In this document: one piece after another, positions 1 to 64,000 of the stretch
Position numbering within the stretch: the first letter of the stretch is position 1
How the letters are laid out: each line of letters begins with the position of its first letter
Origin: Butyricimonas faecalis
Lineage (GTDB): Bacteria > Bacteroidota > Bacteroidia > Bacteroidales > Marinifilaceae
Length of the DNA: 64,000 nucleotides
Assembly: GCF_003991565.1 (NCBI RefSeq)
Contig: NZ_CP032819.1
Location: forward strand, 3,100,001 to 3,164,000
Reading direction: 5' to 3'
Position numbers and translations under genes: made by a program
The notes under the pieces: generated by a model
Databases searched by the model: none
The model's input: only the letters and a program-made list of their open reading frames with translations
Told to the model about the DNA's origin: nothing

Positions 1-1
1 T

Positions 2-814
2 GTTAATTTTATGGTGAACATAAGTAGTACTGGAGCGTTGATACAAGGTGGAAAGCAACAGGAAATCTTTAACTTGTTCAGTCGTAATAATATGAAACTT
101 TTGCAAACTCAAAATCGGATTCAGCAAGAGTTTCAGCAAGCGGAGCAAACGGGTAATAAGAACCGGATGCAAACATTGAGAAAACAGTTTGAAGAAGCAG
201 TTATTAATGCTCGACAAGAAGAGGAGCAGTTATTAAAACAATATGCAGATTCGTATGTCGCGGCTTATGTTGTTGCGGTTGGAGCGAGACAATTTGAATT
301 GAAAACTTTGAAAATTCGCTATGGATTATTGGGTGATTCTGCAAAAGCAACGATTCCTGGACGTTTCGTTGCGGAACTTATTGCTGACATGGAACAATTT
401 GAGGAAGGATATGTTGTTCCGGATTTCACCGTTACCACGCAGGTCGGGGATTCTCTTTCCTTGTATCCCGTAAAAGGTAAATTGAAGCTGGTTGTTTTCT
501 GGGAGTCCACGGATTCTCTTTGTCGTGAGGAAAACGTGAATCTTCTTGATATTTACCAGAAATATCATTTGCGAGGATTGGAAATCATAAGTATTTCCCG
601 GGATCAGAATGTACAGGTCTGGGAAAAGGCCATCCATATGGATGGAATGTTTTGGAAACAAGGAATTGATCGAAATTCAGTTGTTTTTAACCGTTATCAT
701 GTAAAAACAGTTCCTTTTAGCATCTTGCTGGATGGGGAGAATAAGATTATTGCCAAGGACTTGAAAGGAACAGAATTGCAAAAGAGAATCGGGGAGTTGT
801 TAAAAAGGAAATGA
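2..814 (+). CDS. TlpA/AhpC-like thioredoxin-fold protein, 5' truncated by window edge
   Basis: The reading frame is open to the first base of the window, so the ATG at 11 is probably internal and the true start lies outside. About the first 80 visible residues are Q/E/R-rich and probably helical or coiled-coil. From about residue 137 comes a thioredoxin-like fold (VPDF..., then VVFWESTDS around 162-169, and EIISISRD near 191-198). Where TlpA-family oxidoreductases have WCxxC, this protein has only one cysteine (C171), so it is unlikely to be a normal dithiol oxidoreductase. Bacteroidales DUF4369/TlpA proteins have this layout and are usually periplasmic or lipid-anchored. The N-terminal signal and any DUF4369 domain would lie upstream of the window. 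Confidence 0.75.
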   Translation, partial: VNFMVNISSTGALIQGGKQQEIFNLFSRNNMKLLQTQNRIQQEFQQAEQTGNKNRMQTLRKQFEEAVINARQEEEQLLKQYADSYVAAYVVAVGARQFELKTLKIRYGLLGDSAKATIPGRFVAELIADMEQFEEGYVVPDFTVTTQVGDSLSLYPVKGKLKLVVFWESTDSLCREENVNLLDIYQKYHLRGLEIISISRDQNVQVWEKAIHMDGMFWKQGIDRNSVVFNRYHVKTVPFSILLDGENKIIAKDLKGTELQKRIGELLKRK

Positions 815-828
815 TTTTTTAGGTGCGT

Positions 829-872
829 GCAAAAGAGGGTATTAATTTACGAATAAATTATACCCTCTTGCT
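829..872. terminator. bidirectional terminator hairpin
   Basis: A GAGGGTAT...ATACCCTC stem with an AT-rich inner part lies between the convergent genes ending at 814 and 893. Both sides have A/T runs, so it could serve both transcripts. Confidence 0.6.
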
Positions 873-892
873 TTATTTGTAAAGATGATAAC

Positions 893-1696
893 TTAGAAAT
901 TTACCCCAAATCCAATCGTGTACGGGTGGATTTCCGGAGCTTTGCTCTTTTCCATCATGTTCGTAAGGGTGTAACTTCCCCATAATGCCAGTTTGCAATA
1001 CCCGATACGAACCACGGCATCGGCTTTCACCGGATTCATGCTATAATTGCCGGAATTTTTCATACGACGGGTATCACCGTTTTCATTCTTGTAAACGATC
1101 TTTGTCTTGGTATGTAGTCTTAAACCGCCCATCACTCCGGCTGCCACGTAGGCTCGTTGGTATTGCTTGGCCGGGAATTGCCATTCGAAGATAAGAGGCA
1201 CGGTTAAATAAAGGTTCTTGAAGGAACTCTTTTTGACATTTTCGATTTCCACCGGGTAGATTTGTCCGCCGTCACCACGTTTAATGCTGTTTTTGTTAGC
1301 AAAGCGGAAACGTTGATACTCTAATCCCAGACCGGTAACTAAACCGATGTTGTTTAGCTTGTTGAGGCGCATACTGTACTGGAACATGTTGAATTGCATG
1401 ACAAGCGAATTCTTGCGTTCCAGCTCTAGATAGTCACCCGCATCGCCCAGTTTGTTGCTGACGGAGAAATCGGCAAAGCCCAGGTTGAAACCACTCCAGT
1501 GTCCCCGGAAACGCGGATTTTGACTACGTTGATAAACTCTACTATGTAGAGGATCACTTAGCACTTGTGTTTTCCAGGCTTCTCCTTTCTCCCGAAGATG
1601 TACATTCTTTATGGTATCGGTCGGATTCTTTTTTTCTGCCTGAGAAAAAAAGAAAAAACTGCATAATAATGTCAAGGTGATAATAATACTTTTCAT
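893..1696 (-). CDS. small outer-membrane beta-barrel protein (PorT/OmpW-like size)
   Basis: 267 residues with a signal peptide (residues 1-20, hydrophobic TLLCSFFFFSQA). The rest is made of alternating strands with aromatic ends. The last residue is phenylalanine (GFGVNF), a typical signature for BAM-inserted barrels. No catalytic motif is visible. Size and pattern fit the 'outer membrane beta-barrel protein' families common in Bacteroidales; the function is unknown. It is downstream of the 176-residue gene at 1717-2247 with a 20-bp gap, so the two are probably cotranscribed. Confidence 0.65.
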   Translation of the reverse strand: MKSIIITLTLLCSFFFFSQAEKKNPTDTIKNVHLREKGEAWKTQVLSDPLHSRVYQRSQNPRFRGHWSGFNLGFADFSVSNKLGDAGDYLELERKNSLVMQFNMFQYSMRLNKLNNIGLVTGLGLEYQRFRFANKNSIKRGDGGQIYPVEIENVKKSSFKNLYLTVPLIFEWQFPAKQYQRAYVAAGVMGGLRLHTKTKIVYKNENGDTRRMKNSGNYSMNPVKADAVVRIGYCKLALWGSYTLTNMMEKSKAPEIHPYTIGFGVNF

Positions 1697-1716
1697 GATA
1701 TTATATTCTAATCTGT

Positions 1717-2247
1717 TTATTTGCGTGTGTTTTGATCGAATTTGACAGAATTGAAAAATTTATCTCGCTGGCTGTTGAGTTCTTCCAGATCCTCGGTTTT
1801 TCCGCCTATCGTGAGTTGGTACATACAATTATCCCGGAAGATGAATCGTTTGAAATAGGTCATTTCTTCCCCGTCTTTCATGATCGTGTATGATATTTCC
1901 CGGATATCCGTCTCCGCATCGGGAATCCTTTTCTCCCCGGTGAGTTTTGCCGTGGGCATGGAAACGGATTCTTTTTTCATGGATATGTATAGCTGGTTGA
2001 TCGTGTACTCGTCCAGCACCCCTTTTTCTTTCGTTAACTGGGTACAAACGACACCGAACACACAGGTAATATTTTTGGTTTGGAATATCCATGACCGCAT
2101 ATTGTTTACCTCTTTCTTAAAGCGCTCTCCGCGACTGGGGAATGAAAACGAGATGTAATTATCCCCGTTTATTCTTACCCAACCGTCTTTTTCGGGAGCC
2201 AGACAGAGGAACCCGATAAGTATTATTTTAAGTATCAACATATCCAT
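1717..2247 (-). CDS. uncharacterised exported protein, 176 aa
   Basis: The N-terminus (MDMLILKIILIGFLCLAPEK) is a short hydrophobic segment that could be a signal peptide. The remainder is a compact alpha/beta region with ISFSFPSRGERFKKEV and SWIFQTKN, loosely reminiscent of PsbP/DcrB-like folds; this is a weak impression only. It is the first gene of a likely two-gene unit with the barrel protein at 893-1696. An alternative start is the Met at residue 3. No function is assigned. Confidence 0.55.
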   Translation of the reverse strand: MDMLILKIILIGFLCLAPEKDGWVRINGDNYISFSFPSRGERFKKEVNNMRSWIFQTKNITCVFGVVCTQLTKEKGVLDEYTINQLYISMKKESVSMPTAKLTGEKRIPDAETDIREISYTIMKDGEEMTYFKRFIFRDNCMYQLTIGGKTEDLEELNSQRDKFFNSVKFDQNTRK

Positions 2248-2281
2248 TCTCTTTATTTCGTGAGTTAAAGATAGAAATTAT

Positions 2282-2289
2282 TATTTTTG
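2282..2289 (+). promoter_or_regulatory. -7 element (TATTTTTG) for dusB
   Basis: Perfect match to the Bacteroidota -7 consensus TAnnTTTG, 24 bases before the dusB start. No clear -33 TTTG is seen at the expected distance. Confidence 0.4.
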
Positions 2290-2312
2290 TGGCAAAACTT
2301 ATTTAATTGAAG

Positions 2313-3317
2313 ATGATTGTTGGAGGAAAAGATGTAGGAGATCGGCCGTTGATTCTGGCCCCGATGGAGGAGGTTACCAATCCCCCTTTCCGGAAATTCT
2401 GTAAACGCTACGGGGCCGATTGGCTCTACTCGGAATTCGTGTCGGCGGATGCGTTGGTACGTTCTATTAACAAGACGGTTAAGAAGTTGACGATAGAGGA
2501 AAATGAACGTCCGGTGACGATACAGATTTACGGACGGTTTATTGATTCTATGGTCGAGGCGGCCAAAATCGTTGAAGAGGTTCAACCCGATTTTATTGAT
2601 ATAAATTTTGGTTGCCCGGTGAAACGGGTGGCCGCGAAAGGGGCAGGGGCAGGAATGCTCCGGGATGTGCCTTTGATGGTGGAGATGGCCAAACAGATCG
2701 TGCAGGCGGTGAATATTCCGGTAACGGCAAAGACTCGATTGGGGTGGGATTGCGAGCATATTATTATTGATGACGTGGCAGAGCGTTTGCAGGATGTCGG
2801 GATCAGTGCCTTGGCAATACACGGACGGACCCGCTCGCAAATGTATAAAGGAGAGGCAGACTGGGGACCTATTGCCCGGGTAAAACAAAATCCTCGTATC
2901 AAGATTCCGATCATCGGGAACGGGGATATAGATTCTCCACAGAAGGTCAAAGAGGCTTTCGAGCGTTATGGCGTTGATGGGGTGATGATTGGACGTGCAA
3001 CGATCGGGAAGCCTTGGATTTTTGAACAAATTAAACATTATTTGGCAACAGGAGAGATTTTACCGGAGTTGTCTGTTGCGGCCCAGGTTGAGATTATCAA
3101 GGAACAGATTCTGTTGTCCATGGAATGGTTGGATGAGGTGAGAGGTTTGTTCCATATGCGGCGTCACATGGCTTGTATGTTTAAAGGTTTGCCTCATTTT
3201 CGGGATTTGCGGATTCAAATGTTGCAGGCTCCTACCATTGAAGAGTTGTGGGGAGTGTTTGATCAGATTGTAGAGCGCTACGGTTCCATGGATCCCAACG
3301 ATAGGGTGGATGAGTAA
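2313..3317 (+). CDS. dusB: tRNA-dihydrouridine synthase (Dus family)
   Basis: FMN-dependent reductase that converts uridine to dihydrouridine in the tRNA D-loop. The N-terminus has the Dus signature (ILAPMEEVTNPPFR). DINFGCP carries the catalytic cysteine, followed by KTRLGWD, HGRTRSQMYKG and GNGDI, all phosphate/FMN-site motifs of a TIM-barrel Dus. I chose the ATG at 2313 over a TTG two codons upstream because an ATG with a promoter-distance leader is more usual. About 334 residues is the normal length. The nitroreductase follows after 23 bp, probably in the same transcript. DusB is preferred over DusA/C by the overall pattern and Bacteroidales context. Confidence 0.92.
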   Translation: MIVGGKDVGDRPLILAPMEEVTNPPFRKFCKRYGADWLYSEFVSADALVRSINKTVKKLTIEENERPVTIQIYGRFIDSMVEAAKIVEEVQPDFIDINFGCPVKRVAAKGAGAGMLRDVPLMVEMAKQIVQAVNIPVTAKTRLGWDCEHIIIDDVAERLQDVGISALAIHGRTRSQMYKGEADWGPIARVKQNPRIKIPIIGNGDIDSPQKVKEAFERYGVDGVMIGRATIGKPWIFEQIKHYLATGEILPELSVAAQVEIIKEQILLSMEWLDEVRGLFHMRRHMACMFKGLPHFRDLRIQMLQAPTIEELWGVFDQIVERYGSMDPNDRVDE

Positions 3318-3340
3318 GTATAAAAACAAATTAATATTGA

Positions 3341-3958
3341 ATGGAAATGAGAAAATTTAATACCTTTTACCTGTTGCTTGCCGTAGTATTGGTAATTGTA
3401 ATTTTAAAAACATCGTGTATGGGAGAGCAGAAACAAGATGAGGCAACTTTGAAATCAAAGGCTGTCTTGGAAAATATCGCCGAGCGGAAAAGTGTTCGGA
3501 AGTATTTGAACAGGAGTGTAGAGGAAGACAAGATCGATGCCATGGTGAAGGCCGGAATGGCAGCTCCTTCCGGGATGGACAGACGTCCGTGGGAGTTTGT
3601 TGTCGTGACGGATCGGGTGGTGCTTGATTCGATGGCTGCAAAATTACCTTACGCTAAAATGTTGACAGGGGCTCCGTTGGCTATTGTTGTTTGTGGTGAT
3701 ACGACACGTTCTTCTTACTGGTATTTGGATTGCTCTGCGGCAACACAGAATGTATTATTAGCGGCAGAGGCTCTAGGACTTGGAGCCGTGTGGACGGCGG
3801 CTTATCCTTATGAAGACCGGATTGATGTTGTACGTCAGAACACGGGCTTGCCTGAGCATATCGTACCTCTTTGTGTGATTCCAATCGGTTACCCGGATGG
3901 TCCGCAGAAAGTAAAAGATAAGTTTGACCCGCAACGGGTGCATCGGAATAAGTACTAA
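3341..3958 (+). CDS. nitroreductase-family protein with N-terminal membrane/lipoprotein signal
   Basis: 205 residues. Residues 5-25 are hydrophobic and end in a possible lipobox (LKTSCMG), so the enzyme is probably exported and lipid-anchored, unlike most cytosolic nitroreductases. The core has the FMN-binding RKSVRKY motif near residue 49, then AAPSGMDRRPWEFVVV and the C-terminal GLGAVWTAAYPYEDR and IPIGYPD motifs of the NADH oxidase/nitroreductase fold. The substrate cannot be told from sequence. It is downstream of dusB in the same direction. Confidence 0.85.
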   Translation: MEMRKFNTFYLLLAVVLVIVILKTSCMGEQKQDEATLKSKAVLENIAERKSVRKYLNRSVEEDKIDAMVKAGMAAPSGMDRRPWEFVVVTDRVVLDSMAAKLPYAKMLTGAPLAIVVCGDTTRSSYWYLDCSAATQNVLLAAEALGLGAVWTAAYPYEDRIDVVRQNTGLPEHIVPLCVIPIGYPDGPQKVKDKFDPQRVHRNKY

Positions 3959-4020
3959 TTCTCGGCGGAATTTTATACGCTTGTCCATAGCTTAGGGATA
4001 GCGAATGTATTAGAAAAAAA

Positions 4021-4058
4021 GCAACGTCAGAAAGATTCACGGACCTTTCTGACGTTGT
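4021..4058. terminator. bidirectional terminator, 12-bp stem
   Basis: AACGTCAGAAAG (4023-4034) pairs perfectly with CTTTCTGACGTT (4045-4056), between the convergent nitroreductase and gltX genes. Confidence 0.75.
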
Positions 4059-4078
4059 TATGTGTATTGTCTTCAGAG

Positions 4079-5602
4079 TTATTTCAGTGTTGATATAATA
4101 CGATGAAGACGTGTTAAAGTTTCTTCTTTTCCTAGGATTTCGATAATATCAAACATGTGCGGGCCATCAGCAGAGCCGATAATAGCCAAGCGGAAAGGGT
4201 TCATGATCTTGCCGAATCCGACTTCTTTGCTTGCAACCCATTCTTTCACGGCTTCCTCCGTGTTGGGAGAGGTGAATTCGGATACTTTTTCCAGTACGTC
4301 GATGAGTTCTTCCATGAGGGCCGGAGTTTCCTCTTTCCAGCTTTTCTTCACCCCTTTTTCGTCATAAGTTTGAGGGGCATGGTAGAAATACTGGGATGAA
4401 TTGTAGATATCTGCAACGAAGTTGGCTCTTTCTTTCAAAAGACGACAAATCTTTTCCAGTTTTGCCATGTCGTAAGAAATCCCGTCTTTTACTAGGAATT
4501 CGTTTAACTGAATGGCTAGTTCCGCATCGCTTTTTTGTACCAGGTATTTGTGATTGAACCATTTGGCCTTATCGGGGTTGAAACGAGCACCCGATTTGTT
4601 CACGCGTTCCAGCGAGAATTGGTCACACAATTCCTGTAACGTGAAGATTTCTTGTTCCGTTCCGGGATTCCACCCCAGCAATGCCAGCATATTGATGAAA
4701 GCTTCCGGCAGGTAGCCGTCTTCTTTGTACCCGTGCCATTTTTCTCCGGTTTCGGGATCGGTGAATTCCATTGGGAATACCGGGAATCCCATTTTATTTC
4801 CATCGCGCTTGCTTAACTTTCCGTTGCCCACGGGTTTCAGTATTAAGGGCAAGTGAGCGAATTCAGGCATGGTATCCTCCCAGCCGAAAGCACGGTATAG
4901 TAGCACGTGTAGCGGAAGTGAAGGTAACCATTCTTCCCCGCGGATCACGTGGGATATTTTCATCAAGTGGTCGTCAACGATGTTTGCCAGATGATAAGTA
5001 GGCATTCCGTCTGCTTTGAACAAAACTTTATCGTCAAGTAGAGAGGTGTTAAAATGTACCTCACCCCGGATAATATCGTGTAGATAAAGATCTTCGTTTT
5101 CCGGCATTTTGAAACGGATCACGTAGTTTGCCCCGCTATCCAATAGTGTCTTAACTTCTTCGGCACTCATGGTTAGCGAGTTTTTCATGTTCTTCCGGCT
5201 GATGGCGTTGTACATGAATGTTTCGCCTTTTGCCTCGCAGGCAGCCCGTTGCGCACTAAGTTCTTCCGCGGAATCAAAAGAATAGTAGGCATTTCCCGAT
5301 TCCACGAGCTGAAGGGCGTATTGTTTGTAAAGCGGTTTGCGTTCACTTTGGCGATAGGGGCCGTATTCCCCTCCCACGCCCACACCTTCATCGACGGTAA
5401 GGCCGCACCATTTTAATGATTCGATAATATATTCTTCGGCGCCCGGCACGTAGCGGGTTTGATCCGTATCTTCAATTCGTAATAAAAAATCACCCCCGTG
5501 ATGACGGGCAAATAAATAATTGAAAAGGGCTGTTCTCACACCTCCTAAATGAAGGGCTCCTGTTGGACTGGGAGCAAATCTTACTCGTACTTTTCTATCC
5601 AT
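4079..5602 (-). CDS. gltX: glutamyl-tRNA synthetase
   Basis: Class I aminoacyl-tRNA synthetase charging tRNA-Glu. The HIGH-type motif PSPTGALHLGG is at residues 11-21, and the KMSKS-type motif KLSKRDG lies about halfway along. The Rossmann core (LLRIEDTD, DGMPTYHLANIVDDH, HVIRGEEWLPS) and a C-terminal anticodon-binding helical domain are all present. At 507 residues it is full length for the Bacteroidota form. It appears to be the last gene of a leftward group (acyltransferase, 59-aa protein, 106-aa protein, gltX), with a 19-bp gap after the 106-aa gene. Confidence 0.97.
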   Translation of the reverse strand: MDRKVRVRFAPSPTGALHLGGVRTALFNYLFARHHGGDFLLRIEDTDQTRYVPGAEEYIIESLKWCGLTVDEGVGVGGEYGPYRQSERKPLYKQYALQLVESGNAYYSFDSAEELSAQRAACEAKGETFMYNAISRKNMKNSLTMSAEEVKTLLDSGANYVIRFKMPENEDLYLHDIIRGEVHFNTSLLDDKVLFKADGMPTYHLANIVDDHLMKISHVIRGEEWLPSLPLHVLLYRAFGWEDTMPEFAHLPLILKPVGNGKLSKRDGNKMGFPVFPMEFTDPETGEKWHGYKEDGYLPEAFINMLALLGWNPGTEQEIFTLQELCDQFSLERVNKSGARFNPDKAKWFNHKYLVQKSDAELAIQLNEFLVKDGISYDMAKLEKICRLLKERANFVADIYNSSQYFYHAPQTYDEKGVKKSWKEETPALMEELIDVLEKVSEFTSPNTEEAVKEWVASKEVGFGKIMNPFRLAIIGSADGPHMFDIIEILGKEETLTRLHRIISTLK

Positions 5603-5621
5603 TGTTTCTTGATTTTGAATA

Positions 5622-5942
5622 TTATGCCTGTTCGTTTGTTTCCTGGTTGTTGTCGAAATCGAAATCCTCGTCTGAAAATGGTTCCGTGTCTTTCGGTGCT
5701 TTTTCCTGTTCTAGTAATTGATGTAACAGGTCTTTGGCATATTTAATGGCATAACGTTCCGCTTCACTTTTGGAGTTTATGCCACTCTTTATTTGTTCCG
5801 CGTAACTGAACGGGCTATCCGGCCCTTCGGTAAGAAGATAGAGGGTAAAATTACTATGTCGATCCCGACTTTTACTGGTCAGTCCAAACCACATTTCGAT
5901 CGTGCGATCTTCCAAATATATATTGCGCTTGAACTTGTACAT
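5622..5942 (-). CDS. uncharacterised 106-aa cytosolic protein
   Basis: No recognised domain. The N-terminal half looks beta-rich (YKFKRNIYLEDRTIEMWFGLTSKSRDRHSNFTLYLL); the C-terminal half is helical and ends in a very acidic, low-complexity tail (EEDFDFDNNQE-like). The start ATG shares one base with the stop of the 59-aa membrane protein upstream (TAATG), indicating translational coupling in the acyltransferase-gltX group. Such short acidic proteins next to gltX are seen in Bacteroidales, but I cannot name a family. Confidence 0.6.
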   Translation of the reverse strand: MYKFKRNIYLEDRTIEMWFGLTSKSRDRHSNFTLYLLTEGPDSPFSYAEQIKSGINSKSEAERYAIKYAKDLLHQLLEQEKAPKDTEPFSDEDFDFDNNQETNEQA

Positions 5943-6121
5943 TACCTTCTGGTTTTAGGCGGATTTTTGAAATTCAGAATACCTACGGCTACAGCTAGAG
6001 AAGCCATGGCACCCACGTTGACATATACCGCCGTGCGATCTCCACCATGATACATGCTGAGTACGCTGGAAATCATGATCAAGAAAGCGGCTAAGATTAA
6101 TAAGTATTTGGCTATTCGCAT
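5942..6121 (-). CDS. 59-aa small inner-membrane protein
   Basis: ATG at 6121, TAA at 5944-5942. The protein starts MRIAKYLLILAAFLIMISSV and has two hydrophobic segments (residues 4-22 and 33-50) separated by a short polar loop (MYHGGDRT), with a basic tail (PPKTRR). It overlaps the end of the acyltransferase gene by 10 bases and touches the next gene through TAATG. This close packing on both sides, plus a clean two-TM hairpin, makes it a real gene although very short. Function unknown. Confidence 0.65.
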   Translation of the reverse strand: MRIAKYLLILAAFLIMISSVLSMYHGGDRTAVYVNVGAMASLAVAVGILNFKNPPKTRR

Positions 6122-7266
6122 AGGGGTGATGAATAATTGTGTTCAATGGAATTTTTAACGGGGTTGGCATAAATTTCAAGGAAGATGTTGTTCAGAATAG
6201 AACGGTTCCCTTCTAATTTATCCAGTTTTTCAGCCATCACGCGGATAAAGTTTTCTTTTTCCTCGTCATTGTATTTGGATGCGAATTTGTTCGTGCTATG
6301 AAGTAGATCATAGGCAATATAATTATTCGGCCACAATTTGAAGTTCCCTTGAATGCGGGCATCCATGAACGCAGCAAGTTCCGCGATCCGGTCACTATTG
6401 TTGGCTTGTTCGTCGATCTCGATTAGTTCATGGTCGATGGGAGGGGTGATCGCGAAATGAACCCGTCCCTTGAAGCCCGATAAGCCTTGTTGCATGCTTC
6501 GCATATCGGCAGCCGGGGTTTTCACGTATTCTCCCACGGTTTTCTGGTATAATTCGTCTGTTTTCAGATCGTCACAAGGTTCCCATTCGTAGGAAATAGA
6601 TACCGGAACAACCCGGAGTTCTTTAAAGTTTTCCACGAAATCTTTGGGACCACTCATGCGGAACATTTTCAACAGGCTATGCTGCGTGCGGTCGTCACCG
6701 TTCTTTGTACGTCCTTCTTTCTGGGCAATCCAGACGGAATCTTTATTTTCATAAATGACATCCCGCAAGTAGTGGGAACGTAGGTTGGCACTGGTAATCA
6801 TATCTCTTACCGGAAGGCCGCGTTCAATGATGAAACAGGCATCCAGTTTGACCAAGTCGGTAACCCATTTATTGATCAATAGATTACTCCCGATGGCAGC
6901 CTCGCAGTAATGGCAGCCTCGCTCGCACAATAGTACGTTGAGGATGGCAGAATCCAGGATGATATCCCGGTGGTTGGACACAAAAAGATAACTTTTATCT
7001 TTTTCGATGTATTCCAAGCCAGTGACAGTAACTCCTTTGGTCGTTCCGGCAATTAACCGTTGAATGGTCGGACCAAAAAATTGAGCTTGAAATTGCTCTC
7101 TGCTCGTGATGCCTTTTAGTTGTTCTTGAATTTTGCTCTTATCAACTCTTGTCATTTGGGAGAAAAGAGACAGAAATTCTTCTGCTTGACTCAAGCGCTC
7201 TACGGCTGCTGGAATTTCTTCTCCGATATAGGGTCTGATCGCGTTAAATTGGGAATCCGAAGTCAT
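6112..7266 (-). CDS. glycerol-3-phosphate/1-acylglycerol-3-phosphate acyltransferase-superfamily protein
   Basis: 384 residues. The acyltransferase motif NHRDIILD (the NHx4D block) lies near residue 97. Later blocks (WIAQKEGRTKNGDDRTQ and VVPVSISYEWEP) match blocks II-IV of the PlsB/PlsC superfamily. The N- and C-terminal helical extensions are longer than in plain PlsC, making it more like the PlsB-type enzymes of Bacteroidota. It likely acylates a glycerophospholipid precursor or lysolipid at the inner membrane; the acceptor is uncertain. First gene of a leftward, tightly packed set. Confidence 0.8.
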   Translation of the reverse strand: MTSDSQFNAIRPYIGEEIPAAVERLSQAEEFLSLFSQMTRVDKSKIQEQLKGITSREQFQAQFFGPTIQRLIAGTTKGVTVTGLEYIEKDKSYLFVSNHRDIILDSAILNVLLCERGCHYCEAAIGSNLLINKWVTDLVKLDACFIIERGLPVRDMITSANLRSHYLRDVIYENKDSVWIAQKEGRTKNGDDRTQHSLLKMFRMSGPKDFVENFKELRVVPVSISYEWEPCDDLKTDELYQKTVGEYVKTPAADMRSMQQGLSGFKGRVHFAITPPIDHELIEIDEQANNSDRIAELAAFMDARIQGNFKLWPNNYIAYDLLHSTNKFASKYNDEEKENFIRVMAEKLDKLEGNRSILNNIFLEIYANPVKNSIEHNYSSPLCE

Positions 7267-7395
7267 GTTGTAATTTTAGTTATTAGAAATCACGAAACAA
7301 AGATAGGCAAGAAAATTGACATTTGAAAATTGACGGTTGAAAATGAGGAGAGGGAGCCCTAGTTTATACGGGTTATCCATTGGGGGATATAAAAA

Positions 7396-7443
7396 CTGTG
7401 ATTTAGCCATTAAATCTTGGCACCAAGAATGGCTAAATCACAG
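7396..7443 (-). terminator. terminator of the aminotransferase gene, 16-bp perfect stem
   Basis: CTGTGATTTAGCCATT (7396-7411) pairs with its exact reverse complement at 7428-7443. On the minus strand the stem is followed by a T run, as expected for a factor-independent terminator after the gene that ends at 7463. Confidence 0.8.
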
Positions 7444-7462
7444 GATTTTTCAGCTTATCGTG

Positions 7463-8659
7463 TTATACTCTTCCGGGATATACTTCAAGAGCTTTGGCTA
7501 ATGTTTCCATGGCTCCTTTCAATTCCTCGATTTTGAGTACGTAAGCGATACGAACTTCATTTTTTCCAAGCCCCGGGGTAGAATAGAAGCCGCTGGCAGG
7601 AGCAACCATTACGGTTTGTTTGTTGTACTCAAACTCTTCCAGCAACCATTTTGCAAATGTATCAGCATCATCCACGGGAAGTTTTACCACGGCGTAGAAA
7701 GCTCCTTTGGGTTTCGGACAAACAACTCCCGGCATTTTGTTCAGGGCTTCCACCATGAAATCACGTCTTTCGATATACTCGTTGTATACGCTTTCGAAAT
7801 ATTCGGTCGGGGTATCCAACGATGCTTCGGCAATGATTTGTCCGATAGCCGGGGCACACAAACGAGCCATACCAAACTTCAAGGCTGCAACCATTACTTC
7901 TTTGTTGCGGGTTACTAAAGCTCCCACGCGCAATCCGCATTCGCTATATCTCTTTGAAACGGAATCCAAGAGGATAACGTTTTGTTCGATACCTGCCAAC
8001 TGCATGGTGGAGAAATGCTTGTAACCGTCATAACAGAATTCACGATATACCTCGTCTGCATACAAGTACAAATCATGTTTTTTCACGATAACCGCCAGTT
8101 GTTCCAATTCTTCTTTAGAATACAGGTAACCTGTCGGGTTATTCGGGTTCACGATCACGATTCCTTTCGTGCGAGGAGTGATTACTTTCTCGATTTCACT
8201 GATTGGGGGTAAGGCAAAGTTATTCTCGATGGAAGAAGTAACTGTTTTTACCTTCACGCCGCACATTAAAGCGAAAGCCGTGTAGTTTGCGTAGAATGGT
8301 TCGGGGATGATAATCTCGTCACCCGGGTTTAATGTAGACATGAAAGCGATCGTGATGGCTTCGGAGCCTCCGGTCGTGATCATGATGTTGTTTTCATCGA
8401 TATTGATACCGATGTTTTGGTAATATTTGGCTAATTTCTTCCTGTAGGAAATATTTCCTGCAGAGTGAGTGTATGCAATCACTTTTTCGTTACAGTTTTT
8501 TAATGCCTGTAATGCAACATCGGGAGTTGGAATATCCGGTTGTCCGATGTTCAAGTGGTATACTTTGATACCCCTTTCTTTAGCTTTGTCCGCGAACGGA
8601 ACGAGTTTACGGATGGGCGAAGAAGGCATCGCCATTCCTTTTTCTGAGATCTGTGGCAT
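7463..8659 (-). CDS. PLP-dependent aminotransferase, class I/II (aspartate-aminotransferase-like)
   Basis: 398 residues, fold type I. Visible motifs are LNIGQPDIPTPD (N-terminal substrate lid), TTGGSEAITIAF (PLP phosphate site), NPNNPTGYLYS, and VILLDSVSKRYSECGLRVG with the PLP-binding lysine in SK. A C-terminal arginine (EVRIAY) would bind the substrate alpha-carboxylate. The GQPD start is typical of AspC-related enzymes of Bacteroidota. The substrate is not certain (Asp, Ala or an aromatic amino acid). Single transcription unit with its own terminator. Confidence 0.88.
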   Translation of the reverse strand: MPQISEKGMAMPSSPIRKLVPFADKAKERGIKVYHLNIGQPDIPTPDVALQALKNCNEKVIAYTHSAGNISYRKKLAKYYQNIGINIDENNIMITTGGSEAITIAFMSTLNPGDEIIIPEPFYANYTAFALMCGVKVKTVTSSIENNFALPPISEIEKVITPRTKGIVIVNPNNPTGYLYSKEELEQLAVIVKKHDLYLYADEVYREFCYDGYKHFSTMQLAGIEQNVILLDSVSKRYSECGLRVGALVTRNKEVMVAALKFGMARLCAPAIGQIIAEASLDTPTEYFESVYNEYIERRDFMVEALNKMPGVVCPKPKGAFYAVVKLPVDDADTFAKWLLEEFEYNKQTVMVAPASGFYSTPGLGKNEVRIAYVLKIEELKGAMETLAKALEVYPGRV

Positions 8660-8768
8660 AAGTTATTTGAGTTTAAATTTATCCTGTACAAATATAGGCA
8701 TATTGCGTGATTTTAAATCAATATGTTCCTATTTTTTAATGAGAGATAATGCCTAATTGTTTTTTCAT

Positions 8769-9911
8769 TTAAAATAAAGAGACTAAAACATATAGCCAAT
8801 GTGCTGTGACGCCTGCCACTAGACCACCGACGGTGTGCGACAAGATAGCTTTGGAGGTCAGTTCCCGGTAGCCGAGCGAGTCGAGCATGGCCGTGTGAGT
8901 ACTAAGATATCCACTCCAACACATTCCAATGGCAGTAAATACGGCAATGGCATTTCCGTCTATCCAGCCTTCTGTCAAGAAATTGGGAACCAATCCGAGG
9001 GCTGCTCCTACCGCACCCAAGGCTGTGATGGGGAATGCAATCAAGTGCGGATCTGTGAATCCGAACAGCCAGCGGAAGATAAAATCTACTTTATTGGCCA
9101 GCCAAGGAAGAACTTCAACCCCTTGGTAAGCGGCACCCGTGTATCCGTCTGCGCCCGGGCCAAAGGTCAGTATCATAACCAGTGTGGAAATGATCAGCAC
9201 TCCCGGAATGATGGCGATACCGATGTCAACCCCCGTTCGTCCCCCATCAAGCAGTGAGTTGAGGATTCGTAAAAAGAGCGTCTTTTCTTCTTTGCACTCC
9301 ACTTCTACGACAATCTCTTCATCGCAGGCATTTTCTTCCGCGTATTGTGGGTGTGATTTCAGAATGGCGCGTTGCATCAGACGGGTGGAGACGATACAGC
9401 CTATAAATGCTCCGAATAGTCCGATAAACGGTTCAAGAAAGAAACCTTGTCCTATCATGAAAACAATGACCAACAGACCCATACCGAAGGCGGTTCCAAA
9501 GTTGGTCAAGGAGATAAATTGATACTTTTTGAAAAAATTGCTGAAGCGCTTGTCCTGAGACAACGAAATGATGGCCGGGTTGTCTGAAAGGAATGTCATC
9601 ACGGCTCCCAAAGAAGCCACTCCCGGCAGGTTGAATAACGGGCGCATCAGTGGACGTAGCATTTTTTCAAGCAAGTTGACAACGCCAAATTCGACAAACA
9701 ATCGTCCGAGAGCACCGGTTATGACGCAGATGCCCATCAAATAGAACACGGTATTTAGTAATAAATCATGGGCCGTTTTCATGATGGTATTCAACATATT
9801 CGGCGTCCCCATGACAGAAGCAATATACCCGAACAGGGCAAAGATTACGGCAAGGCAAACGATTCCGCTAGGAATGGCTTGCCAGCACCGGCGAAGAAAA
9901 TTTGCAGTCAT
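8769..9911 (-). CDS. nucleoside-recognition (GATE) domain membrane protein, YjiH/SpmAB-like
   Basis: 380 residues with roughly nine or ten hydrophobic segments. Two copies of the Gate-type region are visible: one around residues 50-130 (VITGALGRLFVEFGVVNLLEKMLRPLMRP-like helix and FLSDNPA), the other after the polar central loop (EENACDEEIVVEVECKEEK) at about 230-370. This fits the YjiH/'nucleoside recognition' family, integral membrane proteins of unresolved transport role. The gene follows the porin gene by 22 bp in the same direction, so the two probably form one operon. Confidence 0.75.
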   Translation of the reverse strand: MTANFLRRCWQAIPSGIVCLAVIFALFGYIASVMGTPNMLNTIMKTAHDLLLNTVFYLMGICVITGALGRLFVEFGVVNLLEKMLRPLMRPLFNLPGVASLGAVMTFLSDNPAIISLSQDKRFSNFFKKYQFISLTNFGTAFGMGLLVIVFMIGQGFFLEPFIGLFGAFIGCIVSTRLMQRAILKSHPQYAEENACDEEIVVEVECKEEKTLFLRILNSLLDGGRTGVDIGIAIIPGVLIISTLVMILTFGPGADGYTGAAYQGVEVLPWLANKVDFIFRWLFGFTDPHLIAFPITALGAVGAALGLVPNFLTEGWIDGNAIAVFTAIGMCWSGYLSTHTAMLDSLGYRELTSKAILSHTVGGLVAGVTAHWLYVLVSLF

Positions 9912-9933
9912 AATTTATAATACGGATTAAAAT

Positions 9934-10953
9934 TTATTTTTTGTTCATGAATGAAAGAAAGTCAACTTTCCATTTTATTCCTATGCTTAGCATGTTTTGT
10001 TCGGGAAGGATGGCTCCTTCCGTGTTTCCGTTGTGACCGAAAGCGTAAGAATAGAAAGCGTGTAAGCGTAAATTCCTATTGTTTTTTATCGGGTAAAATT
10101 CTACCCCGCCGCCCACGTAAGTAAGTTCCGTGCCGGGGAGTACGCAATAGTCTGCCCCCACCTGAGTCCTGTTCACATCATAGGTCACTTTCCCGAATAA
10201 GTTAAAGCTTTCCGATGGACGATAGGAGAGTTCTCCCATTACGGAACAATTCTTAAAAAAGTATGTCTGATGATCGGCAGCCCGGTTCATAAAATCAAGT
10301 TCCAAGGCGGTTTTCCCGAACTCTAAACGATGTCCCAACGCGATGTAGTTGATAAATTTGTCGGGTTGATACTCGATCATGTTCACGGAATAGATGGTGT
10401 TGAACCAACCGTGTGCACCGATCCACATAAGATTGTAAGCGTACATATCGTCCGCGTAAGCACGGAAAGGACTTTGGCAGAGTTGAAACATTACTTTGTC
10501 CTTCCCGCGGTTAAAACTGTAGTCTGCACTAATTCCCATTTGATAACAAGGAATGTTGTTCCAATATTCCGAACAGAAATAGAGGTCTATAGGAGCGCGG
10601 TCGTACTCGTAGCCCCCGATGCCTACAACTTGCTTACCCACCGATAGACTCCACTGTTCATCGGGGCGATAGGTTAAATACAGCCAATCTGTGGCATCAA
10701 AAAAACTTTGGTCCGAGTGGGCTTTGTTAAGACGTTGCCTGTAGGAATAGGAAAACTGCTTTGCGATCGTTCCGCTGATAATAACGTTTAAATATTTTCC
10801 TTTAAATCCGGAATTGGAATGGATAGATGTTCCGTCTACATACTCGCGTTGATAGTCTATACGCGTTTCTGCTTGTAACTTTAGTAACTCTTCTTGAGCT
10901 TGTGCAACAAAAAAACAAGTACCCCAAAGTAAAGTGAGGAGTATTTTCTTCAT
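9934..10953 (-). CDS. outer-membrane porin-like beta-barrel protein
   Basis: I placed the start at the Met at 10953 because it begins a normal signal peptide (MKKILLTLLWGTCFFVAQAQ); the frame stays open 13 codons further upstream. About 339 residues rich in alternating beta strands with aromatic girdles (FKGKYLNVIISG, WSLSVGKQVVGIGGYEY, LEFGKTALELDFMN). The pattern matches the porin (OprO/P-like) families of Bacteroidota. Substrate unknown. It is upstream of and probably cotranscribed with the GATE-domain protein, so the pair may move the same solute across the two membranes (inference). Confidence 0.7.
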   Translation of the reverse strand: MKKILLTLLWGTCFFVAQAQEELLKLQAETRIDYQREYVDGTSIHSNSGFKGKYLNVIISGTIAKQFSYSYRQRLNKAHSDQSFFDATDWLYLTYRPDEQWSLSVGKQVVGIGGYEYDRAPIDLYFCSEYWNNIPCYQMGISADYSFNRGKDKVMFQLCQSPFRAYADDMYAYNLMWIGAHGWFNTIYSVNMIEYQPDKFINYIALGHRLEFGKTALELDFMNRAADHQTYFFKNCSVMGELSYRPSESFNLFGKVTYDVNRTQVGADYCVLPGTELTYVGGGVEFYPIKNNRNLRLHAFYSYAFGHNGNTEGAILPEQNMLSIGIKWKVDFLSFMNKK

Positions 10954-11054
10954 ATCTTTAAATAGTGATTTAATTTTGCGGCCAAATAACAAAAAAAGAG
11001 TAAATTAACCAAAGAAAAAGAGAGAAAAAACAATTTTTGTAAATATTGCAATCT

Positions 11055-11756
11055 TCAACCGTTTGTGATTTGTTGTAATTTATCTTGCTGTAATAATTTT
11101 ATTTTTCTCCCCTTTATTTCGACAATTCCTTCGTTTTTCAAGTCGGAAAGTAACCGGATAAGTGTTTCCGTGGCGGTTCCCACGAAATTGCTCAAGTCTT
11201 CCCGCGAAACGTTAAGTTTTAACGTGCCATCTTCTTCCTGTCCGAAATCCGAGGCTATCAATAGCAAGATTTCTGCCAACCGGGCTTTCACGGATTTTTG
11301 GGCGATATCCCGGATGTAATGATTAGCCACTCCTAGTTCCTCGCAGGCAATTTGCATCATTTCATAAGCGAAATTGGGACTATGGGTGATTATGTGCATC
11401 AAAGAAGTATTGGGAATATAACACAAGGTACAGTCAGAAATGGTTTCCACTGAAGTACAGGCAGCTTCATTGCGGATGACAGAACGGAACCCGAAAATAT
11501 CTCCTTCTTTCCCGAAACGGATGATTTGATCTTTTCCGGCCACTCCGGTTTGAAAGATTTTCACGATACCCGAAAAAAGGAAATAGCAACCCTTGATGCG
11601 GGCTCCCTCGTTATAGATATACTCTCCTTTTTTGTGGAATTTAATGGTGGTGTCAGCGAACAAGGCCTCGATTTCCGAGTCGCTTACGTTTTTAAATGTC
11701 AGCTTGAATTTGCCGATACATTCGCTTACGTCTGGTAATAAAGCCTCTTCTTTCAT
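11055..11756 (-). CDS. Crp/Fnr-family transcriptional regulator
   Basis: 233 residues from the ATG at 11756. I preferred this over a start 18 codons upstream because the longer form would overlap the dxs stop and adds no family sequence. The N-terminal cyclic-nucleotide-binding-like barrel (IYNEGARIKGCYFLFSGIVKIFQ, RFGKEGDIFGFRSVI) is followed by a dimerisation helix and a C-terminal winged helix (NVSREDLSNFVGTATETLIRLLSDLKNEG). It lacks an Fnr-type N-terminal cysteine cluster, so it is unlikely to be a classical FeS oxygen sensor. It lies just downstream of dxs (17-bp gap), probably in the same transcript. Confidence 0.85.
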   Translation of the reverse strand: MKEEALLPDVSECIGKFKLTFKNVSDSEIEALFADTTIKFHKKGEYIYNEGARIKGCYFLFSGIVKIFQTGVAGKDQIIRFGKEGDIFGFRSVIRNEAACTSVETISDCTLCYIPNTSLMHIITHSPNFAYEMMQIACEELGVANHYIRDIAQKSVKARLAEILLLIASDFGQEEDGTLKLNVSREDLSNFVGTATETLIRLLSDLKNEGIVEIKGRKIKLLQQDKLQQITNG

Positions 11757-11773
11757 AATTAATCTATTGTTGT

Positions 11774-13660
11774 TTATATCGAACAGATTGTCTGATAGAT
11801 GGATTCGCAATCATACCCGCATTCGTGGTAAAGTTGTTGCTGGCTTCCATGTTCCACGAAGTGATCCGGGATACCGAGCCGCACTATTTTAGCCGAATAG
11901 CCGTGGTCCACCATAAATTCGATTACTGCACTACCTAATCCTCCGACAATTGTTCCGTCCTCTAAGGTAATGATTTTTTTGAACTTGCGAAAGATACTGT
12001 GAAGTAATTCTTCATCTATCGGTTTAAGAAACCGCATATCGTAAAAAGCGACGGATCGGTCGGTCGTCTTTTGTATCGCTTTTAGGGCTTCATTACCGAT
12101 AGCTCCAATAGAAATAATGGCAATGTCGTCACCTTCGATTAGGCAACGGCCTTTGCCGATGGTTAATTCTTTAAAAGGAGTACGCCATTCTATCATGCTT
12201 CCACAGCCTCGCGGGTAACGGATGGAAAAAGGTCCCTGATCTGGTAGTTGAGCCGTGTACATCATATTTCGTAATTCTTCCTCGTTCAACGGGGAGGCAA
12301 TCGTCATGTTGGGGATACACCGGAAGCTCGCCAGGTCAAATGCCCCGTGGTGCGTGGCCCCGTCGGCTCCGACCAAACCTCCTCGATCAAGACAGAATAC
12401 AACGTTAAGCTTTTGAAGAGCCACGTCATGAATGACTTGATCGTATGCGCGTTGCATGAAAGAGGAATATATGTTACAGAACGGGACGTAGCCTTGTGCT
12501 GCTAACCCGGCTGAAAAAGTAACGGCGTGTTGTTCGGCAATCCCCACGTCAAAACACCGATCCGGCATTTCTTTCATCATGATGTTCAAGGAACATCCGC
12601 TAGGCATGGCTGGTGTTATCCCCACGATCTTGGGGTTCGTGTGTGCCAGTTCCAGTATGGTGTGTCCGAACACGTCTTGAAATTTAGGCGGGGTGTTAGG
12701 TTTACTCTCTTTAATGATTTCCCCGGTTTCTTTATTGAATTTCCCCGGTGCATGCCATGTCGTTTGGTCAATCTCTGCTTGTTTGAAGCCTTTCCCCTTC
12801 ACCGTGATACAGTGCAAAAGTTTGGGACCTTTTATATCCTTCAGATCCCGCAGTACTTTGATGAGGTGATTCACGTCGTGCCCGTCCACGGGGCCGAAGT
12901 ATCGGAAACCAAGGGCCTCGAACAAGTTACTTTGACGTAACATGAGTGATTTGATACTATTATCTATTTTCTGGATAAAGTTTCGGGCACCCGGACTGAT
13001 TTTGTTGATCCGTCCGAGGATATGCCAGATGTCATCCTTGAGCTTGTTGTAAGTCTTTGAGGTCGTGATGTCCAGTAAATACTCGTTTATCCCGCCCACG
13101 TTGGGATCGATGGCCATGTTGTTATCATTTAGAATGACTAACAAGTTGGCGTTGTTTATGCCGGCATTATTCAAACCTTCGAAAGCCAATCCTCCGGTCA
13201 TGGCACCGTCGCCGATGATGGCAACCGACTGGCGGTCTTCCTCACCGTTCATCTTGGCCGCGACAGCCATGCCTAAAGCGGCAGAGATAGATGTCGAGGA
13301 GTGTCCCGTTCCGAAAGCGTCGTATTTACTTTCACTTCTTTTCGGAAAACCGCTAAGGCCTTTGTATTGCCGGTTGGTAGAGAAATTGTCCCTCCTGCCG
13401 GTCAAAATCTTATGAGGATAAGCCTGATGGCCGACATCCCATATGATGTTATCGTAAGGGGCATCAAACACGTAATGTAATGCTACCGTCAGTTCAACAA
13501 CTCCCAGCCCGGCACCGAAATGCCCTGGGTGTTCCGAACACTCGTCAATGATTTTCTCCCGTAACTCCTTGCACAATTGAATCAGGTCATCTTCCGGCAC
13601 CTTTTTCAAATCATCGGGAGAATTTATAGTATTTAGTATATTTCTTTTTTCTTCACTCAT
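11774..13660 (-). CDS. dxs: 1-deoxy-D-xylulose-5-phosphate synthase
   Basis: Thiamine-diphosphate enzyme joining pyruvate and glyceraldehyde-3-phosphate in the first step of the MEP isoprenoid pathway. 628 residues, full length. The ThDP/Mg motif GDGAMTGG...NDNNM is near residues 150-185. Other family motifs are [22 protein letters not shown], the pyrimidine-domain sequence [14 protein letters not shown] with the catalytic glutamate, and [15 protein letters not shown]. The product feeds the polyprenyl diphosphate synthase whose gene starts at 63138. pyrH lies upstream in the same direction (53-bp gap). Confidence 0.97.
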
Positions 13661-13713
13661 GATTAATTATTGAAAACAACAGGGGAACTTTTCTTTTCAT
13701 TCCCCATTTTCAA

Positions 13714-14418
13714 TTAGTACACGATGGTTCCGATATTTTCTCCCAGAATGACCTTTTTCAAGTTTCCCGGCTGATCCATGTTGAACACGATAATTGGTAA
13801 ATGATTCTCTTTACATAGCGTTGTTGCCGTCAAATCCATGACTTTAAGTCCCCGGTTGTATATTTCATCATACGTGATCTTGTCGAATTTCGTCGCCGTA
13901 GAGTCCTTTTCTGGGTCAGCCGTGTAAATTCCGTCCACGCGGGTTCCTTTAAACATGGCGTCTGCCTCGATTTCGATGGCTCTTAAGCTACTGGCCGTGT
14001 CGGTCGTGAAGTAAGGATTTCCCGTACCCCCGCTGATGATTGTCACGTGTCCGGATTTCAAATATTCCATGGCTTTGGCTTTCGAGTAGAATTCCCCGAT
14101 AGGCTCCATGCGTATGGCCGTTAGCACCTTGTTTTTACAACCTTCATTATCCAAGGCGGAACTTAAAGCCAAACTGTTAATTACGGTGGCCAACATTCCC
14201 ATATTGTCCCCTTTTACCCGGTCAAAACCTTTATTTGTTCCACTCAGCCCTCTAAAAATGTTTCCTCCTCCGATGACAATTCCGATCTGGATTCCCATTT
14301 CCGCGATTTCATGAATTTGGCGGGCATAGCTTTCCAAACACCGGGTGTCAATACCATATTTTTGCTCGCCCATTAAAGATTCTCCACTGAGTTTTAACAA
14401 AATTCGGTTATATTGCAT
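13714..14418 (-). CDS. pyrH: uridylate kinase (UMP kinase)
   Basis: Phosphorylates UMP to UDP. From the ATG at 14418 it has 234 residues, the normal PyrH length; the frame stays open upstream but the extra residues do not resemble PyrH. Motifs of the amino-acid-kinase fold are visible: LLKLSGESLMG (residues 7-17), IVIGGGNIFRG, RVKGDNMGMLATVINSLAL, and ISGGTGNPYFTTDTAS with the UMP-binding residues. Leftward, followed by dxs. Confidence 0.95.
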   Translation of the reverse strand: MQYNRILLKLSGESLMGEQKYGIDTRCLESYARQIHEIAEMGIQIGIVIGGGNIFRGLSGTNKGFDRVKGDNMGMLATVINSLALSSALDNEGCKNKVLTAIRMEPIGEFYSKAKAMEYLKSGHVTIISGGTGNPYFTTDTASSLRAIEIEADAMFKGTRVDGIYTADPEKDSTATKFDKITYDEIYNRGLKVMDLTATTLCKENHLPIIVFNMDQPGNLKKVILGENIGTIVY

Positions 14419-14490
14419 ATCTTTGTTCGTTTTAAATTTTATAACAAAAACCAGAAAAAAACGTTGTTTCTGCACGCAAAAACATAACAA

Positions 14491-14498
14491 CAAAGCTA
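14491..14498 (-). promoter_or_regulatory. -7 element (TAGCTTTG) for pyrH
   Basis: Perfect TAnnTTTG on the minus strand about 73 bases before the pyrH start, in the gap shared with the divergent glycosyltransferase. No good -33 is seen. Confidence 0.4.
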
Positions 14499-14550
14499 AT
14501 GATTTTTGTTATAACTATAATTTAAATTCATAATATAAATTTTTCGGCAG

Positions 14551-15285
14551 ATGAATAAGACCGCGAACTATCAGTTAACTATCATTGTTCCAGTGTATAA
14601 CGAAGAAGGGAATATCTTAAGGTTAGAAAAAGAATTGGGAGAGTTTTTAAAGAATGCGAAGGTGACTTCTTGCGTGTTATTCGTGAACGACGGTTCGAAA
14701 GATGATAGCGAACGTTTGATTCGGGACGTTTGTGGGCGTAACGAAGCATTTTTCTTTTTAAACCTGGCTCGAAACGGGGGATTAAGTGCCGCCATGAAAG
14801 CCGGTATCGACAATAGTTTCTCAAGATGGGTCGGCTACATCGATGCTGATCTCCAAACAACGCCACAAGATTTTAATAAATTGTTGGAGTTCGTGGATCA
14901 ATATGAGATGGTCATGGGAATCCGTACCGGACGGAAGGATAGTTTCGTCAAGAATATGTCTTCTCGTATCGCGAATGGCTTTCGCCGAATGATGACGCAC
15001 GACGGTGTCGAAGATACAGGTTGTCCGTTAAAGGTTTTGAGAACGGATTATGCCAAAAGGATTCCCTTCTTCACGGGAATGCATCGTTTCCTGCCAGCCT
15101 TGATCCAATTGCAGGAAGGACAAGTGAAACAGGTCCCGGTACGCCACTTCCCGCGTATTGCCGGAAAGTCAAAGTACAACCTGGCCAATCGTTTGGTGGG
15201 ACCGTTTAAGGATTGTTTTGCTTACCGCTGGATGAGAAAAAGATATATCAACTATCAGGTAGCCGAGAATAATTTGAATTCTTGA
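14551..15285 (+). CDS. family 2 glycosyltransferase, polyprenyl-phosphate sugar transferase type
   Basis: 244 residues with a GT-A fold. It has TIIVPVYNEEGNI at the N-terminus, FVNDGSKDDS, and the metal-binding region IDADLQTTPQDF around residues 92-103. There are no clear membrane segments, as in DPM1-like rather than ArnC-like enzymes. Likely role: transfer of a sugar from a nucleotide sugar to undecaprenyl phosphate, making the donor used by the ArnT/PMT enzymes encoded next. The identity of the sugar is not visible. First gene of the 14.5-15.9 kb pair. Confidence 0.8.
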   Translation: MNKTANYQLTIIVPVYNEEGNILRLEKELGEFLKNAKVTSCVLFVNDGSKDDSERLIRDVCGRNEAFFFLNLARNGGLSAAMKAGIDNSFSRWVGYIDADLQTTPQDFNKLLEFVDQYEMVMGIRTGRKDSFVKNMSSRIANGFRRMMTHDGVEDTGCPLKVLRTDYAKRIPFFTGMHRFLPALIQLQEGQVKQVPVRHFPRIAGKSKYNLANRLVGPFKDCFAYRWMRKRYINYQVAENNLNS

Positions 15286-15335
15286 GATATACTTCCTGGT
15301 TTTTAGTTTTATCTTTAAACTTTTTAGTTTGTAAA

Positions 15336-15947
15336 ATGATATACGTTATAGGATTTCTTGCTCAGGTGTTTTTCTCCGCCCGGATTCTTTTACAATGGTT
15401 CTTGTCTGAACGGGCTAAAAAAGTAATCTCTCCGGCTATTTTCTGGCAGTTGAGTATCGTGGGGGCTTACCTGTTATTTGTATATGGATGGTTGAGGGAT
15501 GACTTTGCCATTATTCTGGGGCAAATCATATCTTATTATATTTATATTTGGAATTTGGACAAAAAGCACCAATGGAAAAAATTGCCGGTTATCATCCGGA
15601 CGCTATTGCTTTTGACCCCGGTGGTGGCAATTCTATACATGCTTAAAGATGCGGGTATCTTTGTTGATCAGTTCTTTCGGAACGAAAAAATCCCATTGTG
15701 GCTCTTGGTTTATGGGTCTATGGGGCAGATTATTTTTACCCTGCGTTTTGTTTACCAGTGGATTTATTCCAAGCGAAAAGACGAATCACTTCTGCCGATT
15801 GGCTTTTGGGTGATCAGTCTTTTCGGTTCTTTAATCATCGTTTCTTACGCTATTTATCGGAGTGACCCCGTGTTAATTCTAGGGCAGTCAACCGGATTAA
15901 TTGCTTACAGTCGAAATATTTACCTGTCCAAAAGAGCCGGGGACTAA
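15336..15947 (+). CDS. membrane protein with two LAB_N domains (lipid-A-disaccharide synthase N-terminal type)
   Basis: 203 residues from the ATG at 15336. An upstream start at 15282 overlapping the previous stop is possible. The protein is an internal duplication: FFSARILLQWFLSE...WQLSIVGAYLLFVYGWLRDDFAIILGQ (about residues 11-70) is echoed by FTLRFVYQWIYSKR...WVISLFGSLIIVSYAIYRSDPVLILGQ (about 135-195). Each half has three hydrophobic segments. LAB_N proteins sit beside ArnT-type clusters and are thought to help lipid or polyprenyl-sugar handling. The 3' end overlaps the convergent PMT gene by 51 bp. Confidence 0.8.
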   Translation: MIYVIGFLAQVFFSARILLQWFLSERAKKVISPAIFWQLSIVGAYLLFVYGWLRDDFAIILGQIISYYIYIWNLDKKHQWKKLPVIIRTLLLLTPVVAILYMLKDAGIFVDQFFRNEKIPLWLLVYGSMGQIIFTLRFVYQWIYSKRKDESLLPIGFWVISLFGSLIIVSYAIYRSDPVLILGQSTGLIAYSRNIYLSKRAGD

Positions 15948-17492
15948 TGAGTCGTCCGGGTGGATAAGGTAAAAGTTGCCGACCTTCTCGTGATGGACTT
16001 GTTGAATCCAATTGGAGAGCACCGGGGAACGTGTAACATTCTTTTCTTTGACAAAAATCATGCAGTTGCCTTTCCGGTAAATATTAAACAATGAATCCTC
16101 GCTCGTGATCTTCATGGCCTCTTCGTGCAAATAGACATCCATGTTCTCCCCGCCGCGAAACTTGTAATAATAATAGTGGTCAATATGCTCTTCCTCGCAT
16201 ATGTGATGCGCTTCGGTAGCCATCGTTGTAAGACCGATGTATGGATTAATTCGGGGTAAGGCGAAGGCTCCCGTGAACAACGTGGACAGAATACCCAGTG
16301 CGACACAATTAATAGCCTGGAATACCCGCTTGCGATATAGCATGTAGCAGGCTGTCAAACTGAAGATGAACAAGGTTATGATGGCCACGTAAATAAATGG
16401 TGAGTCGGGAACATTGAACTTGTCGCGGATAAAGAATGTCGCGATGGGAGCGATGGTAAGCACTGCCACCGGAATATACACGGAAAATGCAACCCATTTC
16501 TCCTTGATCTTGGGGAGTAACAAGATTGTCAGATACGTGAAGAACGGGAACAGGGGCAACATGTAGATATCCAGTTTCCCGCTGAACAGGGAGAGAATCA
16601 CGAAAGTGGAGACAATTGCCGTAAGAAAAAGTTTTTCTTTATCTGTCGTGAGTACTCTCTTTTTTATCGCGATAAGGATTGTCGCGATGTACAGGATAGA
16701 CCAGGGGGCCACGGAGTACCAGAACGTCACCCCGTAATACCAGAATGCTTTTTTGTGATCGAACGAATCAACCGCCCGGTTTATGGTTTGATGAAAAAGA
16801 AGGTTGTTCAAGTAGGTTGCTCCGCCCTCAAGATAAATTCCGAGAAACCATATCGCGCAGCATCCCAATAAAATTCCCCATTCCAGCCAACCGAAATACC
16901 GGCCGAGAGAACGGATGTCTCTTTTTACCAACAGGAAGACAAACATGGTAATCAAGGGAACGATAAACCCAATCGGCCCTTTCGAGAAAATCGCCATGAA
17001 TATATAAAAAGGTAACAAGAACCGATCCCTTGGCCTCCCCTTCCCCGAATAGCGTTTATAAAACGTGTACAGGGCAAGAAGAATAAACATGCACATCAAC
17101 ATATCCATCCGCAGCACAAGCCCCGAGCCAATAAAAAATGCACTTGTGAAAAGCATTAGCGAACCGCTCCATCTCAGGGATGGGGTGGTATCTTCTTCAA
17201 CCCATTTATTCATGATATAAATGGAAATCAAGGCGGGAATGATGGAAAAAAGCGAAAGGCTGAACATATTGTATTCTCCCCATATCCACTTGCTTAACAT
17301 GAATAGCCAGAAATAAAGGGGCGGTTTGTCCGCATAGAGTTCTCCCTGATGATAGAAAGTAAAGAAGTGCCCGTCTCGTAGGGCCTCGTCAACGATACTA
17401 AGGTACTTCAGTTCGTTGTTTGGTGTAAAATCCCGTAGGATCAACACGGGAATCACCAAAATAAGCAATATAAAATATCGTTCAATTTTCAT
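15897..17492 (-). CDS. ArnT/PMT-type membrane glycosyltransferase (GT39/GT83-like), first copy
   Basis: About 531 residues from the ATG at 17492. There is an N-terminal TM segment followed by the first periplasmic loop with conserved acidic residues (IVDEALRDGHFFTFYHQGELYADKPPLYFWL). The DKPPLYFW block is typical of PMT_2/ArnT enzymes that use polyprenyl-phosphate sugars. Ten or more TM segments and a C-terminal periplasmic domain follow. The likely role is transfer of an undecaprenyl-linked sugar to lipid A or another envelope acceptor. Convergent with the LAB_N gene and divergent from a second PMT gene at 17671. Confidence 0.8.
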   Translation of the reverse strand: MKIERYFILLILVIPVLILRDFTPNNELKYLSIVDEALRDGHFFTFYHQGELYADKPPLYFWLFMLSKWIWGEYNMFSLSLFSIIPALISIYIMNKWVEEDTTPSLRWSGSLMLFTSAFFIGSGLVLRMDMLMCMFILLALYTFYKRYSGKGRPRDRFLLPFYIFMAIFSKGPIGFIVPLITMFVFLLVKRDIRSLGRYFGWLEWGILLGCCAIWFLGIYLEGGATYLNNLLFHQTINRAVDSFDHKKAFWYYGVTFWYSVAPWSILYIATILIAIKKRVLTTDKEKLFLTAIVSTFVILSLFSGKLDIYMLPLFPFFTYLTILLLPKIKEKWVAFSVYIPVAVLTIAPIATFFIRDKFNVPDSPFIYVAIITLFIFSLTACYMLYRKRVFQAINCVALGILSTLFTGAFALPRINPYIGLTTMATEAHHICEEEHIDHYYYYKFRGGENMDVYLHEEAMKITSEDSLFNIYRKGNCMIFVKEKNVTRSPVLSNWIQQVHHEKVGNFYLIHPDDSLVPGSFGQVNISTVSN

Positions 17493-17612
17493 GATTGTTA
17501 GTATGTAAATCCTTTTCACGCCAAAACAGTTCCGAAATATATACCAAAAATGTTTCTTTTTTGTTACAGCTGGAGAAAAAAATTCTTCCAGCATTATTTG
17601 AAGGATATGCTC

Positions 17613-17641
17613 TTGGAAATAGTTTTATTATTATAAATTTG
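17613..17641 (+). promoter_or_regulatory. promoter of second PMT gene
   Basis: TTG (17613-17615), 18-base spacer, TAAATTTG (17634-17641). This is a good Bacteroidota promoter 30 bases before the start at 17671. Confidence 0.55.
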
Positions 17642-17670
17642 CACTCTAATCTAAACGTGTACATAAGATT

Positions 17671-19308
17671 ATGCAGAAAAATTATATTCATTATCTCTTT
17701 ATTCTTGTCGTTTGTTGGTTCGCTTTTTTCGTGAATAACGGTTCTGTTTATGAGGATATTATGGAGTCCCGTAATTTGGTTACGGCACATGAAATGATTG
17801 AATATGACAATTGGTTGGTACCCACGATGAACGGTGAATTGCGTTTGGAAAAACCGCCTCTTCCGACATGGGTTGCCGCGGGAATCGAGTATTTACAACC
17901 GGATAATATATCTTTGCAGCGTGCTGCTGCGGGAATTATGGCCACGATGATGGCTTTTTTCCTCTACTTCCTTGCTTTGGCCTTAAGTGGTAACAGACTG
18001 TTGGCTTTACTCTCCGCGTTAGTGTTGGCAACGAGTTTCAATGTCATTATGGCAGGACGGGTGGCAACATGGGACATTTATTGCCATAGCTTCATGTTGG
18101 GTGCTATATTCTTCTTTTATCGGGGAATAAAGAGCGTGCGAACGAGTTGGGCTAATTTTATCTGGGCCGGGGTATTCTTGGGGCTCTCTTTCCTTGGTAA
18201 AGGACCTGTGGCATTCTATGCGTTATTGTTGCCTTTCCTGATTTCATATATATGCATCTATCGGCCTTCTCTCAAGGGAAAAGGTGGGCCTATCGCGGTC
18301 ATGTTGCTGTTGTTTATCGTTATCAGCTTTTGGTGGCCGCTTTACTTGTATGTATTCCACCGGGAGACCGCTTTATCCGTGCTAGCAAAAGAATCGACGG
18401 CATGGATCGAGAGAAATGTTCGTCCCTGGTATTACTACTGGTTGTTCTTTGCCGAGTCGGGAATCTGGGCGCTATTCCTCTTGACCGGTCTGTGTTGGCC
18501 ATGGTTGAAAAAGAAAGTTCGTATGCGTAAGGAATACACGTTTGCTGTTTTATGGATCGTGGTTACCTTGGTCATGCTTTCTTTTTTCCCGGAGAAAAAA
18601 ACTCGTTATCTCTTGCCGTTATTAATCCCGGCAGCGATGGTCGTGGCGCATTATATCGTTTATATATTCATGGCGGCAAAAGAGAAAACGCTTACCGCGG
18701 GTGATCGAATCGTGTTCCGTGTGAATGCTTTTATCCCGGCGTTAATCGCTTTAGGAATGCCGGTTGCCATTTATCTTTTATTTTATCGGGAAGGAGAAAT
18801 CGGGTTGTCTCTTTTGATTATCGTTTCGCTCCTGTTCCTTCTTGCTGCCTATTCTATTTTCGCGGGAGGAGTTAGAATTAAATCGATGAAAGTATTCACG
18901 GGAGTGGTATTGCTGTTGATTCTTGTGGAAACTCTATTGATGTCTCGTGTCGCCAACATGTTCAATAACACGGAAATCAAGAGTATTAAAGCTGTTCGTC
19001 AGATTGAAGAGTTACAGCATCTGCCGTTCTATTATCCGGCCGATGAGGAATTGAGAATCGAACTGGTATATGAAGCCGGTCGTCGCATATTACCTTGGGA
19101 CATGAAAAGTGATACGACCCTCTTGAACTCTCTGCCTATCGTGTTGGTTTCCGGTAAGCCTGCCTCCGAGGTCCTTCCTGCCGGGATGCAGGAGAAAGTG
19201 AATCTGCGTTTAATAGATGTCTACGACAATAATAATCGTCCGAAAACAGATAAAAAACGCTATTCCCCTAAATTCGTCCGTTACGTGACCATCTTGGAGA
19301 AAAAGTAA
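17671..19308 (+). CDS. ArnT/PMT-type membrane glycosyltransferase, second copy
   Basis: 545 residues, divergent from the first copy with about 180 bp between the starts. The first periplasmic loop has the family pattern (EDIMESRNLVTAHEMIEYDNWLVP, then RLEKPPLPTWV with the acidic/KPP signature). About 12 hydrophobic segments are followed by a C-terminal soluble tail. Same inferred chemistry as the first copy: polyprenyl-phosphate-sugar-dependent transfer on the periplasmic face. The two proteins are not near-identical, so they probably have different donors or acceptors. Confidence 0.8.
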   Translation: MQKNYIHYLFILVVCWFAFFVNNGSVYEDIMESRNLVTAHEMIEYDNWLVPTMNGELRLEKPPLPTWVAAGIEYLQPDNISLQRAAAGIMATMMAFFLYFLALALSGNRLLALLSALVLATSFNVIMAGRVATWDIYCHSFMLGAIFFFYRGIKSVRTSWANFIWAGVFLGLSFLGKGPVAFYALLLPFLISYICIYRPSLKGKGGPIAVMLLLFIVISFWWPLYLYVFHRETALSVLAKESTAWIERNVRPWYYYWLFFAESGIWALFLLTGLCWPWLKKKVRMRKEYTFAVLWIVVTLVMLSFFPEKKTRYLLPLLIPAAMVVAHYIVYIFMAAKEKTLTAGDRIVFRVNAFIPALIALGMPVAIYLLFYREGEIGLSLLIIVSLLFLLAAYSIFAGGVRIKSMKVFTGVVLLLILVETLLMSRVANMFNNTEIKSIKAVRQIEELQHLPFYYPADEELRIELVYEAGRRILPWDMKSDTTLLNSLPIVLVSGKPASEVLPAGMQEKVNLRLIDVYDNNNRPKTDKKRYSPKFVRYVTILEKK

Positions 19309-19348
19309 AAGAAAAAGAATATTCTCGCTAAGAGAGAGTTGGTTTCCT

Positions 19349-19356
19349 TATCTTTG
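19349..19356 (+). promoter_or_regulatory. -7 element (TATCTTTG)
   Basis: Perfect TAnnTTTG 22 bases before the start of the AlbA_2 gene at 19379. No clear -33 element. Confidence 0.4.
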
Positions 19357-19378
19357 TAAGATAATTAACTGGCAAAAA

Positions 19379-20881
19379 ATGGATAGCAAGGAATTACAAC
19401 AGATTGTAGCATGCGGGGAAACGAGTACGGTTCAATTTAAGGAACATTTCTCTAATCAAGACAGCATTGCTGCCGAAATGGTGGCCATGTCTAACGCTTG
19501 TGGGGGGATGATTTTATTTGGGATAAAAGACAAGACGGGAGAAATTACGGGTTTGCGTTACCCTGAAATTCAGCAAATTAATTCGATACTGGCAAATATA
19601 GCCACGAATCTGTTGCGTCCGGTTATTTACATACAAACAGAAACGGTGATCATTGACGACCGTGCTGTTCTTGTTGCCCGCGTTGCGGAAGGTGATAATA
19701 AACCTTACAAGGATTTACACGGGGTAATTTGGACGAAACAGGGGGCTGATAAGCGTAAGGTCATGGAGAATAGTGAAATCATTCGATTGTTTCAATGTTC
19801 TGGGATGCTTTATGCCGACGAGCAACCGATTCCTTTCACTTCCGAAAAGGATGTAAACGGAAGTATATTGGATGAATTTATCCGTAAAGAATATGGGCGG
19901 GAGAAAGAGTCTTTTGGTGTTCCCTATACGGAACTTTTACAAAATCTTAATATTCTGAAAGAAAATAGGATGACGTTAGCCGGATTATTGTTTTTTGGTA
20001 AAAATCCTCAACAATTTCGTCCTACTTTTATGATAAAAGCGGTTTCTTTTTTCGGTAACAATATTGCGGGTATTAATTATAGAGATAGTAAGGATATAAC
20101 CGGAACTTTGCCTGAATTATTTGACAAGGGGATGTCTTTTCTGAAAGCAAATCTTCATAGTGTCCAAGCTGGACGAGGATTTAATTCGATCGGACAACTT
20201 GAGATTTCTGAGATTGCGTTAGAGGAATTACTTCAAAACGCTCTTGTACATCGCGACTACACTAGAAACGCTCCGGTGCGGTTACTCATATTTGATAATC
20301 GGGTAGAAATAATCAGCCCGGGTTGTCTGCCAGATGGATTAACCGTAGAAAGCATTAAATTGGGTACAGCCGTCGTGCGTAATCCCTTCGTCGCTAACTT
20401 CTGTGCCAAAATGATGCCTTATCGCGGACTTGGTTCAGGGATTATTCGAGCATTGCGAGAAGAACCGAATTTAGAATTTGTGAACGACTCCGAGAGAATG
20501 CAATTTGTTTCTGTAATAAATCGTGTTTATGATGATAAGATAAATGATCCTATAAACGTTACTGAGGGAATAAATGAGGGGATAAATGATCCTATAAACG
20601 TTACCGAGGGAATAAATGAGGGAATAAATGATCCTATAAACGTTACTGAGGGAATAAATGAGGGAATAAATGATCCTATAAATATTGGAGAGGGAATAAA
20701 TGAGATTGAAACTTTGATTCTTGCTTTTTTAGAGAAAAAACCGGGTGCTAAAGGTGGTGAAATTATTCAATTCCTTCAAAAAGGGACTTCCACGATCGAA
20801 CGTTATTTGAGATCGTTGAAAGAGAAAAACTTAATCGAATATAGAGGTTCGCGTAAGACGGGAGGATATTTCAAAAAATAG
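19379..20881 (+). CDS. ATP-binding protein with AlbA_2/Schlafen-like N-terminal domain and internal 14-aa repeats
   Basis: 500 residues. Residues 10-120 form an AlbA_2 (Schlafen-type) domain (STVQFKEHFSNQDSIAAEMVAMSNACGG, then LFGIKD). Residues about 250-370 are the HATPase_c_4-type C-terminal domain (EIALEELLQNALVHRDY, NRVEIISPG, and YRGLGSGIIRALRE). Residues 388-443 are four copies of a 14-residue repeat built on NDPINVTEGINEGI, followed by a winged-helix-like tail (GAKGGEIIQFLQKGTSTIERYLRSLKEKN). Such proteins are presumed DNA- or RNA-linked regulators; the target is unknown. Monocistronic. Confidence 0.8.
   Translation: MDSKELQQIVACGETSTVQFKEHFSNQDSIAAEMVAMSNACGGMILFGIKDKTGEITGLRYPEIQQINSILANIATNLLRPVIYIQTETVIIDDRAVLVARVAEGDNKPYKDLHGVIWTKQGADKRKVMENSEIIRLFQCSGMLYADEQPIPFTSEKDVNGSILDEFIRKEYGREKESFGVPYTELLQNLNILKENRMTLAGLLFFGKNPQQFRPTFMIKAVSFFGNNIAGINYRDSKDITGTLPELFDKGMSFLKANLHSVQAGRGFNSIGQLEISEIALEELLQNALVHRDYTRNAPVRLLIFDNRVEIISPGCLPDGLTVESIKLGTAVVRNPFVANFCAKMMPYRGLGSGIIRALREEPNLEFVNDSERMQFVSVINRVYDDKINDPINVTEGINEGINDPINVTEGINEGINDPINVTEGINEGINDPINIGEGINEIETLILAFLEKKPGAKGGEIIQFLQKGTSTIERYLRSLKEKNLIEYRGSRKTGGYFKK
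20541..20708 (+). repeat. four tandem copies of a 42-bp in-frame unit
   Basis: Units start at 20541, 20583, 20625 and 20667, exactly 42 bases apart, each opening TAAATGATCCTATAAA. The first three differ at only a few positions; the last is more diverged. Because 42 is a multiple of 3, copy-number change would lengthen or shorten the linker without breaking the frame. Confidence 0.95.
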
Positions 20882-20890
20882 AGAGATGTC

Positions 20891-21556
20891 TTAATGACTA
20901 TGTGGTAACAACGCCCGTTTTAATTCATCTACCGATGCGACAATTCGTTTGGCTCCGGCTTGGGTTAATTCCTCCCGATCCCCGTAGCCGTACAAAACCC
21001 CGATGCAATCAATGCCGGTATTGCGAGCCCCGATGATATCGTGCTTCCGGTCGCCAACCATCACAACGTCACTCAAGTCCCAAATATCATTATTTTCCAG
21101 CACATGGCGTATCACCTCGTCTTTATGCGATAAAGAACCGTCAAGCCCGCTTCCTCCCACGAATTTGAAGTAACGACTCAAGTGGAAATGATCAAGTATC
21201 TTTTCGGCATAATAAGCCGGTTTTCCGGTAGCCAGCATCACTTGCTTCCCGGCCTCGTTTAATTCCTGCAGAAGACGCTCCATGCCGGGATAAACGGCAT
21301 TTTCGTATATGCCCGTCTCCGCGAATCTTTCCCGATACCTCCGGATGCCTTCCTCGGCTTCATCCGTGCTGAAATGACAGAATTCCATCAGGGACTCTTT
21401 CAGCGGGGGACCCACGAATTTGCGTAAATCGTTCAAATCCTTCACCTCTATCCCGAAGTGCTTCAAGGCATATTGGATCGACTTCGTGATCCCTTCCATG
21501 GAATCGGTGACCGTACCGTCAAGGTCTAAAAGAATGTAAGTGTATTCTGGCTGCAT
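20891..21556 (-). CDS. HAD-superfamily phosphatase (phosphoglycolate-phosphatase-like)
   Basis: 221 residues from the ATG at 21556; the frame extends 20 codons further but across the tsf terminator hairpin. HAD motif I is LLDLDGTVTDS (catalytic Asp nucleophile near residue 10), motif II MLATGKP, motif III lysine in SHKDEVI, motif IV VMVGDRKHDIIGA. The cap insertion between motifs I and II is the C1 type of Gph/PGMB enzymes. Substrate unknown. Downstream of tsf but separated from it by a terminator. Confidence 0.85.
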   Translation of the reverse strand: MQPEYTYILLDLDGTVTDSMEGITKSIQYALKHFGIEVKDLNDLRKFVGPPLKESLMEFCHFSTDEAEEGIRRYRERFAETGIYENAVYPGMERLLQELNEAGKQVMLATGKPAYYAEKILDHFHLSRYFKFVGGSGLDGSLSHKDEVIRHVLENNDIWDLSDVVMVGDRKHDIIGARNTGIDCIGVLYGYGDREELTQAGAKRIVASVDELKRALLPHSH

Positions 21557-21574
21557 ATCGTGGGTGTGAGTGGA

Positions 21575-21604
21575 TAAAAAAACAGGCCTATTGCTAAGCC
21601 TGTT
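21575..21604 (-). terminator. terminator after tsf
   Basis: AACAGGC (21581-21587) pairs with GCCTGTT (21598-21604). On the minus strand the stem is followed directly by a run of T, 28 bases past the tsf stop. Confidence 0.65.
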
Positions 21605-21631
21605 CCTATATTTCAAAGATTTATCCCTGTA

Positions 21632-22450
21632 TTAGGCATTCAACGTGAAACGTAAGAAAGCGGTAACAGTTAAATCTTTATCTACACTCTTCAAGTACTC
21701 TCTTACAGACATTTTACCGTCTTGCTCGAAAACTTGGTTTAACAACGTAGACTCTTGGAAGAATTTGTTCAAGCGACCTTGAGCAATTTTATCCAACATG
21801 TTCTCCGGTTTACCTTCTTCACGAGCTTTTTCGCGACCGATCTCGAATTCGTGATCGATAACGTTTTGAGGAATACCGTCTTTATCCACAGCAACAGGAG
21901 CCATGGCTGCCACTTGCATGGCGATATTTTTCTTCACTTGGGTGTCAGCTGCTTTGTTGAAACCAACAACGGTTGCCAACATGTTTCCCGGGTGAATGTA
22001 GATCACGCAATCTTCTGCTTTTATGAAACCGTAATAGCTCAATTCCAGTTTTTCACCGATAACACCGGTTTGTTCTGAAATCTGGTCAGCGATGCTTCTA
22101 CCGTCCAGTTGGATAGCCAACAAATCTTCGGTAGTTGCAGGCATGTTAGCTAAAGCGGCGTCAAGAATCTTCGTCGTGAAAGCGATGAATCCCTCGTTTT
22201 TAGCCACGAAGTCCGTTTCGCAGTTCAAGGAAACCATAACTGCATTCTTTCCATCGGTTTTGGCCAAAACGCATCCTTCTTTTGCTTCTCTGTCTGCACG
22301 TTTGCTTGCAACAACAAGACCTTTCTTACGGATGATATCAACGGCTTTGTCGAAATCTCCTTCAGCTTCTTGTAATGCATGCTTGCAGTCCATCATTCCG
22401 GCGTTTGTTGCTTTACGCAACTTCATCACGTCTGCTGCTTTTATTTCCAT
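21632..22450 (-). CDS. tsf: translation elongation factor Ts
   Basis: Guanine-nucleotide exchange factor for EF-Tu. 272 residues. The UBA-like N-terminal domain contains the EF-Ts signature KLRKATNAGMMDCKHALQEA, followed by the dimerisation core with ALNCETDFVAKN-type sequence (VSLNCETDFVAKNEGF). Last gene of the leftward rplM-rpsI-rpsB-tsf group, 82 bp after rpsB. Confidence 0.97.
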   Translation of the reverse strand: MEIKAADVMKLRKATNAGMMDCKHALQEAEGDFDKAVDIIRKKGLVVASKRADREAKEGCVLAKTDGKNAVMVSLNCETDFVAKNEGFIAFTTKILDAALANMPATTEDLLAIQLDGRSIADQISEQTGVIGEKLELSYYGFIKAEDCVIYIHPGNMLATVVGFNKAADTQVKKNIAMQVAAMAPVAVDKDGIPQNVIDHEFEIGREKAREEGKPENMLDKIAQGRLNKFFQESTLLNQVFEQDGKMSVREYLKSVDKDLTVTAFLRFTLNA

Positions 22451-22532
22451 ATGCTTTAAATCTCCATGTTAATTCGATTTCAGAAGTTAGATCATGCAAT
22501 CTAAAATCTGAAATCTAAAATCAAAAATTAGT

Positions 22533-23318
22533 CTATTCTTCAGAAGCGGTTTCGCTTACTTCAGCCACTTCGTCTTGAGCAGCTTCAGCTTTCTCGGCAC
22601 CTTTCTTGTCTCCTTCTTTCTCTCTCTCGGCTTTTCTTTCAGTCAGACCCTCTTTGATGGCTCCGGCTACCTTGTCGATGATTAAAGAAATAGAAGTTGA
22701 AGCGTCGTCGTTAGCCGGGATCACGAAATCAATTCCTTCCGGGTTTGAGTTCGTATCCACGATAGCGAATACTGGAATTCCCAGCGTGTTAGCTTCTTTT
22801 ACAGCGATATACTCCTTCATCACGTCAACCACGAAAAGAGCTGCCGGAAGACGAGTCAAGTCAGCGATGCTACCCAAGTTCTTCTCCAATTTTGCTCTTT
22901 GACGAGAGATCTGAAGTTTTTCCCGTTTTGAAAGGTGAGCGAAAGTACCGTCTTTTTCCATCTTGTCGATGGTGGTCATTTTCTTCACGGCTTTACGAAT
23001 AGTCGGGAAGTTGGTCAACATACCACCCGGCCATCTTTCAGTCACGAACGGCATATTGATATTAGAAATTTTTTCAGCAACAATGTCCTTAGCCTGTTTC
23101 TTTGTTGCAACAAACAGAATTCTTCTACCTGATTTAGCGATCTGTTTCAAAGCTGCACTTGCCTTGTCCAACATGATGGCTGTTTTGTTCAGGTCAATAA
23201 TGTGGATATCATTACGCTCCATGAAAATATACGGAGCCATTTTAGGATTCCATTTACGGGTAAGGTGTCCAAAGTGACAACCTGCATTTAATAATTCGTC
23301 GAAATTTGTATTTGACAT
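22533..23318 (-). CDS. rpsB: 30S ribosomal protein S2
   Basis: 261 residues. Typical S2 motifs are LLNAGCHFGHLTRKWNPKMAPYIF at the N-terminus, FVATKKQAKDIV, and RWPGGMLTNFPTIRKAV. The C-terminal tail after about residue 225 is highly charged low-complexity sequence (KAEREKEGDKKGAEKAEAAQ), a common lineage-specific extension. In the same direction as rpsI upstream (93-bp gap) and tsf downstream. Confidence 0.97.
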   Translation of the reverse strand: MSNTNFDELLNAGCHFGHLTRKWNPKMAPYIFMERNDIHIIDLNKTAIMLDKASAALKQIAKSGRRILFVATKKQAKDIVAEKISNINMPFVTERWPGGMLTNFPTIRKAVKKMTTIDKMEKDGTFAHLSKREKLQISRQRAKLEKNLGSIADLTRLPAALFVVDVMKEYIAVKEANTLGIPVFAIVDTNSNPEGIDFVIPANDDASTSISLIIDKVAGAIKEGLTERKAEREKEGDKKGAEKAEAAQDEVAEVSETASEE

Positions 23319-23411
23319 TTTGTGTCTTCTTTAAAGTTTACATTCTTAAATTTAATCAATTGTCGGGTAGTTCTCCACAGAAGTCCCGCCAATTTAGATA
23401 CTAAACTCCTA

Positions 23412-23798
23412 TTAACGTTTAGAGAATTGGAATCTCTTACGAGCACCAGGACGTCCCGGTTTCTTACGTTCCACTTCGCGCGGGTCTCTGGTCATGAACC
23501 CTGCTGCTCTTAATTTTGATTTATCCTCTGCGTTTACTTTCACTAATGCTCTGGCAATTCCTAAACGTAAAGCTTCAGCTTGTCCGTTGAAACCTCCACC
23601 TACAAGGTTTACCTTGATGTCATATTGTCCCAACACGCCTAATAACTCAAGCGGTTGTTTTACAATATACTGGAGGGTAGGCAATGTGAAATATTCTTCC
23701 AGGCTTTTCTTGTTGATCGTAATATTGCCTTTTCCTTCGTTAAGATAAACGCGGGCTACCGCTGTTTTTCTTCTACCTACTGCATTTACTACTTCCAT
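23412..23798 (-). CDS. rpsI: 30S ribosomal protein S9
   Basis: 128 residues, normal length. The conserved start [12 protein letters not shown], the middle [20 protein letters not shown] and the C-terminal [17 protein letters not shown] tail, which reaches the P-site tRNA, are all present. Six bases downstream of rplM. Confidence 0.97.
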
Positions 23799-23804
23799 AC
23801 CTTG

Positions 23805-24260
23805 TTATTTAAGTGCGTTTATATCAATTACTTTGGGCTGTTGTGATTCATGGTTGTGCTCCGGTCCTACGAACAGGTGCATGTTCTTGAATACAGCTCT
23901 TCCAAGGCGATTTTTAGGAAGCATACCTCTAACAGCATGTTCCAGAATTCTTTCCGGGAATCTTTTCATCTCTTCAGCCGGGGTAGAAATCCGTTGACCT
24001 CCAGGATACTGGGTGTGTCTGCGATACTGTTTGTCTGTTAATTTGTTACCCGTGAAGATAACTTTTTCTACGTTGATAATGATTACATTGTCTCCACAAT
24101 CCACGTGGGGAGTGTAACTGGGTTTGTACTTGCCTCTCAATAGTTTCGCAACTTTAGCGGCAAGACGTCCCACAACTTGGTTCTCTGCGTCAATCAAAAC
24201 CCATTCTTTCTGTGCAGTGGCTTTGTTGACATAAGTTGTTTTGTAACTAATCTGATCCAC
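23805..24260 (-). CDS. rplM: 50S ribosomal protein L13
   Basis: 151 residues. Motifs are VLIDAENQVVGRLAAKVAKLLRGK, HVDCGDNVIIINVEK, and HAVRGMLPKNRLGRAVFKNMHLFVGPEHNHESQQP near the C-terminus. It is the first gene of the r-protein/tsf group, preceded by a leader of about 180 nt. Confidence 0.97.
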   Translation of the reverse strand: MDQISYKTTYVNKATAQKEWVLIDAENQVVGRLAAKVAKLLRGKYKPSYTPHVDCGDNVIIINVEKVIFTGNKLTDKQYRRHTQYPGGQRISTPAEEMKRFPERILEHAVRGMLPKNRLGRAVFKNMHLFVGPEHNHESQQPKVIDINALK

Positions 24261-24442
24261 TTTTTTTTAATTAAAAATTAAACTTCTGTTTGTATTTCTT
24301 CGTGGGACTCTCGGCATTCTATCCGGTTGAAAATAACGAGGTTTATCGGGCAAACTGATATAATTTTCAACGGAGACAGGTGCATTGTAAAGAGCATGGC
24401 TAAGGTATCCCTTACAATTTTAGCGAGTACTCCACTCCAAAA
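24261..24442 (-). promoter_or_regulatory. 5' leader of the rplM operon (possible r-protein autoregulatory RNA)
   Basis: From the predicted start near 24442 to the rplM ATG there are about 180 untranslated bases, with AT-rich stretches and a central part able to form local stems. L13 leaders that bind their own protein are known in several bacterial groups including Bacteroidia. No covariation model could be applied here. Confidence 0.35.
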
Positions 24443-24449
24443 TGAGGGG

Positions 24450-24480
24450 CAAAATTACACATTAATACGTGAATTCCAAA
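24450..24480 (-). promoter_or_regulatory. promoter of the rplM-rpsI-rpsB-tsf operon
   Basis: On the minus strand: TTTGG (24480-24476), then TAATTTTG (24457-24450), with 18-19 bases between TTTG and TA. Perfect -7 and good -33. Confidence 0.6.
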
Positions 24481-24966
24481 ACATTCCGCGAAAAGATTTG
24501 TGCCGGAGTGTTTGGATGTACTTCTGAATCATGTGTTTGATGACGGACGATTGGCGTGTATTTTCCGGTATAGGGGGTGTTTATTTCTTGGTTTTACCGT
24601 GTAATTGGCGTAATAATTTGACAATTAGTCAATTCAAGCGGTTTGCTTCCGTATCACTTCCGTGTAAAACGCTATTAGAACGCTATTAGAACGCTATTAA
24701 AACGCTATAGAGAATAGCGTTCTAATAGCACTTTAAAAGTACTTTTTGAATTCTTTATCCAGATATGATCAGGAAGAGACCATGAAGTGGTCATGAAATG
24801 ATGATTTAAATCAGTTTGACGTCTTGATTCCCAGGGTTTAAAGATCTTATAAGGTGAGATTTTGCCATCGAAAATTTCGCGAATGGCAGTGAATAAATCC
24901 CTTGAAGTCTTATGGTCGGTGTGAATAATTGTTGTTAATTTGCAGTGAATCTATTAAAATCATGTT
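24481..24966. other. gene-free stretch between rplM promoter and hemW
   Basis: No convincing open reading frame or RNA gene is seen here. It holds the short 11-bp repeat/inverted-repeat structure described separately (24668-24729), and the remainder is AT-rich sequence without recognisable features. A 66-codon frame at 24327-24527 lies mostly over the rplM leader and shows no protein-like pattern. Confidence 0.6.
24668..24729. repeat. 11-bp tandem repeats followed by a 17-bp inverted copy
   Basis: The unit AACGCTATTAG occurs at 24668, 24679 and (last base changed) 24690, with a shortened fourth copy at 24701. GCTATTAGAACGCTATT (24682-24698) then has a perfect reverse complement at 24713-24729, giving a 17-bp stem with a 14-base loop; the same arm at 24671-24687 offers an alternative, longer-loop pairing. 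No T run follows, so a classic terminator is unlikely. Confidence 0.9.
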
Positions 24967-26088
24967 ATGGGAATCTACGTGCACGTACCTTTTTGCCGGA
25001 GTAAATGTTTTTATTGTGGGTTTTATTCGGTGGCTTCGTTGAAATTGAAAGAGGCGTATTTGAAGGCGATCGAGCGGGAAATAGACTTGCGTAAGGGATA
25101 TTTACCGGAGGACGAAGTGCATACGCTTTATTTTGGAGGTGGAACCCCGTCTTACTTGGAATGGGAGGATTTGAAGCGGGTCGTGGCGACGTTGGAGGCG
25201 AATTATTCTTTCGTACCGGGGGCGGAGCGTACAATTGAGCTGAACCCGGAAGATTTGACGGAGGAGAAGTTGCGGGGGATAAGGGATTTGGGCTTTAACA
25301 GGTTGAGTATCGGGGTGCAGTCTTTTTCGGACGAGCAATTGAAACGAATTAACCGGACGCACTCGGCCCAACAAGCGCGAGAGGGGATTGAGCTTGCCGC
25401 CAACATGGGGTTTGATAATATAAGTATGGATTTGATTATCGGTTTACCGGGGCAGACGGAGGGGGAGTTGTTGGATGACGTGGAGAAGGCAAGTCGTTTG
25501 CCAATAGCTCATTTATCCGTGTATATGTTAAGTATTGATTCAAATACGGTGTTTGAGCATATGGTGAAACGGGGCGAGTTTCGCTTGGAGGATGAGGAGG
25601 TGATGGCCGAACGTTATCAGCGGGTGTGTGAACGGTTGAAAGAGTCGGGTTTTGAACATTATGAAATTTCCAATTTTGCCCGGAACGGGAGATATTCCCG
25701 TCACAATACATCTTACTGGCAACAAAAGCCATACATCGGTTTCGGTCCTTCGGCGCATTCTTACGACCTGCATTCCAGGCAATGGAATACGGCGAATTTG
25801 AAGGTTTATATAGATCATTTAGATAAGGGGATGCTTTCATTTGAAAGAGAGGAGTTAGCATCTGTTGACTTGTATAATGAATACGTGATGACGAGTTTGA
25901 GGACGATGTGGGGAATGGAGAAACAAAAGTTGGAGGGAGATTACGCCGTGTTTTGGAAACAGGTGCAAGAGCAAGTCCGGAAATACGAGAGTTCCGGGGA
26001 TTTGATCGAGGAGAGGGGAAGATGGAAAATTAGCGAGGCCGGATGGGTAATTTCAGATACGATTTTGAGTGATTTGTTCGTGGTCTAG
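24967..26088 (+). CDS. hemW: radical-SAM heme chaperone HemW-like (formerly oxygen-independent coproporphyrinogen oxidase-like)
   Basis: 373 residues. The radical-SAM CxxxCxxC motif is FCRSKCFYCGFYSV at residues 9-22. GGGTPS, LSIGVQSF and DLIIGLPGQT are family motifs, and HYEISNFAR is characteristic of the HemW branch. True HemN has a longer N-terminus and an extra cysteine arrangement. Predicted role: heme trafficking or insertion under anaerobic conditions. Cytosolic. It precedes asnS by 61 bp. Confidence 0.88.
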   Translation: MGIYVHVPFCRSKCFYCGFYSVASLKLKEAYLKAIEREIDLRKGYLPEDEVHTLYFGGGTPSYLEWEDLKRVVATLEANYSFVPGAERTIELNPEDLTEEKLRGIRDLGFNRLSIGVQSFSDEQLKRINRTHSAQQAREGIELAANMGFDNISMDLIIGLPGQTEGELLDDVEKASRLPIAHLSVYMLSIDSNTVFEHMVKRGEFRLEDEEVMAERYQRVCERLKESGFEHYEISNFARNGRYSRHNTSYWQQKPYIGFGPSAHSYDLHSRQWNTANLKVYIDHLDKGMLSFEREELASVDLYNEYVMTSLRTMWGMEKQKLEGDYAVFWKQVQEQVRKYESSGDLIEERGRWKISEAGWVISDTILSDLFVV

Positions 26089-26108
26089 TTTTTTACATGA
26101 AAAAATAC

Positions 26109-26116
26109 TATTTTTG
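26109..26116 (+). promoter_or_regulatory. -7 element (TATTTTTG) for asnS
   Basis: Perfect TAnnTTTG 33 bases before the asnS start. A T-rich block lies upstream, but there is no perfect -33. Confidence 0.45.
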
Positions 26117-26149
26117 CGGTTGTAAGTTTAATATTTAAATGTTTTTCAG

Positions 26150-27595
26150 ATGAAAACGAGTAGAATGTCAGTCAAAGAATTGTTGCAGTCAGGAGATTGC
26201 GGTAAAGAGGTTGAGGTTAAAGGTTGGGTGAGAACCAAACGCGGTAATAAACAGGTGAATTTTATTGCCTTGAATGACGGCTCTACGATCAATAATATAC
26301 AGGTGGTAGTTGATATGGAGAAGGTGGCCGAGGAGGTGATGAAGAAAGTAACGACCGGGGCGGCTGTTCACGTGAAAGGATTGCTCGTGGAAAGTACGGG
26401 TAGTGGGCAGGCTCATGAGATTCAGGCAAAGGAGGTGATCGTGATGGGTGAAGCTGATCCGGAGAAATACCCGATACAACCGAAAAAGCATAGCCTGGAG
26501 TTTTTGCGCGAGGTGGCTCATTTGAGGTTCCGCACGAATATTTTCGGTGCCGTATTCCGTATTCGTCACGCGATGGCTTTCGCTATTCATCAATATTTTA
26601 ACGATCACGGGTTCTATTATTTACATACTCCGCTGATCACGGCTTCGGATTGCGAGGGAGCGGGCGAGATGTTCCGGGTAACGACGCTTGACGCGAAGAA
26701 TCCTCCCCTGCTGGAAGATGGAAGTGTTGATTTCAGACAGGACTTTTTCGGAAAATCGACAAACTTGACGGTGAGCGGTCAGTTGGAAGGTGAGTTGGGT
26801 GCCATGTCACTAGGTAAGATTTACACGTTCGGACCCACTTTCCGGGCAGAGAATTCAAATACCACGCGTCACTTGTCGGAGTTCTGGATGATCGAGCCGG
26901 AAGTTGCTTTCAATGATTTGGAGGATAACATGGATTTGGCAGAGGACTTCTTGAAATATTTGATCCGTTATGCTTTGGAGCATTGCATGGATGATTTGTT
27001 GTTCTTGAGCAAGCGTTTGCAGGAGGAGGAGAAGGACAAGAAGGCAGAGGATCGTTCCATGGAGTTGATCGAGAAGTTGCAGTTCGTGTTGAACCACGAT
27101 TTCGAACGGGTTACTTACACGGAGGCTATCGAGATATTGAAAAACAGCAAGCAAAATAAAAACGGTAAGTTCCAGTATCCGGTAACGGGTTGGGGTGTGG
27201 ATTTACAGAGTGAACACGAGCGTTACTTGGTAGAGAAGCATTTCAAGAAACCGGTGATTTTGACGGGTTACCCGAAGGAGATCAAGGCTTTTTATATGAA
27301 ACAGAACCCGGACGGAAAGACGGTTGCCGCGATGGATGTGCTTTTCCCGCAAATCGGTGAGATTATCGGGGGATCACAGCGTGAGGAGGATTACGATAAA
27401 CTGGTGACCCGTATGAAGGAAGTCGGTATTCCGGTTGCATCCATGTCTTGGTATTTGGATACCAGACGGTTCGGTTCCGCGGAGCATAGCGGGTTCGGAC
27501 TTGGGTTTGAACGTTTGTTGTTGTTCGTGACCGGAATGGGGAATATCCGTGATGTGATTCCGTTCCCGCGGACACCGAAAAATGCCGAATTTTAA
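26150..27595 (+). CDS. asnS: asparaginyl-tRNA synthetase
   Basis: Class IIb synthetase that charges tRNA-Asn. 481 residues. An N-terminal OB-fold anticodon-binding domain ([25 protein letters not shown]) is followed by the class II core: motif 2 [22 protein letters not shown] and motif 3 [15 protein letters not shown]. The sequence [13 protein letters not shown] and the C-terminal [15 protein letters not shown] ending are typical of AsnRS rather than AspRS. rpoN follows after 22 bp. Confidence 0.97.
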
Positions 27596-27617
27596 GAATA
27601 AATTGAAATAGAAGAGG

Positions 27618-29107
27618 ATGCTCAAGCAAAATTTACAACAGAAATTAGGGTTAAAGATCAATCCGTTGCAGATACAGCTGATAAAGTTACTTGAGCTTCC
27701 TACTTATCAGCTTGAACAGAGGATCAAGGAGGAATTGGAGTCAAATCCGCTTTTGGAGGAGGGGGAGGAGAAACCGGAGCCGGAAGTTGATATCAAGGAG
27801 GACGGGGATGAAGTGGATTTTGATGAAAATTCACCGGAAGAGGATAATTACGAGTCTTCGGAGGATGAATTTTCTTTAGATGATTATATTAGTGACGAGG
27901 ATGATGTTCCGGATTATAAGTTGACGACTTCGAACGCTTCGAATAATGATGACGCGCGGGAGTTCGTGCTTTCCGGTGGGGTATCTTTCCGGGAGAATCT
28001 GGAGCAACAGTTGGGGACGCAGCACTTGGAGGAGAAGGATCGAAAGATTTGCGAGTACATTATTGGCAATATAGATGATGACGGTTATTTGCGCCGGGAC
28101 GTGGAGAATATCGTGGATGATCTCGCTTTTGGGGCCGGTATCGAGGTGGATGAAGAGAAGATCGAGTCCTTGTTGCATGTCGTGCAGCAGTTTGATCCGC
28201 CGGGAGTGGGGGCGAGGGATTTGAGGGAGTGTCTTTTGTTGCAGGTGAAACGACGTTTGGCGGAGATGTCCACGCCGGCTTTGATGAATGCCCAGATCAT
28301 ATTGGAGAATTATTTCGAGGAGTTCTCGAAAAAGCATTACGAGAAGATTTCCAAGCGGATGAGGATTTCAGAGGAGGAGTTGAAGGAGGCCGTGGACGAG
28401 ATACTGAAATTGAATCCTAAACCGGGCGGACAGATTTCCGACTCCTCGGTTCCGGGAGCAGAGAAGATTATTCCTGATTTTAACTTGGATATTGTGGACG
28501 GAGAGTTGCAGTTGAGCTTGAACACGGGGATATTCCCGAGTTGAGGTTGAACAAGTCGTATGTCAATATGTTGGAGGATTACCAGAAGAATTCGAATTCC
28601 CGGGAGAAGAAGGATGTGGTGTCTTTCGTGAAATACAAGTTAAATTCGGCCCGTTCGTTTATTGATGCCGTGCAACAGCGGAATAATACGCTGATGTTGA
28701 CGATGACCGCTATCGTGCAGTTCCAGAAACCATTTTTCCTGACGGGAGACGAGAGTAAGTTGAAACCGATGATTCTCCGGGATATTGCCGATATTACGGG
28801 ACTGGATGTTTCTACCATTTCGAGGGTTTCTAATTCTAAATATATACAAACTTGGTTTGGCATCTATTCGTTGAAACAATTCTTTTCAGGAAGTATGCCG
28901 ACAAGTAGTGGAGAGGAAGTTAGCACGGGCGAGTTGAAGAACGTGTTGAAGGAAATCGTGGACGGTGAGGATAAACGTAAGCCTTACACGGATGATGAGT
29001 TGGTGGAATTAATGAATAAAAAAGGTTACCAGATTGCCCGCCGAACGATTGCGAAGTATCGTCAGTTGTTGGATATTCCGGTAGCCCGACTTCGTAGGGA
29101 AGTTTAA
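27618..29107 (+). pseudogene. rpoN: RNA polymerase sigma-54 factor, interrupted by a one-base frameshift
   Basis: Two frames together make one complete sigma-54 of about 495 residues. 27618-28544 gives the Q/L-rich region I (LKQNLQQKLGLKINPLQIQLIKLLELP), acidic region II and part of the core-binding region. 28541-29107 gives the DNA-binding region with the RpoN box ARRTIAKYR near the C-terminus. The first frame ends after NTGIFPS. Restoring one G in the G run at 28526-28529 gives NTG-DIPELRLNKSYV, the expected continuity. As read, the product would lack its promoter-recognition half. This is either a sequencing error or a real loss of sigma-54; no second copy is in the window. Confidence 0.9.
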
Positions 29108-29125
29108 AAGTCATAATTTTGAAAT

Positions 29126-29725
29126 ATGAAAATACTTGCTTTTGCCGTGTCCATACTGTTTCATCCTTTGCTTTTGCCTTTGTACGTGTTGTTTATCACA
29201 TTTCATACAGGAACAGTTTTTACTTATGTTCCGGCGTACACGCAGAATATGTCTTATTTGCTGACGTTGTTTGGGGTGATATTGATTCCTCTGCTTTGTT
29301 TGCCATTGTTGAAGTGGTTCGGTTTGATCGAGGGTTACCGTCTGATGCAGAAGCAGGACCGGGTGTTCCCGGTATTGGTGACGATCGCGGGGACTTTTAT
29401 CGTGTTTTATTTCTCTCGCAATTTGCCGTATTCTAATATCGTGAGGCAGCTTTATCTGATTATGGTGATCATGCTTTCCGGTTTTATGATCGTAACGCTC
29501 CGTTGGAAAATCAGTATGTACATGACGGCGATTGGGGCATTGTGTGGTTTTGTTTTTATTTTGGGAATAAAGTATTTGGGGGATGTGATTAATTTGTTGC
29601 CTTTGCTGATTTTAGTTTCCGGCCTTGTTGCCTCCGCTCGTTTGTATTTAAAACGCCATACCCCCGCCCAAGTGTATGCCGGGTATATTTATGGCGCTGT
29701 TGCCGTAGTGGCTATCATGTATTAA
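29126..29725 (+). CDS. uncharacterised integral membrane protein, PAP2-like
   Basis: 199 residues, mostly hydrophobic, with about six membrane segments. The C-terminal RHTPAQVYAGYIYG resembles the last motif of PAP2 phosphatases (SRVYLGVHYPSDV type), but the catalytic KxxxxxxRP and PSGH motifs are not present, so I would not call it an active phosphatase. 18 bp downstream of rpoN, so possibly cotranscribed. Its 3' end overlaps the convergent SPOR gene by 4 bp. Confidence 0.6.
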   Translation: MKILAFAVSILFHPLLLPLYVLFITFHTGTVFTYVPAYTQNMSYLLTLFGVILIPLLCLPLLKWFGLIEGYRLMQKQDRVFPVLVTIAGTFIVFYFSRNLPYSNIVRQLYLIMVIMLSGFMIVTLRWKISMYMTAIGALCGFVFILGIKYLGDVINLLPLLILVSGLVASARLYLKRHTPAQVYAGYIYGAVAVVAIMY

Positions 29726-30221
29726 TGGAGCATGATCCAAATGTCGCTTTGTCCTAGTTGGGTGGCGAGTAGATCTCTTTGTTTGGTGGCCTCTTGTTTG
29801 TCCGTGTAGTTCGCGATGCTGACACGATAACGTTGGTCTTTGATAATGATCTGTGCATCCGGGAAACCTTTGGCTTTTAGTTGTGTCACGTCGTTTTCGG
29901 CTAGATTTTCCCGCGGGTGGCTGGCCACGATGATGTGGTAACTTTTGGTATTCGTTTTTTTGATGTTTTGTTCCGTTCCTTGTTTTTTGTTGTTTGCTGC
30001 TGGGAAGGGAGCGTCTTCACGTTTGATGTGATCGTTGTGTTGTTGGCATCTTGAGAGTAATTTTGTTTGATGGTGTCAAGGGAAACATGGTTTGCCGAAA
30101 TCGAGGCCGGAAGGCTTCTTTTCACGTTGACGGTGGTCAGGTTCTTGGAATTCATTTTATCCCGTTGACAGCCGACGAACGACAACATCAGAACGAATGA
30201 TAGGAACAATACGGGTTTCAT
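29722..30221 (-). pseudogene. SPOR-domain lipoprotein, interrupted by a one-base frameshift
   Basis: From the ATG at 30221 the protein starts MKPVLFLSFVLMLSFVGCQRD, a lipoprotein signal with a VGC lipobox, then a Ser/Thr/Lys-rich linker. The frame fails in the linker. In another frame the SPOR domain is intact (SYHIIVASHPRENLAENDV to SDIWIMLH). One extra A in the run at 29955-29961 (T7 on the plus strand) would join them into about 165 residues. SPOR domains bind denuded peptidoglycan at division sites. It is followed, in tandem, after a second SPOR lipoprotein gene (30233-30652). Confidence 0.8.
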
Positions 30222-30232
30222 GTTACTTGTGT

Positions 30233-30652
30233 TTATTTTATTTGGTAGATCCAAGTCTCTTCTTTACCGGGGATTTCATGAATTTTTCTCACGGCTGTAA
30301 TCGCTTCTTTCTCAGTTTTGTATCCTTCGTAGGCAACGAGATAAAGATCCCTGCTATAAGGCATGATGATGGCATTTGTATAGCCTTCTTTATGTAGGTT
30401 GTCATACATGCGATCTGCATTGTCTTTGATGCGGAAGCAGCCACCGATAAGGAAATATTCCGGAGCTTCTTTTACCGCGGTGTTTTCCGTTACCGTTTCT
30501 GTTGTTGGGATGGTGTCTTTTATAAAAACAGCCTTGTTTTCTACGTTAACCGCTTCTTTTTGCGTCTTCGTGTCTTTTGTTTTCTTTTTATCTTGACATC
30601 CGGAGATCGCAATCGTTAGGATGACAAGTGTAAATAGTAGAATCGTTTTCAT
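30233..30652 (-). CDS. SPOR-domain lipoprotein
   Basis: 139 residues from the ATG at 30652 (a start three codons upstream is possible). Signal peptide MKTILLFTLVILTIAISGCQD with lipobox ISGC, a K/T-rich linker, then a C-terminal SPOR-like domain (EYFLIGGCFRIKDNADRMYDNL, NAIIMPYSRDLYLVAYEGYKTEKEAI). Its stop is 11 bases from the start of the second SPOR lipoprotein gene; the shared architecture suggests tandem duplication. Likely peptidoglycan-binding, outer-membrane anchored. Confidence 0.8.
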   Translation of the reverse strand: MKTILLFTLVILTIAISGCQDKKKTKDTKTQKEAVNVENKAVFIKDTIPTTETVTENTAVKEAPEYFLIGGCFRIKDNADRMYDNLHKEGYTNAIIMPYSRDLYLVAYEGYKTEKEAITAVRKIHEIPGKEETWIYQIK

Positions 30653-30698
30653 GTTTGACAACGTTTTGGTTTATCATGCCAAGATACAAACAAATTTA

Positions 30699-30728
30699 TT
30701 GTTAGTAAAGTATTTTCTTCTATTTTTG
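30699..30728 (+). promoter_or_regulatory. promoter of the cyclophilin gene
   Basis: TTG (30699-30701), 19-base spacer, TATTTTTG (30721-30728), then 39 bases to the ATG at 30768. Confidence 0.6.
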
Positions 30729-30767
30729 TGGTGAAAGAGTCTAATTGTAACCAATAAAAGAGTTATT

Positions 30768-31565
30768 ATGAATAAATTTATCGGAGTATTGTTGATTTTG
30801 GTTCTTGCCGCTTCGTGTAAGAAAGAAATGGAACCGATTGTGAAAATTACCACGGAGTACGGGGATATAAAGATTCGTTTGTATGATAAAACACCGAAGC
30901 ATCGGGATAATTTTTTGAAGTTGGTGGATGAGAAATTTTATGACGGTTTGTTGTTCCACCGGGTGATTAATCATTTTATGATACAGGGGGGAGATCCGAC
31001 GTCGAAGAATGCAGGGCCGGACGTGATGTTGGGCGAGGGTGACGTGGATTACCGGATAGACGCGGAGTTCGTGCCGGAGTATTTCCATAAGAAAGGGGTG
31101 CTTGCAGCTGCACGGGAAGGAGACGATACCAATCCGGAGCGTAAATCCAGTGGAGCGCAGTTTTATATTGTTCAAGGGAACGTGTATTCTCCGGAGCAGT
31201 TGGAGGCTACTGTAAAGAGTATCAATGAAAGACGTAAGATGGCGTTGTACGGGCGATTGAAGAATCAATACAAGGATGAGTTTGCCCGCTTGCAAGAGGC
31301 AAATGATTCGGAGGCTTTGAATGAGTTATCGGAGAAATTAACACGTGTGTGTGACAGTTTGTTCGTGAATGAAGAGTTCGTGCTGACGGAGGCGCAAAAA
31401 CAGGCTTACACTACGGTGGGCGGAACTCCTCATTTGGACGGACAGTACACGGTGTACGGGGAGGTGATTGAAGGATTGGATGTACTGGATAAGATTGCCG
31501 CGGTGAAAACAAATTCTTTCGATAGACCGGTGAAAGATGTTGTGATTGAAAAGATTAGAAGGTAG
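30768..31565 (+). CDS. lipoprotein peptidyl-prolyl cis-trans isomerase, cyclophilin type
   Basis: 265 residues. Lipoprotein signal MNKFIGVLLILVLAASCKK with cysteine near residue 17. The cyclophilin core has FYDGLLFHRVINHFMIQGGDPT (active-site FHR...QGGD), then SSGAQFYIVQG and VYGEVIEGLDVLDKI. Between the last two blocks lies a charged helical insertion of about 70 residues (NVYSPEQLEATVKSINERR to LTEAQKQAY), found in other Bacteroidales cyclophilins. Periplasmic folding catalyst. Own promoter; convergent with mutS. Confidence 0.9.
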   Translation: MNKFIGVLLILVLAASCKKEMEPIVKITTEYGDIKIRLYDKTPKHRDNFLKLVDEKFYDGLLFHRVINHFMIQGGDPTSKNAGPDVMLGEGDVDYRIDAEFVPEYFHKKGVLAAAREGDDTNPERKSSGAQFYIVQGNVYSPEQLEATVKSINERRKMALYGRLKNQYKDEFARLQEANDSEALNELSEKLTRVCDSLFVNEEFVLTEAQKQAYTTVGGTPHLDGQYTVYGEVIEGLDVLDKIAAVKTNSFDRPVKDVVIEKIRR

Positions 31566-31601
31566 AATGCTCCAAGGGTGTGTTGATTGCCAAGCGGTTT
31601 C

Positions 31602-31634
31602 CCCTCCTGTGTAAGGAGGGGGGTAGGGGAGGTA
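31602..31634. repeat. GC-rich palindromic intergenic element
   Basis: CCCCTCC (31602-31608) pairs with GGAGGGG (31616-31622) over a 7-base loop, followed by a G-rich run. It is unlike surrounding sequence and resembles dispersed intergenic palindromes of Bacteroidales genomes. Confidence 0.45.
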
Positions 31635-31639
31635 GTTAA

Positions 31640-31674
31640 ATAACGGGAATTTTTAGGGATTAAATTCCCGTTAT
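31640..31674. terminator. bidirectional terminator at the mutS end
   Basis: ATAACGGGAATTT (31640-31652) pairs with AAATTCCCGTTAT (31662-31674), followed by a T run on the plus strand. It overlaps the mutS stop codon. Confidence 0.75.
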
Positions 31675-34275
31675 CTTTTTTATCTCGTTCAATTTATTCA
31701 ATGCTTCAAGAGGGGTTAGGCTGTTGATGTCGAGTCCGGCTATTTCATCCCGAATCTGTAATAGCACGGGATCTTCCAGTTGGAAGAAACTAAGTTGAAT
31801 GCCTTCCCTTTCGTTTCCTATTTTAGCAACGTTTTTTTGTATTGCTCCACTTGAATTCCGGTCGTTTTCGAGTTGCTTCAATATCTCGGATGAACGTTTG
31901 ATGACGGATTGTGGCAGACCAGCCATTTTACCGACCTGTATACCGAACGAGTGGTTGGAGCCGCCTTTCACCAGTTTGCGGAGGAATACAACCTTGTTGT
32001 TCACCTCTTTTACCGATACGTTGAAATTCTTGATCTTCGGATAAGAATGTTCCATTTCGTTCAGTTCGTGGTAATGGGTGGCAAAGAGGGTCTTCGCTCT
32101 GTTTTTCGAGTTTTCGTGTAAAAATTCGACGATAGCCCAAGCAATGGAGATACCGTCATACGTGGAGGTGCCTCGTCCAAGTTCATCGAATAGTACAAGA
32201 CTTCGATCGGAGATGTTGTTCAAGATGTTGGCAGCCTCGTTCATCTCTACCATGAAGGTGGATTCTCCCAAAGAGATGTTGTCGGACGCTCCAACGCGGG
32301 TGAAAACTTTGTCAACATACCCGATCTTTGCTGATTTGGCAGGGACAAAACATCCGGCTTGGGCCATGATCACGATGAGTGCCGTCTGGCGTAAAAGAGC
32401 GGATTTACCTGCCATGTTGGGCCCTGTGATAATGATGATTTGTTGTTTGTCGTTATCGAGGTAGAGGTCGTTGTCGATGTAGTTTTCTCCCGGAGGCAAC
32501 TGGCGTTCAATGACCGGGTGGCGTCCTCCTTTTATATCGATCACGAAAGATTCGTTGATTTCCGGTCGATGATAGTCATTGGTGATCGCTATGTTGGCGA
32601 ACGAGATGAGAGCATCGATGTGAGAGATGACGCGGGCATCCAACTGTATCGGTTTGATGTAGGAGGCTGCCGTTGCCAGCAGGGTGTTGTATATGTCACT
32701 TTCTAATTCTTGAATCCGGTCTTCAGCCCCGAGAATCTTTTCTTCGTATTCTTTTAGCTCTGGAGTGATGTAACGTTCGGCGTTGACAAGGGTCTGTTTG
32801 CGTATCCAAGTATCGGGAACTTTGTTCACGTGAGTTTTGGTCACTTCAATGTAGTAGCCGAAAACATTGTTGAAGCTGATCTTTAATGTTGGTATTCCAG
32901 TATTCTCTATCTCACGTTGTTGCATTTTTAGTAGAAGTTCTTTTCCGTGAGAAGAGATTTCTCGCAATTCATCCAGTTCGGCGTTGACTCCGGGAGCGAT
33001 GACATTTCCCTTGTTGAGCATTGAGGGGGCATCTTCCTTGACTTCATGTTCTATTCTTTGGCTCAATGTTTCGCAATCATCCAGTTGTTGCATCCATTTA
33101 GCAAGGACTTCGTTTCCGGTAGATAAGCATTGCTCTTTCAACGGTTTGATGGATTGCAATGCAATTTTTAGTTGAACCATTTCTCTTGGAGAGATACGAC
33201 CGACAGCGATTTTGGAGGCGAGGCGTTCCAGATCTCCGATGGTGCGGAGAATTTGTTCCAGTTCCAAACGTTCCGTTTCGTGATGCACGAAACATTCCAC
33301 GATGTCCAACCGTTCGTTTATGTCTGCCGGTTTTTTCAGGGGCATACACAGCCAACGACGCAAGGTGCGTGAGCCCATCGGGGTGATGGTTCGATCGATG
33401 ATGTCTGCCAAGGAGCTTCCTCCTTCGTGCAGGGTATCCAAGATTTCAAGATTACGCAGCGTGAAGCGATCCAGCAAGACGCAGGTTGATTCGTCGATGC
33501 GGGAGATCGAGGTGATGTGTCCCACTAGTTCGTGCTTTGTCATGTCGAGGTAGTACAATATTGCACCTGCAGCGGAAATACCGCAGTCCATTTTATCAAT
33601 ACCGAATCCCTTTAGCGACGATACTTCAAAATGCTTTTTGAGACGATCTGCCGCGGATTCTGTTTCAAAGAACCATTCCTCGATCGGGTAAGTGTAGTAT
33701 TTTGTCCCGAAGAGTTCGTTGAAGCGGGCTTCCGAACCTTTCGGGTAAAGCACCTCCTTGGGTTGGAAGCTGTTTAATATTTTATCCATCGTGGCGGGAC
33801 TGCCTTCTGTGGTTAGGAATTCTCCCGTGGAAAGGTCCAACAGGGACAATCCGGCTTTGGTTTTTGTGAAATACACGGCAGCCAAAAAGACGTTGTTTTT
33901 GTTGTCGATGGTGTTTTCATTATAGGAAACCCCGGGGGTAACGAGTTCAATGACTCCTCTTTTTACCAGTTTTTTCGTCTTTTTCGGGTCTTCCAGTTGT
34001 TCACAGATGGCTACCCGTTGTCCCGCACGTACCAATTTGGGCAGATACGTGTCGATGGCGTGATAGGGGAAACCGGCAAGCTCCACGTCTCCCGGAGAGC
34101 CATGGGAACGTTTGGTGAGCGTGATGCCTAATATCTTGGACGTAAGAATGGCATCTTCACCGAAAGTTTCGTAAAAGTCACCCATTCGATATAATAAAAT
34201 TGCATCGGGGAATTTAGCTTTTGCCGAATAATATTGTTGCATAAGCGGTGTTTGCTCTTCTGACTTTGTTGCCAT
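31660..34275 (-). CDS. mutS: DNA mismatch repair protein MutS
   Basis: 871 residues, full length and uninterrupted. The mismatch-binding domain starts [34 protein letters not shown], with the conserved Phe-x-Glu (FYE) that stacks on the mismatch. The ATPase domain has Walker [15 protein letters not shown] and Walker [17 protein letters not shown], followed by ATHYHEL. MutS starts mismatch repair by recognising mispairs and small loops. The protein looks functional, but its upstream region is joined to an integrated element whose left end (34328) is 53 bases from the start codon. Confidence 0.97.
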
Positions 34276-34327
34276 TATATAGAGTTTATTGTTTGTTATT
34301 AAATTTTGATCACGAGTTTTCGCTTTT

Positions 34328-34335
34328 CAAAAGTA
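34328..34335 (-). promoter_or_regulatory. probable -7 element of the mutS promoter (TACTTTTG), inside the attachment core
   Basis: Perfect TAnnTTTG on the minus strand, giving a leader of about 45 bases before mutS. It is the first 8 bases of the 22-bp repeated core. Neither the present upstream sequence (element) nor the reconstructed original one (39170 onward) shows a clear TTTG at -33. Confidence 0.5.
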
Positions 34336-34349
34336 AATATTTTGATTGA
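34328..34349 (+). repeat. left attachment site of the integrated element (22-bp direct repeat)
   Basis: Identical to 39148-39169. Its core has inverted arms around a 7-base spacer: TCAAAA-GTAAATA-TTTTGA (34327-34345), the usual shape of a tyrosine-recombinase crossover site. Confidence 0.85.
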
Positions 34350-34444
34350 ATAATTTGCGAGGTTGACTTAAAAATGAACAATATCTGTTTATCAGTAGTT
34401 TAGCTAAAATTATTGTACTCGTATCTTTTCTTTTTTATCACGGG

Positions 34445-34480
34445 TGGAACAGTTTCATGGAACAGTTTCATGGAACAGTA
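34445..34480 (+). repeat. 13-bp direct repeats upstream of the integrase
   Basis: TGGAACAGTTTCA at 34445-34457 and 34458-34470, then TGGAACAGTA as a partial third copy. The position, about 100 bp inside the left end and just before the integrase gene, suits arm-type integrase or excisionase binding sites. Confidence 0.8.
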
Positions 34481-34530
34481 ATTTGTATAAATGTTTGATT
34501 GATAAATGTGTTTGCAAATTTGAGAAAATT

Positions 34531-36078
34531 ATGGATAAACAGTTTTTTGTTGATAATCTGCACCAAAAATTTCACATTCGCAATGTGGATAAAAATGGAT
34601 TAGGTACTCTTTATGTGATTTATAGTTTGGGTGATTTTCGCATAAAATTGAGTTTACGAATAAAAATATACGTTGAACAGTGGAACAAAAGACTTAATCG
34701 TGCATACATAAGCGAAGTGTTAACCCCGCTTGATAACATGAATAATAATATCGTAAATCAAAAAATATTACGGCAGCAAAATGTTTTTGAACGACTAAAA
34801 TTATATCTTTGTGAAAATCCGGAAAGCATAAAATGTATTGAATTTGTTTTGAAAAAATTTTTTTACAACGATATGAAAGTATCCAAAAAACTACCTCCTG
34901 TATTGCAAATGAGACGTTATGTTAGAGAGTCTAATAATCTAAAGGAGTCTTCTAAAGAAAGGTATAATGAAGGTATTAATGTGTTTGAAGACTATCTAAT
35001 GACAAATAATATTAAATTGAATGTATTTGAAGATTTAGATTATAATGTGTTTGTTAATTATATCGATTATTTATTCAATAGACGTACTTTGGCAGGAACA
35101 ACATTAGCAATAAATACTATTCGTGATAGGATTAATCAATTAAGAATTATTTTACGTGGATGTGAATATTTGAATGATAAAATATTGCATTATAAATTAC
35201 CGAAAAAAAAGGGTGATAATGTGCAAGTTTATTTGGATGAGAATGAAATTAGAAGAATTTATGATTTGAATTTGAGTGGTAAAGAAGAGCGAGTGAGAGA
35301 TGTATTCGTATTACAATGCTGGACCGGACAGCGATATTCTGATATGTGTAATTTTAGACGGGAAAGCTTAAAAATAGAAGATAGTGGTATAAGAATAAAA
35401 TTAATTCAAAGTAAAACGGGAAAATTAGTTGAAATACCTGTTTTTAATGAATTAGCGATTAATATTTTGAAAAAATATAATTTTCAGATTGATTTCCTCG
35501 AAAAAAGCTCGTCACTTGCAACGCAAGTATTGAAAATAATAGCGAAAAAAGCAAAGATTGTAGATGTAATATTAAAGAATGTACAACGAAAAGGGGGGAA
35601 TGTTATAGAAAGAAAATATAAATATGAAATGATAGGTACGCATACAGCTCGCAGAAGTTACATTACAAATATGCTAAAAAAAGGGTATACTAAGGAAGAT
35701 TTAGTTAAAATAACGGGGCATAGTAATGGAAGTAGTTTTGATGTATATGATAAACAAACATCACATGATGTTACAGAGAAAATACTCTCAAAAGAATCAA
35801 ATAAGGCTACTAGTACTACTAATAATGCTGACAATATGATTAGAGAAGTTGTTGAATTAGCTCAAAAAAATGTTTTATTGACTCAAGAAAATAAACAAAT
35901 AGAACAAGAATATGTTGATATAAAAAGAAAATTGGATATAATAACTTTTGACTCTATTTGTGAAGAATTAGCCATGGAAATTCCAAGCGAAAATGATTTT
36001 ATTGGAAAAACTACAGACGGAGAGTGGATTACGGATGAGGAGGTGAAAAAGCAAAGAAAAGAAAAAAAGAAAATTTAA
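34531..36078 (+). CDS. tyrosine-type site-specific recombinase (element integrase)
   Basis: 515 residues from the ATG at 34531; the frame is open 29 codons upstream but crosses the 13-bp repeats, so I chose the internal Met (MDKQFFVDNLHQKFH). It has an N-terminal arm-binding domain, then a SAM-like core-binding domain (ESSKERYNEGINVFEDYL) and the catalytic domain. Catalytic residues are R268 (CWTGQRYSD), H371 and R374 (GTHTARRSY), H397 (ITGHSNG) and nucleophile Y406 (DVYDKQ). The tail after Y406 is about 109 residues with a coiled-coil stretch (LTQENKQIEQEYVDIKRKL), longer than usual for Bacteroidota integrases. Presumably it catalyses integration and excision at the 22-bp core. Confidence 0.92.
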   Translation: MDKQFFVDNLHQKFHIRNVDKNGLGTLYVIYSLGDFRIKLSLRIKIYVEQWNKRLNRAYISEVLTPLDNMNNNIVNQKILRQQNVFERLKLYLCENPESIKCIEFVLKKFFYNDMKVSKKLPPVLQMRRYVRESNNLKESSKERYNEGINVFEDYLMTNNIKLNVFEDLDYNVFVNYIDYLFNRRTLAGTTLAINTIRDRINQLRIILRGCEYLNDKILHYKLPKKKGDNVQVYLDENEIRRIYDLNLSGKEERVRDVFVLQCWTGQRYSDMCNFRRESLKIEDSGIRIKLIQSKTGKLVEIPVFNELAINILKKYNFQIDFLEKSSSLATQVLKIIAKKAKIVDVILKNVQRKGGNVIERKYKYEMIGTHTARRSYITNMLKKGYTKEDLVKITGHSNGSSFDVYDKQTSHDVTEKILSKESNKATSTTNNADNMIREVVELAQKNVLLTQENKQIEQEYVDIKRKLDIITFDSICEELAMEIPSENDFIGKTTDGEWITDEEVKKQRKEKKKI

Positions 36079-36248
36079 CTCCTTTTCTTTTCCTGCCAAA
36101 ACTTTTTCATAGCTTTTGATATCGCCTTTTTGTGTTCATTACTTTTTTGTTGATTTCTTAGAGCCTCTTTTATGTGTTTTCTGTGTGTTGCCGTTTTTTT
36201 CTTGTTTTTCATTTTTAGACTTATTTTGTGTTTAGTAATCTCATTCAT
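36075..36248 (-). CDS. 57-aa basic protein with NUMOD3-like DNA-binding motif
   Basis: ATG at 36248, TAA at 36077-36075, overlapping the integrase stop by 4 bases in convergent orientation. The protein is dominated by Lys/Arg/His. Its C-terminal half, HIKEALRNQQKSNEHKK followed by AISKAMKKFW, resembles the repeated NUMOD3 motif (HKKKISEALK type) found with homing endonucleases and phage DNA-binding proteins. A DNA-binding accessory role, perhaps recombination directionality, is possible but unproven. Confidence 0.45.
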   Translation of the reverse strand: MNEITKHKISLKMKNKKKTATHRKHIKEALRNQQKSNEHKKAISKAMKKFWQEKKRS

Positions 36249-36271
36249 AAGTTTTTTTAATAAATATCAAT

Positions 36272-36289
36272 AAGTAGATAAGTTTGTTT
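36272..36289 (+). repeat. 18-bp repeat, copy 1
   Basis: AAGTAGATAAGTTTGTTT, identical to 38867-38884 and in the same orientation. Similarity extends a few bases upstream (TAAATAT) with a small gap. Confidence 0.85.
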
Positions 36290-36518
36290 CTCTATCAGAA
36301 AAAATTTTGTAAAAAAATACACGTCAAACAGACATATGGTAAATAAGATAGAATGTACTCAATTTGTGAGAGAAAGGATACACTATAAATGACGTGTCAA
36401 TAAAGAGCTACAAATTTAATGTAGTAGATAAAATTACGGTCTAATAATAATATAATTATATTAAAAAATGTTTTCTTTAAATTAGAAATAAACACTCTGT
36501 AATACACATGATAAACTG

Positions 36519-36550
36519 TTTGTTTGATAAATAAATAAGTTATATATTTG
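36519..36550 (+). promoter_or_regulatory. promoter of the 84-aa gene
   Basis: TTTG (36519-36522), 20-base spacer, TATATTTG (36543-36550). Confidence 0.55.
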
Positions 36551-36576
36551 TCGTGTTAACTTTAAAATTTAATATT

Positions 36577-36831
36577 ATGGCACGTCCAAAATCAAAAAAT
36601 TTAACAATTTTCGAGAAATTACAAAAGAAAGAATCTATAGACTATTCTGAATATACTTATAAACAGCTTGGTGAGGCTATAGAAGAAATTTTCAACAAAT
36701 ATGTAGAAGAAAGAGATAGAAAAGTGTCACTAAAAGATTTGGAAAACGTCAAAAAATTGTGTGATAAATTAGGCGAATCTGTCAATAAATTAATCTCTCC
36801 AAATACACACGATTCAGATAAAGCAAGTTGA
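36577..36831 (+). CDS. uncharacterised 84-aa element protein
   Basis: Start set at the ATG at 36577 (MARPKSKNLTIFEKLQ); the frame opens 8 codons earlier but that start is too close to the promoter. The protein is mostly helical and charged (GEAIEEIFNKYVEERDRKVSLKD-like, two likely helices), starting with a short basic ARPKSKN patch. No family recognised. It has its own promoter. Its place between integrase and serine recombinase suggests a small regulator or accessory protein (inference). Confidence 0.6.
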   Translation: MARPKSKNLTIFEKLQKKESIDYSEYTYKQLGEAIEEIFNKYVEERDRKVSLKDLENVKKLCDKLGESVNKLISPNTHDSDKAS

Positions 36832-36988
36832 TAGTAATGTGTCAAAGAATGATATTATTAAGTATCACATTTTGATACTTCGTAGACTCAATTATTGTTG
36901 TGTAATCAAATATATAGTGTAATCAAATAAATCTATTTTTGTTTGTTGATTACATTATATTTTTGTTATCATTTTTATCAAAGATTAT

Positions 36989-37019
36989 TTTGATAGTATA
37001 CTAAAAATACCTATCTTTG
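36989..37019 (+). promoter_or_regulatory. promoter of the serine recombinase gene with operator-like repeats
   Basis: TTTG (36989-36992), exactly 19 bases, TATCTTTG (37012-37019). GATAGTATA occurs inside the spacer (36992-37000) and again at 37042-37050 just before the start codon, and CTATCTTT/AAAGATAG form an inverted pair across the start site. Autoregulation is plausible. Confidence 0.6.
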
Positions 37020-37049
37020 TTTTGTTGAAAAATGAAATAAAGATAGTAT

Positions 37050-37682
37050 ATGAAAAAAGCAGTTATATACGCACGAGTAAGTTCAATTACAGACCGCCAA
37101 AATACCGACCGTCAAGTCGTCGATTTAACAAGATATGCAGAATATTCCGAACATAATATAATAGAAATATTCGAGGAAAAAATAAGTGGTGGAAAACGTA
37201 ACGTTGACCGTCCTGTGCTAACGGAATGTTTAAATTATTGCAAGGATAATAATATTGACGTATTATTAGTTTCGGAGTTATCAAGACTTGGAAGAAATGC
37301 TTTTGAAGTACTTTCAACAGTTAAGTTTTTAATTGATAATTGTATTAATCTTTATATACAAAAAGAGCAATTTAGTTTATTGAACGATGAGGGGAAACCA
37401 TCTATATTTGCCCCTGTGATGATTGCTACATTAAGTACTTGTGCCGAATTAGAAAGAGAAAATATTAAATTTCGTTTGAACAGCGGTAGAGATTTGTACA
37501 TCAAAAATGGTGGAAAACTAGGACGAAAAGCGGGTTCAATAAAAACATTAGATATGAAAAAAGAAGAATATAAAGAGGCTATATCTTTATTGAAAAAGGG
37601 TATAAGCGTGCGTAATGTGGCTAAATTAACGGGAAAAGGAACGGCAACAATACAGAGAATAAAGAAAGAATTTAATCTATAA
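37050..37682 (+). CDS. small serine recombinase (resolvase/invertase family)
   Basis: 210 residues. The catalytic serine is S11 in AVIYARVSS. The rest of the resolvase domain follows: DRQVVDL, the conserved acidic/Arg block VLLVSELSRLGRN, and the E-helix with ELERENIKFRLNSGR. The C-terminal helix-turn-helix (KKGISVRNVAKLTGKGTATIQRIKKEF) is the Hin-like DNA-binding domain. The length is that of resolvases and invertases rather than large serine integrases. It may resolve dimers of the excised element, or act on the 18-bp repeat sites (inference). Confidence 0.9.
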   Translation: MKKAVIYARVSSITDRQNTDRQVVDLTRYAEYSEHNIIEIFEEKISGGKRNVDRPVLTECLNYCKDNNIDVLLVSELSRLGRNAFEVLSTVKFLIDNCINLYIQKEQFSLLNDEGKPSIFAPVMIATLSTCAELERENIKFRLNSGRDLYIKNGGKLGRKAGSIKTLDMKKEEYKEAISLLKKGISVRNVAKLTGKGTATIQRIKKEFNL

Positions 37683-37785
37683 AAATATCCCCTTCAATCA
37701 TTTCAAATGGTTGGAGAGGATATTGTATTTATTTTCAATGTCTTATATTGCAAAATCTCCTCTCGCAGGTATATTGTTTATATAC

Positions 37786-38680
37786 TTACAAATCCAATAA
37801 GTCTATTACATTTTCATTTTCCCTCCAATAAACAACTTTATGCAATGCCATATTTAAAAGTTGAAATAAAAACTTTTCATCAAAAAGAAATGATAGTATT
37901 CTATCATCATGAAAATAATCTATATCAAAATTATTAAGAATTGCACATAATTCTCGCATACTAACATTTGTAATTTCAGCTTCAATTCGATAAAGTTTAT
38001 CATAATTGAACCCTAACCAACTATTAATTACAGGTCGTTTTTCGGGGGAATGCTCTTTCAATTCTCTATCTTTATCATACATACGTATTTTTATACCATT
38101 ATCTTTGATTTGACCGAAATACAAGGTAGGAATTTTATGTATCTCATTTCTACTACAACCTTTCGCAATCACCCAATCTTTAATTGTTTGATTGGGATTA
38201 GTTATTTTTTTTGCCATTATATATCATATCGAAACTTATATCTTTTCGCATCCGTTGTACTTGATAAATGTAGTTACGAGTGGTAGTCAATGCAGGAGTA
38301 ATTAACGTTATATTATTAAATTTTATATGAAAACAGCTCAATACATAAGGTAAATAATGACGTAACATTGTATATAGTGCATTGTTTTCTATATTCAAAA
38401 ATATCATTCCATGATATTTCCCTTTTTCTTTCTTCCTATGAACAGATAAAGTACCCAATAAAAATGTTTTATCATTATCTGGAATTTCAATATTAACTAT
38501 TTGTACATCCTCATCACTTTCTTTTTCTATCCGAAATGTATAAAAATTAGCCTCATTTCCCTCACCCCACCATAGTATATTACTACCATTCAATAGGCGT
38601 TCAAATAACACATTTTCCCTCTCATCTGTAAAACATAATTTGACTGCATCAAGCCCTATTTTAAATTTGTCATTTTTCAT
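37786..38680 (-). pseudogene. replication-initiation (Rep_trans/RstA-like) protein, split by a one-base frameshift
   Basis: Two overlapping frames: 38680-38198 (160 aa) and 38217-37786 (143 aa). The first ends YNGKKNN; the second begins MAKKITNPNQ. Removing one A from the A8 run at 38205-38212 joins them as YNGKKITNPNQTIKDW. The fused protein of about 300 residues has TLYFGQIKDNGIKIRMYDK near its middle, reminiscent of the T.Y.GS...RIYDK block of rolling-circle initiators. YDKLYRIEAEI follows, like the W.R.E.E segment. This family identity is moderate. Alternatives are two separate proteins or programmed +1 slippage. Confidence 0.5.
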
Positions 38681-38866
38681 TTTGTAGTGTATTTAATTTT
38701 CTTATTTTACAATATCTTTTCATGGAATTTTAATTCTATTTTGTCCTTTCAAGGAGTTGTTAATATTTTTCTTGTATTACCATTTGCAATGTGTATTTAA
38801 TAGCTTATTTCGTATTTTTTTTCTAGTATTTGTTCATTCATGTTATAATATTTTACTATAAATATG

Positions 38867-38901
38867 AAGTAGATAAGTTTGTTTTCAATACTTATCTACT
38901 T
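38867..38901. repeat. 11-bp inverted repeat with 18-bp repeat copy 2
   Basis: AAGTAGATAAG (38867-38877) pairs perfectly with CTTATCTACTT (38891-38901) over a 13-base loop. The left arm is the start of the 18-bp repeat also present at 36272. The structure lies directly before a perfect -7 element (38908-38915). It could be an operator, a rolling-circle origin hairpin, or a recombinase site. Confidence 0.75.
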
Positions 38902-38907
38902 TTTTCC

Positions 38908-38915
38908 TATATTTG
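38908..38915 (+). promoter_or_regulatory. -7 element TATATTTG downstream of the hairpin
   Basis: Perfect TAnnTTTG, reading toward a short frame at 38941. A TTTG lies 26 bases upstream, longer than the usual spacing. Confidence 0.45.
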
Positions 38916-38940
38916 CCTTAAAACTTTAATGTCATGTTTT

Positions 38941-39123
38941 ATGAATATTGAAAATACAATAAACAACGAATTTGAAGTAAATGAGGATATTGTAAAGTAT
39001 TGACTTGAGAGGTGGCGATACGAAGTTTTAAACTTTGGAGAATGGAATTGTAATAATTTTTGTTGGGGAAATTTTTGAGAGTTGATAGATAAGGAACATG
39101 ATATGGGTACAGTTGATAAGTAA
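38941..39123 (+). pseudogene. short reading frame with two in-frame TGA codons
   Basis: From the ATG at 38941 the frame reads MNIENTINNEFEVNEDIVKY, TGA, LERWRYEVLNFGEWNCNNF..., TGA, ELIDKEHDMGTVDK, TAA. Apart from the two TGA codons it looks protein-like over about 60 residues and follows a promoter. It is probably a decayed small gene of the element. Confidence 0.3.
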
Positions 39124-39147
39124 GTTGTTGTGTGTTAATAGCGCAGG

Positions 39148-39169
39148 CAAAAGTAAATATTTTGATTGA
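39148..39169 (+). repeat. right attachment site of the element (22-bp direct repeat)
   Basis: Identical to 34328-34349. Flanks differ immediately on both sides, as expected for a duplicated crossover core. Confidence 0.85.
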
Positions 39170-39199
39170 GATTTACTTTAAAACTTCGCAAACATTGTG

Positions 39200-39207
39200 T
39201 AATTTTG
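39200..39207 (+). promoter_or_regulatory. -7 element TAATTTTG, likely deoC promoter
   Basis: Perfect TAnnTTTG outside the element, about 112 bases before deoC. The upstream region has TTTA at roughly the -33 distance. Confidence 0.45.
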
Positions 39208-39318
39208 CCTAGGCTAAAAAGGGGATGACGGAATTTAGTGGGTGTAAAAGAATAACCTGTCGTGTATTTTTTTCGTATTAAATATGGAGACAGGAATGGG
39301 GGATAGCCAATTAATAAA

Positions 39319-40203
39319 ATGATGTATATGGAAAATGTATTGGATGCATTGGCTCTTTACGGGTATTTGAATTTAGAGGATCGGATCGAATTTGAGTTGG
39401 ATGGGGTGATCGAGAAAGAAATTGCTCCGGCTTATTGTAATGAGAATTTTGAATTGTGTATTTCATGTATGGATTATACTTCGTTGAAGGTGACGGATAC
39501 GGAGAAATCGATTGTGACTTTTGTTTCTGAATTGCTGAAAAAATTGAAAAAGAACACCTTGCCGGATGTGGCATCCGTATGTGTGTTTCCCCGCTTCACT
39601 TCTCTCGTGAAGGAATGTCTGGTCGGGACTCCGATTAAAACGACGGTCGTGGGAGCTTGTTTTCCGGCAGCACAGACATTTTTGGACGTGAAGTTGGCCG
39701 AATGTAAGGCGGCAATTGCGGCTGGAGCGGATGAGGTGGACGTTGTGATTTCCGTGGGAGATGTTTTGGAGTGTAATTACGAGAAGGTATATAAAGAGTT
39801 GGTCGCTATCCGCGAGGCTTGTGCGGGGGTTGTTTTGAAGGTAATTTTGGAAACGGGCGAATTGAAAACTATCGAGAGTGTGTTCAATGCCTCGTTGATT
39901 AGTGCTTACGCGGGGGCTGATTTTGTTAAAACGTCTACCGGGAAGGTTCCGGTAAATGCCACTCCAGAGACCGTTTACGTGATTTGCGAGGCTTTACGTC
40001 AATTCCACGCACAGACCGGGAAGATGGTTGGAATTAAGGTGGCCGGAGGTATCACCAAGATTCAAAATGCGATTCGTTACCTTACGATTGTGAAACATAT
40101 TTTAGGCGAGCAATGGCTTACGCCTGCTTATTTCAGAATCGGAACATCTCAGTTGTTGGAAGATGTTCTGAAAGAGATGAAAACAGTAAAGATTAATGGC
40201 TGA
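39319..40203 (+). CDS. deoC: deoxyribose-phosphate aldolase
   Basis: Cleaves 2-deoxyribose-5-phosphate to glyceraldehyde-3-phosphate and acetaldehyde in deoxynucleoside breakdown. 294 residues, slightly longer than the enterobacterial form. TIM-barrel motifs are VCVFPRF, KAAIAAGADEVDVVISVG, VILETGEL, and DFVKTSTGKV with the Schiff-base lysine, then GIKVAGGI. ATGs at 39322 and 39328 are alternative starts. Divergent from mutS across the integrated element. Confidence 0.95.
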   Translation: MMYMENVLDALALYGYLNLEDRIEFELDGVIEKEIAPAYCNENFELCISCMDYTSLKVTDTEKSIVTFVSELLKKLKKNTLPDVASVCVFPRFTSLVKECLVGTPIKTTVVGACFPAAQTFLDVKLAECKAAIAAGADEVDVVISVGDVLECNYEKVYKELVAIREACAGVVLKVILETGELKTIESVFNASLISAYAGADFVKTSTGKVPVNATPETVYVICEALRQFHAQTGKMVGIKVAGGITKIQNAIRYLTIVKHILGEQWLTPAYFRIGTSQLLEDVLKEMKTVKING

Positions 40204-40220
40204 AAGTGAAAACTTTCAGC
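40199..40220. terminator. hairpin between convergent deoC and RDD gene
   Basis: GCTGAAAGT pairs with ACTTTCAGC over a GAAA loop. It overlaps the deoC stop and ends at the last base of the RDD gene's stop codon; the T run is weak. Confidence 0.55.
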
Positions 40221-40927
40221 TAATTATTTGCCAAGTGTGAGTGATCTTTTAAGATGGTTTCCACGAATTCCAGTGGAATCATGGATGTTTCAATTCCTGT
40301 TACTTCTTTAATCTTTTTGGAGAGAGGGGCCAGTAGGGCATAATTGTTGTTTTTGAGAACTTCTCGCAGTACGTCCTTGATGATCTTGATGTCTTTGTCG
40401 GATAAGAGAGCGGCTTGCTGAAAGACAACTTGATACTCTTCGGGGGCTTCGAATTCACTGATTTGTTTTAACGTGACCTCTTTTTCGAGTTTGATGACCG
40501 TGGTTCCAGCTGCCATATCACCAAGCCTTTGCATTCGTTTGGAGGCGATGATTGAGACGAGAGCCACGGCACCGCTTGATATGGAAATATCCACCAGACG
40601 GAATACCCAACGGAGCATGCAATCCCAAAACGTGAGTTTTTTACCGTTTAGTTTCACGACTTGGATGCGCATGGCGTATTTACCGAGACTACGACCGTTA
40701 AATACGATCTCGCAGAATAGATGGTAGGAGGCGATGATTACCATGAGAATGACGAAAAACCAAGTCGGGGAGTCTACCGGGGTGAGGAGGTCGATAAACA
40801 TGAACCCCAACAGCAGTAACCCGAATTGAAAGGCTCCATCAATTAAGGTTGCCAGAATGCGGTCGAAAATGCCCGCGGGAGTGTAATCAATGTCTACGTG
40901 GTGGGCCGTGCTAATAGAAATGTTCAT
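40220..40927 (-). CDS. RDD-family membrane protein
   Basis: 235 residues from the ATG at 40927 (MNISISTAHHVDIDYTPAGIFDRILATLIDG). The Arg-Asp-Asp-type N-terminal motif, two or three TM segments in the first 150 residues (FGLLLLGFMFIDLL, FFVILMVIIASYHLF, GRSLGKYAMRIQVV) and a C-terminal soluble helical region make it an RDD protein. RDD proteins are often encoded beside SpoIIM/MoxR/DUF58 clusters, as here, where the neighbour is divergently transcribed. Confidence 0.85.
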   Translation of the reverse strand: MNISISTAHHVDIDYTPAGIFDRILATLIDGAFQFGLLLLGFMFIDLLTPVDSPTWFFVILMVIIASYHLFCEIVFNGRSLGKYAMRIQVVKLNGKKLTFWDCMLRWVFRLVDISISSGAVALVSIIASKRMQRLGDMAAGTTVIKLEKEVTLKQISEFEAPEEYQVVFQQAALLSDKDIKIIKDVLREVLKNNNYALLAPLSKKIKEVTGIETSMIPLEFVETILKDHSHLANN

Positions 40928-40947
40928 GATAAGTATAAATATTTTTA

Positions 40948-40955
40948 CAAACATA
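40948..40955 (-). promoter_or_regulatory. -7 element TATGTTTG for the RDD gene
   Basis: Perfect TAnnTTTG on the minus strand, 20 bases before the start codon at 40927. Confidence 0.45.
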
Positions 40956-41012
40956 CATTTTTTTTGAATAAATACATTATTTTTATCACAAGAAAAAAGT
41001 GTGGTATTTAGG

Positions 41013-41969
41013 ATGAAAGAGGCTAGGTTTGTCAGTCAGAATAAGGAAAAATGGGAGAAAATGGAGCATGTGAGCCATCTGGATACAGATTCTATTGCCT
41101 CTAATTACGTGATTCTTTCCGATGATCTCTCTTACGCGAAGACGTTTTATCCGGGCAGTGATGTGGTGAAGTATCTGAATCAGTTGATTTCTGTTTACCA
41201 GATCAATATTTACGGGCAGGAGCGATCGGAGAAAAAGGGAGTTCTTTCTTTTTGGGTACGGGAATTCCCCTTGTTGCTCTATCGGGAGAGGCGGACCTTG
41301 TTGTTTGCTTTCCTTTTCTTGTTGTTTGCAGCATTGATCGGGGTTTTCTCTACGGCGAAAGACGATACTTTCGTTCGGTTGATTCTTGGTGATGCTTACG
41401 TGGACGAGACGTTGGAAAATATTGAGAAAGGGACTCCGATGGGGATTTATTCATCTTCGGATGAGGTGAATATGTTCTTTATGATTACTGCAAATAATAT
41501 TAAGGTGGCTTTCGTGGCGTTTGTTTTCGGTATCTTTTTTTCCGCGGGGACGTTATGGATCCTTTTCACGAACGGGGTTATGCTGGGAGCTTTCCAGTAC
41601 TTCTTTTTCCAGCATGGTTTGTTGTTGCATTCGGTGATGTCCGTGTGGGCGCATGGGACGTTTGAGATAACATCGATTATTATAGCCGGGGGAGCGGGAC
41701 TGGTGATGGGGAATAGTTTTTTGTTTCCGGGAACGTATAAGCGTTCGCATTCGTTTCGGAATGGGGCTTTGCGGGGTATAAAGATCGTTACCGGGTTGAT
41801 TCCGTTTTTTATTATCGCGGGGTGGATTGAAAGTTTCATCACGCGTTATGCCGATGTTTATCCCGTGGTGGGGGCCGTGGCAATCCTCCTTTCACTGGGA
41901 GGCGTTGTCGGGTATTTTGTTGTTTATCCTTATTATTTACATAAAACAGAGACCAATGGAAAAGATTAA
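41013..41969 (+). CDS. SpoIIM-family (DUF95) membrane protein
   Basis: 318 residues from the ATG at 41013. Five or six membrane segments in the C-terminal two thirds follow a soluble helical start (KEARFVSQNKEKWEKMEHV). Family motifs include MFFMITANNIKVAFVAFVFGIFF, WAHGTFEITSIIIAGGAGL and FRNGALRGIKIVTGL. In sporulators SpoIIM drives engulfment; in non-sporulating Bacteroidota the family occurs with MoxR/DUF58 operons and its role is unclear. First gene of a six-gene rightward operon, overlapping the next by 14 bp. Confidence 0.85.
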   Translation: MKEARFVSQNKEKWEKMEHVSHLDTDSIASNYVILSDDLSYAKTFYPGSDVVKYLNQLISVYQINIYGQERSEKKGVLSFWVREFPLLLYRERRTLLFAFLFLLFAALIGVFSTAKDDTFVRLILGDAYVDETLENIEKGTPMGIYSSSDEVNMFFMITANNIKVAFVAFVFGIFFSAGTLWILFTNGVMLGAFQYFFFQHGLLLHSVMSVWAHGTFEITSIIIAGGAGLVMGNSFLFPGTYKRSHSFRNGALRGIKIVTGLIPFFIIAGWIESFITRYADVYPVVGAVAILLSLGGVVGYFVVYPYYLHKTETNGKD

Positions 41970-42834
41970 TTTAAGTGTGCAGCGTTCTTTTTCGGATTTG
42001 ATTACCGTGACGATTAATTTCATGAAACAGGAGTTTGTTCCTTTTATCCGGGCTTTTGCCGTGATCGGGTTCCCCTTGATTTTGCTGATGCTTTTTTTCA
42101 TGAAGGATCTGTTGATGGGAGCTTTTGATATGTCTCTGCATCCGGAGGCTTATTATGAAGTGAATAATTTTGGGGATATGATGTTACGGACCTTGTTCAC
42201 GTCATTATTTGGAATGCTGCTGATGATGTGGGTACAGTTGTTTGCTATTTCTTATTTGCGGGTTTACTGGGATCATTATCAGGCGGGGATTGAGGAGCGG
42301 ATTACGATTGGCGAGGTTTTGGGAGTCATGTTGAAGAAGCTCGGCGTGTATCTTATGTGGTCTGTTTTCTGTGGCTTGGTTGTTTTTATCGGTTTTTTGT
42401 TTCTGTTTGTTCCCGGAATATATATTGGGATTTCGTTTACTTTCGGATCTTATTTACTGATATTAAGGGATAATGGATTGGGAAAGATTATCACGGAGTC
42501 CATGGCCATGGTGAAGGGGAATTGGTGGAAAACGTTTGGGTTTATTGTCGTGATGTACTTGTTGGTGGGGGTTCTGGCCTACTTGTTTGGCATTCCTTAC
42601 ATGTTCTTGATGATGTCCTCGGCTTTCACGGGGGAGATTCCGAATATTTATGAGATTACGTTCTCGTTATTACTCTCTTATTTGGGACAATACACGTTGT
42701 ATACGGTTTTGTTTGTCGGGGTCGGGATGCTTTTCTTTTCCCGTTTGGAAGAGATGGAACATACGACTTTGTTAAGCCAGATTGACCAGTTGGGGGCTCA
42801 ACCCGAGAAAAAGGCGGATGAGGAGGTTAGTTAA
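41956..42834 (+). CDS. uncharacterised membrane protein of the MoxR operon
   Basis: 292 residues from the ATG at 41956, which overlaps the SpoIIM gene by 14 bp. It starts MEKINLSVQRSFSDLITVTINFMKQ and has five or six long hydrophobic segments, including FLFLFVPGIYIGISFTFGSYLLIL, a pattern seen in DUF-type 'glycerophosphoryl diester phosphodiesterase membrane domain' proteins. No catalytic motif. Part of the SpoIIM-MoxR-DUF58 operon. Confidence 0.7.
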   Translation: MEKINLSVQRSFSDLITVTINFMKQEFVPFIRAFAVIGFPLILLMLFFMKDLLMGAFDMSLHPEAYYEVNNFGDMMLRTLFTSLFGMLLMMWVQLFAISYLRVYWDHYQAGIEERITIGEVLGVMLKKLGVYLMWSVFCGLVVFIGFLFLFVPGIYIGISFTFGSYLLILRDNGLGKIITESMAMVKGNWWKTFGFIVVMYLLVGVLAYLFGIPYMFLMMSSAFTGEIPNIYEITFSLLLSYLGQYTLYTVLFVGVGMLFFSRLEEMEHTTLLSQIDQLGAQPEKKADEEVS

Positions 42835-43543
42835 ATATATTATTCTATTCATGTTCGCTTGTGTCGGTAATGTGGCATGGGCGGAAGAGGAGTATCGGGA
42901 GCCTTCATGCTCTCCGGATTCTTCTTATGTTTTGCGAGCCCCGGAAGCTGATTTCCTGGAAAAGTACAGGAAAGATGCAGCTTTTGATTACACGATGAAT
43001 ATTGAAGAGGCACCTAGCGTTTGGGAGTGGATAAAACATTGGATTCTGGAACGTTTGTTCCGGGTAAAGGATTCGGAGGGGGCAAAGCAGACCATGGATA
43101 TTATTTTGAAGATTGTGCTGGGGCTTTTTGCTTTGGGTATTATTTACCTGCTCGTGAGGAACAGGGATAAATTTCTTTTCCGCAAGCGGGGTACGGATTT
43201 TTCCCCGGAAGATTCCGTGGAGTACACCGGAGAGCAGGAAGCCGATTCTTTCGTGCGATTGCTGGCGAAAGCGGAGCAGGAGGGTGATTACGTTCTGGCA
43301 ATACGGGTGAGTTATTCCGCTTTGTTGCAAATGTTGGATAAAAAGGAGGTGATTCATTGGGAGGTTTCCAAAACGAATCAGCATTATATTTACGAGATAA
43401 GAAATGAAACGTGGAGCCATCGTTTCGAGGAGATAAGTCGTATATTTGATTGTGTTTGTTATGGAGAGTTTCCCGTGGATGAAATTGCTTATCGGAATAT
43501 CAAGCGATATTTTACGGAGTTCAGGAAGGAGGTGGAGGGATGA
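42818..43543 (+). CDS. DUF4129-type membrane protein
   Basis: 241 residues from the ATG at 42818, overlapping the previous gene by 17 bp. Signal peptide MRRLVKYIILFMFACVGNVAWAEE, a periplasmic part, one TM segment (IVLGLFALGIIYLLV) near the middle, then a cytosolic C-terminal DUF4129-like domain (LAIRVSYSALLQMLDKKEVIHWEVSKTNQHYIYEI). DUF4129 regularly co-occurs with DUF4350, MoxR and DUF58 genes. Confidence 0.75.
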   Translation: MRRLVKYIILFMFACVGNVAWAEEEYREPSCSPDSSYVLRAPEADFLEKYRKDAAFDYTMNIEEAPSVWEWIKHWILERLFRVKDSEGAKQTMDIILKIVLGLFALGIIYLLVRNRDKFLFRKRGTDFSPEDSVEYTGEQEADSFVRLLAKAEQEGDYVLAIRVSYSALLQMLDKKEVIHWEVSKTNQHYIYEIRNETWSHRFEEISRIFDCVCYGEFPVDEIAYRNIKRYFTEFRKEVEG

Positions 43544-44700
43544 AACGGAGACAAAATGTGTTGATTATTCTTTTCGTGATTGCCATTATGGCGGTTTACA
43601 CGGGATATGAGGCGAATAAACCGCAACCGATAGATTGGAGTCCTAATTTTTCGATTACAGAGAAAAGTCCTTACGGGACGTATATTATTAAAGATGCGCT
43701 ACCGTATTTGTTTCCGGAAGGGAAAGTGTCTTTTGCCCGGAAGTCTGTACGGGAACAATTGCGTGAGGATAGAACTTATTTCTTGAAGACCTGTTTTTTC
43801 GTAAGTTCCTTTTTCAGTATTGCTCTGGGAGATCTGGAGGCCATGTTGGAAGAAGTGGAGGAAGGAGGGGTGCTTTTTGTGTCGGCGGAGTTTATTCCCG
43901 ATACATTGTATTCTTACACGGGAGTTTCAAGAATGAAAAGGGTTCAGAACGGGAAAGATTATTTGCGAGGCTTTGAAGATAAAGGTTATCCTTTCAAACA
44001 GACTCATTATTGTTTTGAACTGCAGGAATCTTTTGACGGAGAGGTTCTAGGATATGTCGATACGATCAAAAATCCTAATTTCATCCGGGTGAATTACGGG
44101 GAGGGGGGTATCTATCTACATTCGAACCCGATGGCATTCACGAATTTCTTCTTGTTGGATTCGGTGAACGGGGATTATTACCAGAGGGCTCTCTCGTTTC
44201 TTCCCCCGGATACGAATGTGGTGTGGGATGAATACCTGAAATCCGGGGCCGAGGGACAACGGACTCTTTTTCGGGTGATATTCAGGTATCCTGCGTTGAA
44301 GTGGGCATATATCCTGTTGATATTGGGGACAATACTATACGTTTTGTTCCGGACGAAACGAGAGCAGCGTCCGATACCGGTGATTCGTCCTTTGGAAAAC
44401 CGGACGTTGGAGTTCGTGTCGGTTGTGAGTTCTCTGTACTACAAGCAGCGGGATCATGCGGCTATTGCGAATAAACGGATTAATAGTTTTCTGGAAGAGG
44501 TCCGTTATTATTATAAACTACGCACGGAGGAACTGGATCGTTCTTTTATAGATTTGTTGTCGGAACGATCGGGAGTTGCTCGGGTCAGTGTGGAGAGCTT
44601 GATTTTTTTGATTATCCGGATTCGGAAGGCCGAGCATGTGGATGAAGATCAGTTGCGGGAGTTGGTGAAATATATAGAATTGTTTAAAACTAAAAGCTAA
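43540..44700 (+). CDS. DUF4350-domain protein
   Basis: 386 residues. N-terminal TM segment (NVLIILFVIAIMAVYTGYEA), a large periplasmic DUF4350 region (SPYGTYIIKDALPYLFPE; FVSSFFSIALGDLEAMLEEVEEGG; LFVSAEFI), then a second TM segment (WAYILLILGTILYVLF) and a cytosolic C-terminal helical domain. It overlaps the DUF4129 gene by 4 bases (ATGA). Biochemical function unknown. Confidence 0.75.
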   Translation: MKRRQNVLIILFVIAIMAVYTGYEANKPQPIDWSPNFSITEKSPYGTYIIKDALPYLFPEGKVSFARKSVREQLREDRTYFLKTCFFVSSFFSIALGDLEAMLEEVEEGGVLFVSAEFIPDTLYSYTGVSRMKRVQNGKDYLRGFEDKGYPFKQTHYCFELQESFDGEVLGYVDTIKNPNFIRVNYGEGGIYLHSNPMAFTNFFLLDSVNGDYYQRALSFLPPDTNVVWDEYLKSGAEGQRTLFRVIFRYPALKWAYILLILGTILYVLFRTKREQRPIPVIRPLENRTLEFVSVVSSLYYKQRDHAAIANKRINSFLEEVRYYYKLRTEELDRSFIDLLSERSGVARVSVESLIFLIIRIRKAEHVDEDQLRELVKYIELFKTKS

Positions 44701-44707
44701 ATAGATT

Positions 44708-45685
44708 ATGGAAGATCAAATAAATTTTGAGTCCAGGATAGATTTCACGGATTTAAACGAGAAGATCACCCAGGTTCGGGAAGGGATGGGGAAAGTGATT
44801 GTCGGTCAAAGGGAAGTGGCAGACCTGCTGTTGACGGCAATGTTGGCCGACGGGCATATTTTGATCGAGGGTGTTCCGGGAATTGCCAAGACGTTGATGG
44901 CAAAGGTTATGGCCCGGATGCTGGATGTTACTTTTAACCGGATTCAGTTTACGCCGGACTTGATGCCGAGTGATATTTTAGGAACCTCTGTTTTTCTTCC
45001 GGCAACCGGACGTTTTGAATACCGGAAAGGGCCTATTTTCTCGAATATCGTGTTGGTGGACGAGATTAACCGGGCTCCGGCAAAGACGCAGGCGGCTTTG
45101 TTCGAAGTGATGGAGGAAAGGCAAATTACGAATGACGGGGTGGAATACCGGATGGATTATCCTTTCGTGGTGGTGGGGACGCAAAATCCGATAGAGCATG
45201 AAGGAACTTATCGTTTGCCCGAGGCTCAGCTGGATCGTTTCCTGTTTAAGATTAACGTGACTTATCCTTCCGTGGAGGAAGAGATCGAGGTGCTTGAACT
45301 GCATGATCACGGGGCTATTGCTCGCTGGCAGGAGTTGAAACCCGTGTTGAGCGTGGAGGCTTTGAAGAAGTTGAGGACGCAGGTGGCTCAAGTGCGCGTG
45401 GATCCGAAAATAAAATCCTTTATCGTGAATATCGTGGGGGCTACTCGTAAAAGTGGTTGGCTTTACCTGGGAGCGTCTCCCCGTGCATCGATCGCTTTGA
45501 TGAACGGGGCCAAGGCTTTTGCAGCTATTCAAGGACGGGATTTTGTTGTTCCGGACGATGTTTTGTATTTGGTTAATCCGGTCTTACGACACCGGGTGCA
45601 ACTTTCTTCCGAGAAGGAGTTGGAGGGTGTGACCGTTGATCAGGTGATACAGCAGATCGTGTCTAAAATAGAAGTTCCAAGGTAG
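44708..45685 (+). CDS. MoxR-family AAA+ ATPase
   Basis: 325 residues. Walker A GVPGIAKTLMAK near residue 60, Walker B NIVLVDEINRAPAKTQ, sensor 1 VVGTQNPIEHEGTY, sensor 2 region SPRASIALMNGAKA. MoxR ATPases act as chaperones with partner proteins containing von Willebrand or DUF58 domains; the DUF58 gene follows with a 1-base overlap. Cytosolic. Central gene of the 41-47 kb operon. Confidence 0.93.
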   Translation: MEDQINFESRIDFTDLNEKITQVREGMGKVIVGQREVADLLLTAMLADGHILIEGVPGIAKTLMAKVMARMLDVTFNRIQFTPDLMPSDILGTSVFLPATGRFEYRKGPIFSNIVLVDEINRAPAKTQAALFEVMEERQITNDGVEYRMDYPFVVVGTQNPIEHEGTYRLPEAQLDRFLFKINVTYPSVEEEIEVLELHDHGAIARWQELKPVLSVEALKKLRTQVAQVRVDPKIKSFIVNIVGATRKSGWLYLGASPRASIALMNGAKAFAAIQGRDFVVPDDVLYLVNPVLRHRVQLSSEKELEGVTVDQVIQQIVSKIEVPR

Positions 45686-47016
45686 TGCGAATACTTAAAG
45701 ATACATATTTATCCCGTCGTTTTTTCCTGATGTTGATGTTGGGAATATTCGCTTTTGTAATGGCCTACGTTTTCCCGTTGCTTTTCATCTGGGTTACGGG
45801 GGCATTGCTGGCTGTTCTATTGCTGTTGTTCGTGGAGTTATTCGAGTTGTACAGGCGAGTGGACGGAATTGACGCCTTGCGGGTGGTGGCGGATAAATTG
45901 TCTAACGGGGAAGAAAACCCGGTTAGTCTGGTCGTGAGGAATCGTTATCCGGTGAGTACTTGTCTGCGTGTGATTGACGAGATTCCGGTGGAATTCCAAA
46001 ACCGGAATGTCTTGTTCCGGCGGAAGGTGAATGCCGGGGAGCAGCAGGAGATTCATTACACGTTACGTCCTACGAAACGAGGTGCTTATAATTTCGGGAA
46101 GATTCGGGTATTCGTGTCCGTGCGTTTCGGGTTGGTAGAAAGGCGTTATTCTTTTCGGGCGGATCAGGATGTTGCCGTTTATCCTTCGTTCATGATGATG
46201 CATCGTTATGAGTTGATGGCTTACGGGAATTACCATCCGGAGAATGGGGGCATCCGTACCCGGGCTCTTGGCGGTAACATGGCCTTCGAGCAGATCAAGC
46301 CTTACGTGACGGGGGATGATCCCCGTACGGTAAATTGGAAGGCCACGGCGAAATATAATCATTTGATGGTGAATACCTACACGGAAGAGCGATCACAACA
46401 GATTTATTGCCTGGTGGATAAGGGGCGCACGATGCAATCGCCCTTTAATAACATGACGATGCTGGATCATGCCATAAATACGATCTTGACGTTGTCGAAT
46501 ATTATATTGAAAAAAGGGGATCGGGCCGGTTTGATTACGTTCTCGAATAATTCCCGGAATTGCGTGAAAGCCGATAACCGGGTTGGACAGTTAAATCGGA
46601 TAAGCGAGGCTTTGTATCGTTTGGAGACACACTATCAAGAGACGGATTTCGAGAAATTGTACGTAGCGGTGAATCGACAAGTCCCGACCCGGAGTTTGCT
46701 GATCCTGTTTACCAATTTTGATACCGTATCGGGGTTACGACGTCATTTGCCTGCATTACAGCGTTTGGCTGCCCGACATCTCGTGTTGGTCATTTTATTC
46801 GAAAATTCGGAATTGAATAAGGCTTTGGAGCGTCCCGTCCGTAATTTGAAGGATGCGTATTTTGAAACCATTGCAGCGGGATTTGCCACGGAGAAACGGC
46901 AAATGGTACGTGAATTAAGCCAACTTGGTATTCGGGTTATTCTTTCTAAACCGGAATCTCTGACGGTGAATAGTATCAATAGTTATTTGAACTTGAAAGA
47001 GCGAAAGTTAATTTGA
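45685..47016 (+). CDS. DUF58-domain protein (MoxR partner)
   Basis: 443 residues from a GTG start that shares one base with the MoxR stop (TAGTG). Two N-terminal TM segments (FFLMLMLGIFAFVMAYVFPLLFIWV and the following helix) and a long beta-rich region. The DUF58 motif GDDPRTVNWKATAKYNHLMVNTYTEERSQ is followed by a degenerate vWA-like domain with VDKGRTMQSP in the MIDAS-like position. Likely acts at the inner membrane with MoxR. Last gene of the operon. Confidence 0.88.
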   Translation: MRILKDTYLSRRFFLMLMLGIFAFVMAYVFPLLFIWVTGALLAVLLLLFVELFELYRRVDGIDALRVVADKLSNGEENPVSLVVRNRYPVSTCLRVIDEIPVEFQNRNVLFRRKVNAGEQQEIHYTLRPTKRGAYNFGKIRVFVSVRFGLVERRYSFRADQDVAVYPSFMMMHRYELMAYGNYHPENGGIRTRALGGNMAFEQIKPYVTGDDPRTVNWKATAKYNHLMVNTYTEERSQQIYCLVDKGRTMQSPFNNMTMLDHAINTILTLSNIILKKGDRAGLITFSNNSRNCVKADNRVGQLNRISEALYRLETHYQETDFEKLYVAVNRQVPTRSLLILFTNFDTVSGLRRHLPALQRLAARHLVLVILFENSELNKALERPVRNLKDAYFETIAAGFATEKRQMVRELSQLGIRVILSKPESLTVNSINSYLNLKERKLI

Positions 47017-47031
47017 AACTTCCGCTCTTTC
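46995..47031. terminator. bidirectional terminator, 15-bp stem with one mismatch
   Basis: GAAAGAGCGAAAGTT (46995-47009) pairs with AACTTCCGCTCTTTC (47017-47031). It overlaps the end of the DUF58 gene and lies before the convergent RND gene. Confidence 0.65.
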
Positions 47032-47041
47032 AGTATATTTT

Positions 47042-49396
47042 CTACTCCTTTTTATTCTCCTCGTCACTCAGGATTTTGGGATTCTGGAATGTCTTGTTGG
47101 TCGTGTGTTTGTCCAGCGTGAGTAACAATGATGGCAGTAAGATCAGGTTTGAGAGCATGGCTGCCAATAGCGTGATGGAAACCAAGACTCCCAGTGCAAC
47201 CGTACCCCCGTAATCGGAAAGAGCAAAGATGCCGAATCCGAAGAAGAGGATGATGGCGTTGTAGATCATGCTTTGTCCTGTTTCCTGTAAGGCCAGTACG
47301 GCAGAAGAGCGTATGCTCCAGTTTGTTCCTTGTAGTTCCTGACGGTATTTAGCGAGATAATGGATGGTTCCATCAACGGAAATACCAAAAGCGATGCTGA
47401 ATACCAGGATCGTGGATGCTTTGATCGGGATGCCGAAATATCCCATGATGGCAGCCGTGATAATCTGCGGAATGATGTTGGGGATCAAGGCAACCAGTAC
47501 CATGCGCTTACTCTTGAACATCCAGGCCATAAAGATGGCGATAAGAACAATCGCTAACGCTAGTGAGGTAAAGAGGTTGAATACAAGGTATTGAGTTCCT
47601 TTGAAGAAAATGATACTTGAACCGGTAACTTTTACCGTATAGCGATCATTCGGGAAGTATTGTTCAACGATATGGTATAGTTTGTCTTCTTTTTCCTGCA
47701 TTTTTTGGGTCCCGATGTCTTTTACCCTGAAACTGAGACGTACTCGTTGGAGGGTGGAGTCGACGAAAGAATTTGCCTGTCCGCCAATTTCTCCCGTGGA
47801 TTGGGAGGCGTATTTCAGGATAAAGTTCTTGGTCATGTTTGTCGGGAGCTTGTAATAAGCAGGTTTCCCGTTATAGAATGCTTGATTGGCAAACTTGATG
47901 ACTTCAAGGATAGAAATCGGTTTAGAGATATCTTCGTCTTTTGACAGTTCTTCGGAGAGTTTGTCTAACTTTTGAAGGTTGGACAAATTCAATACTTGCT
48001 TGGGTTTTCCAAAATCAACGGTTACCTCCAGGGGCATTAACCCGTCAAAATTTTCCTCAAAGAAACTCAGATCTTGTCGGATCGGGTCTGTTTCTTTCAA
48101 ATCATCCACCATATACCCCGTGGACTTCATGAGGGAGATTCCGATACCACCGAGAATGACAACGACAATGGCTATCGTGTACACAACGTTTCGACGATTT
48201 AAGATGAGTTGTGTGACACGCTCCAGCATTCCGGTTACCGTTTTGTTGTGTAAGTGTTTGATTTGTTTGCTATCCGGTTCCGGCATGAAACTGAATCCAC
48301 AGGGAATCATGATCAAACATACGAGATACACGAACGTGATACCGATGGAAGCGGTGATACCAAACTCCACGAGGATCTGGCTAGAGGTCACGATGAAAGT
48401 TGCAAAACCGGCAGCCGTGGTCAAGTTGCTCAAGAATGAGGCATTCCCGATCTTTTGAATCATGCGTTGTAAAGCCTTGATTTTATTCCCATGCCGGTCG
48501 AATTCCGCGTGGAATTTGTTGATCATGAAGACGAGGTTCGGAATACATATCACGATTAATAGAGGAGGCAGCATGGCGGTAAGTAACGTGATCTTGATGC
48601 CTAGCATAGCCATCACGCCAACTGTCCAACTGACACAAATCAGCACGATCAATAAACAGAAACCGAGGATGCGGAAGGAACGGAAAAACAGGTAGAGGAT
48701 AAATGTCGTGATCAATAATGACAGGATGATGAACATGTACATCTCTCCTTTGATGTTTTCCGCGTTGATTACCCGAATGTAGGGAAGTCCCGAGTAGTGC
48801 ATCTGGAGGTTGTGTTTCTCCGAGAAATGTTCGGTTAATTCTAAAATATCCTTTACTAAGCCTACCCGTGCCGGAGAGTTCATGACATCAGCGGAGACGG
48901 AAACCATCATCCCATAAATATCTTTCGTTTTATTGAACAGGGTTCCGTCGTAGAATGGAAGATTCTCAATGATGTTCACCAAGCTATCCAGTTCCTGTTG
49001 GTTTTTGATATGATTAGGGAAAATGGGGCGGATATCGAATTTTTTATTCAGCGTGTCCTTGTGGAGATTGAATGAATGGGTGATGTCCACGAGCGCCACG
49101 ATACCGTGGAGAGCCTTTAGGCTGTCGCACATGCTGATCCAGTCATTCATTTTGTCTAGCTGGTAAAAGTCGTAGTCTTGTATGGCGAAGACCATCACGT
49201 TTCCTTCCTGCCCGAATTTCTCGTGAAAATCAAGGTAGTCCAGGTATGCGCTGTCCGTGGCAGGTAACAAGTTCGAATATTCATATGACATTTCCACTTT
49301 GGGGATTTGAAATCCCATGAACACGGTGATAAGTAAGACACCGATAATAAAGGCCATTCGGTTACGAAGAAGAATCCCTGCAATCTTAATCCACAT
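47042..49396 (-). CDS. MMPL/RND-superfamily exporter
   Basis: 784 residues. RND layout: one TM at the N-terminus, a periplasmic domain (about 30-210), a block of five TMs (MFIILSLLITTFILYLFFRSFRILGF to GITFVYLVCLIM), then the same pattern repeated in the second half ending LGVLVSITLLAAMLSNLILLPSLLLTL. It is shorter than HAE1/AcrB pumps and matches the 'predicted exporter'/hopanoid-associated RND group, with SVDGTIHYLAKYR in the second TM block. Substrate may be a lipid or lipid-linked molecule (inference). Monocistronic. Confidence 0.85.
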   Translation of the reverse strand: MWIKIAGILLRNRMAFIIGVLLITVFMGFQIPKVEMSYEYSNLLPATDSAYLDYLDFHEKFGQEGNVMVFAIQDYDFYQLDKMNDWISMCDSLKALHGIVALVDITHSFNLHKDTLNKKFDIRPIFPNHIKNQQELDSLVNIIENLPFYDGTLFNKTKDIYGMMVSVSADVMNSPARVGLVKDILELTEHFSEKHNLQMHYSGLPYIRVINAENIKGEMYMFIILSLLITTFILYLFFRSFRILGFCLLIVLICVSWTVGVMAMLGIKITLLTAMLPPLLIVICIPNLVFMINKFHAEFDRHGNKIKALQRMIQKIGNASFLSNLTTAAGFATFIVTSSQILVEFGITASIGITFVYLVCLIMIPCGFSFMPEPDSKQIKHLHNKTVTGMLERVTQLILNRRNVVYTIAIVVVILGGIGISLMKSTGYMVDDLKETDPIRQDLSFFEENFDGLMPLEVTVDFGKPKQVLNLSNLQKLDKLSEELSKDEDISKPISILEVIKFANQAFYNGKPAYYKLPTNMTKNFILKYASQSTGEIGGQANSFVDSTLQRVRLSFRVKDIGTQKMQEKEDKLYHIVEQYFPNDRYTVKVTGSSIIFFKGTQYLVFNLFTSLALAIVLIAIFMAWMFKSKRMVLVALIPNIIPQIITAAIMGYFGIPIKASTILVFSIAFGISVDGTIHYLAKYRQELQGTNWSIRSSAVLALQETGQSMIYNAIILFFGFGIFALSDYGGTVALGVLVSITLLAAMLSNLILLPSLLLTLDKHTTNKTFQNPKILSDEENKKE

Positions 49397-49444
49397 GATA
49401 TTTTTTTATTTGCGCATTTGTTGGCAAAAGTAGAATAAAAGTGT

Positions 49445-49774
49445 TTAATCTTTTAAGAGTTTCGGATTTTTTTTGTGTCGATTAGCATCTCTTGTCGTTT
49501 TTTTTGCAAAATTATTATTTACGGCTTCGTTCAAATCTACCCCTGTTTGGTTTGCTAGGCATACCAATACCCAGAGGACATCACTCAGCTCTTCTGCCAA
49601 ATTATCCTTTTCCCCTTCTTTGTACGATTGTTCTCCATATTTTCGAGCCATCACCCGGGCCAGTTCTCCCACCTCTTCCACGAGAATGGTCATGTTGGTC
49701 AATTCATTAAAATATCTAACCCCGTGGGTCTTGATCCATGCGTCAACTGCGGTTTGTAATTCTGCGATATCCAT
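49445..49774 (-). CDS. MazG-like nucleotide pyrophosphohydrolase
   Basis: 109 residues from the ATG at 49774. The all-alpha NTP-pyrophosphatase metal-binding signature is present: LVEEVGELARVMAR (ExxE) and LAEELSDVLWVLVCLANQTGVDL (ExxD). Single-domain length fits the small MazG/iMazG group that hydrolyses non-canonical or house-cleaning NTPs. Followed by lysine/arginine-rich tail. Confidence 0.85.
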   Translation of the reverse strand: MDIAELQTAVDAWIKTHGVRYFNELTNMTILVEEVGELARVMARKYGEQSYKEGEKDNLAEELSDVLWVLVCLANQTGVDLNEAVNNNFAKKTTRDANRHKKNPKLLKD

Positions 49775-49800
49775 TGTTACCAAGTTAAAGGTTAAAAACT

Positions 49801-49814
49801 AAAAGATAAAAGTT
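49801..49814. repeat. left arm of 14-bp inverted repeat flanking the four-helix-bundle gene
   Basis: AAAAGATAAAAGTT, exact reverse complement of 50173-50186. Neighbouring bases (GTTAAAAACTAAAAG... and ...CTTTTAGTTGTTA) extend the symmetry imperfectly. Confidence 0.7.
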
Positions 49815-50170
49815 CATTTCTTTAATTTAGATTTGAGTGTTTTTACGGTGGCAACAAGCATGGCGATTAGTTCTTTATTATCTTTTTCCATACTTGTAAA
49901 ATTATTCCCATCAATATATCCTGTGTCTTTTAAAAGATTAAGCCAGTAATTCGTTTCATTTGCCTCTTTAAGGCTAATGTAAAACTTGTTAATGTAATCA
50001 GCTTGACTTTGTGCAAATTCGGCTTCACGGATTAAAGCTCCCGTGGAGGTTCCGCTTTTTAGAATTTGATTGCTGATAACAAATTCTTTTTGATCTTTTT
50101 GAAGAAATTGAGCAAGTTTCACGATGCTTATGGCAAAAATATAACTTTTATCTTGTAAAATTGAATTCAT
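49814..50170 (-). CDS. four-helix-bundle protein (S23/23S rRNA intervening-sequence protein family)
   Basis: 118 residues, four predicted helices, with the family pattern YIFAISIVKLAQFLQ, ISNQILKSGTSTGALIREAEFAQSQADYINKFYISLKEANETNYWLNLL and a Lys-rich C-terminus. Members in Spirochaetes and Bacteroidota are found in rRNA intervening sequences or as stand-alone, multi-copy genes; molecular function unknown. It lies alone between mazG-like and dtd genes, framed by a short inverted repeat. Confidence 0.88.
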   Translation of the reverse strand: MNSILQDKSYIFAISIVKLAQFLQKDQKEFVISNQILKSGTSTGALIREAEFAQSQADYINKFYISLKEANETNYWLNLLKDTGYIDGNNFTSMEKDNKELIAMLVATVKTLKSKLKK

Positions 50171-50172
50171 GT

Positions 50173-50186
50173 AACTTTTATCTTTT
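50173..50186. repeat. right arm of the 14-bp inverted repeat
   Basis: AACTTTTATCTTTT; see the left arm at 49801-49814. Confidence 0.7.
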
Positions 50187-50210
50187 AACTTTTAGTTGTT
50201 AGTTTCACAA

Positions 50211-50663
50211 TCATTGTCGATTTTTGGAATCGATTATGATTGTGACGGGTCCATCATTTATTAATTCGACCTTCATGTCGGCACCGAACTGTCCGGTTTG
50301 GATTTCTTTGTGAAGCTCTTGGCTCAGGGTTGAGACAAATTTCTCGTATAACGGGACGGAGATGGCAGGAGGGGCGGCATCGATGTACGAGGGGCGATTG
50401 CCTTTTTTGGTTCGGGCCATGAGAGTGAACTGGCTGACGGTAAGGATTTCACCACCTGTGTCTAAAATGGATTTGTTCATGACTCCATTCTCGTCATCAA
50501 AGATACGGAGATTTACAATTTTGGAAGCAAGCCAGTTGATATCGTCATCTGTATCATCAGATTGAATACCCACTAATATAAGCATCCCTTTGCCTATTGA
50601 AGAAAACAATTGTTGCTCGATGGTAACACTGGCTCGTGTAACTCGTTGAATAACTACTTTCAT
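50211..50663 (-). CDS. dtd: D-aminoacyl-tRNA deacylase
   Basis: Removes D-amino acids wrongly attached to tRNA. 150 residues, standard length. MKVVIQRVTRASVTI start, the SQFTLMA active-site motif in the middle, and the NDGPVTIIID motif (Gly-cisPro region) at the C-terminus are all present. Cytosolic. Confidence 0.95.
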   Translation of the reverse strand: MKVVIQRVTRASVTIEQQLFSSIGKGMLILVGIQSDDTDDDINWLASKIVNLRIFDDENGVMNKSILDTGGEILTVSQFTLMARTKKGNRPSYIDAAPPAISVPLYEKFVSTLSQELHKEIQTGQFGADMKVELINDGPVTIIIDSKNRQ

Positions 50664-50682
50664 TTTGGACTTAGTCTTAAAA

Positions 50683-50727
50683 TTTAGAGTGAAATATATG
50701 AAATTTATTCACATACTCCACTCTAAA
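50683..50727 (-). terminator. terminator-like hairpin after the aminotransferase gene
   Basis: TTTAGAGTG (50683-50691) pairs with CACTCTAAA (50719-50727); on the minus strand a TTTT run follows. The loop is long (27 bases), so confidence is limited. Confidence 0.4.
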
Positions 50728-50750
50728 CTTTAAATTTTCTATGTTCTAGA

Positions 50751-51974
50751 TTACTTTTTTCTAGCGTATAGTTCTTTAATTGCATCGGCCAATCTCTTGA
50801 CACCTTCGATGTTCTTTTCCTCGCTCATGTAAGAGAAATTGATACGCATGGTGTTTTTGCCTTGACCGTTAACGAAGAACACGGTTCCGAGTACGAATGC
50901 CACGTTCTTTTCAATAGCGATTTGGAACAATTCTTCTGCATCGTATCCTTCCGGCAAGGTTAAGAATAGGAACAAACCTCCTTCAGGACGCGTCCAGGTA
51001 ACTCCTTCCGGCATGTATTTTTCAAAAGCACCTAGCATAGCTTGTAATTTGCTACGATACATGTCAACGATTTTCTTCACGTTAGCATCGAAGTAGTTCT
51101 TTTGGAAGAATTTGATCGTGATCTTTTGTAAGAACGCAGAAGTACAAAGGTCTGTGCTTTGTTTTGCTTTCACGAAGTTGTCAATAACCATCGGGTGAGC
51201 AAGAACCCATCCCATACGGAATCCCGGCATGAAGATCTTGGAGAAAGTTCCTAACGTGATCACGTTACCCTCTCCGTTGTCCAAATCGTATAGCATACGT
51301 TGTGGTTTACTAGAGAAACGCAGTTCACGATAAGGGCTATCCTCTATAATCATGATTTCGTATTTCTTGGCAATGTTCAAAATCTCAATTCTTCTTGCCT
51401 CGGGCATAGTCATACCTGCAGGATTCTGGAAGTCCGGAATCAAATAAATGAATTTCGGTTTTTCACCTTTGGCTTTCATTTCTGCCAATGTTTTTTCCAG
51501 CTCTACGGCACTCATTCCTTGTTCATCCTGAGGAATACCCACGCCGATACCACCGTAAGAGTTGAATGCTCCGATGGCTCCCAGATAAGAAGGTAATTCG
51601 CAAATATATTTATCTCCGCGATTCAAGAAAATCTTACCTACGGTATCCAGTCCTTGTTGTGAAGAGGTGATGATCGTGATGTTTTCTTTTGTCACGTAAC
51701 TCAATCCTTGATCTCGATAACGTTGAGCAAGGATTTCCAATAATTCCGGAACTCCCTCGGTTGAACCGTATTGGCAGGCAGCCGCACCATCCGTGGCGAT
51801 TACTTCTGCACAAATTTCTTGTAATTGTTCTAACGGGAAAGATTCTTTAGCAGGAAGACCCCCGGCGAAAGAGATAATTTCCGGCTTTTGAGTTAATTTC
51901 AACAACTCTCTGATAGCAGAGCGCTTCATTCCTTTGGCGCTGTCTGATAGAATTTCTTTGTAGTCGCTAACCAT
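50751..51974 (-). CDS. PLP-dependent aminotransferase (MocR-catalytic/2-aminoadipate type)
   Basis: 407 residues. Motifs are ISFAGGLPAKESFPLE at the N-terminus, QYGSTEGVPELLEIL, ITSSQQGLD, and YLIPDFQNPAGMTM. The PLP lysine is in GTFSKIFMPGFRMGW and the C-terminal arginine in NTMRINFSYM. The GGLP...PDFQNP pattern is that of LysN/2-aminoadipate and related broad-specificity aminotransferases rather than AspC. Substrate not determined. Single gene. Confidence 0.88.
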   Translation of the reverse strand: MVSDYKEILSDSAKGMKRSAIRELLKLTQKPEIISFAGGLPAKESFPLEQLQEICAEVIATDGAAACQYGSTEGVPELLEILAQRYRDQGLSYVTKENITIITSSQQGLDTVGKIFLNRGDKYICELPSYLGAIGAFNSYGGIGVGIPQDEQGMSAVELEKTLAEMKAKGEKPKFIYLIPDFQNPAGMTMPEARRIEILNIAKKYEIMIIEDSPYRELRFSSKPQRMLYDLDNGEGNVITLGTFSKIFMPGFRMGWVLAHPMVIDNFVKAKQSTDLCTSAFLQKITIKFFQKNYFDANVKKIVDMYRSKLQAMLGAFEKYMPEGVTWTRPEGGLFLFLTLPEGYDAEELFQIAIEKNVAFVLGTVFFVNGQGKNTMRINFSYMSEEKNIEGVKRLADAIKELYARKK

Positions 51975-52244
51975 GTTTATTCTTATTTTAAAGTGAATAC
52001 ACGCTGTTAAGTATTTGTGTTGCGAAGTTAATAATAAGTTTTTGAAATAAAATTTTTCATATCAGATTTTTAATAAAATCGTTTGCGATGCTTTCATTTT
52101 GTATGTTTTCGAGCTTTTTTAGTAATAATTTGAATTTCGAAGGTGGGTGATTCTATTTTCAGTAGAGGAGAACTCCTTATAGGGAATGGTAATAATATGG
52201 TGCAACAAAAATTTCTTGTTTATAAAAAGACTATTACGATATTA
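51975..52244. other. non-coding gap between aminotransferase and tRNA promoter
   Basis: AT-rich. A near-match to the -7 consensus for the aminotransferase (TAACTTCG on the minus strand, 52030-52023) is the only feature I can suggest. Nothing else is recognisable. Confidence 0.5.
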
Positions 52245-52276
52245 TTTGGAATAAAGCGTTTTTTCGATTAGTTTTG
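52245..52276 (+). promoter_or_regulatory. promoter of tRNA-Arg
   Basis: TTTG (52245-52248), 20-base spacer, TAGTTTTG (52269-52276), 14 bases before the tRNA 5' end. Both elements are perfect. Confidence 0.65.
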
Positions 52277-52290
52277 CGAACCAAATAAAG

Positions 52291-52362
52291 GCCCTTGTAG
52301 TTCAACGGATAGAACGGAAGTTTCCTAAACTTTAAATGGCAGTTCGATTCTGCCCGGGGGTA
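52291..52362 (+). tRNA. tRNA-Arg (anticodon CCT)
   Basis: Cloverleaf by eye: acceptor GCCCTTG pairs with CGGGGGT (with G-U pairs), D-stem GTTC/GAAC, anticodon stem GAAGT/ACTTT with loop TTCCTAA and anticodon CCT, T-arm GGCAG-TTCGATT-CTGCC, discriminator A. CCA is not encoded, as usual in Bacteroidota. It reads AGG codons. Confidence 0.92.
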
Positions 52363-52386
52363 CTAAAAAGGTAAAAGTTAAAGATT

Positions 52387-52425
52387 AAAAGCTAAAAGTT
52401 GGGGAACTCACTTTTAGCTTTTTTT
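52387..52425 (+). terminator. terminator of tRNA-Arg
   Basis: AAAAGCTAAAAGT (52387-52399) pairs perfectly with ACTTTTAGCTTTT (52410-52422), followed by more T. Confidence 0.75.
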
Positions 52426-52648
52426 AATTAAAAAGAGGAAATGGGCGTAGTTCTTTAGGATAAAATACGGGGCATAGCTGTTGTTGTTCTGGTGAAGATA
52501 GGGAATTCCTTCGCTTCTTTTTCGGAACACCTTCGGTGGAAGTTCGCTCACGGGGCGTAAGTGGGGCGAGCGTGTCCCCAGGGTATGCCAGACAAAAATG
52601 CTTAGCTGAATACGATATCAAGGCTTCTACTTGCTTATTCGTTATCAT
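52424..52648 (-). CDS. doubtful 74-aa reading frame downstream of tRNA-Arg
   Basis: The frame encodes a Pro/Arg/Thr-rich peptide with LAYPGDTLAPLTPRERTSTE and a KKKRRN patch, unlike a folded domain. It looks like a frame that recurs, with small changes, in intergenic regions of Bacteroidales genomes, and could be the remains of a repeat rather than a gene. No promoter or ribosome-binding evidence. The rest of the 52363-52791 gap holds only the tRNA terminator. Confidence 0.25.
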   Translation of the reverse strand: MITNKQVEALISYSAKHFCLAYPGDTLAPLTPRERTSTEGVPKKKRRNSLSSPEQQQLCPVFYPKELRPFPLFN

Positions 52649-52791
52649 ATTCGGGAAGTTGGTAACCGATCAAATCTTATCTTGAATGATTTGCAGGTCC
52701 ATTACGGTGATAAAGTTAAATAATGTAATAATTAGAAGTACGAGTTCCGTGAATTTCTATTAACTTAGCAGGCGGATAAACAGGATTAAAT

Positions 52792-53325
52792 ATGCTGAAA
52801 AGCTTGAGGTATGGAAAAGAGTTCGAAAAACTGTACACGGGGAACTATTCCCGTTTGTACTACTATGCTTATCAGTTTTTGAATGATGCGGAGGTGAGTC
52901 GGGACGTGGTGAATGATGCGTTCGAGTACGTGTGGAAAAACTACGAAAACTTCCGGAAGATGAACGTGGTGGCGATTCTTTTTCAAAGTGTACGAAATAA
53001 AAGCATAGACACTTTCCGGCATAATAAAGTAGAAGAGAATTACGTGACATTGTATTCCCGGATGTTTTCGGAAGAGGATGTGGGGGTGGATGAGGAAAAC
53101 GAGAAGATGGAACGGATATATAAAGTATTAGATAGTTTAAGCCCGCAGACAAGGCATATCATGGAAGAATGTTATTTTAACCGGAAAAAATATGCAGAGG
53201 TTGCGGAGATGCTAAATATCAGTCCTAGTGCGGTAAAGAAGCACGTTATGAAAGCTTTGCGTTTATTGAGGGAAGAATTTCATATAAATAATGGCTCGGA
53301 GGGGGTGCCCGAAAATGAGGTCTAA
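52792..53325 (+). CDS. ECF RNA polymerase sigma factor (Bacteroidetes SusCD-linked type)
   Basis: 177 residues. Region 2 is visible as FEKLYTGNYSRLYYYAYQFLNDAEVSRDVVNDAFEYVWKN with the -10 recognition helix, and region 4 as SPQTRHIMEECYFNRKKYAEVAEMLNISPSAVKKHVMKALRLLRE with the -35 recognition helix-turn-helix. It is followed by a FecR anti-sigma and a SusC with an STN domain, so it should drive the SusCD operon in response to the outer-membrane signal. Confidence 0.93.
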   Translation: MLKSLRYGKEFEKLYTGNYSRLYYYAYQFLNDAEVSRDVVNDAFEYVWKNYENFRKMNVVAILFQSVRNKSIDTFRHNKVEENYVTLYSRMFSEEDVGVDEENEKMERIYKVLDSLSPQTRHIMEECYFNRKKYAEVAEMLNISPSAVKKHVMKALRLLREEFHINNGSEGVPENEV

Positions 53326-53357
53326 ACGTATTAATATAAATTAGGTTGTTAGTAAAC

Positions 53358-54503
53358 ATGGATGATCAGGATATGAAAAATAAAAAGGATTTGCTGGATG
53401 CTTTGGATGATCCCGACTCGTTGAGTCAGGAGGAGCTTGATGCAATTCTGAATGATCCGAATGAACAGGAAGATGCTCGCTTGCTAGGGAATTACAGGCA
53501 GGCGTTTGTACGTCGTCATGCATCCTTGAAACCTGATGTGAATAAAGAATGGAATAACTTCCGACAAAGTAAAATTTCCAGCAGAAGCAAAGGTAAGCAA
53601 TTGTGGGTTGGTATAACGATAGGTGTTGCTGCATCCGTTTTTCTATTTTTGGGTTGGCAGATGTTCCACCAGATTCCTTTACAATCACCGGTTAACCAAC
53701 CTATCGTGGCTTTTACTGCCAGTACTCAATCTCAGGAGGTCCTTTTGTCCACGGGAGACGGGCGAATGGTGTCTTTATCCGCACCTCAAGCAGATAGTTT
53801 GCTACGAGAAACAGGTATTACCCGGGGAGAAGAAGAGTTGGATTACCAGCAAACGATCCGAGAAACAGAGATACATACATTGACAACTCCTAGGTGTGGG
53901 GCCTATCAGCTTCGTCTAGCAGATGGTACTCAAGTATGGTTAAATGCCGAGAGCCGTTTGAAATATCCCAGTCGCTTTACCGGGGAACAGCGTGTGGTTG
54001 AGTTAGAGGGGGAAGGTTATTTCAAAGTAATGCCCGATACCAAAAGACCTTTTATTGTAAAATCCGGGAATATCACGACGGAAGTTTTGGGGACCGAGTT
54101 CAATGTCAGAACCTACGTGTCCGATGATTCACACGTGACTTTGTTAAAAGGGAGTGTGAAAGTGAAAGATGTTAGTTCATCCTCGGAAGTGGTAATACGT
54201 CCCGGGGAGGACGCTCATTTACAAGGAGACGGGACTTTTGACGTGCGGGAAGTTGACACGGACAATTACTATTTATGGACGGAAGGGTATTTCTATTTTG
54301 ATAATGAAACTGTGGTCGAGATCATGCGTGAACTAGGGCGGTGGTATAATATACGGGTAGAATTCGAGAATCCGCAAGCGATGAATTACCGCTTACATTT
54401 CCTTGCCGAACGCGATCAGAAAATAGAAGAAGTACTGCAATTATTGAATATGCTTGGTAAAGTACAAGCGACCTGCGAAAACAATAAAATTTCGGTAAAA
54501 TAA
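53358..54503 (+). CDS. FecR-family anti-sigma factor
   Basis: 381 residues from the ATG at 53358 (MDDQDMKNKKDLLDALDDPDSLSQEELD). Cytosolic N-terminal sigma-binding part, one TM near residues 80-100 (WVGITIGVAASVFLFLGWQ), then a periplasmic FecR domain (YQLRLADGTQVWLNAESRLKYPSRFTGEQRVVELEGEGYFKV; TEVLGTEFNVRTY) and a C-terminal DUF4974-like secretin/TonB-type domain (FDNETVVEIMRELGRWYNIRVEFE). It receives the signal from the STN domain of the SusC protein. Confidence 0.93.
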   Translation: MDDQDMKNKKDLLDALDDPDSLSQEELDAILNDPNEQEDARLLGNYRQAFVRRHASLKPDVNKEWNNFRQSKISSRSKGKQLWVGITIGVAASVFLFLGWQMFHQIPLQSPVNQPIVAFTASTQSQEVLLSTGDGRMVSLSAPQADSLLRETGITRGEEELDYQQTIRETEIHTLTTPRCGAYQLRLADGTQVWLNAESRLKYPSRFTGEQRVVELEGEGYFKVMPDTKRPFIVKSGNITTEVLGTEFNVRTYVSDDSHVTLLKGSVKVKDVSSSSEVVIRPGEDAHLQGDGTFDVREVDTDNYYLWTEGYFYFDNETVVEIMRELGRWYNIRVEFENPQAMNYRLHFLAERDQKIEEVLQLLNMLGKVQATCENNKISVK

Positions 54504-54593
54504 AAAATTTTTATCGTTTCTGGTACCCGATTTACATCTCAAAACGAAATCTGAGTAAAGAATACGTATTTGAGTCATGTAAAAATAAATTAA

Positions 54594-57500
54594 ATGAACA
54601 AATTTATGAAAAACCAGAAACTCCAATTCAAACCGGGCAGTTTTCGACTGAACGGGTTATTCCGGGTTGTGTTCTTCATGTGTTGCTTGTTGTCGGCAGG
54701 GCTGACGCAAGCGCAAGAAAAGAAAATTACGGCGGAATTCAAGGATGCACCCTTATCCAACGTGTTAAAACAACTGGAAAAACTTTCTACCTACAAGATT
54801 CTCTTTACTTATGACGACGTGCAGTCCTATAAAGTGACCGTTTCGTTGAAGGATGCGACTATCACCGAGGCTTTACAAAAAGTACTTGATGGTAAACCTT
54901 TTGTTTTCTCGGATGTGGCGAATGGAAAATATATATCGGTCGTGTACCAACCCAAGAAAAAGTCTGATGCCACGAAAGAAATCAAGGGAAAGGTAGTGGA
55001 CAGTAAGGGAGAAATAGTTATCGGGGCCACGATTCGGGTTGTGAGTGCTACAATCGGGACTGCCACCGATATTGATGGAAACTTTACCTTGCGTGTTCCG
55101 GAAGATGTAACGACACTTGAAGTCGGGTTTGTCGGGATGAAGACACAACTGGTTTCCATCAAAGACAAAACCGAAGTCCGTGTTGTGATGGAAGAAGATA
55201 ATACTGTGTTGGAAGACGTGGTGGTTACCGGTATTTTCAAAAAGACGAAGGAAAGTTACACGGGTGCAGTGAGTACGATCTCGAAGGATGAGATCATGGC
55301 TTTTCGAGGACAAAATATGCTCCAGACGTTACGGAATATAGATCCAGCTTTTAATGTTATGGAAAATAACGAGTTCGGAAGTGATCCCAACCGGTTACCG
55401 GATATTACCGTCCGGGGTAATTCTTCGTTGTCAAGTAATTTGGAGGAATTTAATGCTGGAAATAAGAATAACTTGAATACACCCTTGATTATCATGGATG
55501 GTTTTGAAATTTCACTTACGAAATTGATGGATTATAATGATGAGGAGATCGAGTCAATCAATATTCTAAAAGATGCGGCGGCAACGGCGATTTATGGATC
55601 ACGTGGTGCTAATGGGGTCGTGGTTATTGTTTCGAGACAGCCGGAACCGGGAAAGCTAAAGGTGTTCGCACAAGCCGGTTTTACGCTTGATATTCCTGAT
55701 CTATCTTCTTATGATTTGATGAATGCACGGGAAAAACTCAAACTGGAATGGGAAGGGGGGCTTTGTAATACGTCGAATCCTAAAAGGGATGTGTTGTTTA
55801 AACAAGCTTATTATAAACGTTTGAAAGCGGTTCAAGAAGGGGTTGACACGGATTGGCTAAGCCAGCCTTTGCACACGGGTGTCGGTCAGAATTATAATTT
55901 TCGTTTTGAGGGGGGAAGTGAAGAATTTCGTTGGGCTGCTTCTGCCGGGTATAAAGATATACAGGGTGCTATGTTGGGATCTGAGCGTAAGACATTTAAT
56001 GGTAGTATTACATTGTCATACACGTATAAAGATTTGATTTTTCGTAATCAAACTAGTATTGGTCGTAATAAAAGTCAAGAAAGTCCTTATGGAACGTTTA
56101 GTGAGTATGCTAAGCAACAACCTTATCATGCACCTTATGATTCCGATGGTAAATTAAAACGTTATTTTGATGGTTGGGATGCTTGGAGCGGAAAAACTCA
56201 AAATCCGTTGTATGACGCAACGTTAAATAACGTGGAAAAGAGTGGTTACACGGAGATTATTAATAATTTTTCTGTAGAATGGAAAGTGTTGCCTGAGTTG
56301 ACTTTACGAGGACAGTTCGGGATATCGCACAAGGATAATACCTATGATAAGTATCGTTCTCCAGAGAGTTCGGAGTTTATCGAATTTGCGGGTGATCAAA
56401 TCCTGCGTAAGGGGACGTATGAGTTCACGACCGGGAAAACCAATACGTACGAGGGAAACTTGACGTTAAGTTACTCGAAGTTATTCAAGGAAAAACATTC
56501 GTTGTATGTAGGTTTGGATGGTTCGATAGCCCAAAGTGATGGTTATTCTTATGATTTTGAAGTGGAAGGTTTCACGAATGACAGATCATTTATCGGTAAT
56601 GCTTTGAATTATCCGCAGAATGGTAAACCTTTGGCAACAGAGAGCAAAACTAGACGTATTGGTTTGGTCGGGAATATTAACTATATATATGATAATCGTT
56701 ATTATGCGGATTTTTCATTACGAACGGACGGGAGTTCGCAATTCGGGGCAAAGAATCGATTTGCCACGTTTTGGAGTGCTGGTATCGGTTGGAATCTTCA
56801 TCATGAGGCTTTTTTGTCGGGGAGAGATTTCTTGAATACGTTACGTTTACGTTTATCTTATGGAGAAACCGGTTCGCAAAAGTTCGAGTCTTGGCAAGCT
56901 CTTTCCATGTTTGAATATTATACGGATGAAAGATACGGGGTGCGTAGTGGTTCTTATTTGAAGGGATTGGGGAATGAAAATTTGAAATGGCAGGTGACTT
57001 CCCAATATAATGTTGGGTTGGAATTTACTATTTTGAATAATCGAATTAAGGGTAATTTTGATTATTACGAGAAAAAGACGAATAATTTGCTTTCTTTGAT
57101 GAATTTACCGAATTCTACAGGTTTTTCTTCTTATATGGAAAATATTGGAGTGGTGAAGAATACGGGCTACGAAGTTTCGTTAAACGGTTATTTGATTCGT
57201 GATTCGAAAAGGGACATCGTGTTGATGTTGTCGGCTAAATTGGCTTATAATAAAGATAAAATCACGAAATTGTCAGAAGATATTAAGCGACAGACGGCGG
57301 AATTGTTGAAGCAAGATGTAGATATTAATTATTTATTTTATGAAGGGCGTTCTCAAAATTCTCTTTACGCAGTTCGTTCGTTGGGGATTGACCCGAGTAG
57401 TGGCGAGGAGATTTTCTTGGATAAGAATGGTAATCCTACTTACACGTGGGCTCCTTCAGATAAAGTGTACATGGGGGTAAGCGAGCCTTTGTATAACGGG

Positions 57501-57941
57501 AATGCCGGATTGATGTTTTCATGGAAAGATTTTAGTATTAATTTTTCGTTTGGATATCATTGGGGAGGTAAGTTGTATAATTCGACGTTACTGAATAAAG
57601 TAGAGGTGACCAAGAATGTTATCCGGAATGGGAATGTGGATAAAAGGGTATTGTCTAACCGCTGGTTGCATGATGGCGACGTGGTGTTTTTTAGAGGGAT
57701 CTCGGATGTTGCTACTCGGGCCACGTCTCGTTTTGTGATGAAGGATAATGTGTTTGAGTTACAATCAGCTAGTGTGCAATATAAGTGGCATGCTCCTTAT
57801 TTGCGATGTTTGGGATTGCAAACTATTACATTTGGCGTGAATGTGTCTGATTTATTTTACGTGTCTTCCGTGAAACGTGAACGTGGTACTTCCTATCCGT
57901 TTGCTCGAACCGTGGGAGCAAATGTTTCCTTGTTGTTTTAA
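54594..57941 (+). CDS. SusC/RagA-type TonB-dependent receptor with STN signalling domain
   Basis: 1115 residues. Signal peptide (about 1-40, LFRVVFFMCCLLSAGLTQAQ). STN domain about 45-120 (ITAEFKDAPLSNVLKQLEKLS), which contacts FecR. Carboxypeptidase-regulatory-like domain about 125-205 (IKGKVVDSKGEIVIGATIRV). TonB-box-like VLEDVVVTG, then the plug (LRNIDPAFNVMENNEFG; LPDITVRGNSSL; INILKDAAATAIYGSRGANGVVVI) and a 22-strand barrel ending in VGANVSLLF. It imports a large substrate together with the SusD protein and turns on the ECF sigma. A 90-bp gap precedes it. Confidence 0.95.
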   Translation: MNKFMKNQKLQFKPGSFRLNGLFRVVFFMCCLLSAGLTQAQEKKITAEFKDAPLSNVLKQLEKLSTYKILFTYDDVQSYKVTVSLKDATITEALQKVLDGKPFVFSDVANGKYISVVYQPKKKSDATKEIKGKVVDSKGEIVIGATIRVVSATIGTATDIDGNFTLRVPEDVTTLEVGFVGMKTQLVSIKDKTEVRVVMEEDNTVLEDVVVTGIFKKTKESYTGAVSTISKDEIMAFRGQNMLQTLRNIDPAFNVMENNEFGSDPNRLPDITVRGNSSLSSNLEEFNAGNKNNLNTPLIIMDGFEISLTKLMDYNDEEIESINILKDAAATAIYGSRGANGVVVIVSRQPEPGKLKVFAQAGFTLDIPDLSSYDLMNAREKLKLEWEGGLCNTSNPKRDVLFKQAYYKRLKAVQEGVDTDWLSQPLHTGVGQNYNFRFEGGSEEFRWAASAGYKDIQGAMLGSERKTFNGSITLSYTYKDLIFRNQTSIGRNKSQESPYGTFSEYAKQQPYHAPYDSDGKLKRYFDGWDAWSGKTQNPLYDATLNNVEKSGYTEIINNFSVEWKVLPELTLRGQFGISHKDNTYDKYRSPESSEFIEFAGDQILRKGTYEFTTGKTNTYEGNLTLSYSKLFKEKHSLYVGLDGSIAQSDGYSYDFEVEGFTNDRSFIGNALNYPQNGKPLATESKTRRIGLVGNINYIYDNRYYADFSLRTDGSSQFGAKNRFATFWSAGIGWNLHHEAFLSGRDFLNTLRLRLSYGETGSQKFESWQALSMFEYYTDERYGVRSGSYLKGLGNENLKWQVTSQYNVGLEFTILNNRIKGNFDYYEKKTNNLLSLMNLPNSTGFSSYMENIGVVKNTGYEVSLNGYLIRDSKRDIVLMLSAKLAYNKDKITKLSEDIKRQTAELLKQDVDINYLFYEGRSQNSLYAVRSLGIDPSSGEEIFLDKNGNPTYTWAPSDKVYMGVSEPLYNGNAGLMFSWKDFSINFSFGYHWGGKLYNSTLLNKVEVTKNVIRNGNVDKRVLSNRWLHDGDVVFFRGISDVATRATSRFVMKDNVFELQSASVQYKWHAPYLRCLGLQTITFGVNVSDLFYVSSVKRERGTSYPFARTVGANVSLLF

Positions 57942-57959
57942 TTCTTAATGTAAAATGAT

Positions 57960-59417
57960 ATGAAAAAGTATATTATTTATAGTTTATGCTTTTGGTTCTT
58001 TTTTTCTTCTTGCAATGACTGGCTAGACCTGAAGCCGAACTCCCAAACAGAAACGGATGAGATGTTTACTTCTTACGAGGGGTTCAAGAGTGCCTTGACT
58101 GGGTGTTATATTAAAATGAGAGACAGGAGATTGTATGGCGAGTATTTGACGATGTCTCATTTGGAATCTTTGGCCCGGTTGTGGTATGTGCGTTCCACGG
58201 ATGATGTAGTGGAAGCTTTGGCAGAACATGATTACGAGCATGAAAAAGTTAAGGGAATAGTGGCAGATATTTATTCCGGTTTGTACAATGTTATTGTACA
58301 GGCAAACACGATTATCGAGCATGCTCGGACGAATGGAAGTTGTATCGAAGATTCCGTTTCTTTGGCGTTGATTGAAGGAGAAGCATATGCTATTCGAGCT
58401 TTTTGTCATTTGGACGTGTTGCGGCTTTTTGGACAAATGCCGAAAAACCCGATGCGGAAAGTATCTTTACCTTATGCAGAGGAGGTGTCGATTAAAAAAT
58501 TGCCTCCCTATTATGATTATGCTGCTTTTTGTACGAAGATCGAAAATGATTTGTTGATGGCAGAGAAAATTCTGGAGAAATTGGATCCGGTTATTGAACG
58601 GGGAATGGCATACAGCGGGAGTGATGACGTGATGCATAATTACCGGGGATTGGATTTGAATTACTATGCGGTGAAGGTTTTGCAAGCACGTTTTTATCTT
58701 TATATAAATCAGCCGGATAAAGCTTATGCGGCAGCAAAAGCCGTGTATGATGTTATGCCGGTTAAATTGAGTGGGGTGGAGGATATGCAACGTAAGTATT
58801 TTGCATCTCCAACGGAGTGTTTGTTTGCTTTAAGTAATAATGCGTTAATCGATTACTCTGTTGCTGTTTTAGGGAATCCCGGAGAAAGGGTAGGCTCAGG
58901 TCTTTATATTACTCAAAAGATGTATAATGAACTTTACGAGGGTGTGAGTGGGGAGGCTCATATTCGAGATCTTTCCTGGAATAAGAATACGCTGGATAAT
59001 TTTGGGAGCAAACAATGTGTGGTAAAGAAGTATTATTACAATACTTCCGAATCACATGAGGCTGATGTGTTGTTGATGAAATTACAGATTGTTCCGATGA
59101 TTCGGATGTGTGAAGTGTATTTGATTTTGATGGAGACAACCATGGATCTTGATGAGGCAAACGTTCTTTATGTTGATTACATGATGGCTCATAACGTGGG
59201 AGATGTGACGAAGTTTGCTTCGTTGGAAAAGGTGAAAGAATTCGTCATGAATGAAATTCGGAGAGAGTTTTTTGCGGAGGGACACATGTTTTATGCTTAC
59301 AAACGTCAAGGCGTTCAACACATGATGTTTACAGATGAAGACAATTATATTGGTGAAAATGAGTATGTGTTACCATTGCCTGACACGGAGTATGATCCAA
59401 TCACGTTGAATCAGTAA
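57960..59417 (+). CDS. SusD/RagB-family outer-membrane lipoprotein
   Basis: 485 residues. Lipoprotein signal MKKYIIYSLCFWFFFSSCND, with lipobox SSC. The SusD N-terminal helical repeats (WLDLKPNSQTETDEMFTSYEGFKSALTGCYIKM) and the AYAIRAFCHLDVLRLFGQMP TPR motif are typical. The C-terminal RREFFAEGHMFYAYKRQG block fits the family. It caps the SusC barrel and binds substrate at the cell surface. 18 bp after SusC. Confidence 0.95.
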   Translation: MKKYIIYSLCFWFFFSSCNDWLDLKPNSQTETDEMFTSYEGFKSALTGCYIKMRDRRLYGEYLTMSHLESLARLWYVRSTDDVVEALAEHDYEHEKVKGIVADIYSGLYNVIVQANTIIEHARTNGSCIEDSVSLALIEGEAYAIRAFCHLDVLRLFGQMPKNPMRKVSLPYAEEVSIKKLPPYYDYAAFCTKIENDLLMAEKILEKLDPVIERGMAYSGSDDVMHNYRGLDLNYYAVKVLQARFYLYINQPDKAYAAAKAVYDVMPVKLSGVEDMQRKYFASPTECLFALSNNALIDYSVAVLGNPGERVGSGLYITQKMYNELYEGVSGEAHIRDLSWNKNTLDNFGSKQCVVKKYYYNTSESHEADVLLMKLQIVPMIRMCEVYLILMETTMDLDEANVLYVDYMMAHNVGDVTKFASLEKVKEFVMNEIRREFFAEGHMFYAYKRQGVQHMMFTDEDNYIGENEYVLPLPDTEYDPITLNQ

Positions 59418-59425
59418 TTTGTAAA

Positions 59426-60244
59426 ATGGATAATATGGAAGATAGAATTTTTAAATATATAGTAGGTATTGTTTTTCTTTGCTCGTTGTTAAGTTGTGAA
59501 GAGAAATTGGATAATTATGATACGGAAACTTGTTGGTTACGTTTTAATTTATCCCAGTTGGCGGATACTTTACAGTCACGTTCATTTGTTTATTTGGGTG
59601 ATGATGCAGAGACAGACACGGTTTGGATTGACGTGAAGACGATCGGGAGTATGAAAGATTATGATCGAAAAATTACTTTCACCCAAGTGATGACAGATAC
59701 GACAAATGCCGAAGCTGGCAAACATTATATAGCTTTTGATGATTTGGCTCTTGCTAATGCTTATGTTATACCTGCAAATCAAATAAAGGCACGTGTGCCG
59801 GTTATTTTTAAACGGGATGTTTCACTGAAGAATATGGATGTTTTACTTGAATTTGTTATTGGATCGAATGATGACTTTCAACCGGGGTTTGTGAAGCCGG
59901 ATCGAATTCAGGTTTGGCTCACGGATCGATTGGCTCGTCCTTCGAACTGGAATATGTATTTGGATTATTATATTGGTTCTTACGATAGAGGTTTACATGA
60001 GTGCTTGATACATATTACAGGAGAGAAATGGGATTACGATTATTTGTATGATGTTTTAGGATTTATTATTCCTGAAGATTCTTGGACTTATACGAATGAT
60101 AATTACGAGGATGCATATTTTCAGTATTTGATTGGGGTGTGGCAGCAATTGCTGGAAGAAGATAATGCAAGGCGAATTGTAGAAGGTAAGGGGCCTTGGA
60201 TGCGAGAAGATGGAAAAGAAGTACGTATTGGTGAAACAGAATAA
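59426..60244 (+). CDS. DUF4843-type surface lipoprotein
   Basis: 272 residues. Signal sequence with lipobox (IVGIVFLCSLLSCEEKL). The first part is beta-rich and Calx-beta/DUF4843-like (FVYLGDDAETDTVWIDVKTIGSMKDYDRKITF; AGKHYIAFDDLAL; ARVPVIFKRDVSLKNMDVLLEFVIG). The C-terminal part is specific to this protein. DUF4843 proteins usually follow SusD genes and are thought to be cell-surface substrate binders. 8 bp after susD-like gene. Confidence 0.8.
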   Translation: MDNMEDRIFKYIVGIVFLCSLLSCEEKLDNYDTETCWLRFNLSQLADTLQSRSFVYLGDDAETDTVWIDVKTIGSMKDYDRKITFTQVMTDTTNAEAGKHYIAFDDLALANAYVIPANQIKARVPVIFKRDVSLKNMDVLLEFVIGSNDDFQPGFVKPDRIQVWLTDRLARPSNWNMYLDYYIGSYDRGLHECLIHITGEKWDYDYLYDVLGFIIPEDSWTYTNDNYEDAYFQYLIGVWQQLLEEDNARRIVEGKGPWMREDGKEVRIGETE

Positions 60245-61817
60245 ATGTGCATGGATATGGAAAATAAATTGAAATATATTTTGGATATTTTGTTTATCCT
60301 GCTTGTTGTCGGTTGTTTCGATGATGAGGGGAATTATTCTTATATTAAAATTTCTGATATAGAGCTAAGTGGTATCGAGAAGGATTACCGGAAATACAGT
60401 ATGCAGGATTCGTTGATTATTCCGGTAACAGTAAAGACTGAGTATGATAAATCGGATTTAAGATATGTTTGGTTCATTTATAAGGGTTCAGATATGGAAT
60501 CGGTAGATACGATTAGTAGGGAGAGAGATTTAGTTTATCCTGTGGTTGAGGACGAAGGAGAATATACAGTTGTGTTGAAAGTACAAAATACAGTTAATCA
60601 ATATGCTGAGTATGCTTCGACGAATTTGATTGTGGAGACCGCTTTTTCACGAGGTTTTTACATTTTAAAGGCTACGGAGAGTGGTGGAACCGAGTTGGAT
60701 TTTAGGTCTGAAGATGGGAAAATGGGGTATAATTTGTTGGAGAAAGTATTGGAGAATCCTTTAACTGGTTTTCCGAAAGTATTGGCTCAAATGATGAATT
60801 ATCCTTATGTGGATAAAATGACGAATAGGAAAGTTGTTGGACATGCTTTGGGAATTACGACAGAGGATGACGTTTGTTTGATTGGAGTGAAAGATATGTC
60901 TTTGATACATGATCGTCGGACTTTGTTTTTTGGTGACAATAACACCGGGAAACCTGGTCGTTTTTTCCGAGGAATGATGAAAGAGCATTACTTGTCTGGA
61001 GATGGCTGCTATTCTATCGGGGCCGGGGATGGTATGTTTGGACAACAATTAAGCACGGGACGTTTTGCTTATCCAAGTTCAATTTCGGGAGGAAGCAAGT
61101 GGCTTGTTTACGATCGTGCCTCTTGGGGATTTATGTATTGGGATGAAGAGGCAAAACGTTTTTTACATGTTTCTTACAATGGAGAAGTGACTGCGTTTGA
61201 AAATGGCGATGGGTATTATAAGCCGAATGATATTAGGGATGAACTTTTGTATATGGGTGTTTCTCATTATGCTGGGGCAAATGATGTTTATGCTGTATTT
61301 CAAGCTCCCAGGGTTACTGAACGTAAATTGTATAAGATGAAAATAACGTCGGGTTCAAATCCTATTGATCAAGAAGGAACAAAGGTTATGGATGTTGCGA
61401 TGAAGTTTAACTATGCGAGTCATTATGCTATTTGTTCTTATTCTTCTCCAATTATTTATTATATAGTGGAGGAGGAAGGGGGCTCCAAACTTTATAGCTA
61501 TTCATTTGTTTCGAATAAAGAGGTGTTGGTAGCATTGCAGGGATTGCCCGAGGGTGAGTCGATTAATTTCGTTTCAAATCGTTTTTGGGGAGCTTTTGGT
61601 GATACAAAGTACAAGTTTGATTACTTGGTGATTGGAACAACTGCAGGTCAAGGAGATTATACCCTCAGCATGTATGAGATGGTGGGGGGGATTACCTAAC
61701 GGAGAACCTGTTATTCAGTTTAGTGGAATGGGTGAAGTTGTCGATATTCAGTACATGTCTCCGGTTTTTAATGAGACATGGGAATGGCAGTTGGGTGATT
61801 ATGGATTAAGTTATTAA
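60245..61817 (+). pseudogene. PKD-like family surface lipoprotein, 3' end shifted by one base
   Basis: The uninterrupted frame 60245-61699 gives 484 residues. Lipobox in FILLVVGCFDDEG, then a PKD-like beta domain (NYSYIKISDIELSGI; LRYVWFIYKG; EGEYTVVLKVQNTVNQYAEYASTNLIV) and a long beta-propeller-like region. The frame ends YEMVGGIT. Removing one G from the G7 run at 61684-61690 continues it as VGGLPNGEPVIQFSGMGEVVDIQYMSPVF to GDYGLSY, ending at 61817, which looks like the real C-terminus (about 38 residues). Start may be 60245, 60251 or 60257. The role is probably substrate binding with SusCD. Confidence 0.8.
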
Positions 61818-61854
61818 GATTGTTTTTGTAAATATTTTTAAATTAAGAGATGTT

Positions 61855-62960
61855 ATGAAAAAGATTTTTTTTATATTATTGATCGTCATGTTATCAGTTC
61901 CGGCGTTAGCACAAACAAATTTTCGTGATGTTACTTATAAGGAGGCTATCGTTATCGCCAGAGCTGAAAAAAACAGGTGTTTATTGATTTTTATACATCT
62001 TGGTGCGGACCATGCAAGATGATGATGAAGAATATATTCCCGTTAAAAGAGGTAGGGAATTATCTAAATGCTAAATTCGTCTGTATAAAGATTGATGCAG
62101 AAAAAGGTGAGGGACCAGAATTGGCCAAACGGTACAAGGTGAAAGCGTATCCGACCTTTGTGGTGATTGATCCCGAAGAGAAAGTGTTGATGATAAAAGA
62201 AGGGGGGGATTTTGATGGAAAGGAGTTTATTGGAAGTATTGATCGTCGGATAGATCCAAATAAAACGCCAGAACGTATGCAACAACGTTATGAAAATGGA
62301 GAACGTACGGCCGACTTGATTTCTGCTTATGCGGGTCTGAAAATGGAGGAAGTTTATAAAAACCGTCAACCGGATATGACCAAGAAGGAAGAGGCTTTCA
62401 AGATGGTGCAGGATTATTTTGATGGCTTGAAGGATAAGGAGCGTTTGGCAGAAGAAAACTTGTTTATCTATACGACTTACACGGAGAGTCCTGCAGATGC
62501 AATCGCTCAATATATGATTGCGAACCGGGATAAGTTTGCTCCCGCGATCAAGAGTAATATTTCTGATCGAATAGAAAAACTGTACAAAATGGATGTTTTA
62601 AATTACCTGACGGCACGGATCCCTTTTAATCAACAACAGTATGATATTGTGAAAAAAGGAGTTATGGATCTTGGATTGAATAAAGATGGTTATTATACGA
62701 CGGCATTCCGCTTTATTGAATCTTACGGTAAAGGGGATATGGATGCTTTCATGACGTTATGCGAGAAAGAGTATGATCAGTTGAATGATGATTACAAGTC
62801 TTCCCTCATGTATAGTTTTGCTAATGTGTTTGCTAATGCGGATGAGACGGTGAAAAAACGGGCGGCAAAATTTATACGTCATTCATTCCTAGATATGGAT
62901 GCGACCATGATTATATTTGTGGCCCAACAACTTATGCAATTGGAAGGTAAAGGTCATTGA
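61855..62960 (+). pseudogene. exported thioredoxin-family protein, 5' part shifted by one base
   Basis: The ATG at 61855 starts MKKIFFILLIVMLSVPALAQ, a signal peptide, followed by TNFRDVTYKEAIVIARAE, and then the frame fails. Adding one A to the A7 run at 61967-61973 continues as AEKKQVFIDFYTSWCGPCKMMMKN, so the full protein is about 369 residues. The active site is WCGPC, a full redox thioredoxin motif, followed by cis-Pro region KAYPTFVVID. A helical C-terminal region of about 200 residues is of unknown role. Last gene of the SusCD operon. Confidence 0.85.
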
Positions 62961-63006
62961 TGATCGAAAATATTAAAAGAGGCTTTCGAAATCGAATCGT
63001 TGAATG

Positions 63007-63041
63007 TCCCGGTTCTCTGAAGTAGAGGCCGGGATATTTTT
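63007..63041 (+). terminator. terminator of the SusCD operon
   Basis: TCCCGG (63007-63012) pairs with CCGGGA (63029-63034), with a second stem CTCT/AGAG inside, followed by a T run. Confidence 0.75.
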
Positions 63042-63137
63042 ATGATAAGATTTGTTTGGAAAAAAGATATTTCTTTGCATGAATGATGGGTTGTTGGCGC
63101 TTTTTTTATACTTTAGCCGAACTAATTTGAAAATGTG

Positions 63138-64000
63138 ATGGATATGTATACCGTAGATGAACTTAGAGCAATTATAAAGGAAGAGTTAGATAAGAAAGAG
63201 TATATACAGGAGCCGTATTCCCTGTTTGAGCCGATTCTCTATATTTTGGAGGATGGAGGGAAACGCCTGCGACCGCTTTTGACATTAATGGCTTATAATC
63301 TTTACCGGGAAGATATAGAGAGGGTACTGAAATCCGCTATCGGGATCGAGATATTCCACAATTACACGTTGCTGCATGATGATGTGATGGATGACGCGGA
63401 GTTACGGAGAGGCAGGCCGACGGTTCATAAAAAGTGGAACAGTAACGTGGCCATTTTGAGTGGTGATGCGGCAGCTATCACGGCTTATCAGTGCATTGAG
63501 CATTGCGAGGACAAGTATTTGCGCCGGGCGATTGATTTCTTTAACCAAGTGGCGATGGATGTGTGTCGGGGACAACAGTATGATATGTTGTTCGAGACTC
63601 GGAATGATGTTTCGGAGGAGGAATATATCGAGATGATTTATTTGAAGACTTCGGTGTTGATTGCCGGAAGTTTACGGCATGGAGCTTTGTTGGCGGATGC
63701 TCCGGAGCATGAATATAACGCTTTGTATGAATTCGGGGGCTATCTGGGGTTGGCCTTCCAATTGCAGGATGATTACCTGGACGTGTATGGTGACGTGGCG
63801 GAATTCGGGAAAAACATCGGTGGCGATATTGTGGCTAATAAAAAGACTTATATGCTGATCAAGGCGTTGGAGTTGGCCGATCCGGAGACAAAAGAGGAGT
63901 TGTGGGGATGGATCGAACGAAAAGAGTTTGATCACGAGGAGAAGATCAAGGCGGTAACCAGGATATACGATCGTCTGGGAATTAAAGAGGTTGCTTTCGC
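63138..64000 (+). CDS. polyprenyl diphosphate synthase, 3' end outside window
   Basis: Starts at the ATG at 63138 (MDMYTVDELRAIIKEELDKK) and is open to the last base; about 287 residues visible. It has GGKRLRP (isopentenyl-PP binding), the first Asp-rich motif LLHDDVMDDAELRRG, the KTSVL block and the second Asp-rich motif FQLQDDYLDVYGD. Small residues before the first DDxxD suggest a short- or medium-chain product, but the exact length cannot be told. It uses isoprenoid units from the dxs/MEP pathway to make quinone tails or carrier lipids. Confidence 0.93.
   Translation, partial: MDMYTVDELRAIIKEELDKKEYIQEPYSLFEPILYILEDGGKRLRPLLTLMAYNLYREDIERVLKSAIGIEIFHNYTLLHDDVMDDAELRRGRPTVHKKWNSNVAILSGDAAAITAYQCIEHCEDKYLRRAIDFFNQVAMDVCRGQQYDMLFETRNDVSEEEYIEMIYLKTSVLIAGSLRHGALLADAPEHEYNALYEFGGYLGLAFQLQDDYLDVYGDVAEFGKNIGGDIVANKKTYMLIKALELADPETKEELWGWIERKEFDHEEKIKAVTRIYDRLGIKEVAF

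Follow-up and report, generated by a model that had tools for sequence, protein, structure and literature searches.

A 4.8-kb, probably integrative element at a conserved promoter-like sequence upstream of mutS in Butyricimonas faecalis

What is the AT-rich block that separates mutS from deoC in this genome, how did it come to lie there, and could it matter to the gene that it adjoins? In the window, by which we mean the whole 64,000-nucleotide stretch of DNA analysed, the GC fraction is 0.278 inside the block and 0.429 in the remainder, and the block, 4.8 kb long, is bounded by an exact 22-bp direct repeat. The left copy (attL, 34328-34349) and the right copy (attR, 39148-39169) lie exactly where an earlier note, made from the letters alone, had placed them; about 2e-5 exact pairs of at least 22 bp are expected by chance in 6 kb of such composition. 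With up to three mismatches allowed, the core occurs twice on the forward strand of the genome and not on the reverse, leaving no third copy (the reversed-pattern control gave 0 + 0). The flanking genes are also those that the note had named, both matching in NCBIfam: mutS, a complete host gene of 871 aa (31660-34275, minus strand), and deoC, likewise a host gene (39319-40203, plus strand). The inverted arms around a 7-bp spacer (GTAAATA) are present in the core, but the arms measure 5 bp in the repeat and not 6 as had been read (CAAAA-GTAAATA-TTTTG), the sixth pair existing at the left copy only (T at 34327, G at 39147).

Comparison with relatives supports both borders. The flanks of the site abut in all five same-genus genomes, with a single copy of the core, exact or diverged, at the junction. 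An empty mutS-deoC gap of about 223 bp had been predicted, and in three of the empty-site relatives it measures 219, 223 and 222 bp. The lack of any relative with an empty site had been named as evidence against insertion; as the site is empty in five out of five, the reading of an element integrated in the mutS-deoC gap, at a target other than a tRNA gene, stands. A tRNA or other RNA gene was considered as the target and rejected, the one tRNA gene of the window lying far off at 52291-52363. The element itself is absent from all five relatives, and the comparison thus gave no instance of this very element having spread horizontally. The suggestion that the same core might be occupied by other cargo was not borne out, as none of the searched loci of integrase relatives adjoined mutS or deoC. 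Genus g10 has the core in a nearly identical form, mostly differing at one position, and at another place; in the three loci read it does not adjoin mutS.

Judged from its sequence, the target is more specific than an arbitrary gap, being a conserved promoter-like sequence of mutS. In the host family, the region before mutS conserves the part of the core that faces the gene, CAAAATATTTAnnTTTG, which contains TAnnTTTG, the Bacteroidota −7 promoter box (consensus from PMC7366714). The predicted mutS −7 box is thus TACTTTTG, inside attL on the mutS strand (34328-34335, minus), 52 nt from the mutS start. From the 55 family genomes that gave a match, 30 loci were listed, our own among them and none picked by the motif, and 28 of these 30 have TAnnTTTG at 20-140 nt before mutS; from the 145 order genomes that gave a match, 28 loci outside the family were taken. 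Column counts of the motif are inflated, because their rows (24 of 29 relatives) were picked by likeness to it. Inspection by eye of both the empty and the occupied site revealed no −33 TTTG box at a distance of 19-21 nt before the −7 box, and the 22-bp core is therefore a predicted mutS promoter. The insertion point is 52 nt away from the start codon, and the mutS coding sequence is complete; insertion may change mutS expression.

Of the six ORFs between the repeats, two encode the tyrosine integrase and the small serine recombinase that had been recognised from the letters. The integrase (34531-36078, plus strand, 515 aa; PF00589, 2.9e-12) has all of the residues R-K-H-R-H-Y. The nearest NCBIfam family of the serine recombinase (37050-37682, plus strand, 210 aa; PF00239, 4e-31) is the Mpi-type invertase family NF009949 (E 3.9e-24), at 85.5 bits against a cut-off of 272; on this comparison it is related to Mpi-type invertases but is not classed as a member. 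P57 (36075-36248, minus strand) is a 57-aa NUMOD3-like ORF whose homologues adjoin Rep in relatives, the NUMOD3 match being found only in the relative at L020 and below the cut-off. An 84-aa ORF (36577-36831, plus strand) has no assigned function and only four homologues found; it gave the sole PADLOC match, which was marginal (E 0.0064) and not credible, and defence cargo was rejected. Upstream of the serine recombinase gene, a 20-bp imperfect palindrome (36907-36965, fold z −4.6) is a candidate recombinase or regulator site, and a hairpin with one of two 18-bp repeats (38867-38901, fold z −7.6; the other repeat at 36272-36289) may be an origin or a terminator.

The Rep-like gene that had been noticed is present, but it is broken into two ORFs in different frames, as seen from the ORFs and the homologue alignment. 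The N-terminal half (38198-38680) and the C-terminal half (37786-38217), both on the minus strand, overlap by 20 nt at a run of eight A, and intact Rep in relatives is a single ORF of 289-328 aa. The rolling-circle-initiator-like protein here is without both acidic residues; at these positions 13/13 rows of the family have D/D, and the plasmid relative has E/D. As the initiator gene is broken, the element probably no longer replicates by itself. Structure comparison yielded a pT181-type Rep fold, by which the product belongs to the group that includes MobT relaxases. This qualifies the claim that the element has no mobility genes of its own, although no canonical relaxase was found in Pfam, PHROGs and NCBIfam scans of the six ORFs.

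Taken together, these results make it likely that a 4.8-kb integrative element entered by site-specific recombination at the core before mutS, bringing a module of integrase, small serine recombinase, NUMOD3-like ORF and rolling-circle initiator, the last now broken; this module, which recurs in other Bacteroidales, would be the ancestral make-up. With integrative and mobilizable elements (IMEs) it shares an integrase of its own and site-specific insertion between direct repeats. Recombination would have occurred between the 22-bp core on a circular form and the identical core before mutS, with the element's own tyrosine integrase as the most likely catalyst. Because the core coincides with the conserved promoter-like sequence, insertion would retain the −7 box and the leader on mutS, and everything upstream of the box, including a block conserved in the family, would be replaced by element DNA. 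The identity of the repeats (22/22 bp) suggests that the insertion is recent or that little time has passed since then, and the element may still be able to excise.

It is a real possibility, though somewhat short of an even one, that the element is now a passive relic, which entered by means of its integrase and became fixed at a tolerated spot without effect on mutS. The split Rep gene lacking its acidic residues, the absence of an evidently useful cargo gene and the intact mutS with its leader all fit a relic, but the full-length integrase and serine recombinase and the identical repeats do not. We also entertain, tentatively, a non-canonical IME in which the Rep_trans-like protein acts as both relaxase and replication initiator in the MobT style and the circle is moved by a resident conjugative element. 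The pT181-type fold and a 51-kb plasmid with conjugation genes in this genome are consistent with such mobilisation. So are the Firmicutes IMEs (MobT/Rep_trans) described in PMC5704250, which combine a tyrosine integrase with a rolling-circle-initiator-like protein, have MobT relaxases of the same group and, in streptococci, occupy the 5' ends of housekeeping genes. However, the present element is from Bacteroidales, its Rep gene is broken and below the PF02486 (Rep_trans) cut-off of 29.6 bits (17.2 for the C half; 17.9 for the pRGF00029 relative), and it has an additional small serine recombinase and NUMOD3-like ORF; moreover, it has neither a known oriT nor a coupling protein.

A small phage, or a phage satellite with an inovirus-like Rep that is packaged by a phage, is improbable. 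Among viral models, Foldseek matched Inoviridae proteins at E 2e-8, one of them with the name REP, but no structural, morphogenesis or packaging gene was found among the six ORFs (PHROGs, Pfam), and no Rep relatives were found in 50,697 phage records or in viral contigs (none of 26 candidate stretches). Insertion by the host XerC/XerD at a dif-like site is more improbable still: the short inverted arms and AT-rich spacer of the core would suit it, but the element has its own complete integrase, its sibling at mazG uses a different core, and the core is a family motif linked to mutS, whereas one dif per chromosome is the rule. Such an insertion has been reported for the provirus BMV1 (PMC3091885), which is also a small element adjoining mutS, in Bacteroides, of the same order as our host; it differs as a microvirus without an integrase, with a 13-bp repeat and a dif-like site.

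The sibling element, in the same genus, allows entry by site-specific recombination at a promoter-like core to be considered at a second locus. Its integrase is 31-32% identical to that of the mutS element, its site at mazG is empty in 5/5 other genomes, and its 26-bp repeat also contains TAnnTTTG, 67 nt upstream of mazG. In gene sense, the cores CAAAATATTTACTTTTG (mutS) and TAAAAGCCTTATTTTTG (mazG) match at 12/17 positions. Since both hold TAnnTTTG, promoters may serve these integrases as attachment sites, although two cases make no rule; the motif occurs on some strand in 544 of 7718 (7.0%) 24-nt intergenic stretches of the window, so that two of two cores with it are suggestive, not proof. 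The sibling integrase (469 aa) has Leu in place of the second catalytic His, falls in no Pfam family and gave no PF00589 match at E 0.01, and may thus be impaired.

The pattern was absent from most other integrases of the clade that were inspected, namely those at eight further loci (L014-L020 and L050, neighbourhoods listed). Only at L015 does a host gene, tsaB (TsaB matched in NCBIfam), diverge from the integrase and have a TAnnTTTG (TAAATTTG) that points at it, about 24 nt ahead of its likely start; the attachment site is undefined there, and relatives of another genus gave no alignment at that place. In the 420 bp scanned, L014, L018, L019 and L050 have no TAnnTTTG, and at L016, L017 and L020 it lies mostly in the integrase's own direction, with one further occurrence on the other strand at L016 without a divergent gene. 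It is doubtful that a clade of Bacteroidales tyrosine integrases uses the sigma-ABfr −7 boxes of genome- and nucleotide-maintenance genes (mutS, mazG) as attachment sites, with occupancy reversibly setting mutS or MazG output as a mutation-rate switch in the promoter. Such a setting would follow if the −7 box stays with the core, and insertion exchanges the remainder of the promoter, which excision then restores.

Elements within the mutL or mutS coding sequence are known to switch the mutation rate in Proteobacteria and streptococci; the present insertion does not lie within a mismatch-repair coding sequence as those of SpyCI and the Vibrio mutS element do. The mutS elements of Vibrio and other Proteobacteria (PMC5296598) are integrase-bearing, range from 4 kb, and change which upstream sequence drives mutS, in which they resemble ours; their insertion point is the HTPMMQQ motif within the coding sequence, for which they supply a start of their own, whereas ours, in Bacteroidota, lies at a predicted −7 box, 52 nt before the start codon. 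The SpyCI islands of Streptococcus pyogenes likewise carry an integrase and occupy the 5' end of mutL, also a mismatch-repair gene, with a stated effect on its transcription, but they are phage-like, lie inside the mutL 5' end and excise in a growth-dependent manner (PMC3430984). If the core is a conserved mutS promoter motif, the idea of a mutation-rate switch would be extended from coding sequence to promoters, and to one of the major phyla of the gut. With the element at a predicted mutS promoter and the site empty in five relatives, tuning of the mutation rate by such elements is testable, and ready-made pairs of empty and occupied sites exist at two loci, mutS and mazG.

Serine recombinases, P57 and Rep also occur without a clade integrase, at L130, L131 and L134, and no convincing bounding direct repeat was found around L015-L021, L050, L094, L130 or L132; the unity of the module as one element family is therefore apparent only here and in G002. 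A 15-bp repeat at L014 was rejected as a border and taken as chance, one copy lying inside an ORF, and MT838022.1 ('Bacteriophage sp.') was set aside as a relative of the whole element, only its serine recombinase matching. The Rep relatives of L050 and L021 have no Pfam family, and NCBIfam has none for the two Rep family members tested. Among the 177 proteins found in this family, the named ones are all called hypothetical. An intact relative, in which both halves of our Rep match adjacent stretches of one ORF, is encoded with a related serine recombinase on pRGF00029 (HG796787.1), a circular element from rat caecum, which differs in being a free circle of 4.1 kb that has a second initiator, of Rep_3 type, and three annotated CDS, none of them an integrase (PMC3913684). 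These relatives point to an unnamed family of rolling-circle initiators.

The 22-bp sequence CAAAAGTAAATATTTTGATTGA is present without mismatch at positions 34328-34349 and 39148-39169, as the earlier note had claimed; exact 22-bp pairs are expected by chance about 2e-5 times in 6 kb of the same composition, and no further copy was found in the whole genome at three or fewer mismatches. The block between the repeats is indeed AT-rich, its GC being 0.278 compared to 0.429 for the remaining window, and it is flanked by mutS (31660-34275, minus strand) and deoC (39319-40203, plus strand), both confirmed by NCBIfam. The crossover shape proposed for the core, 6-bp arms around a 7-bp spacer, held for the spacer and five arm pairs, the sixth pair being present at the left copy only; that is, a 7-bp spacer lies between 5-bp arms. 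A match to the element's left flank was found in each of the six genus genomes, including the window's own. A search for relatives with an empty site found the site empty at the core in 5/5 other genus genomes, where the mutS-side and deoC-side flanks join at a single core copy. This copy is identical in G001, carries one mismatch in G002 and G004, and has diverged in G003 and in G005 (four substitutions in the latter). The empty mutS-deoC gaps of three relatives measure 219, 223 and 222 bp, close to the 223 bp that would remain if the block were taken out. Because the flanks abut in all five genomes and the gap sizes fit, reading the element as an insertion of 4,820 bp is well supported by sequence comparison.

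In the mutS reading direction, the core reads TCAATCAAAATATTTACTTTTG. Thirty host-family mutS loci, from 55 genomes with a match, were compared; deoC neighbours mutS in 28 of the 30 listed, the window being one of two exceptions. A 17-base part of the core, CAAAATATTTACTTTTG, recurs upstream of mutS in 15/29 listed family relatives at two or fewer mismatches and in 24/29 at four or fewer, 22-124 nt from the mutS start, while the listed mutS loci outside the family gave 0/28 at two mismatches and 2/28 at three. The most constant part is TAnnTTTG, located 20-140 nt upstream of mutS in 28 of the 30 listed family loci, and according to passages of PMC7366714 the primary sigma factor of Bacteroidota has this motif as its -7 consensus. 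No -33 TTTG was readable at the usual distance from the predicted mutS -7 box. The target of the element is a conserved mutS sequence. After insertion, mutS keeps TACTTTTG and a 52-nt leader, and the element's left end now occupies the place of a family-conserved block. A near copy of the 22-bp core is also present, once per genome, in 8/9 genomes of a different genus in the family (G026-G029 and others; L166-L168), and in all three loci read it is not beside mutS.

The G002 integrase, 31-32% identical to the window's, belongs to a second element (L135, G002:C1:254000-270000, positions 2151-8795), bounded by a 26-bp exact repeat, ATAAAAGCCTTATTTTTGCAGGTGCA, with copies 6.6 kb apart, and containing the integrase, a serine recombinase, a 57-aa-type ORF and a 469-aa protein. 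This element is flanked by phoH on the minus strand and mazG on the plus strand; its core ends 67 nt ahead of mazG and contains TATTTTTG facing that gene. The site is empty, with abutting flanks, in 5/5 other genus genomes, the window's own among them; the core there is identical in three and differs by three substitutions in the other two, all five retaining TATTTTTG. The mutS and mazG cores agree at 12/17 positions, and in both elements the integrase is oriented away from the host gene that has its box in the core. The sibling integrase has lost one catalytic His. As a general rule, promoter targeting is not supported by the other inspected loci of related integrases, L015 at tsaB being perhaps the exception. 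At L015 (Bacteroides faecis MAJ27, 7800-7992), such an integrase is divergent from tsaB, and TAAATTTG lies about 24 nt ahead of the likely tsaB start. Upstream of mazG there is also a roughly 35-bp dispersed repeat (L135, about 8806-8840), which as a query gave 23-46 matches per genome in all six genus genomes.

The tyrosine integrase of the window (34531-36078, 515 aa; PF00589, 2.9e-12) has all six catalytic residues R-K-H-R-H-Y, conserved in 17/17 alignment rows. Its relatives outside its own cluster reach 38% identity at most among the 7997 candidates covered; searches detected it in 2/56 genomes of the family at E 1e-30 (its own and G002) and in 1/295 of the order at E 1e-45 (its own). The small serine recombinase (37050-37682) is nearest to the Mpi invertase family, with a score under the family cut-off. 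The 84-aa ORF has four homologues altogether, and the 57-aa ORF is similar to NUMOD3-like ORFs, its relative at L020 matching NUMOD3 under the cut-off. Elsewhere, a 57-aa-type ORF adjoins the gene for Rep, a rolling-circle-initiator-like protein, in variable order at L050, L021, L130, L131, L133 and L134 and not at L132; a small serine recombinase accompanies Rep at L050, L130 (72% identical to the window's), L132 and in plasmid pRGF00029. The integrase beside this module varies: L050 and L021 have a related tyrosine integrase, L132 has a large serine recombinase and L130 a distant tyrosine integrase. As no bounding direct repeat was found at L050, L130 or L132, the module beyond the window and G002 is so far an association of genes rather than an element with defined limits.

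The element is real, mobile by origin and of an ordinary kind. Most likely, a circular form was joined to the chromosome at the core by the integrase. This circle would have been copied, or nicked so that it could be transferred, by a Rep still intact in an ancestor, in the way that passages of PMC5704250 describe for MobT proteins; resolving multimers or inverting a segment may have been the role of the serine recombinase. As regards the setting, the closest precedents both lie in coding sequence: elements found in mutS of Vibrio and other hosts (PMC5296598), and SpyCI in mutL (PMC3430984). A microvirus provirus adjoining mutS is on record in Bacteroides (PMC3091885). Within the portions of the open-licence literature covered, we found no description of an element at a Bacteroidota mutS promoter, nor of such Rep_trans integrative elements in Bacteroides. 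The unusual target makes a clear experiment possible.

The window's own genome (G000) carries a stretch exceeding 7 kb in two near-identical copies (G000:C1:1043155 and G000:C1:3658505; L265, L266), each with a short ORF (158 aa) similar to the first MutS domain (42% over residues 10-94). Its contig C2 (L262) is a 51,017-bp plasmid, equal in length to NZ_CP054001.1 from Bacteroides fragilis; over the first 18 kb of C2, the B. fragilis plasmid gives 82% coverage at 98.4% identity.
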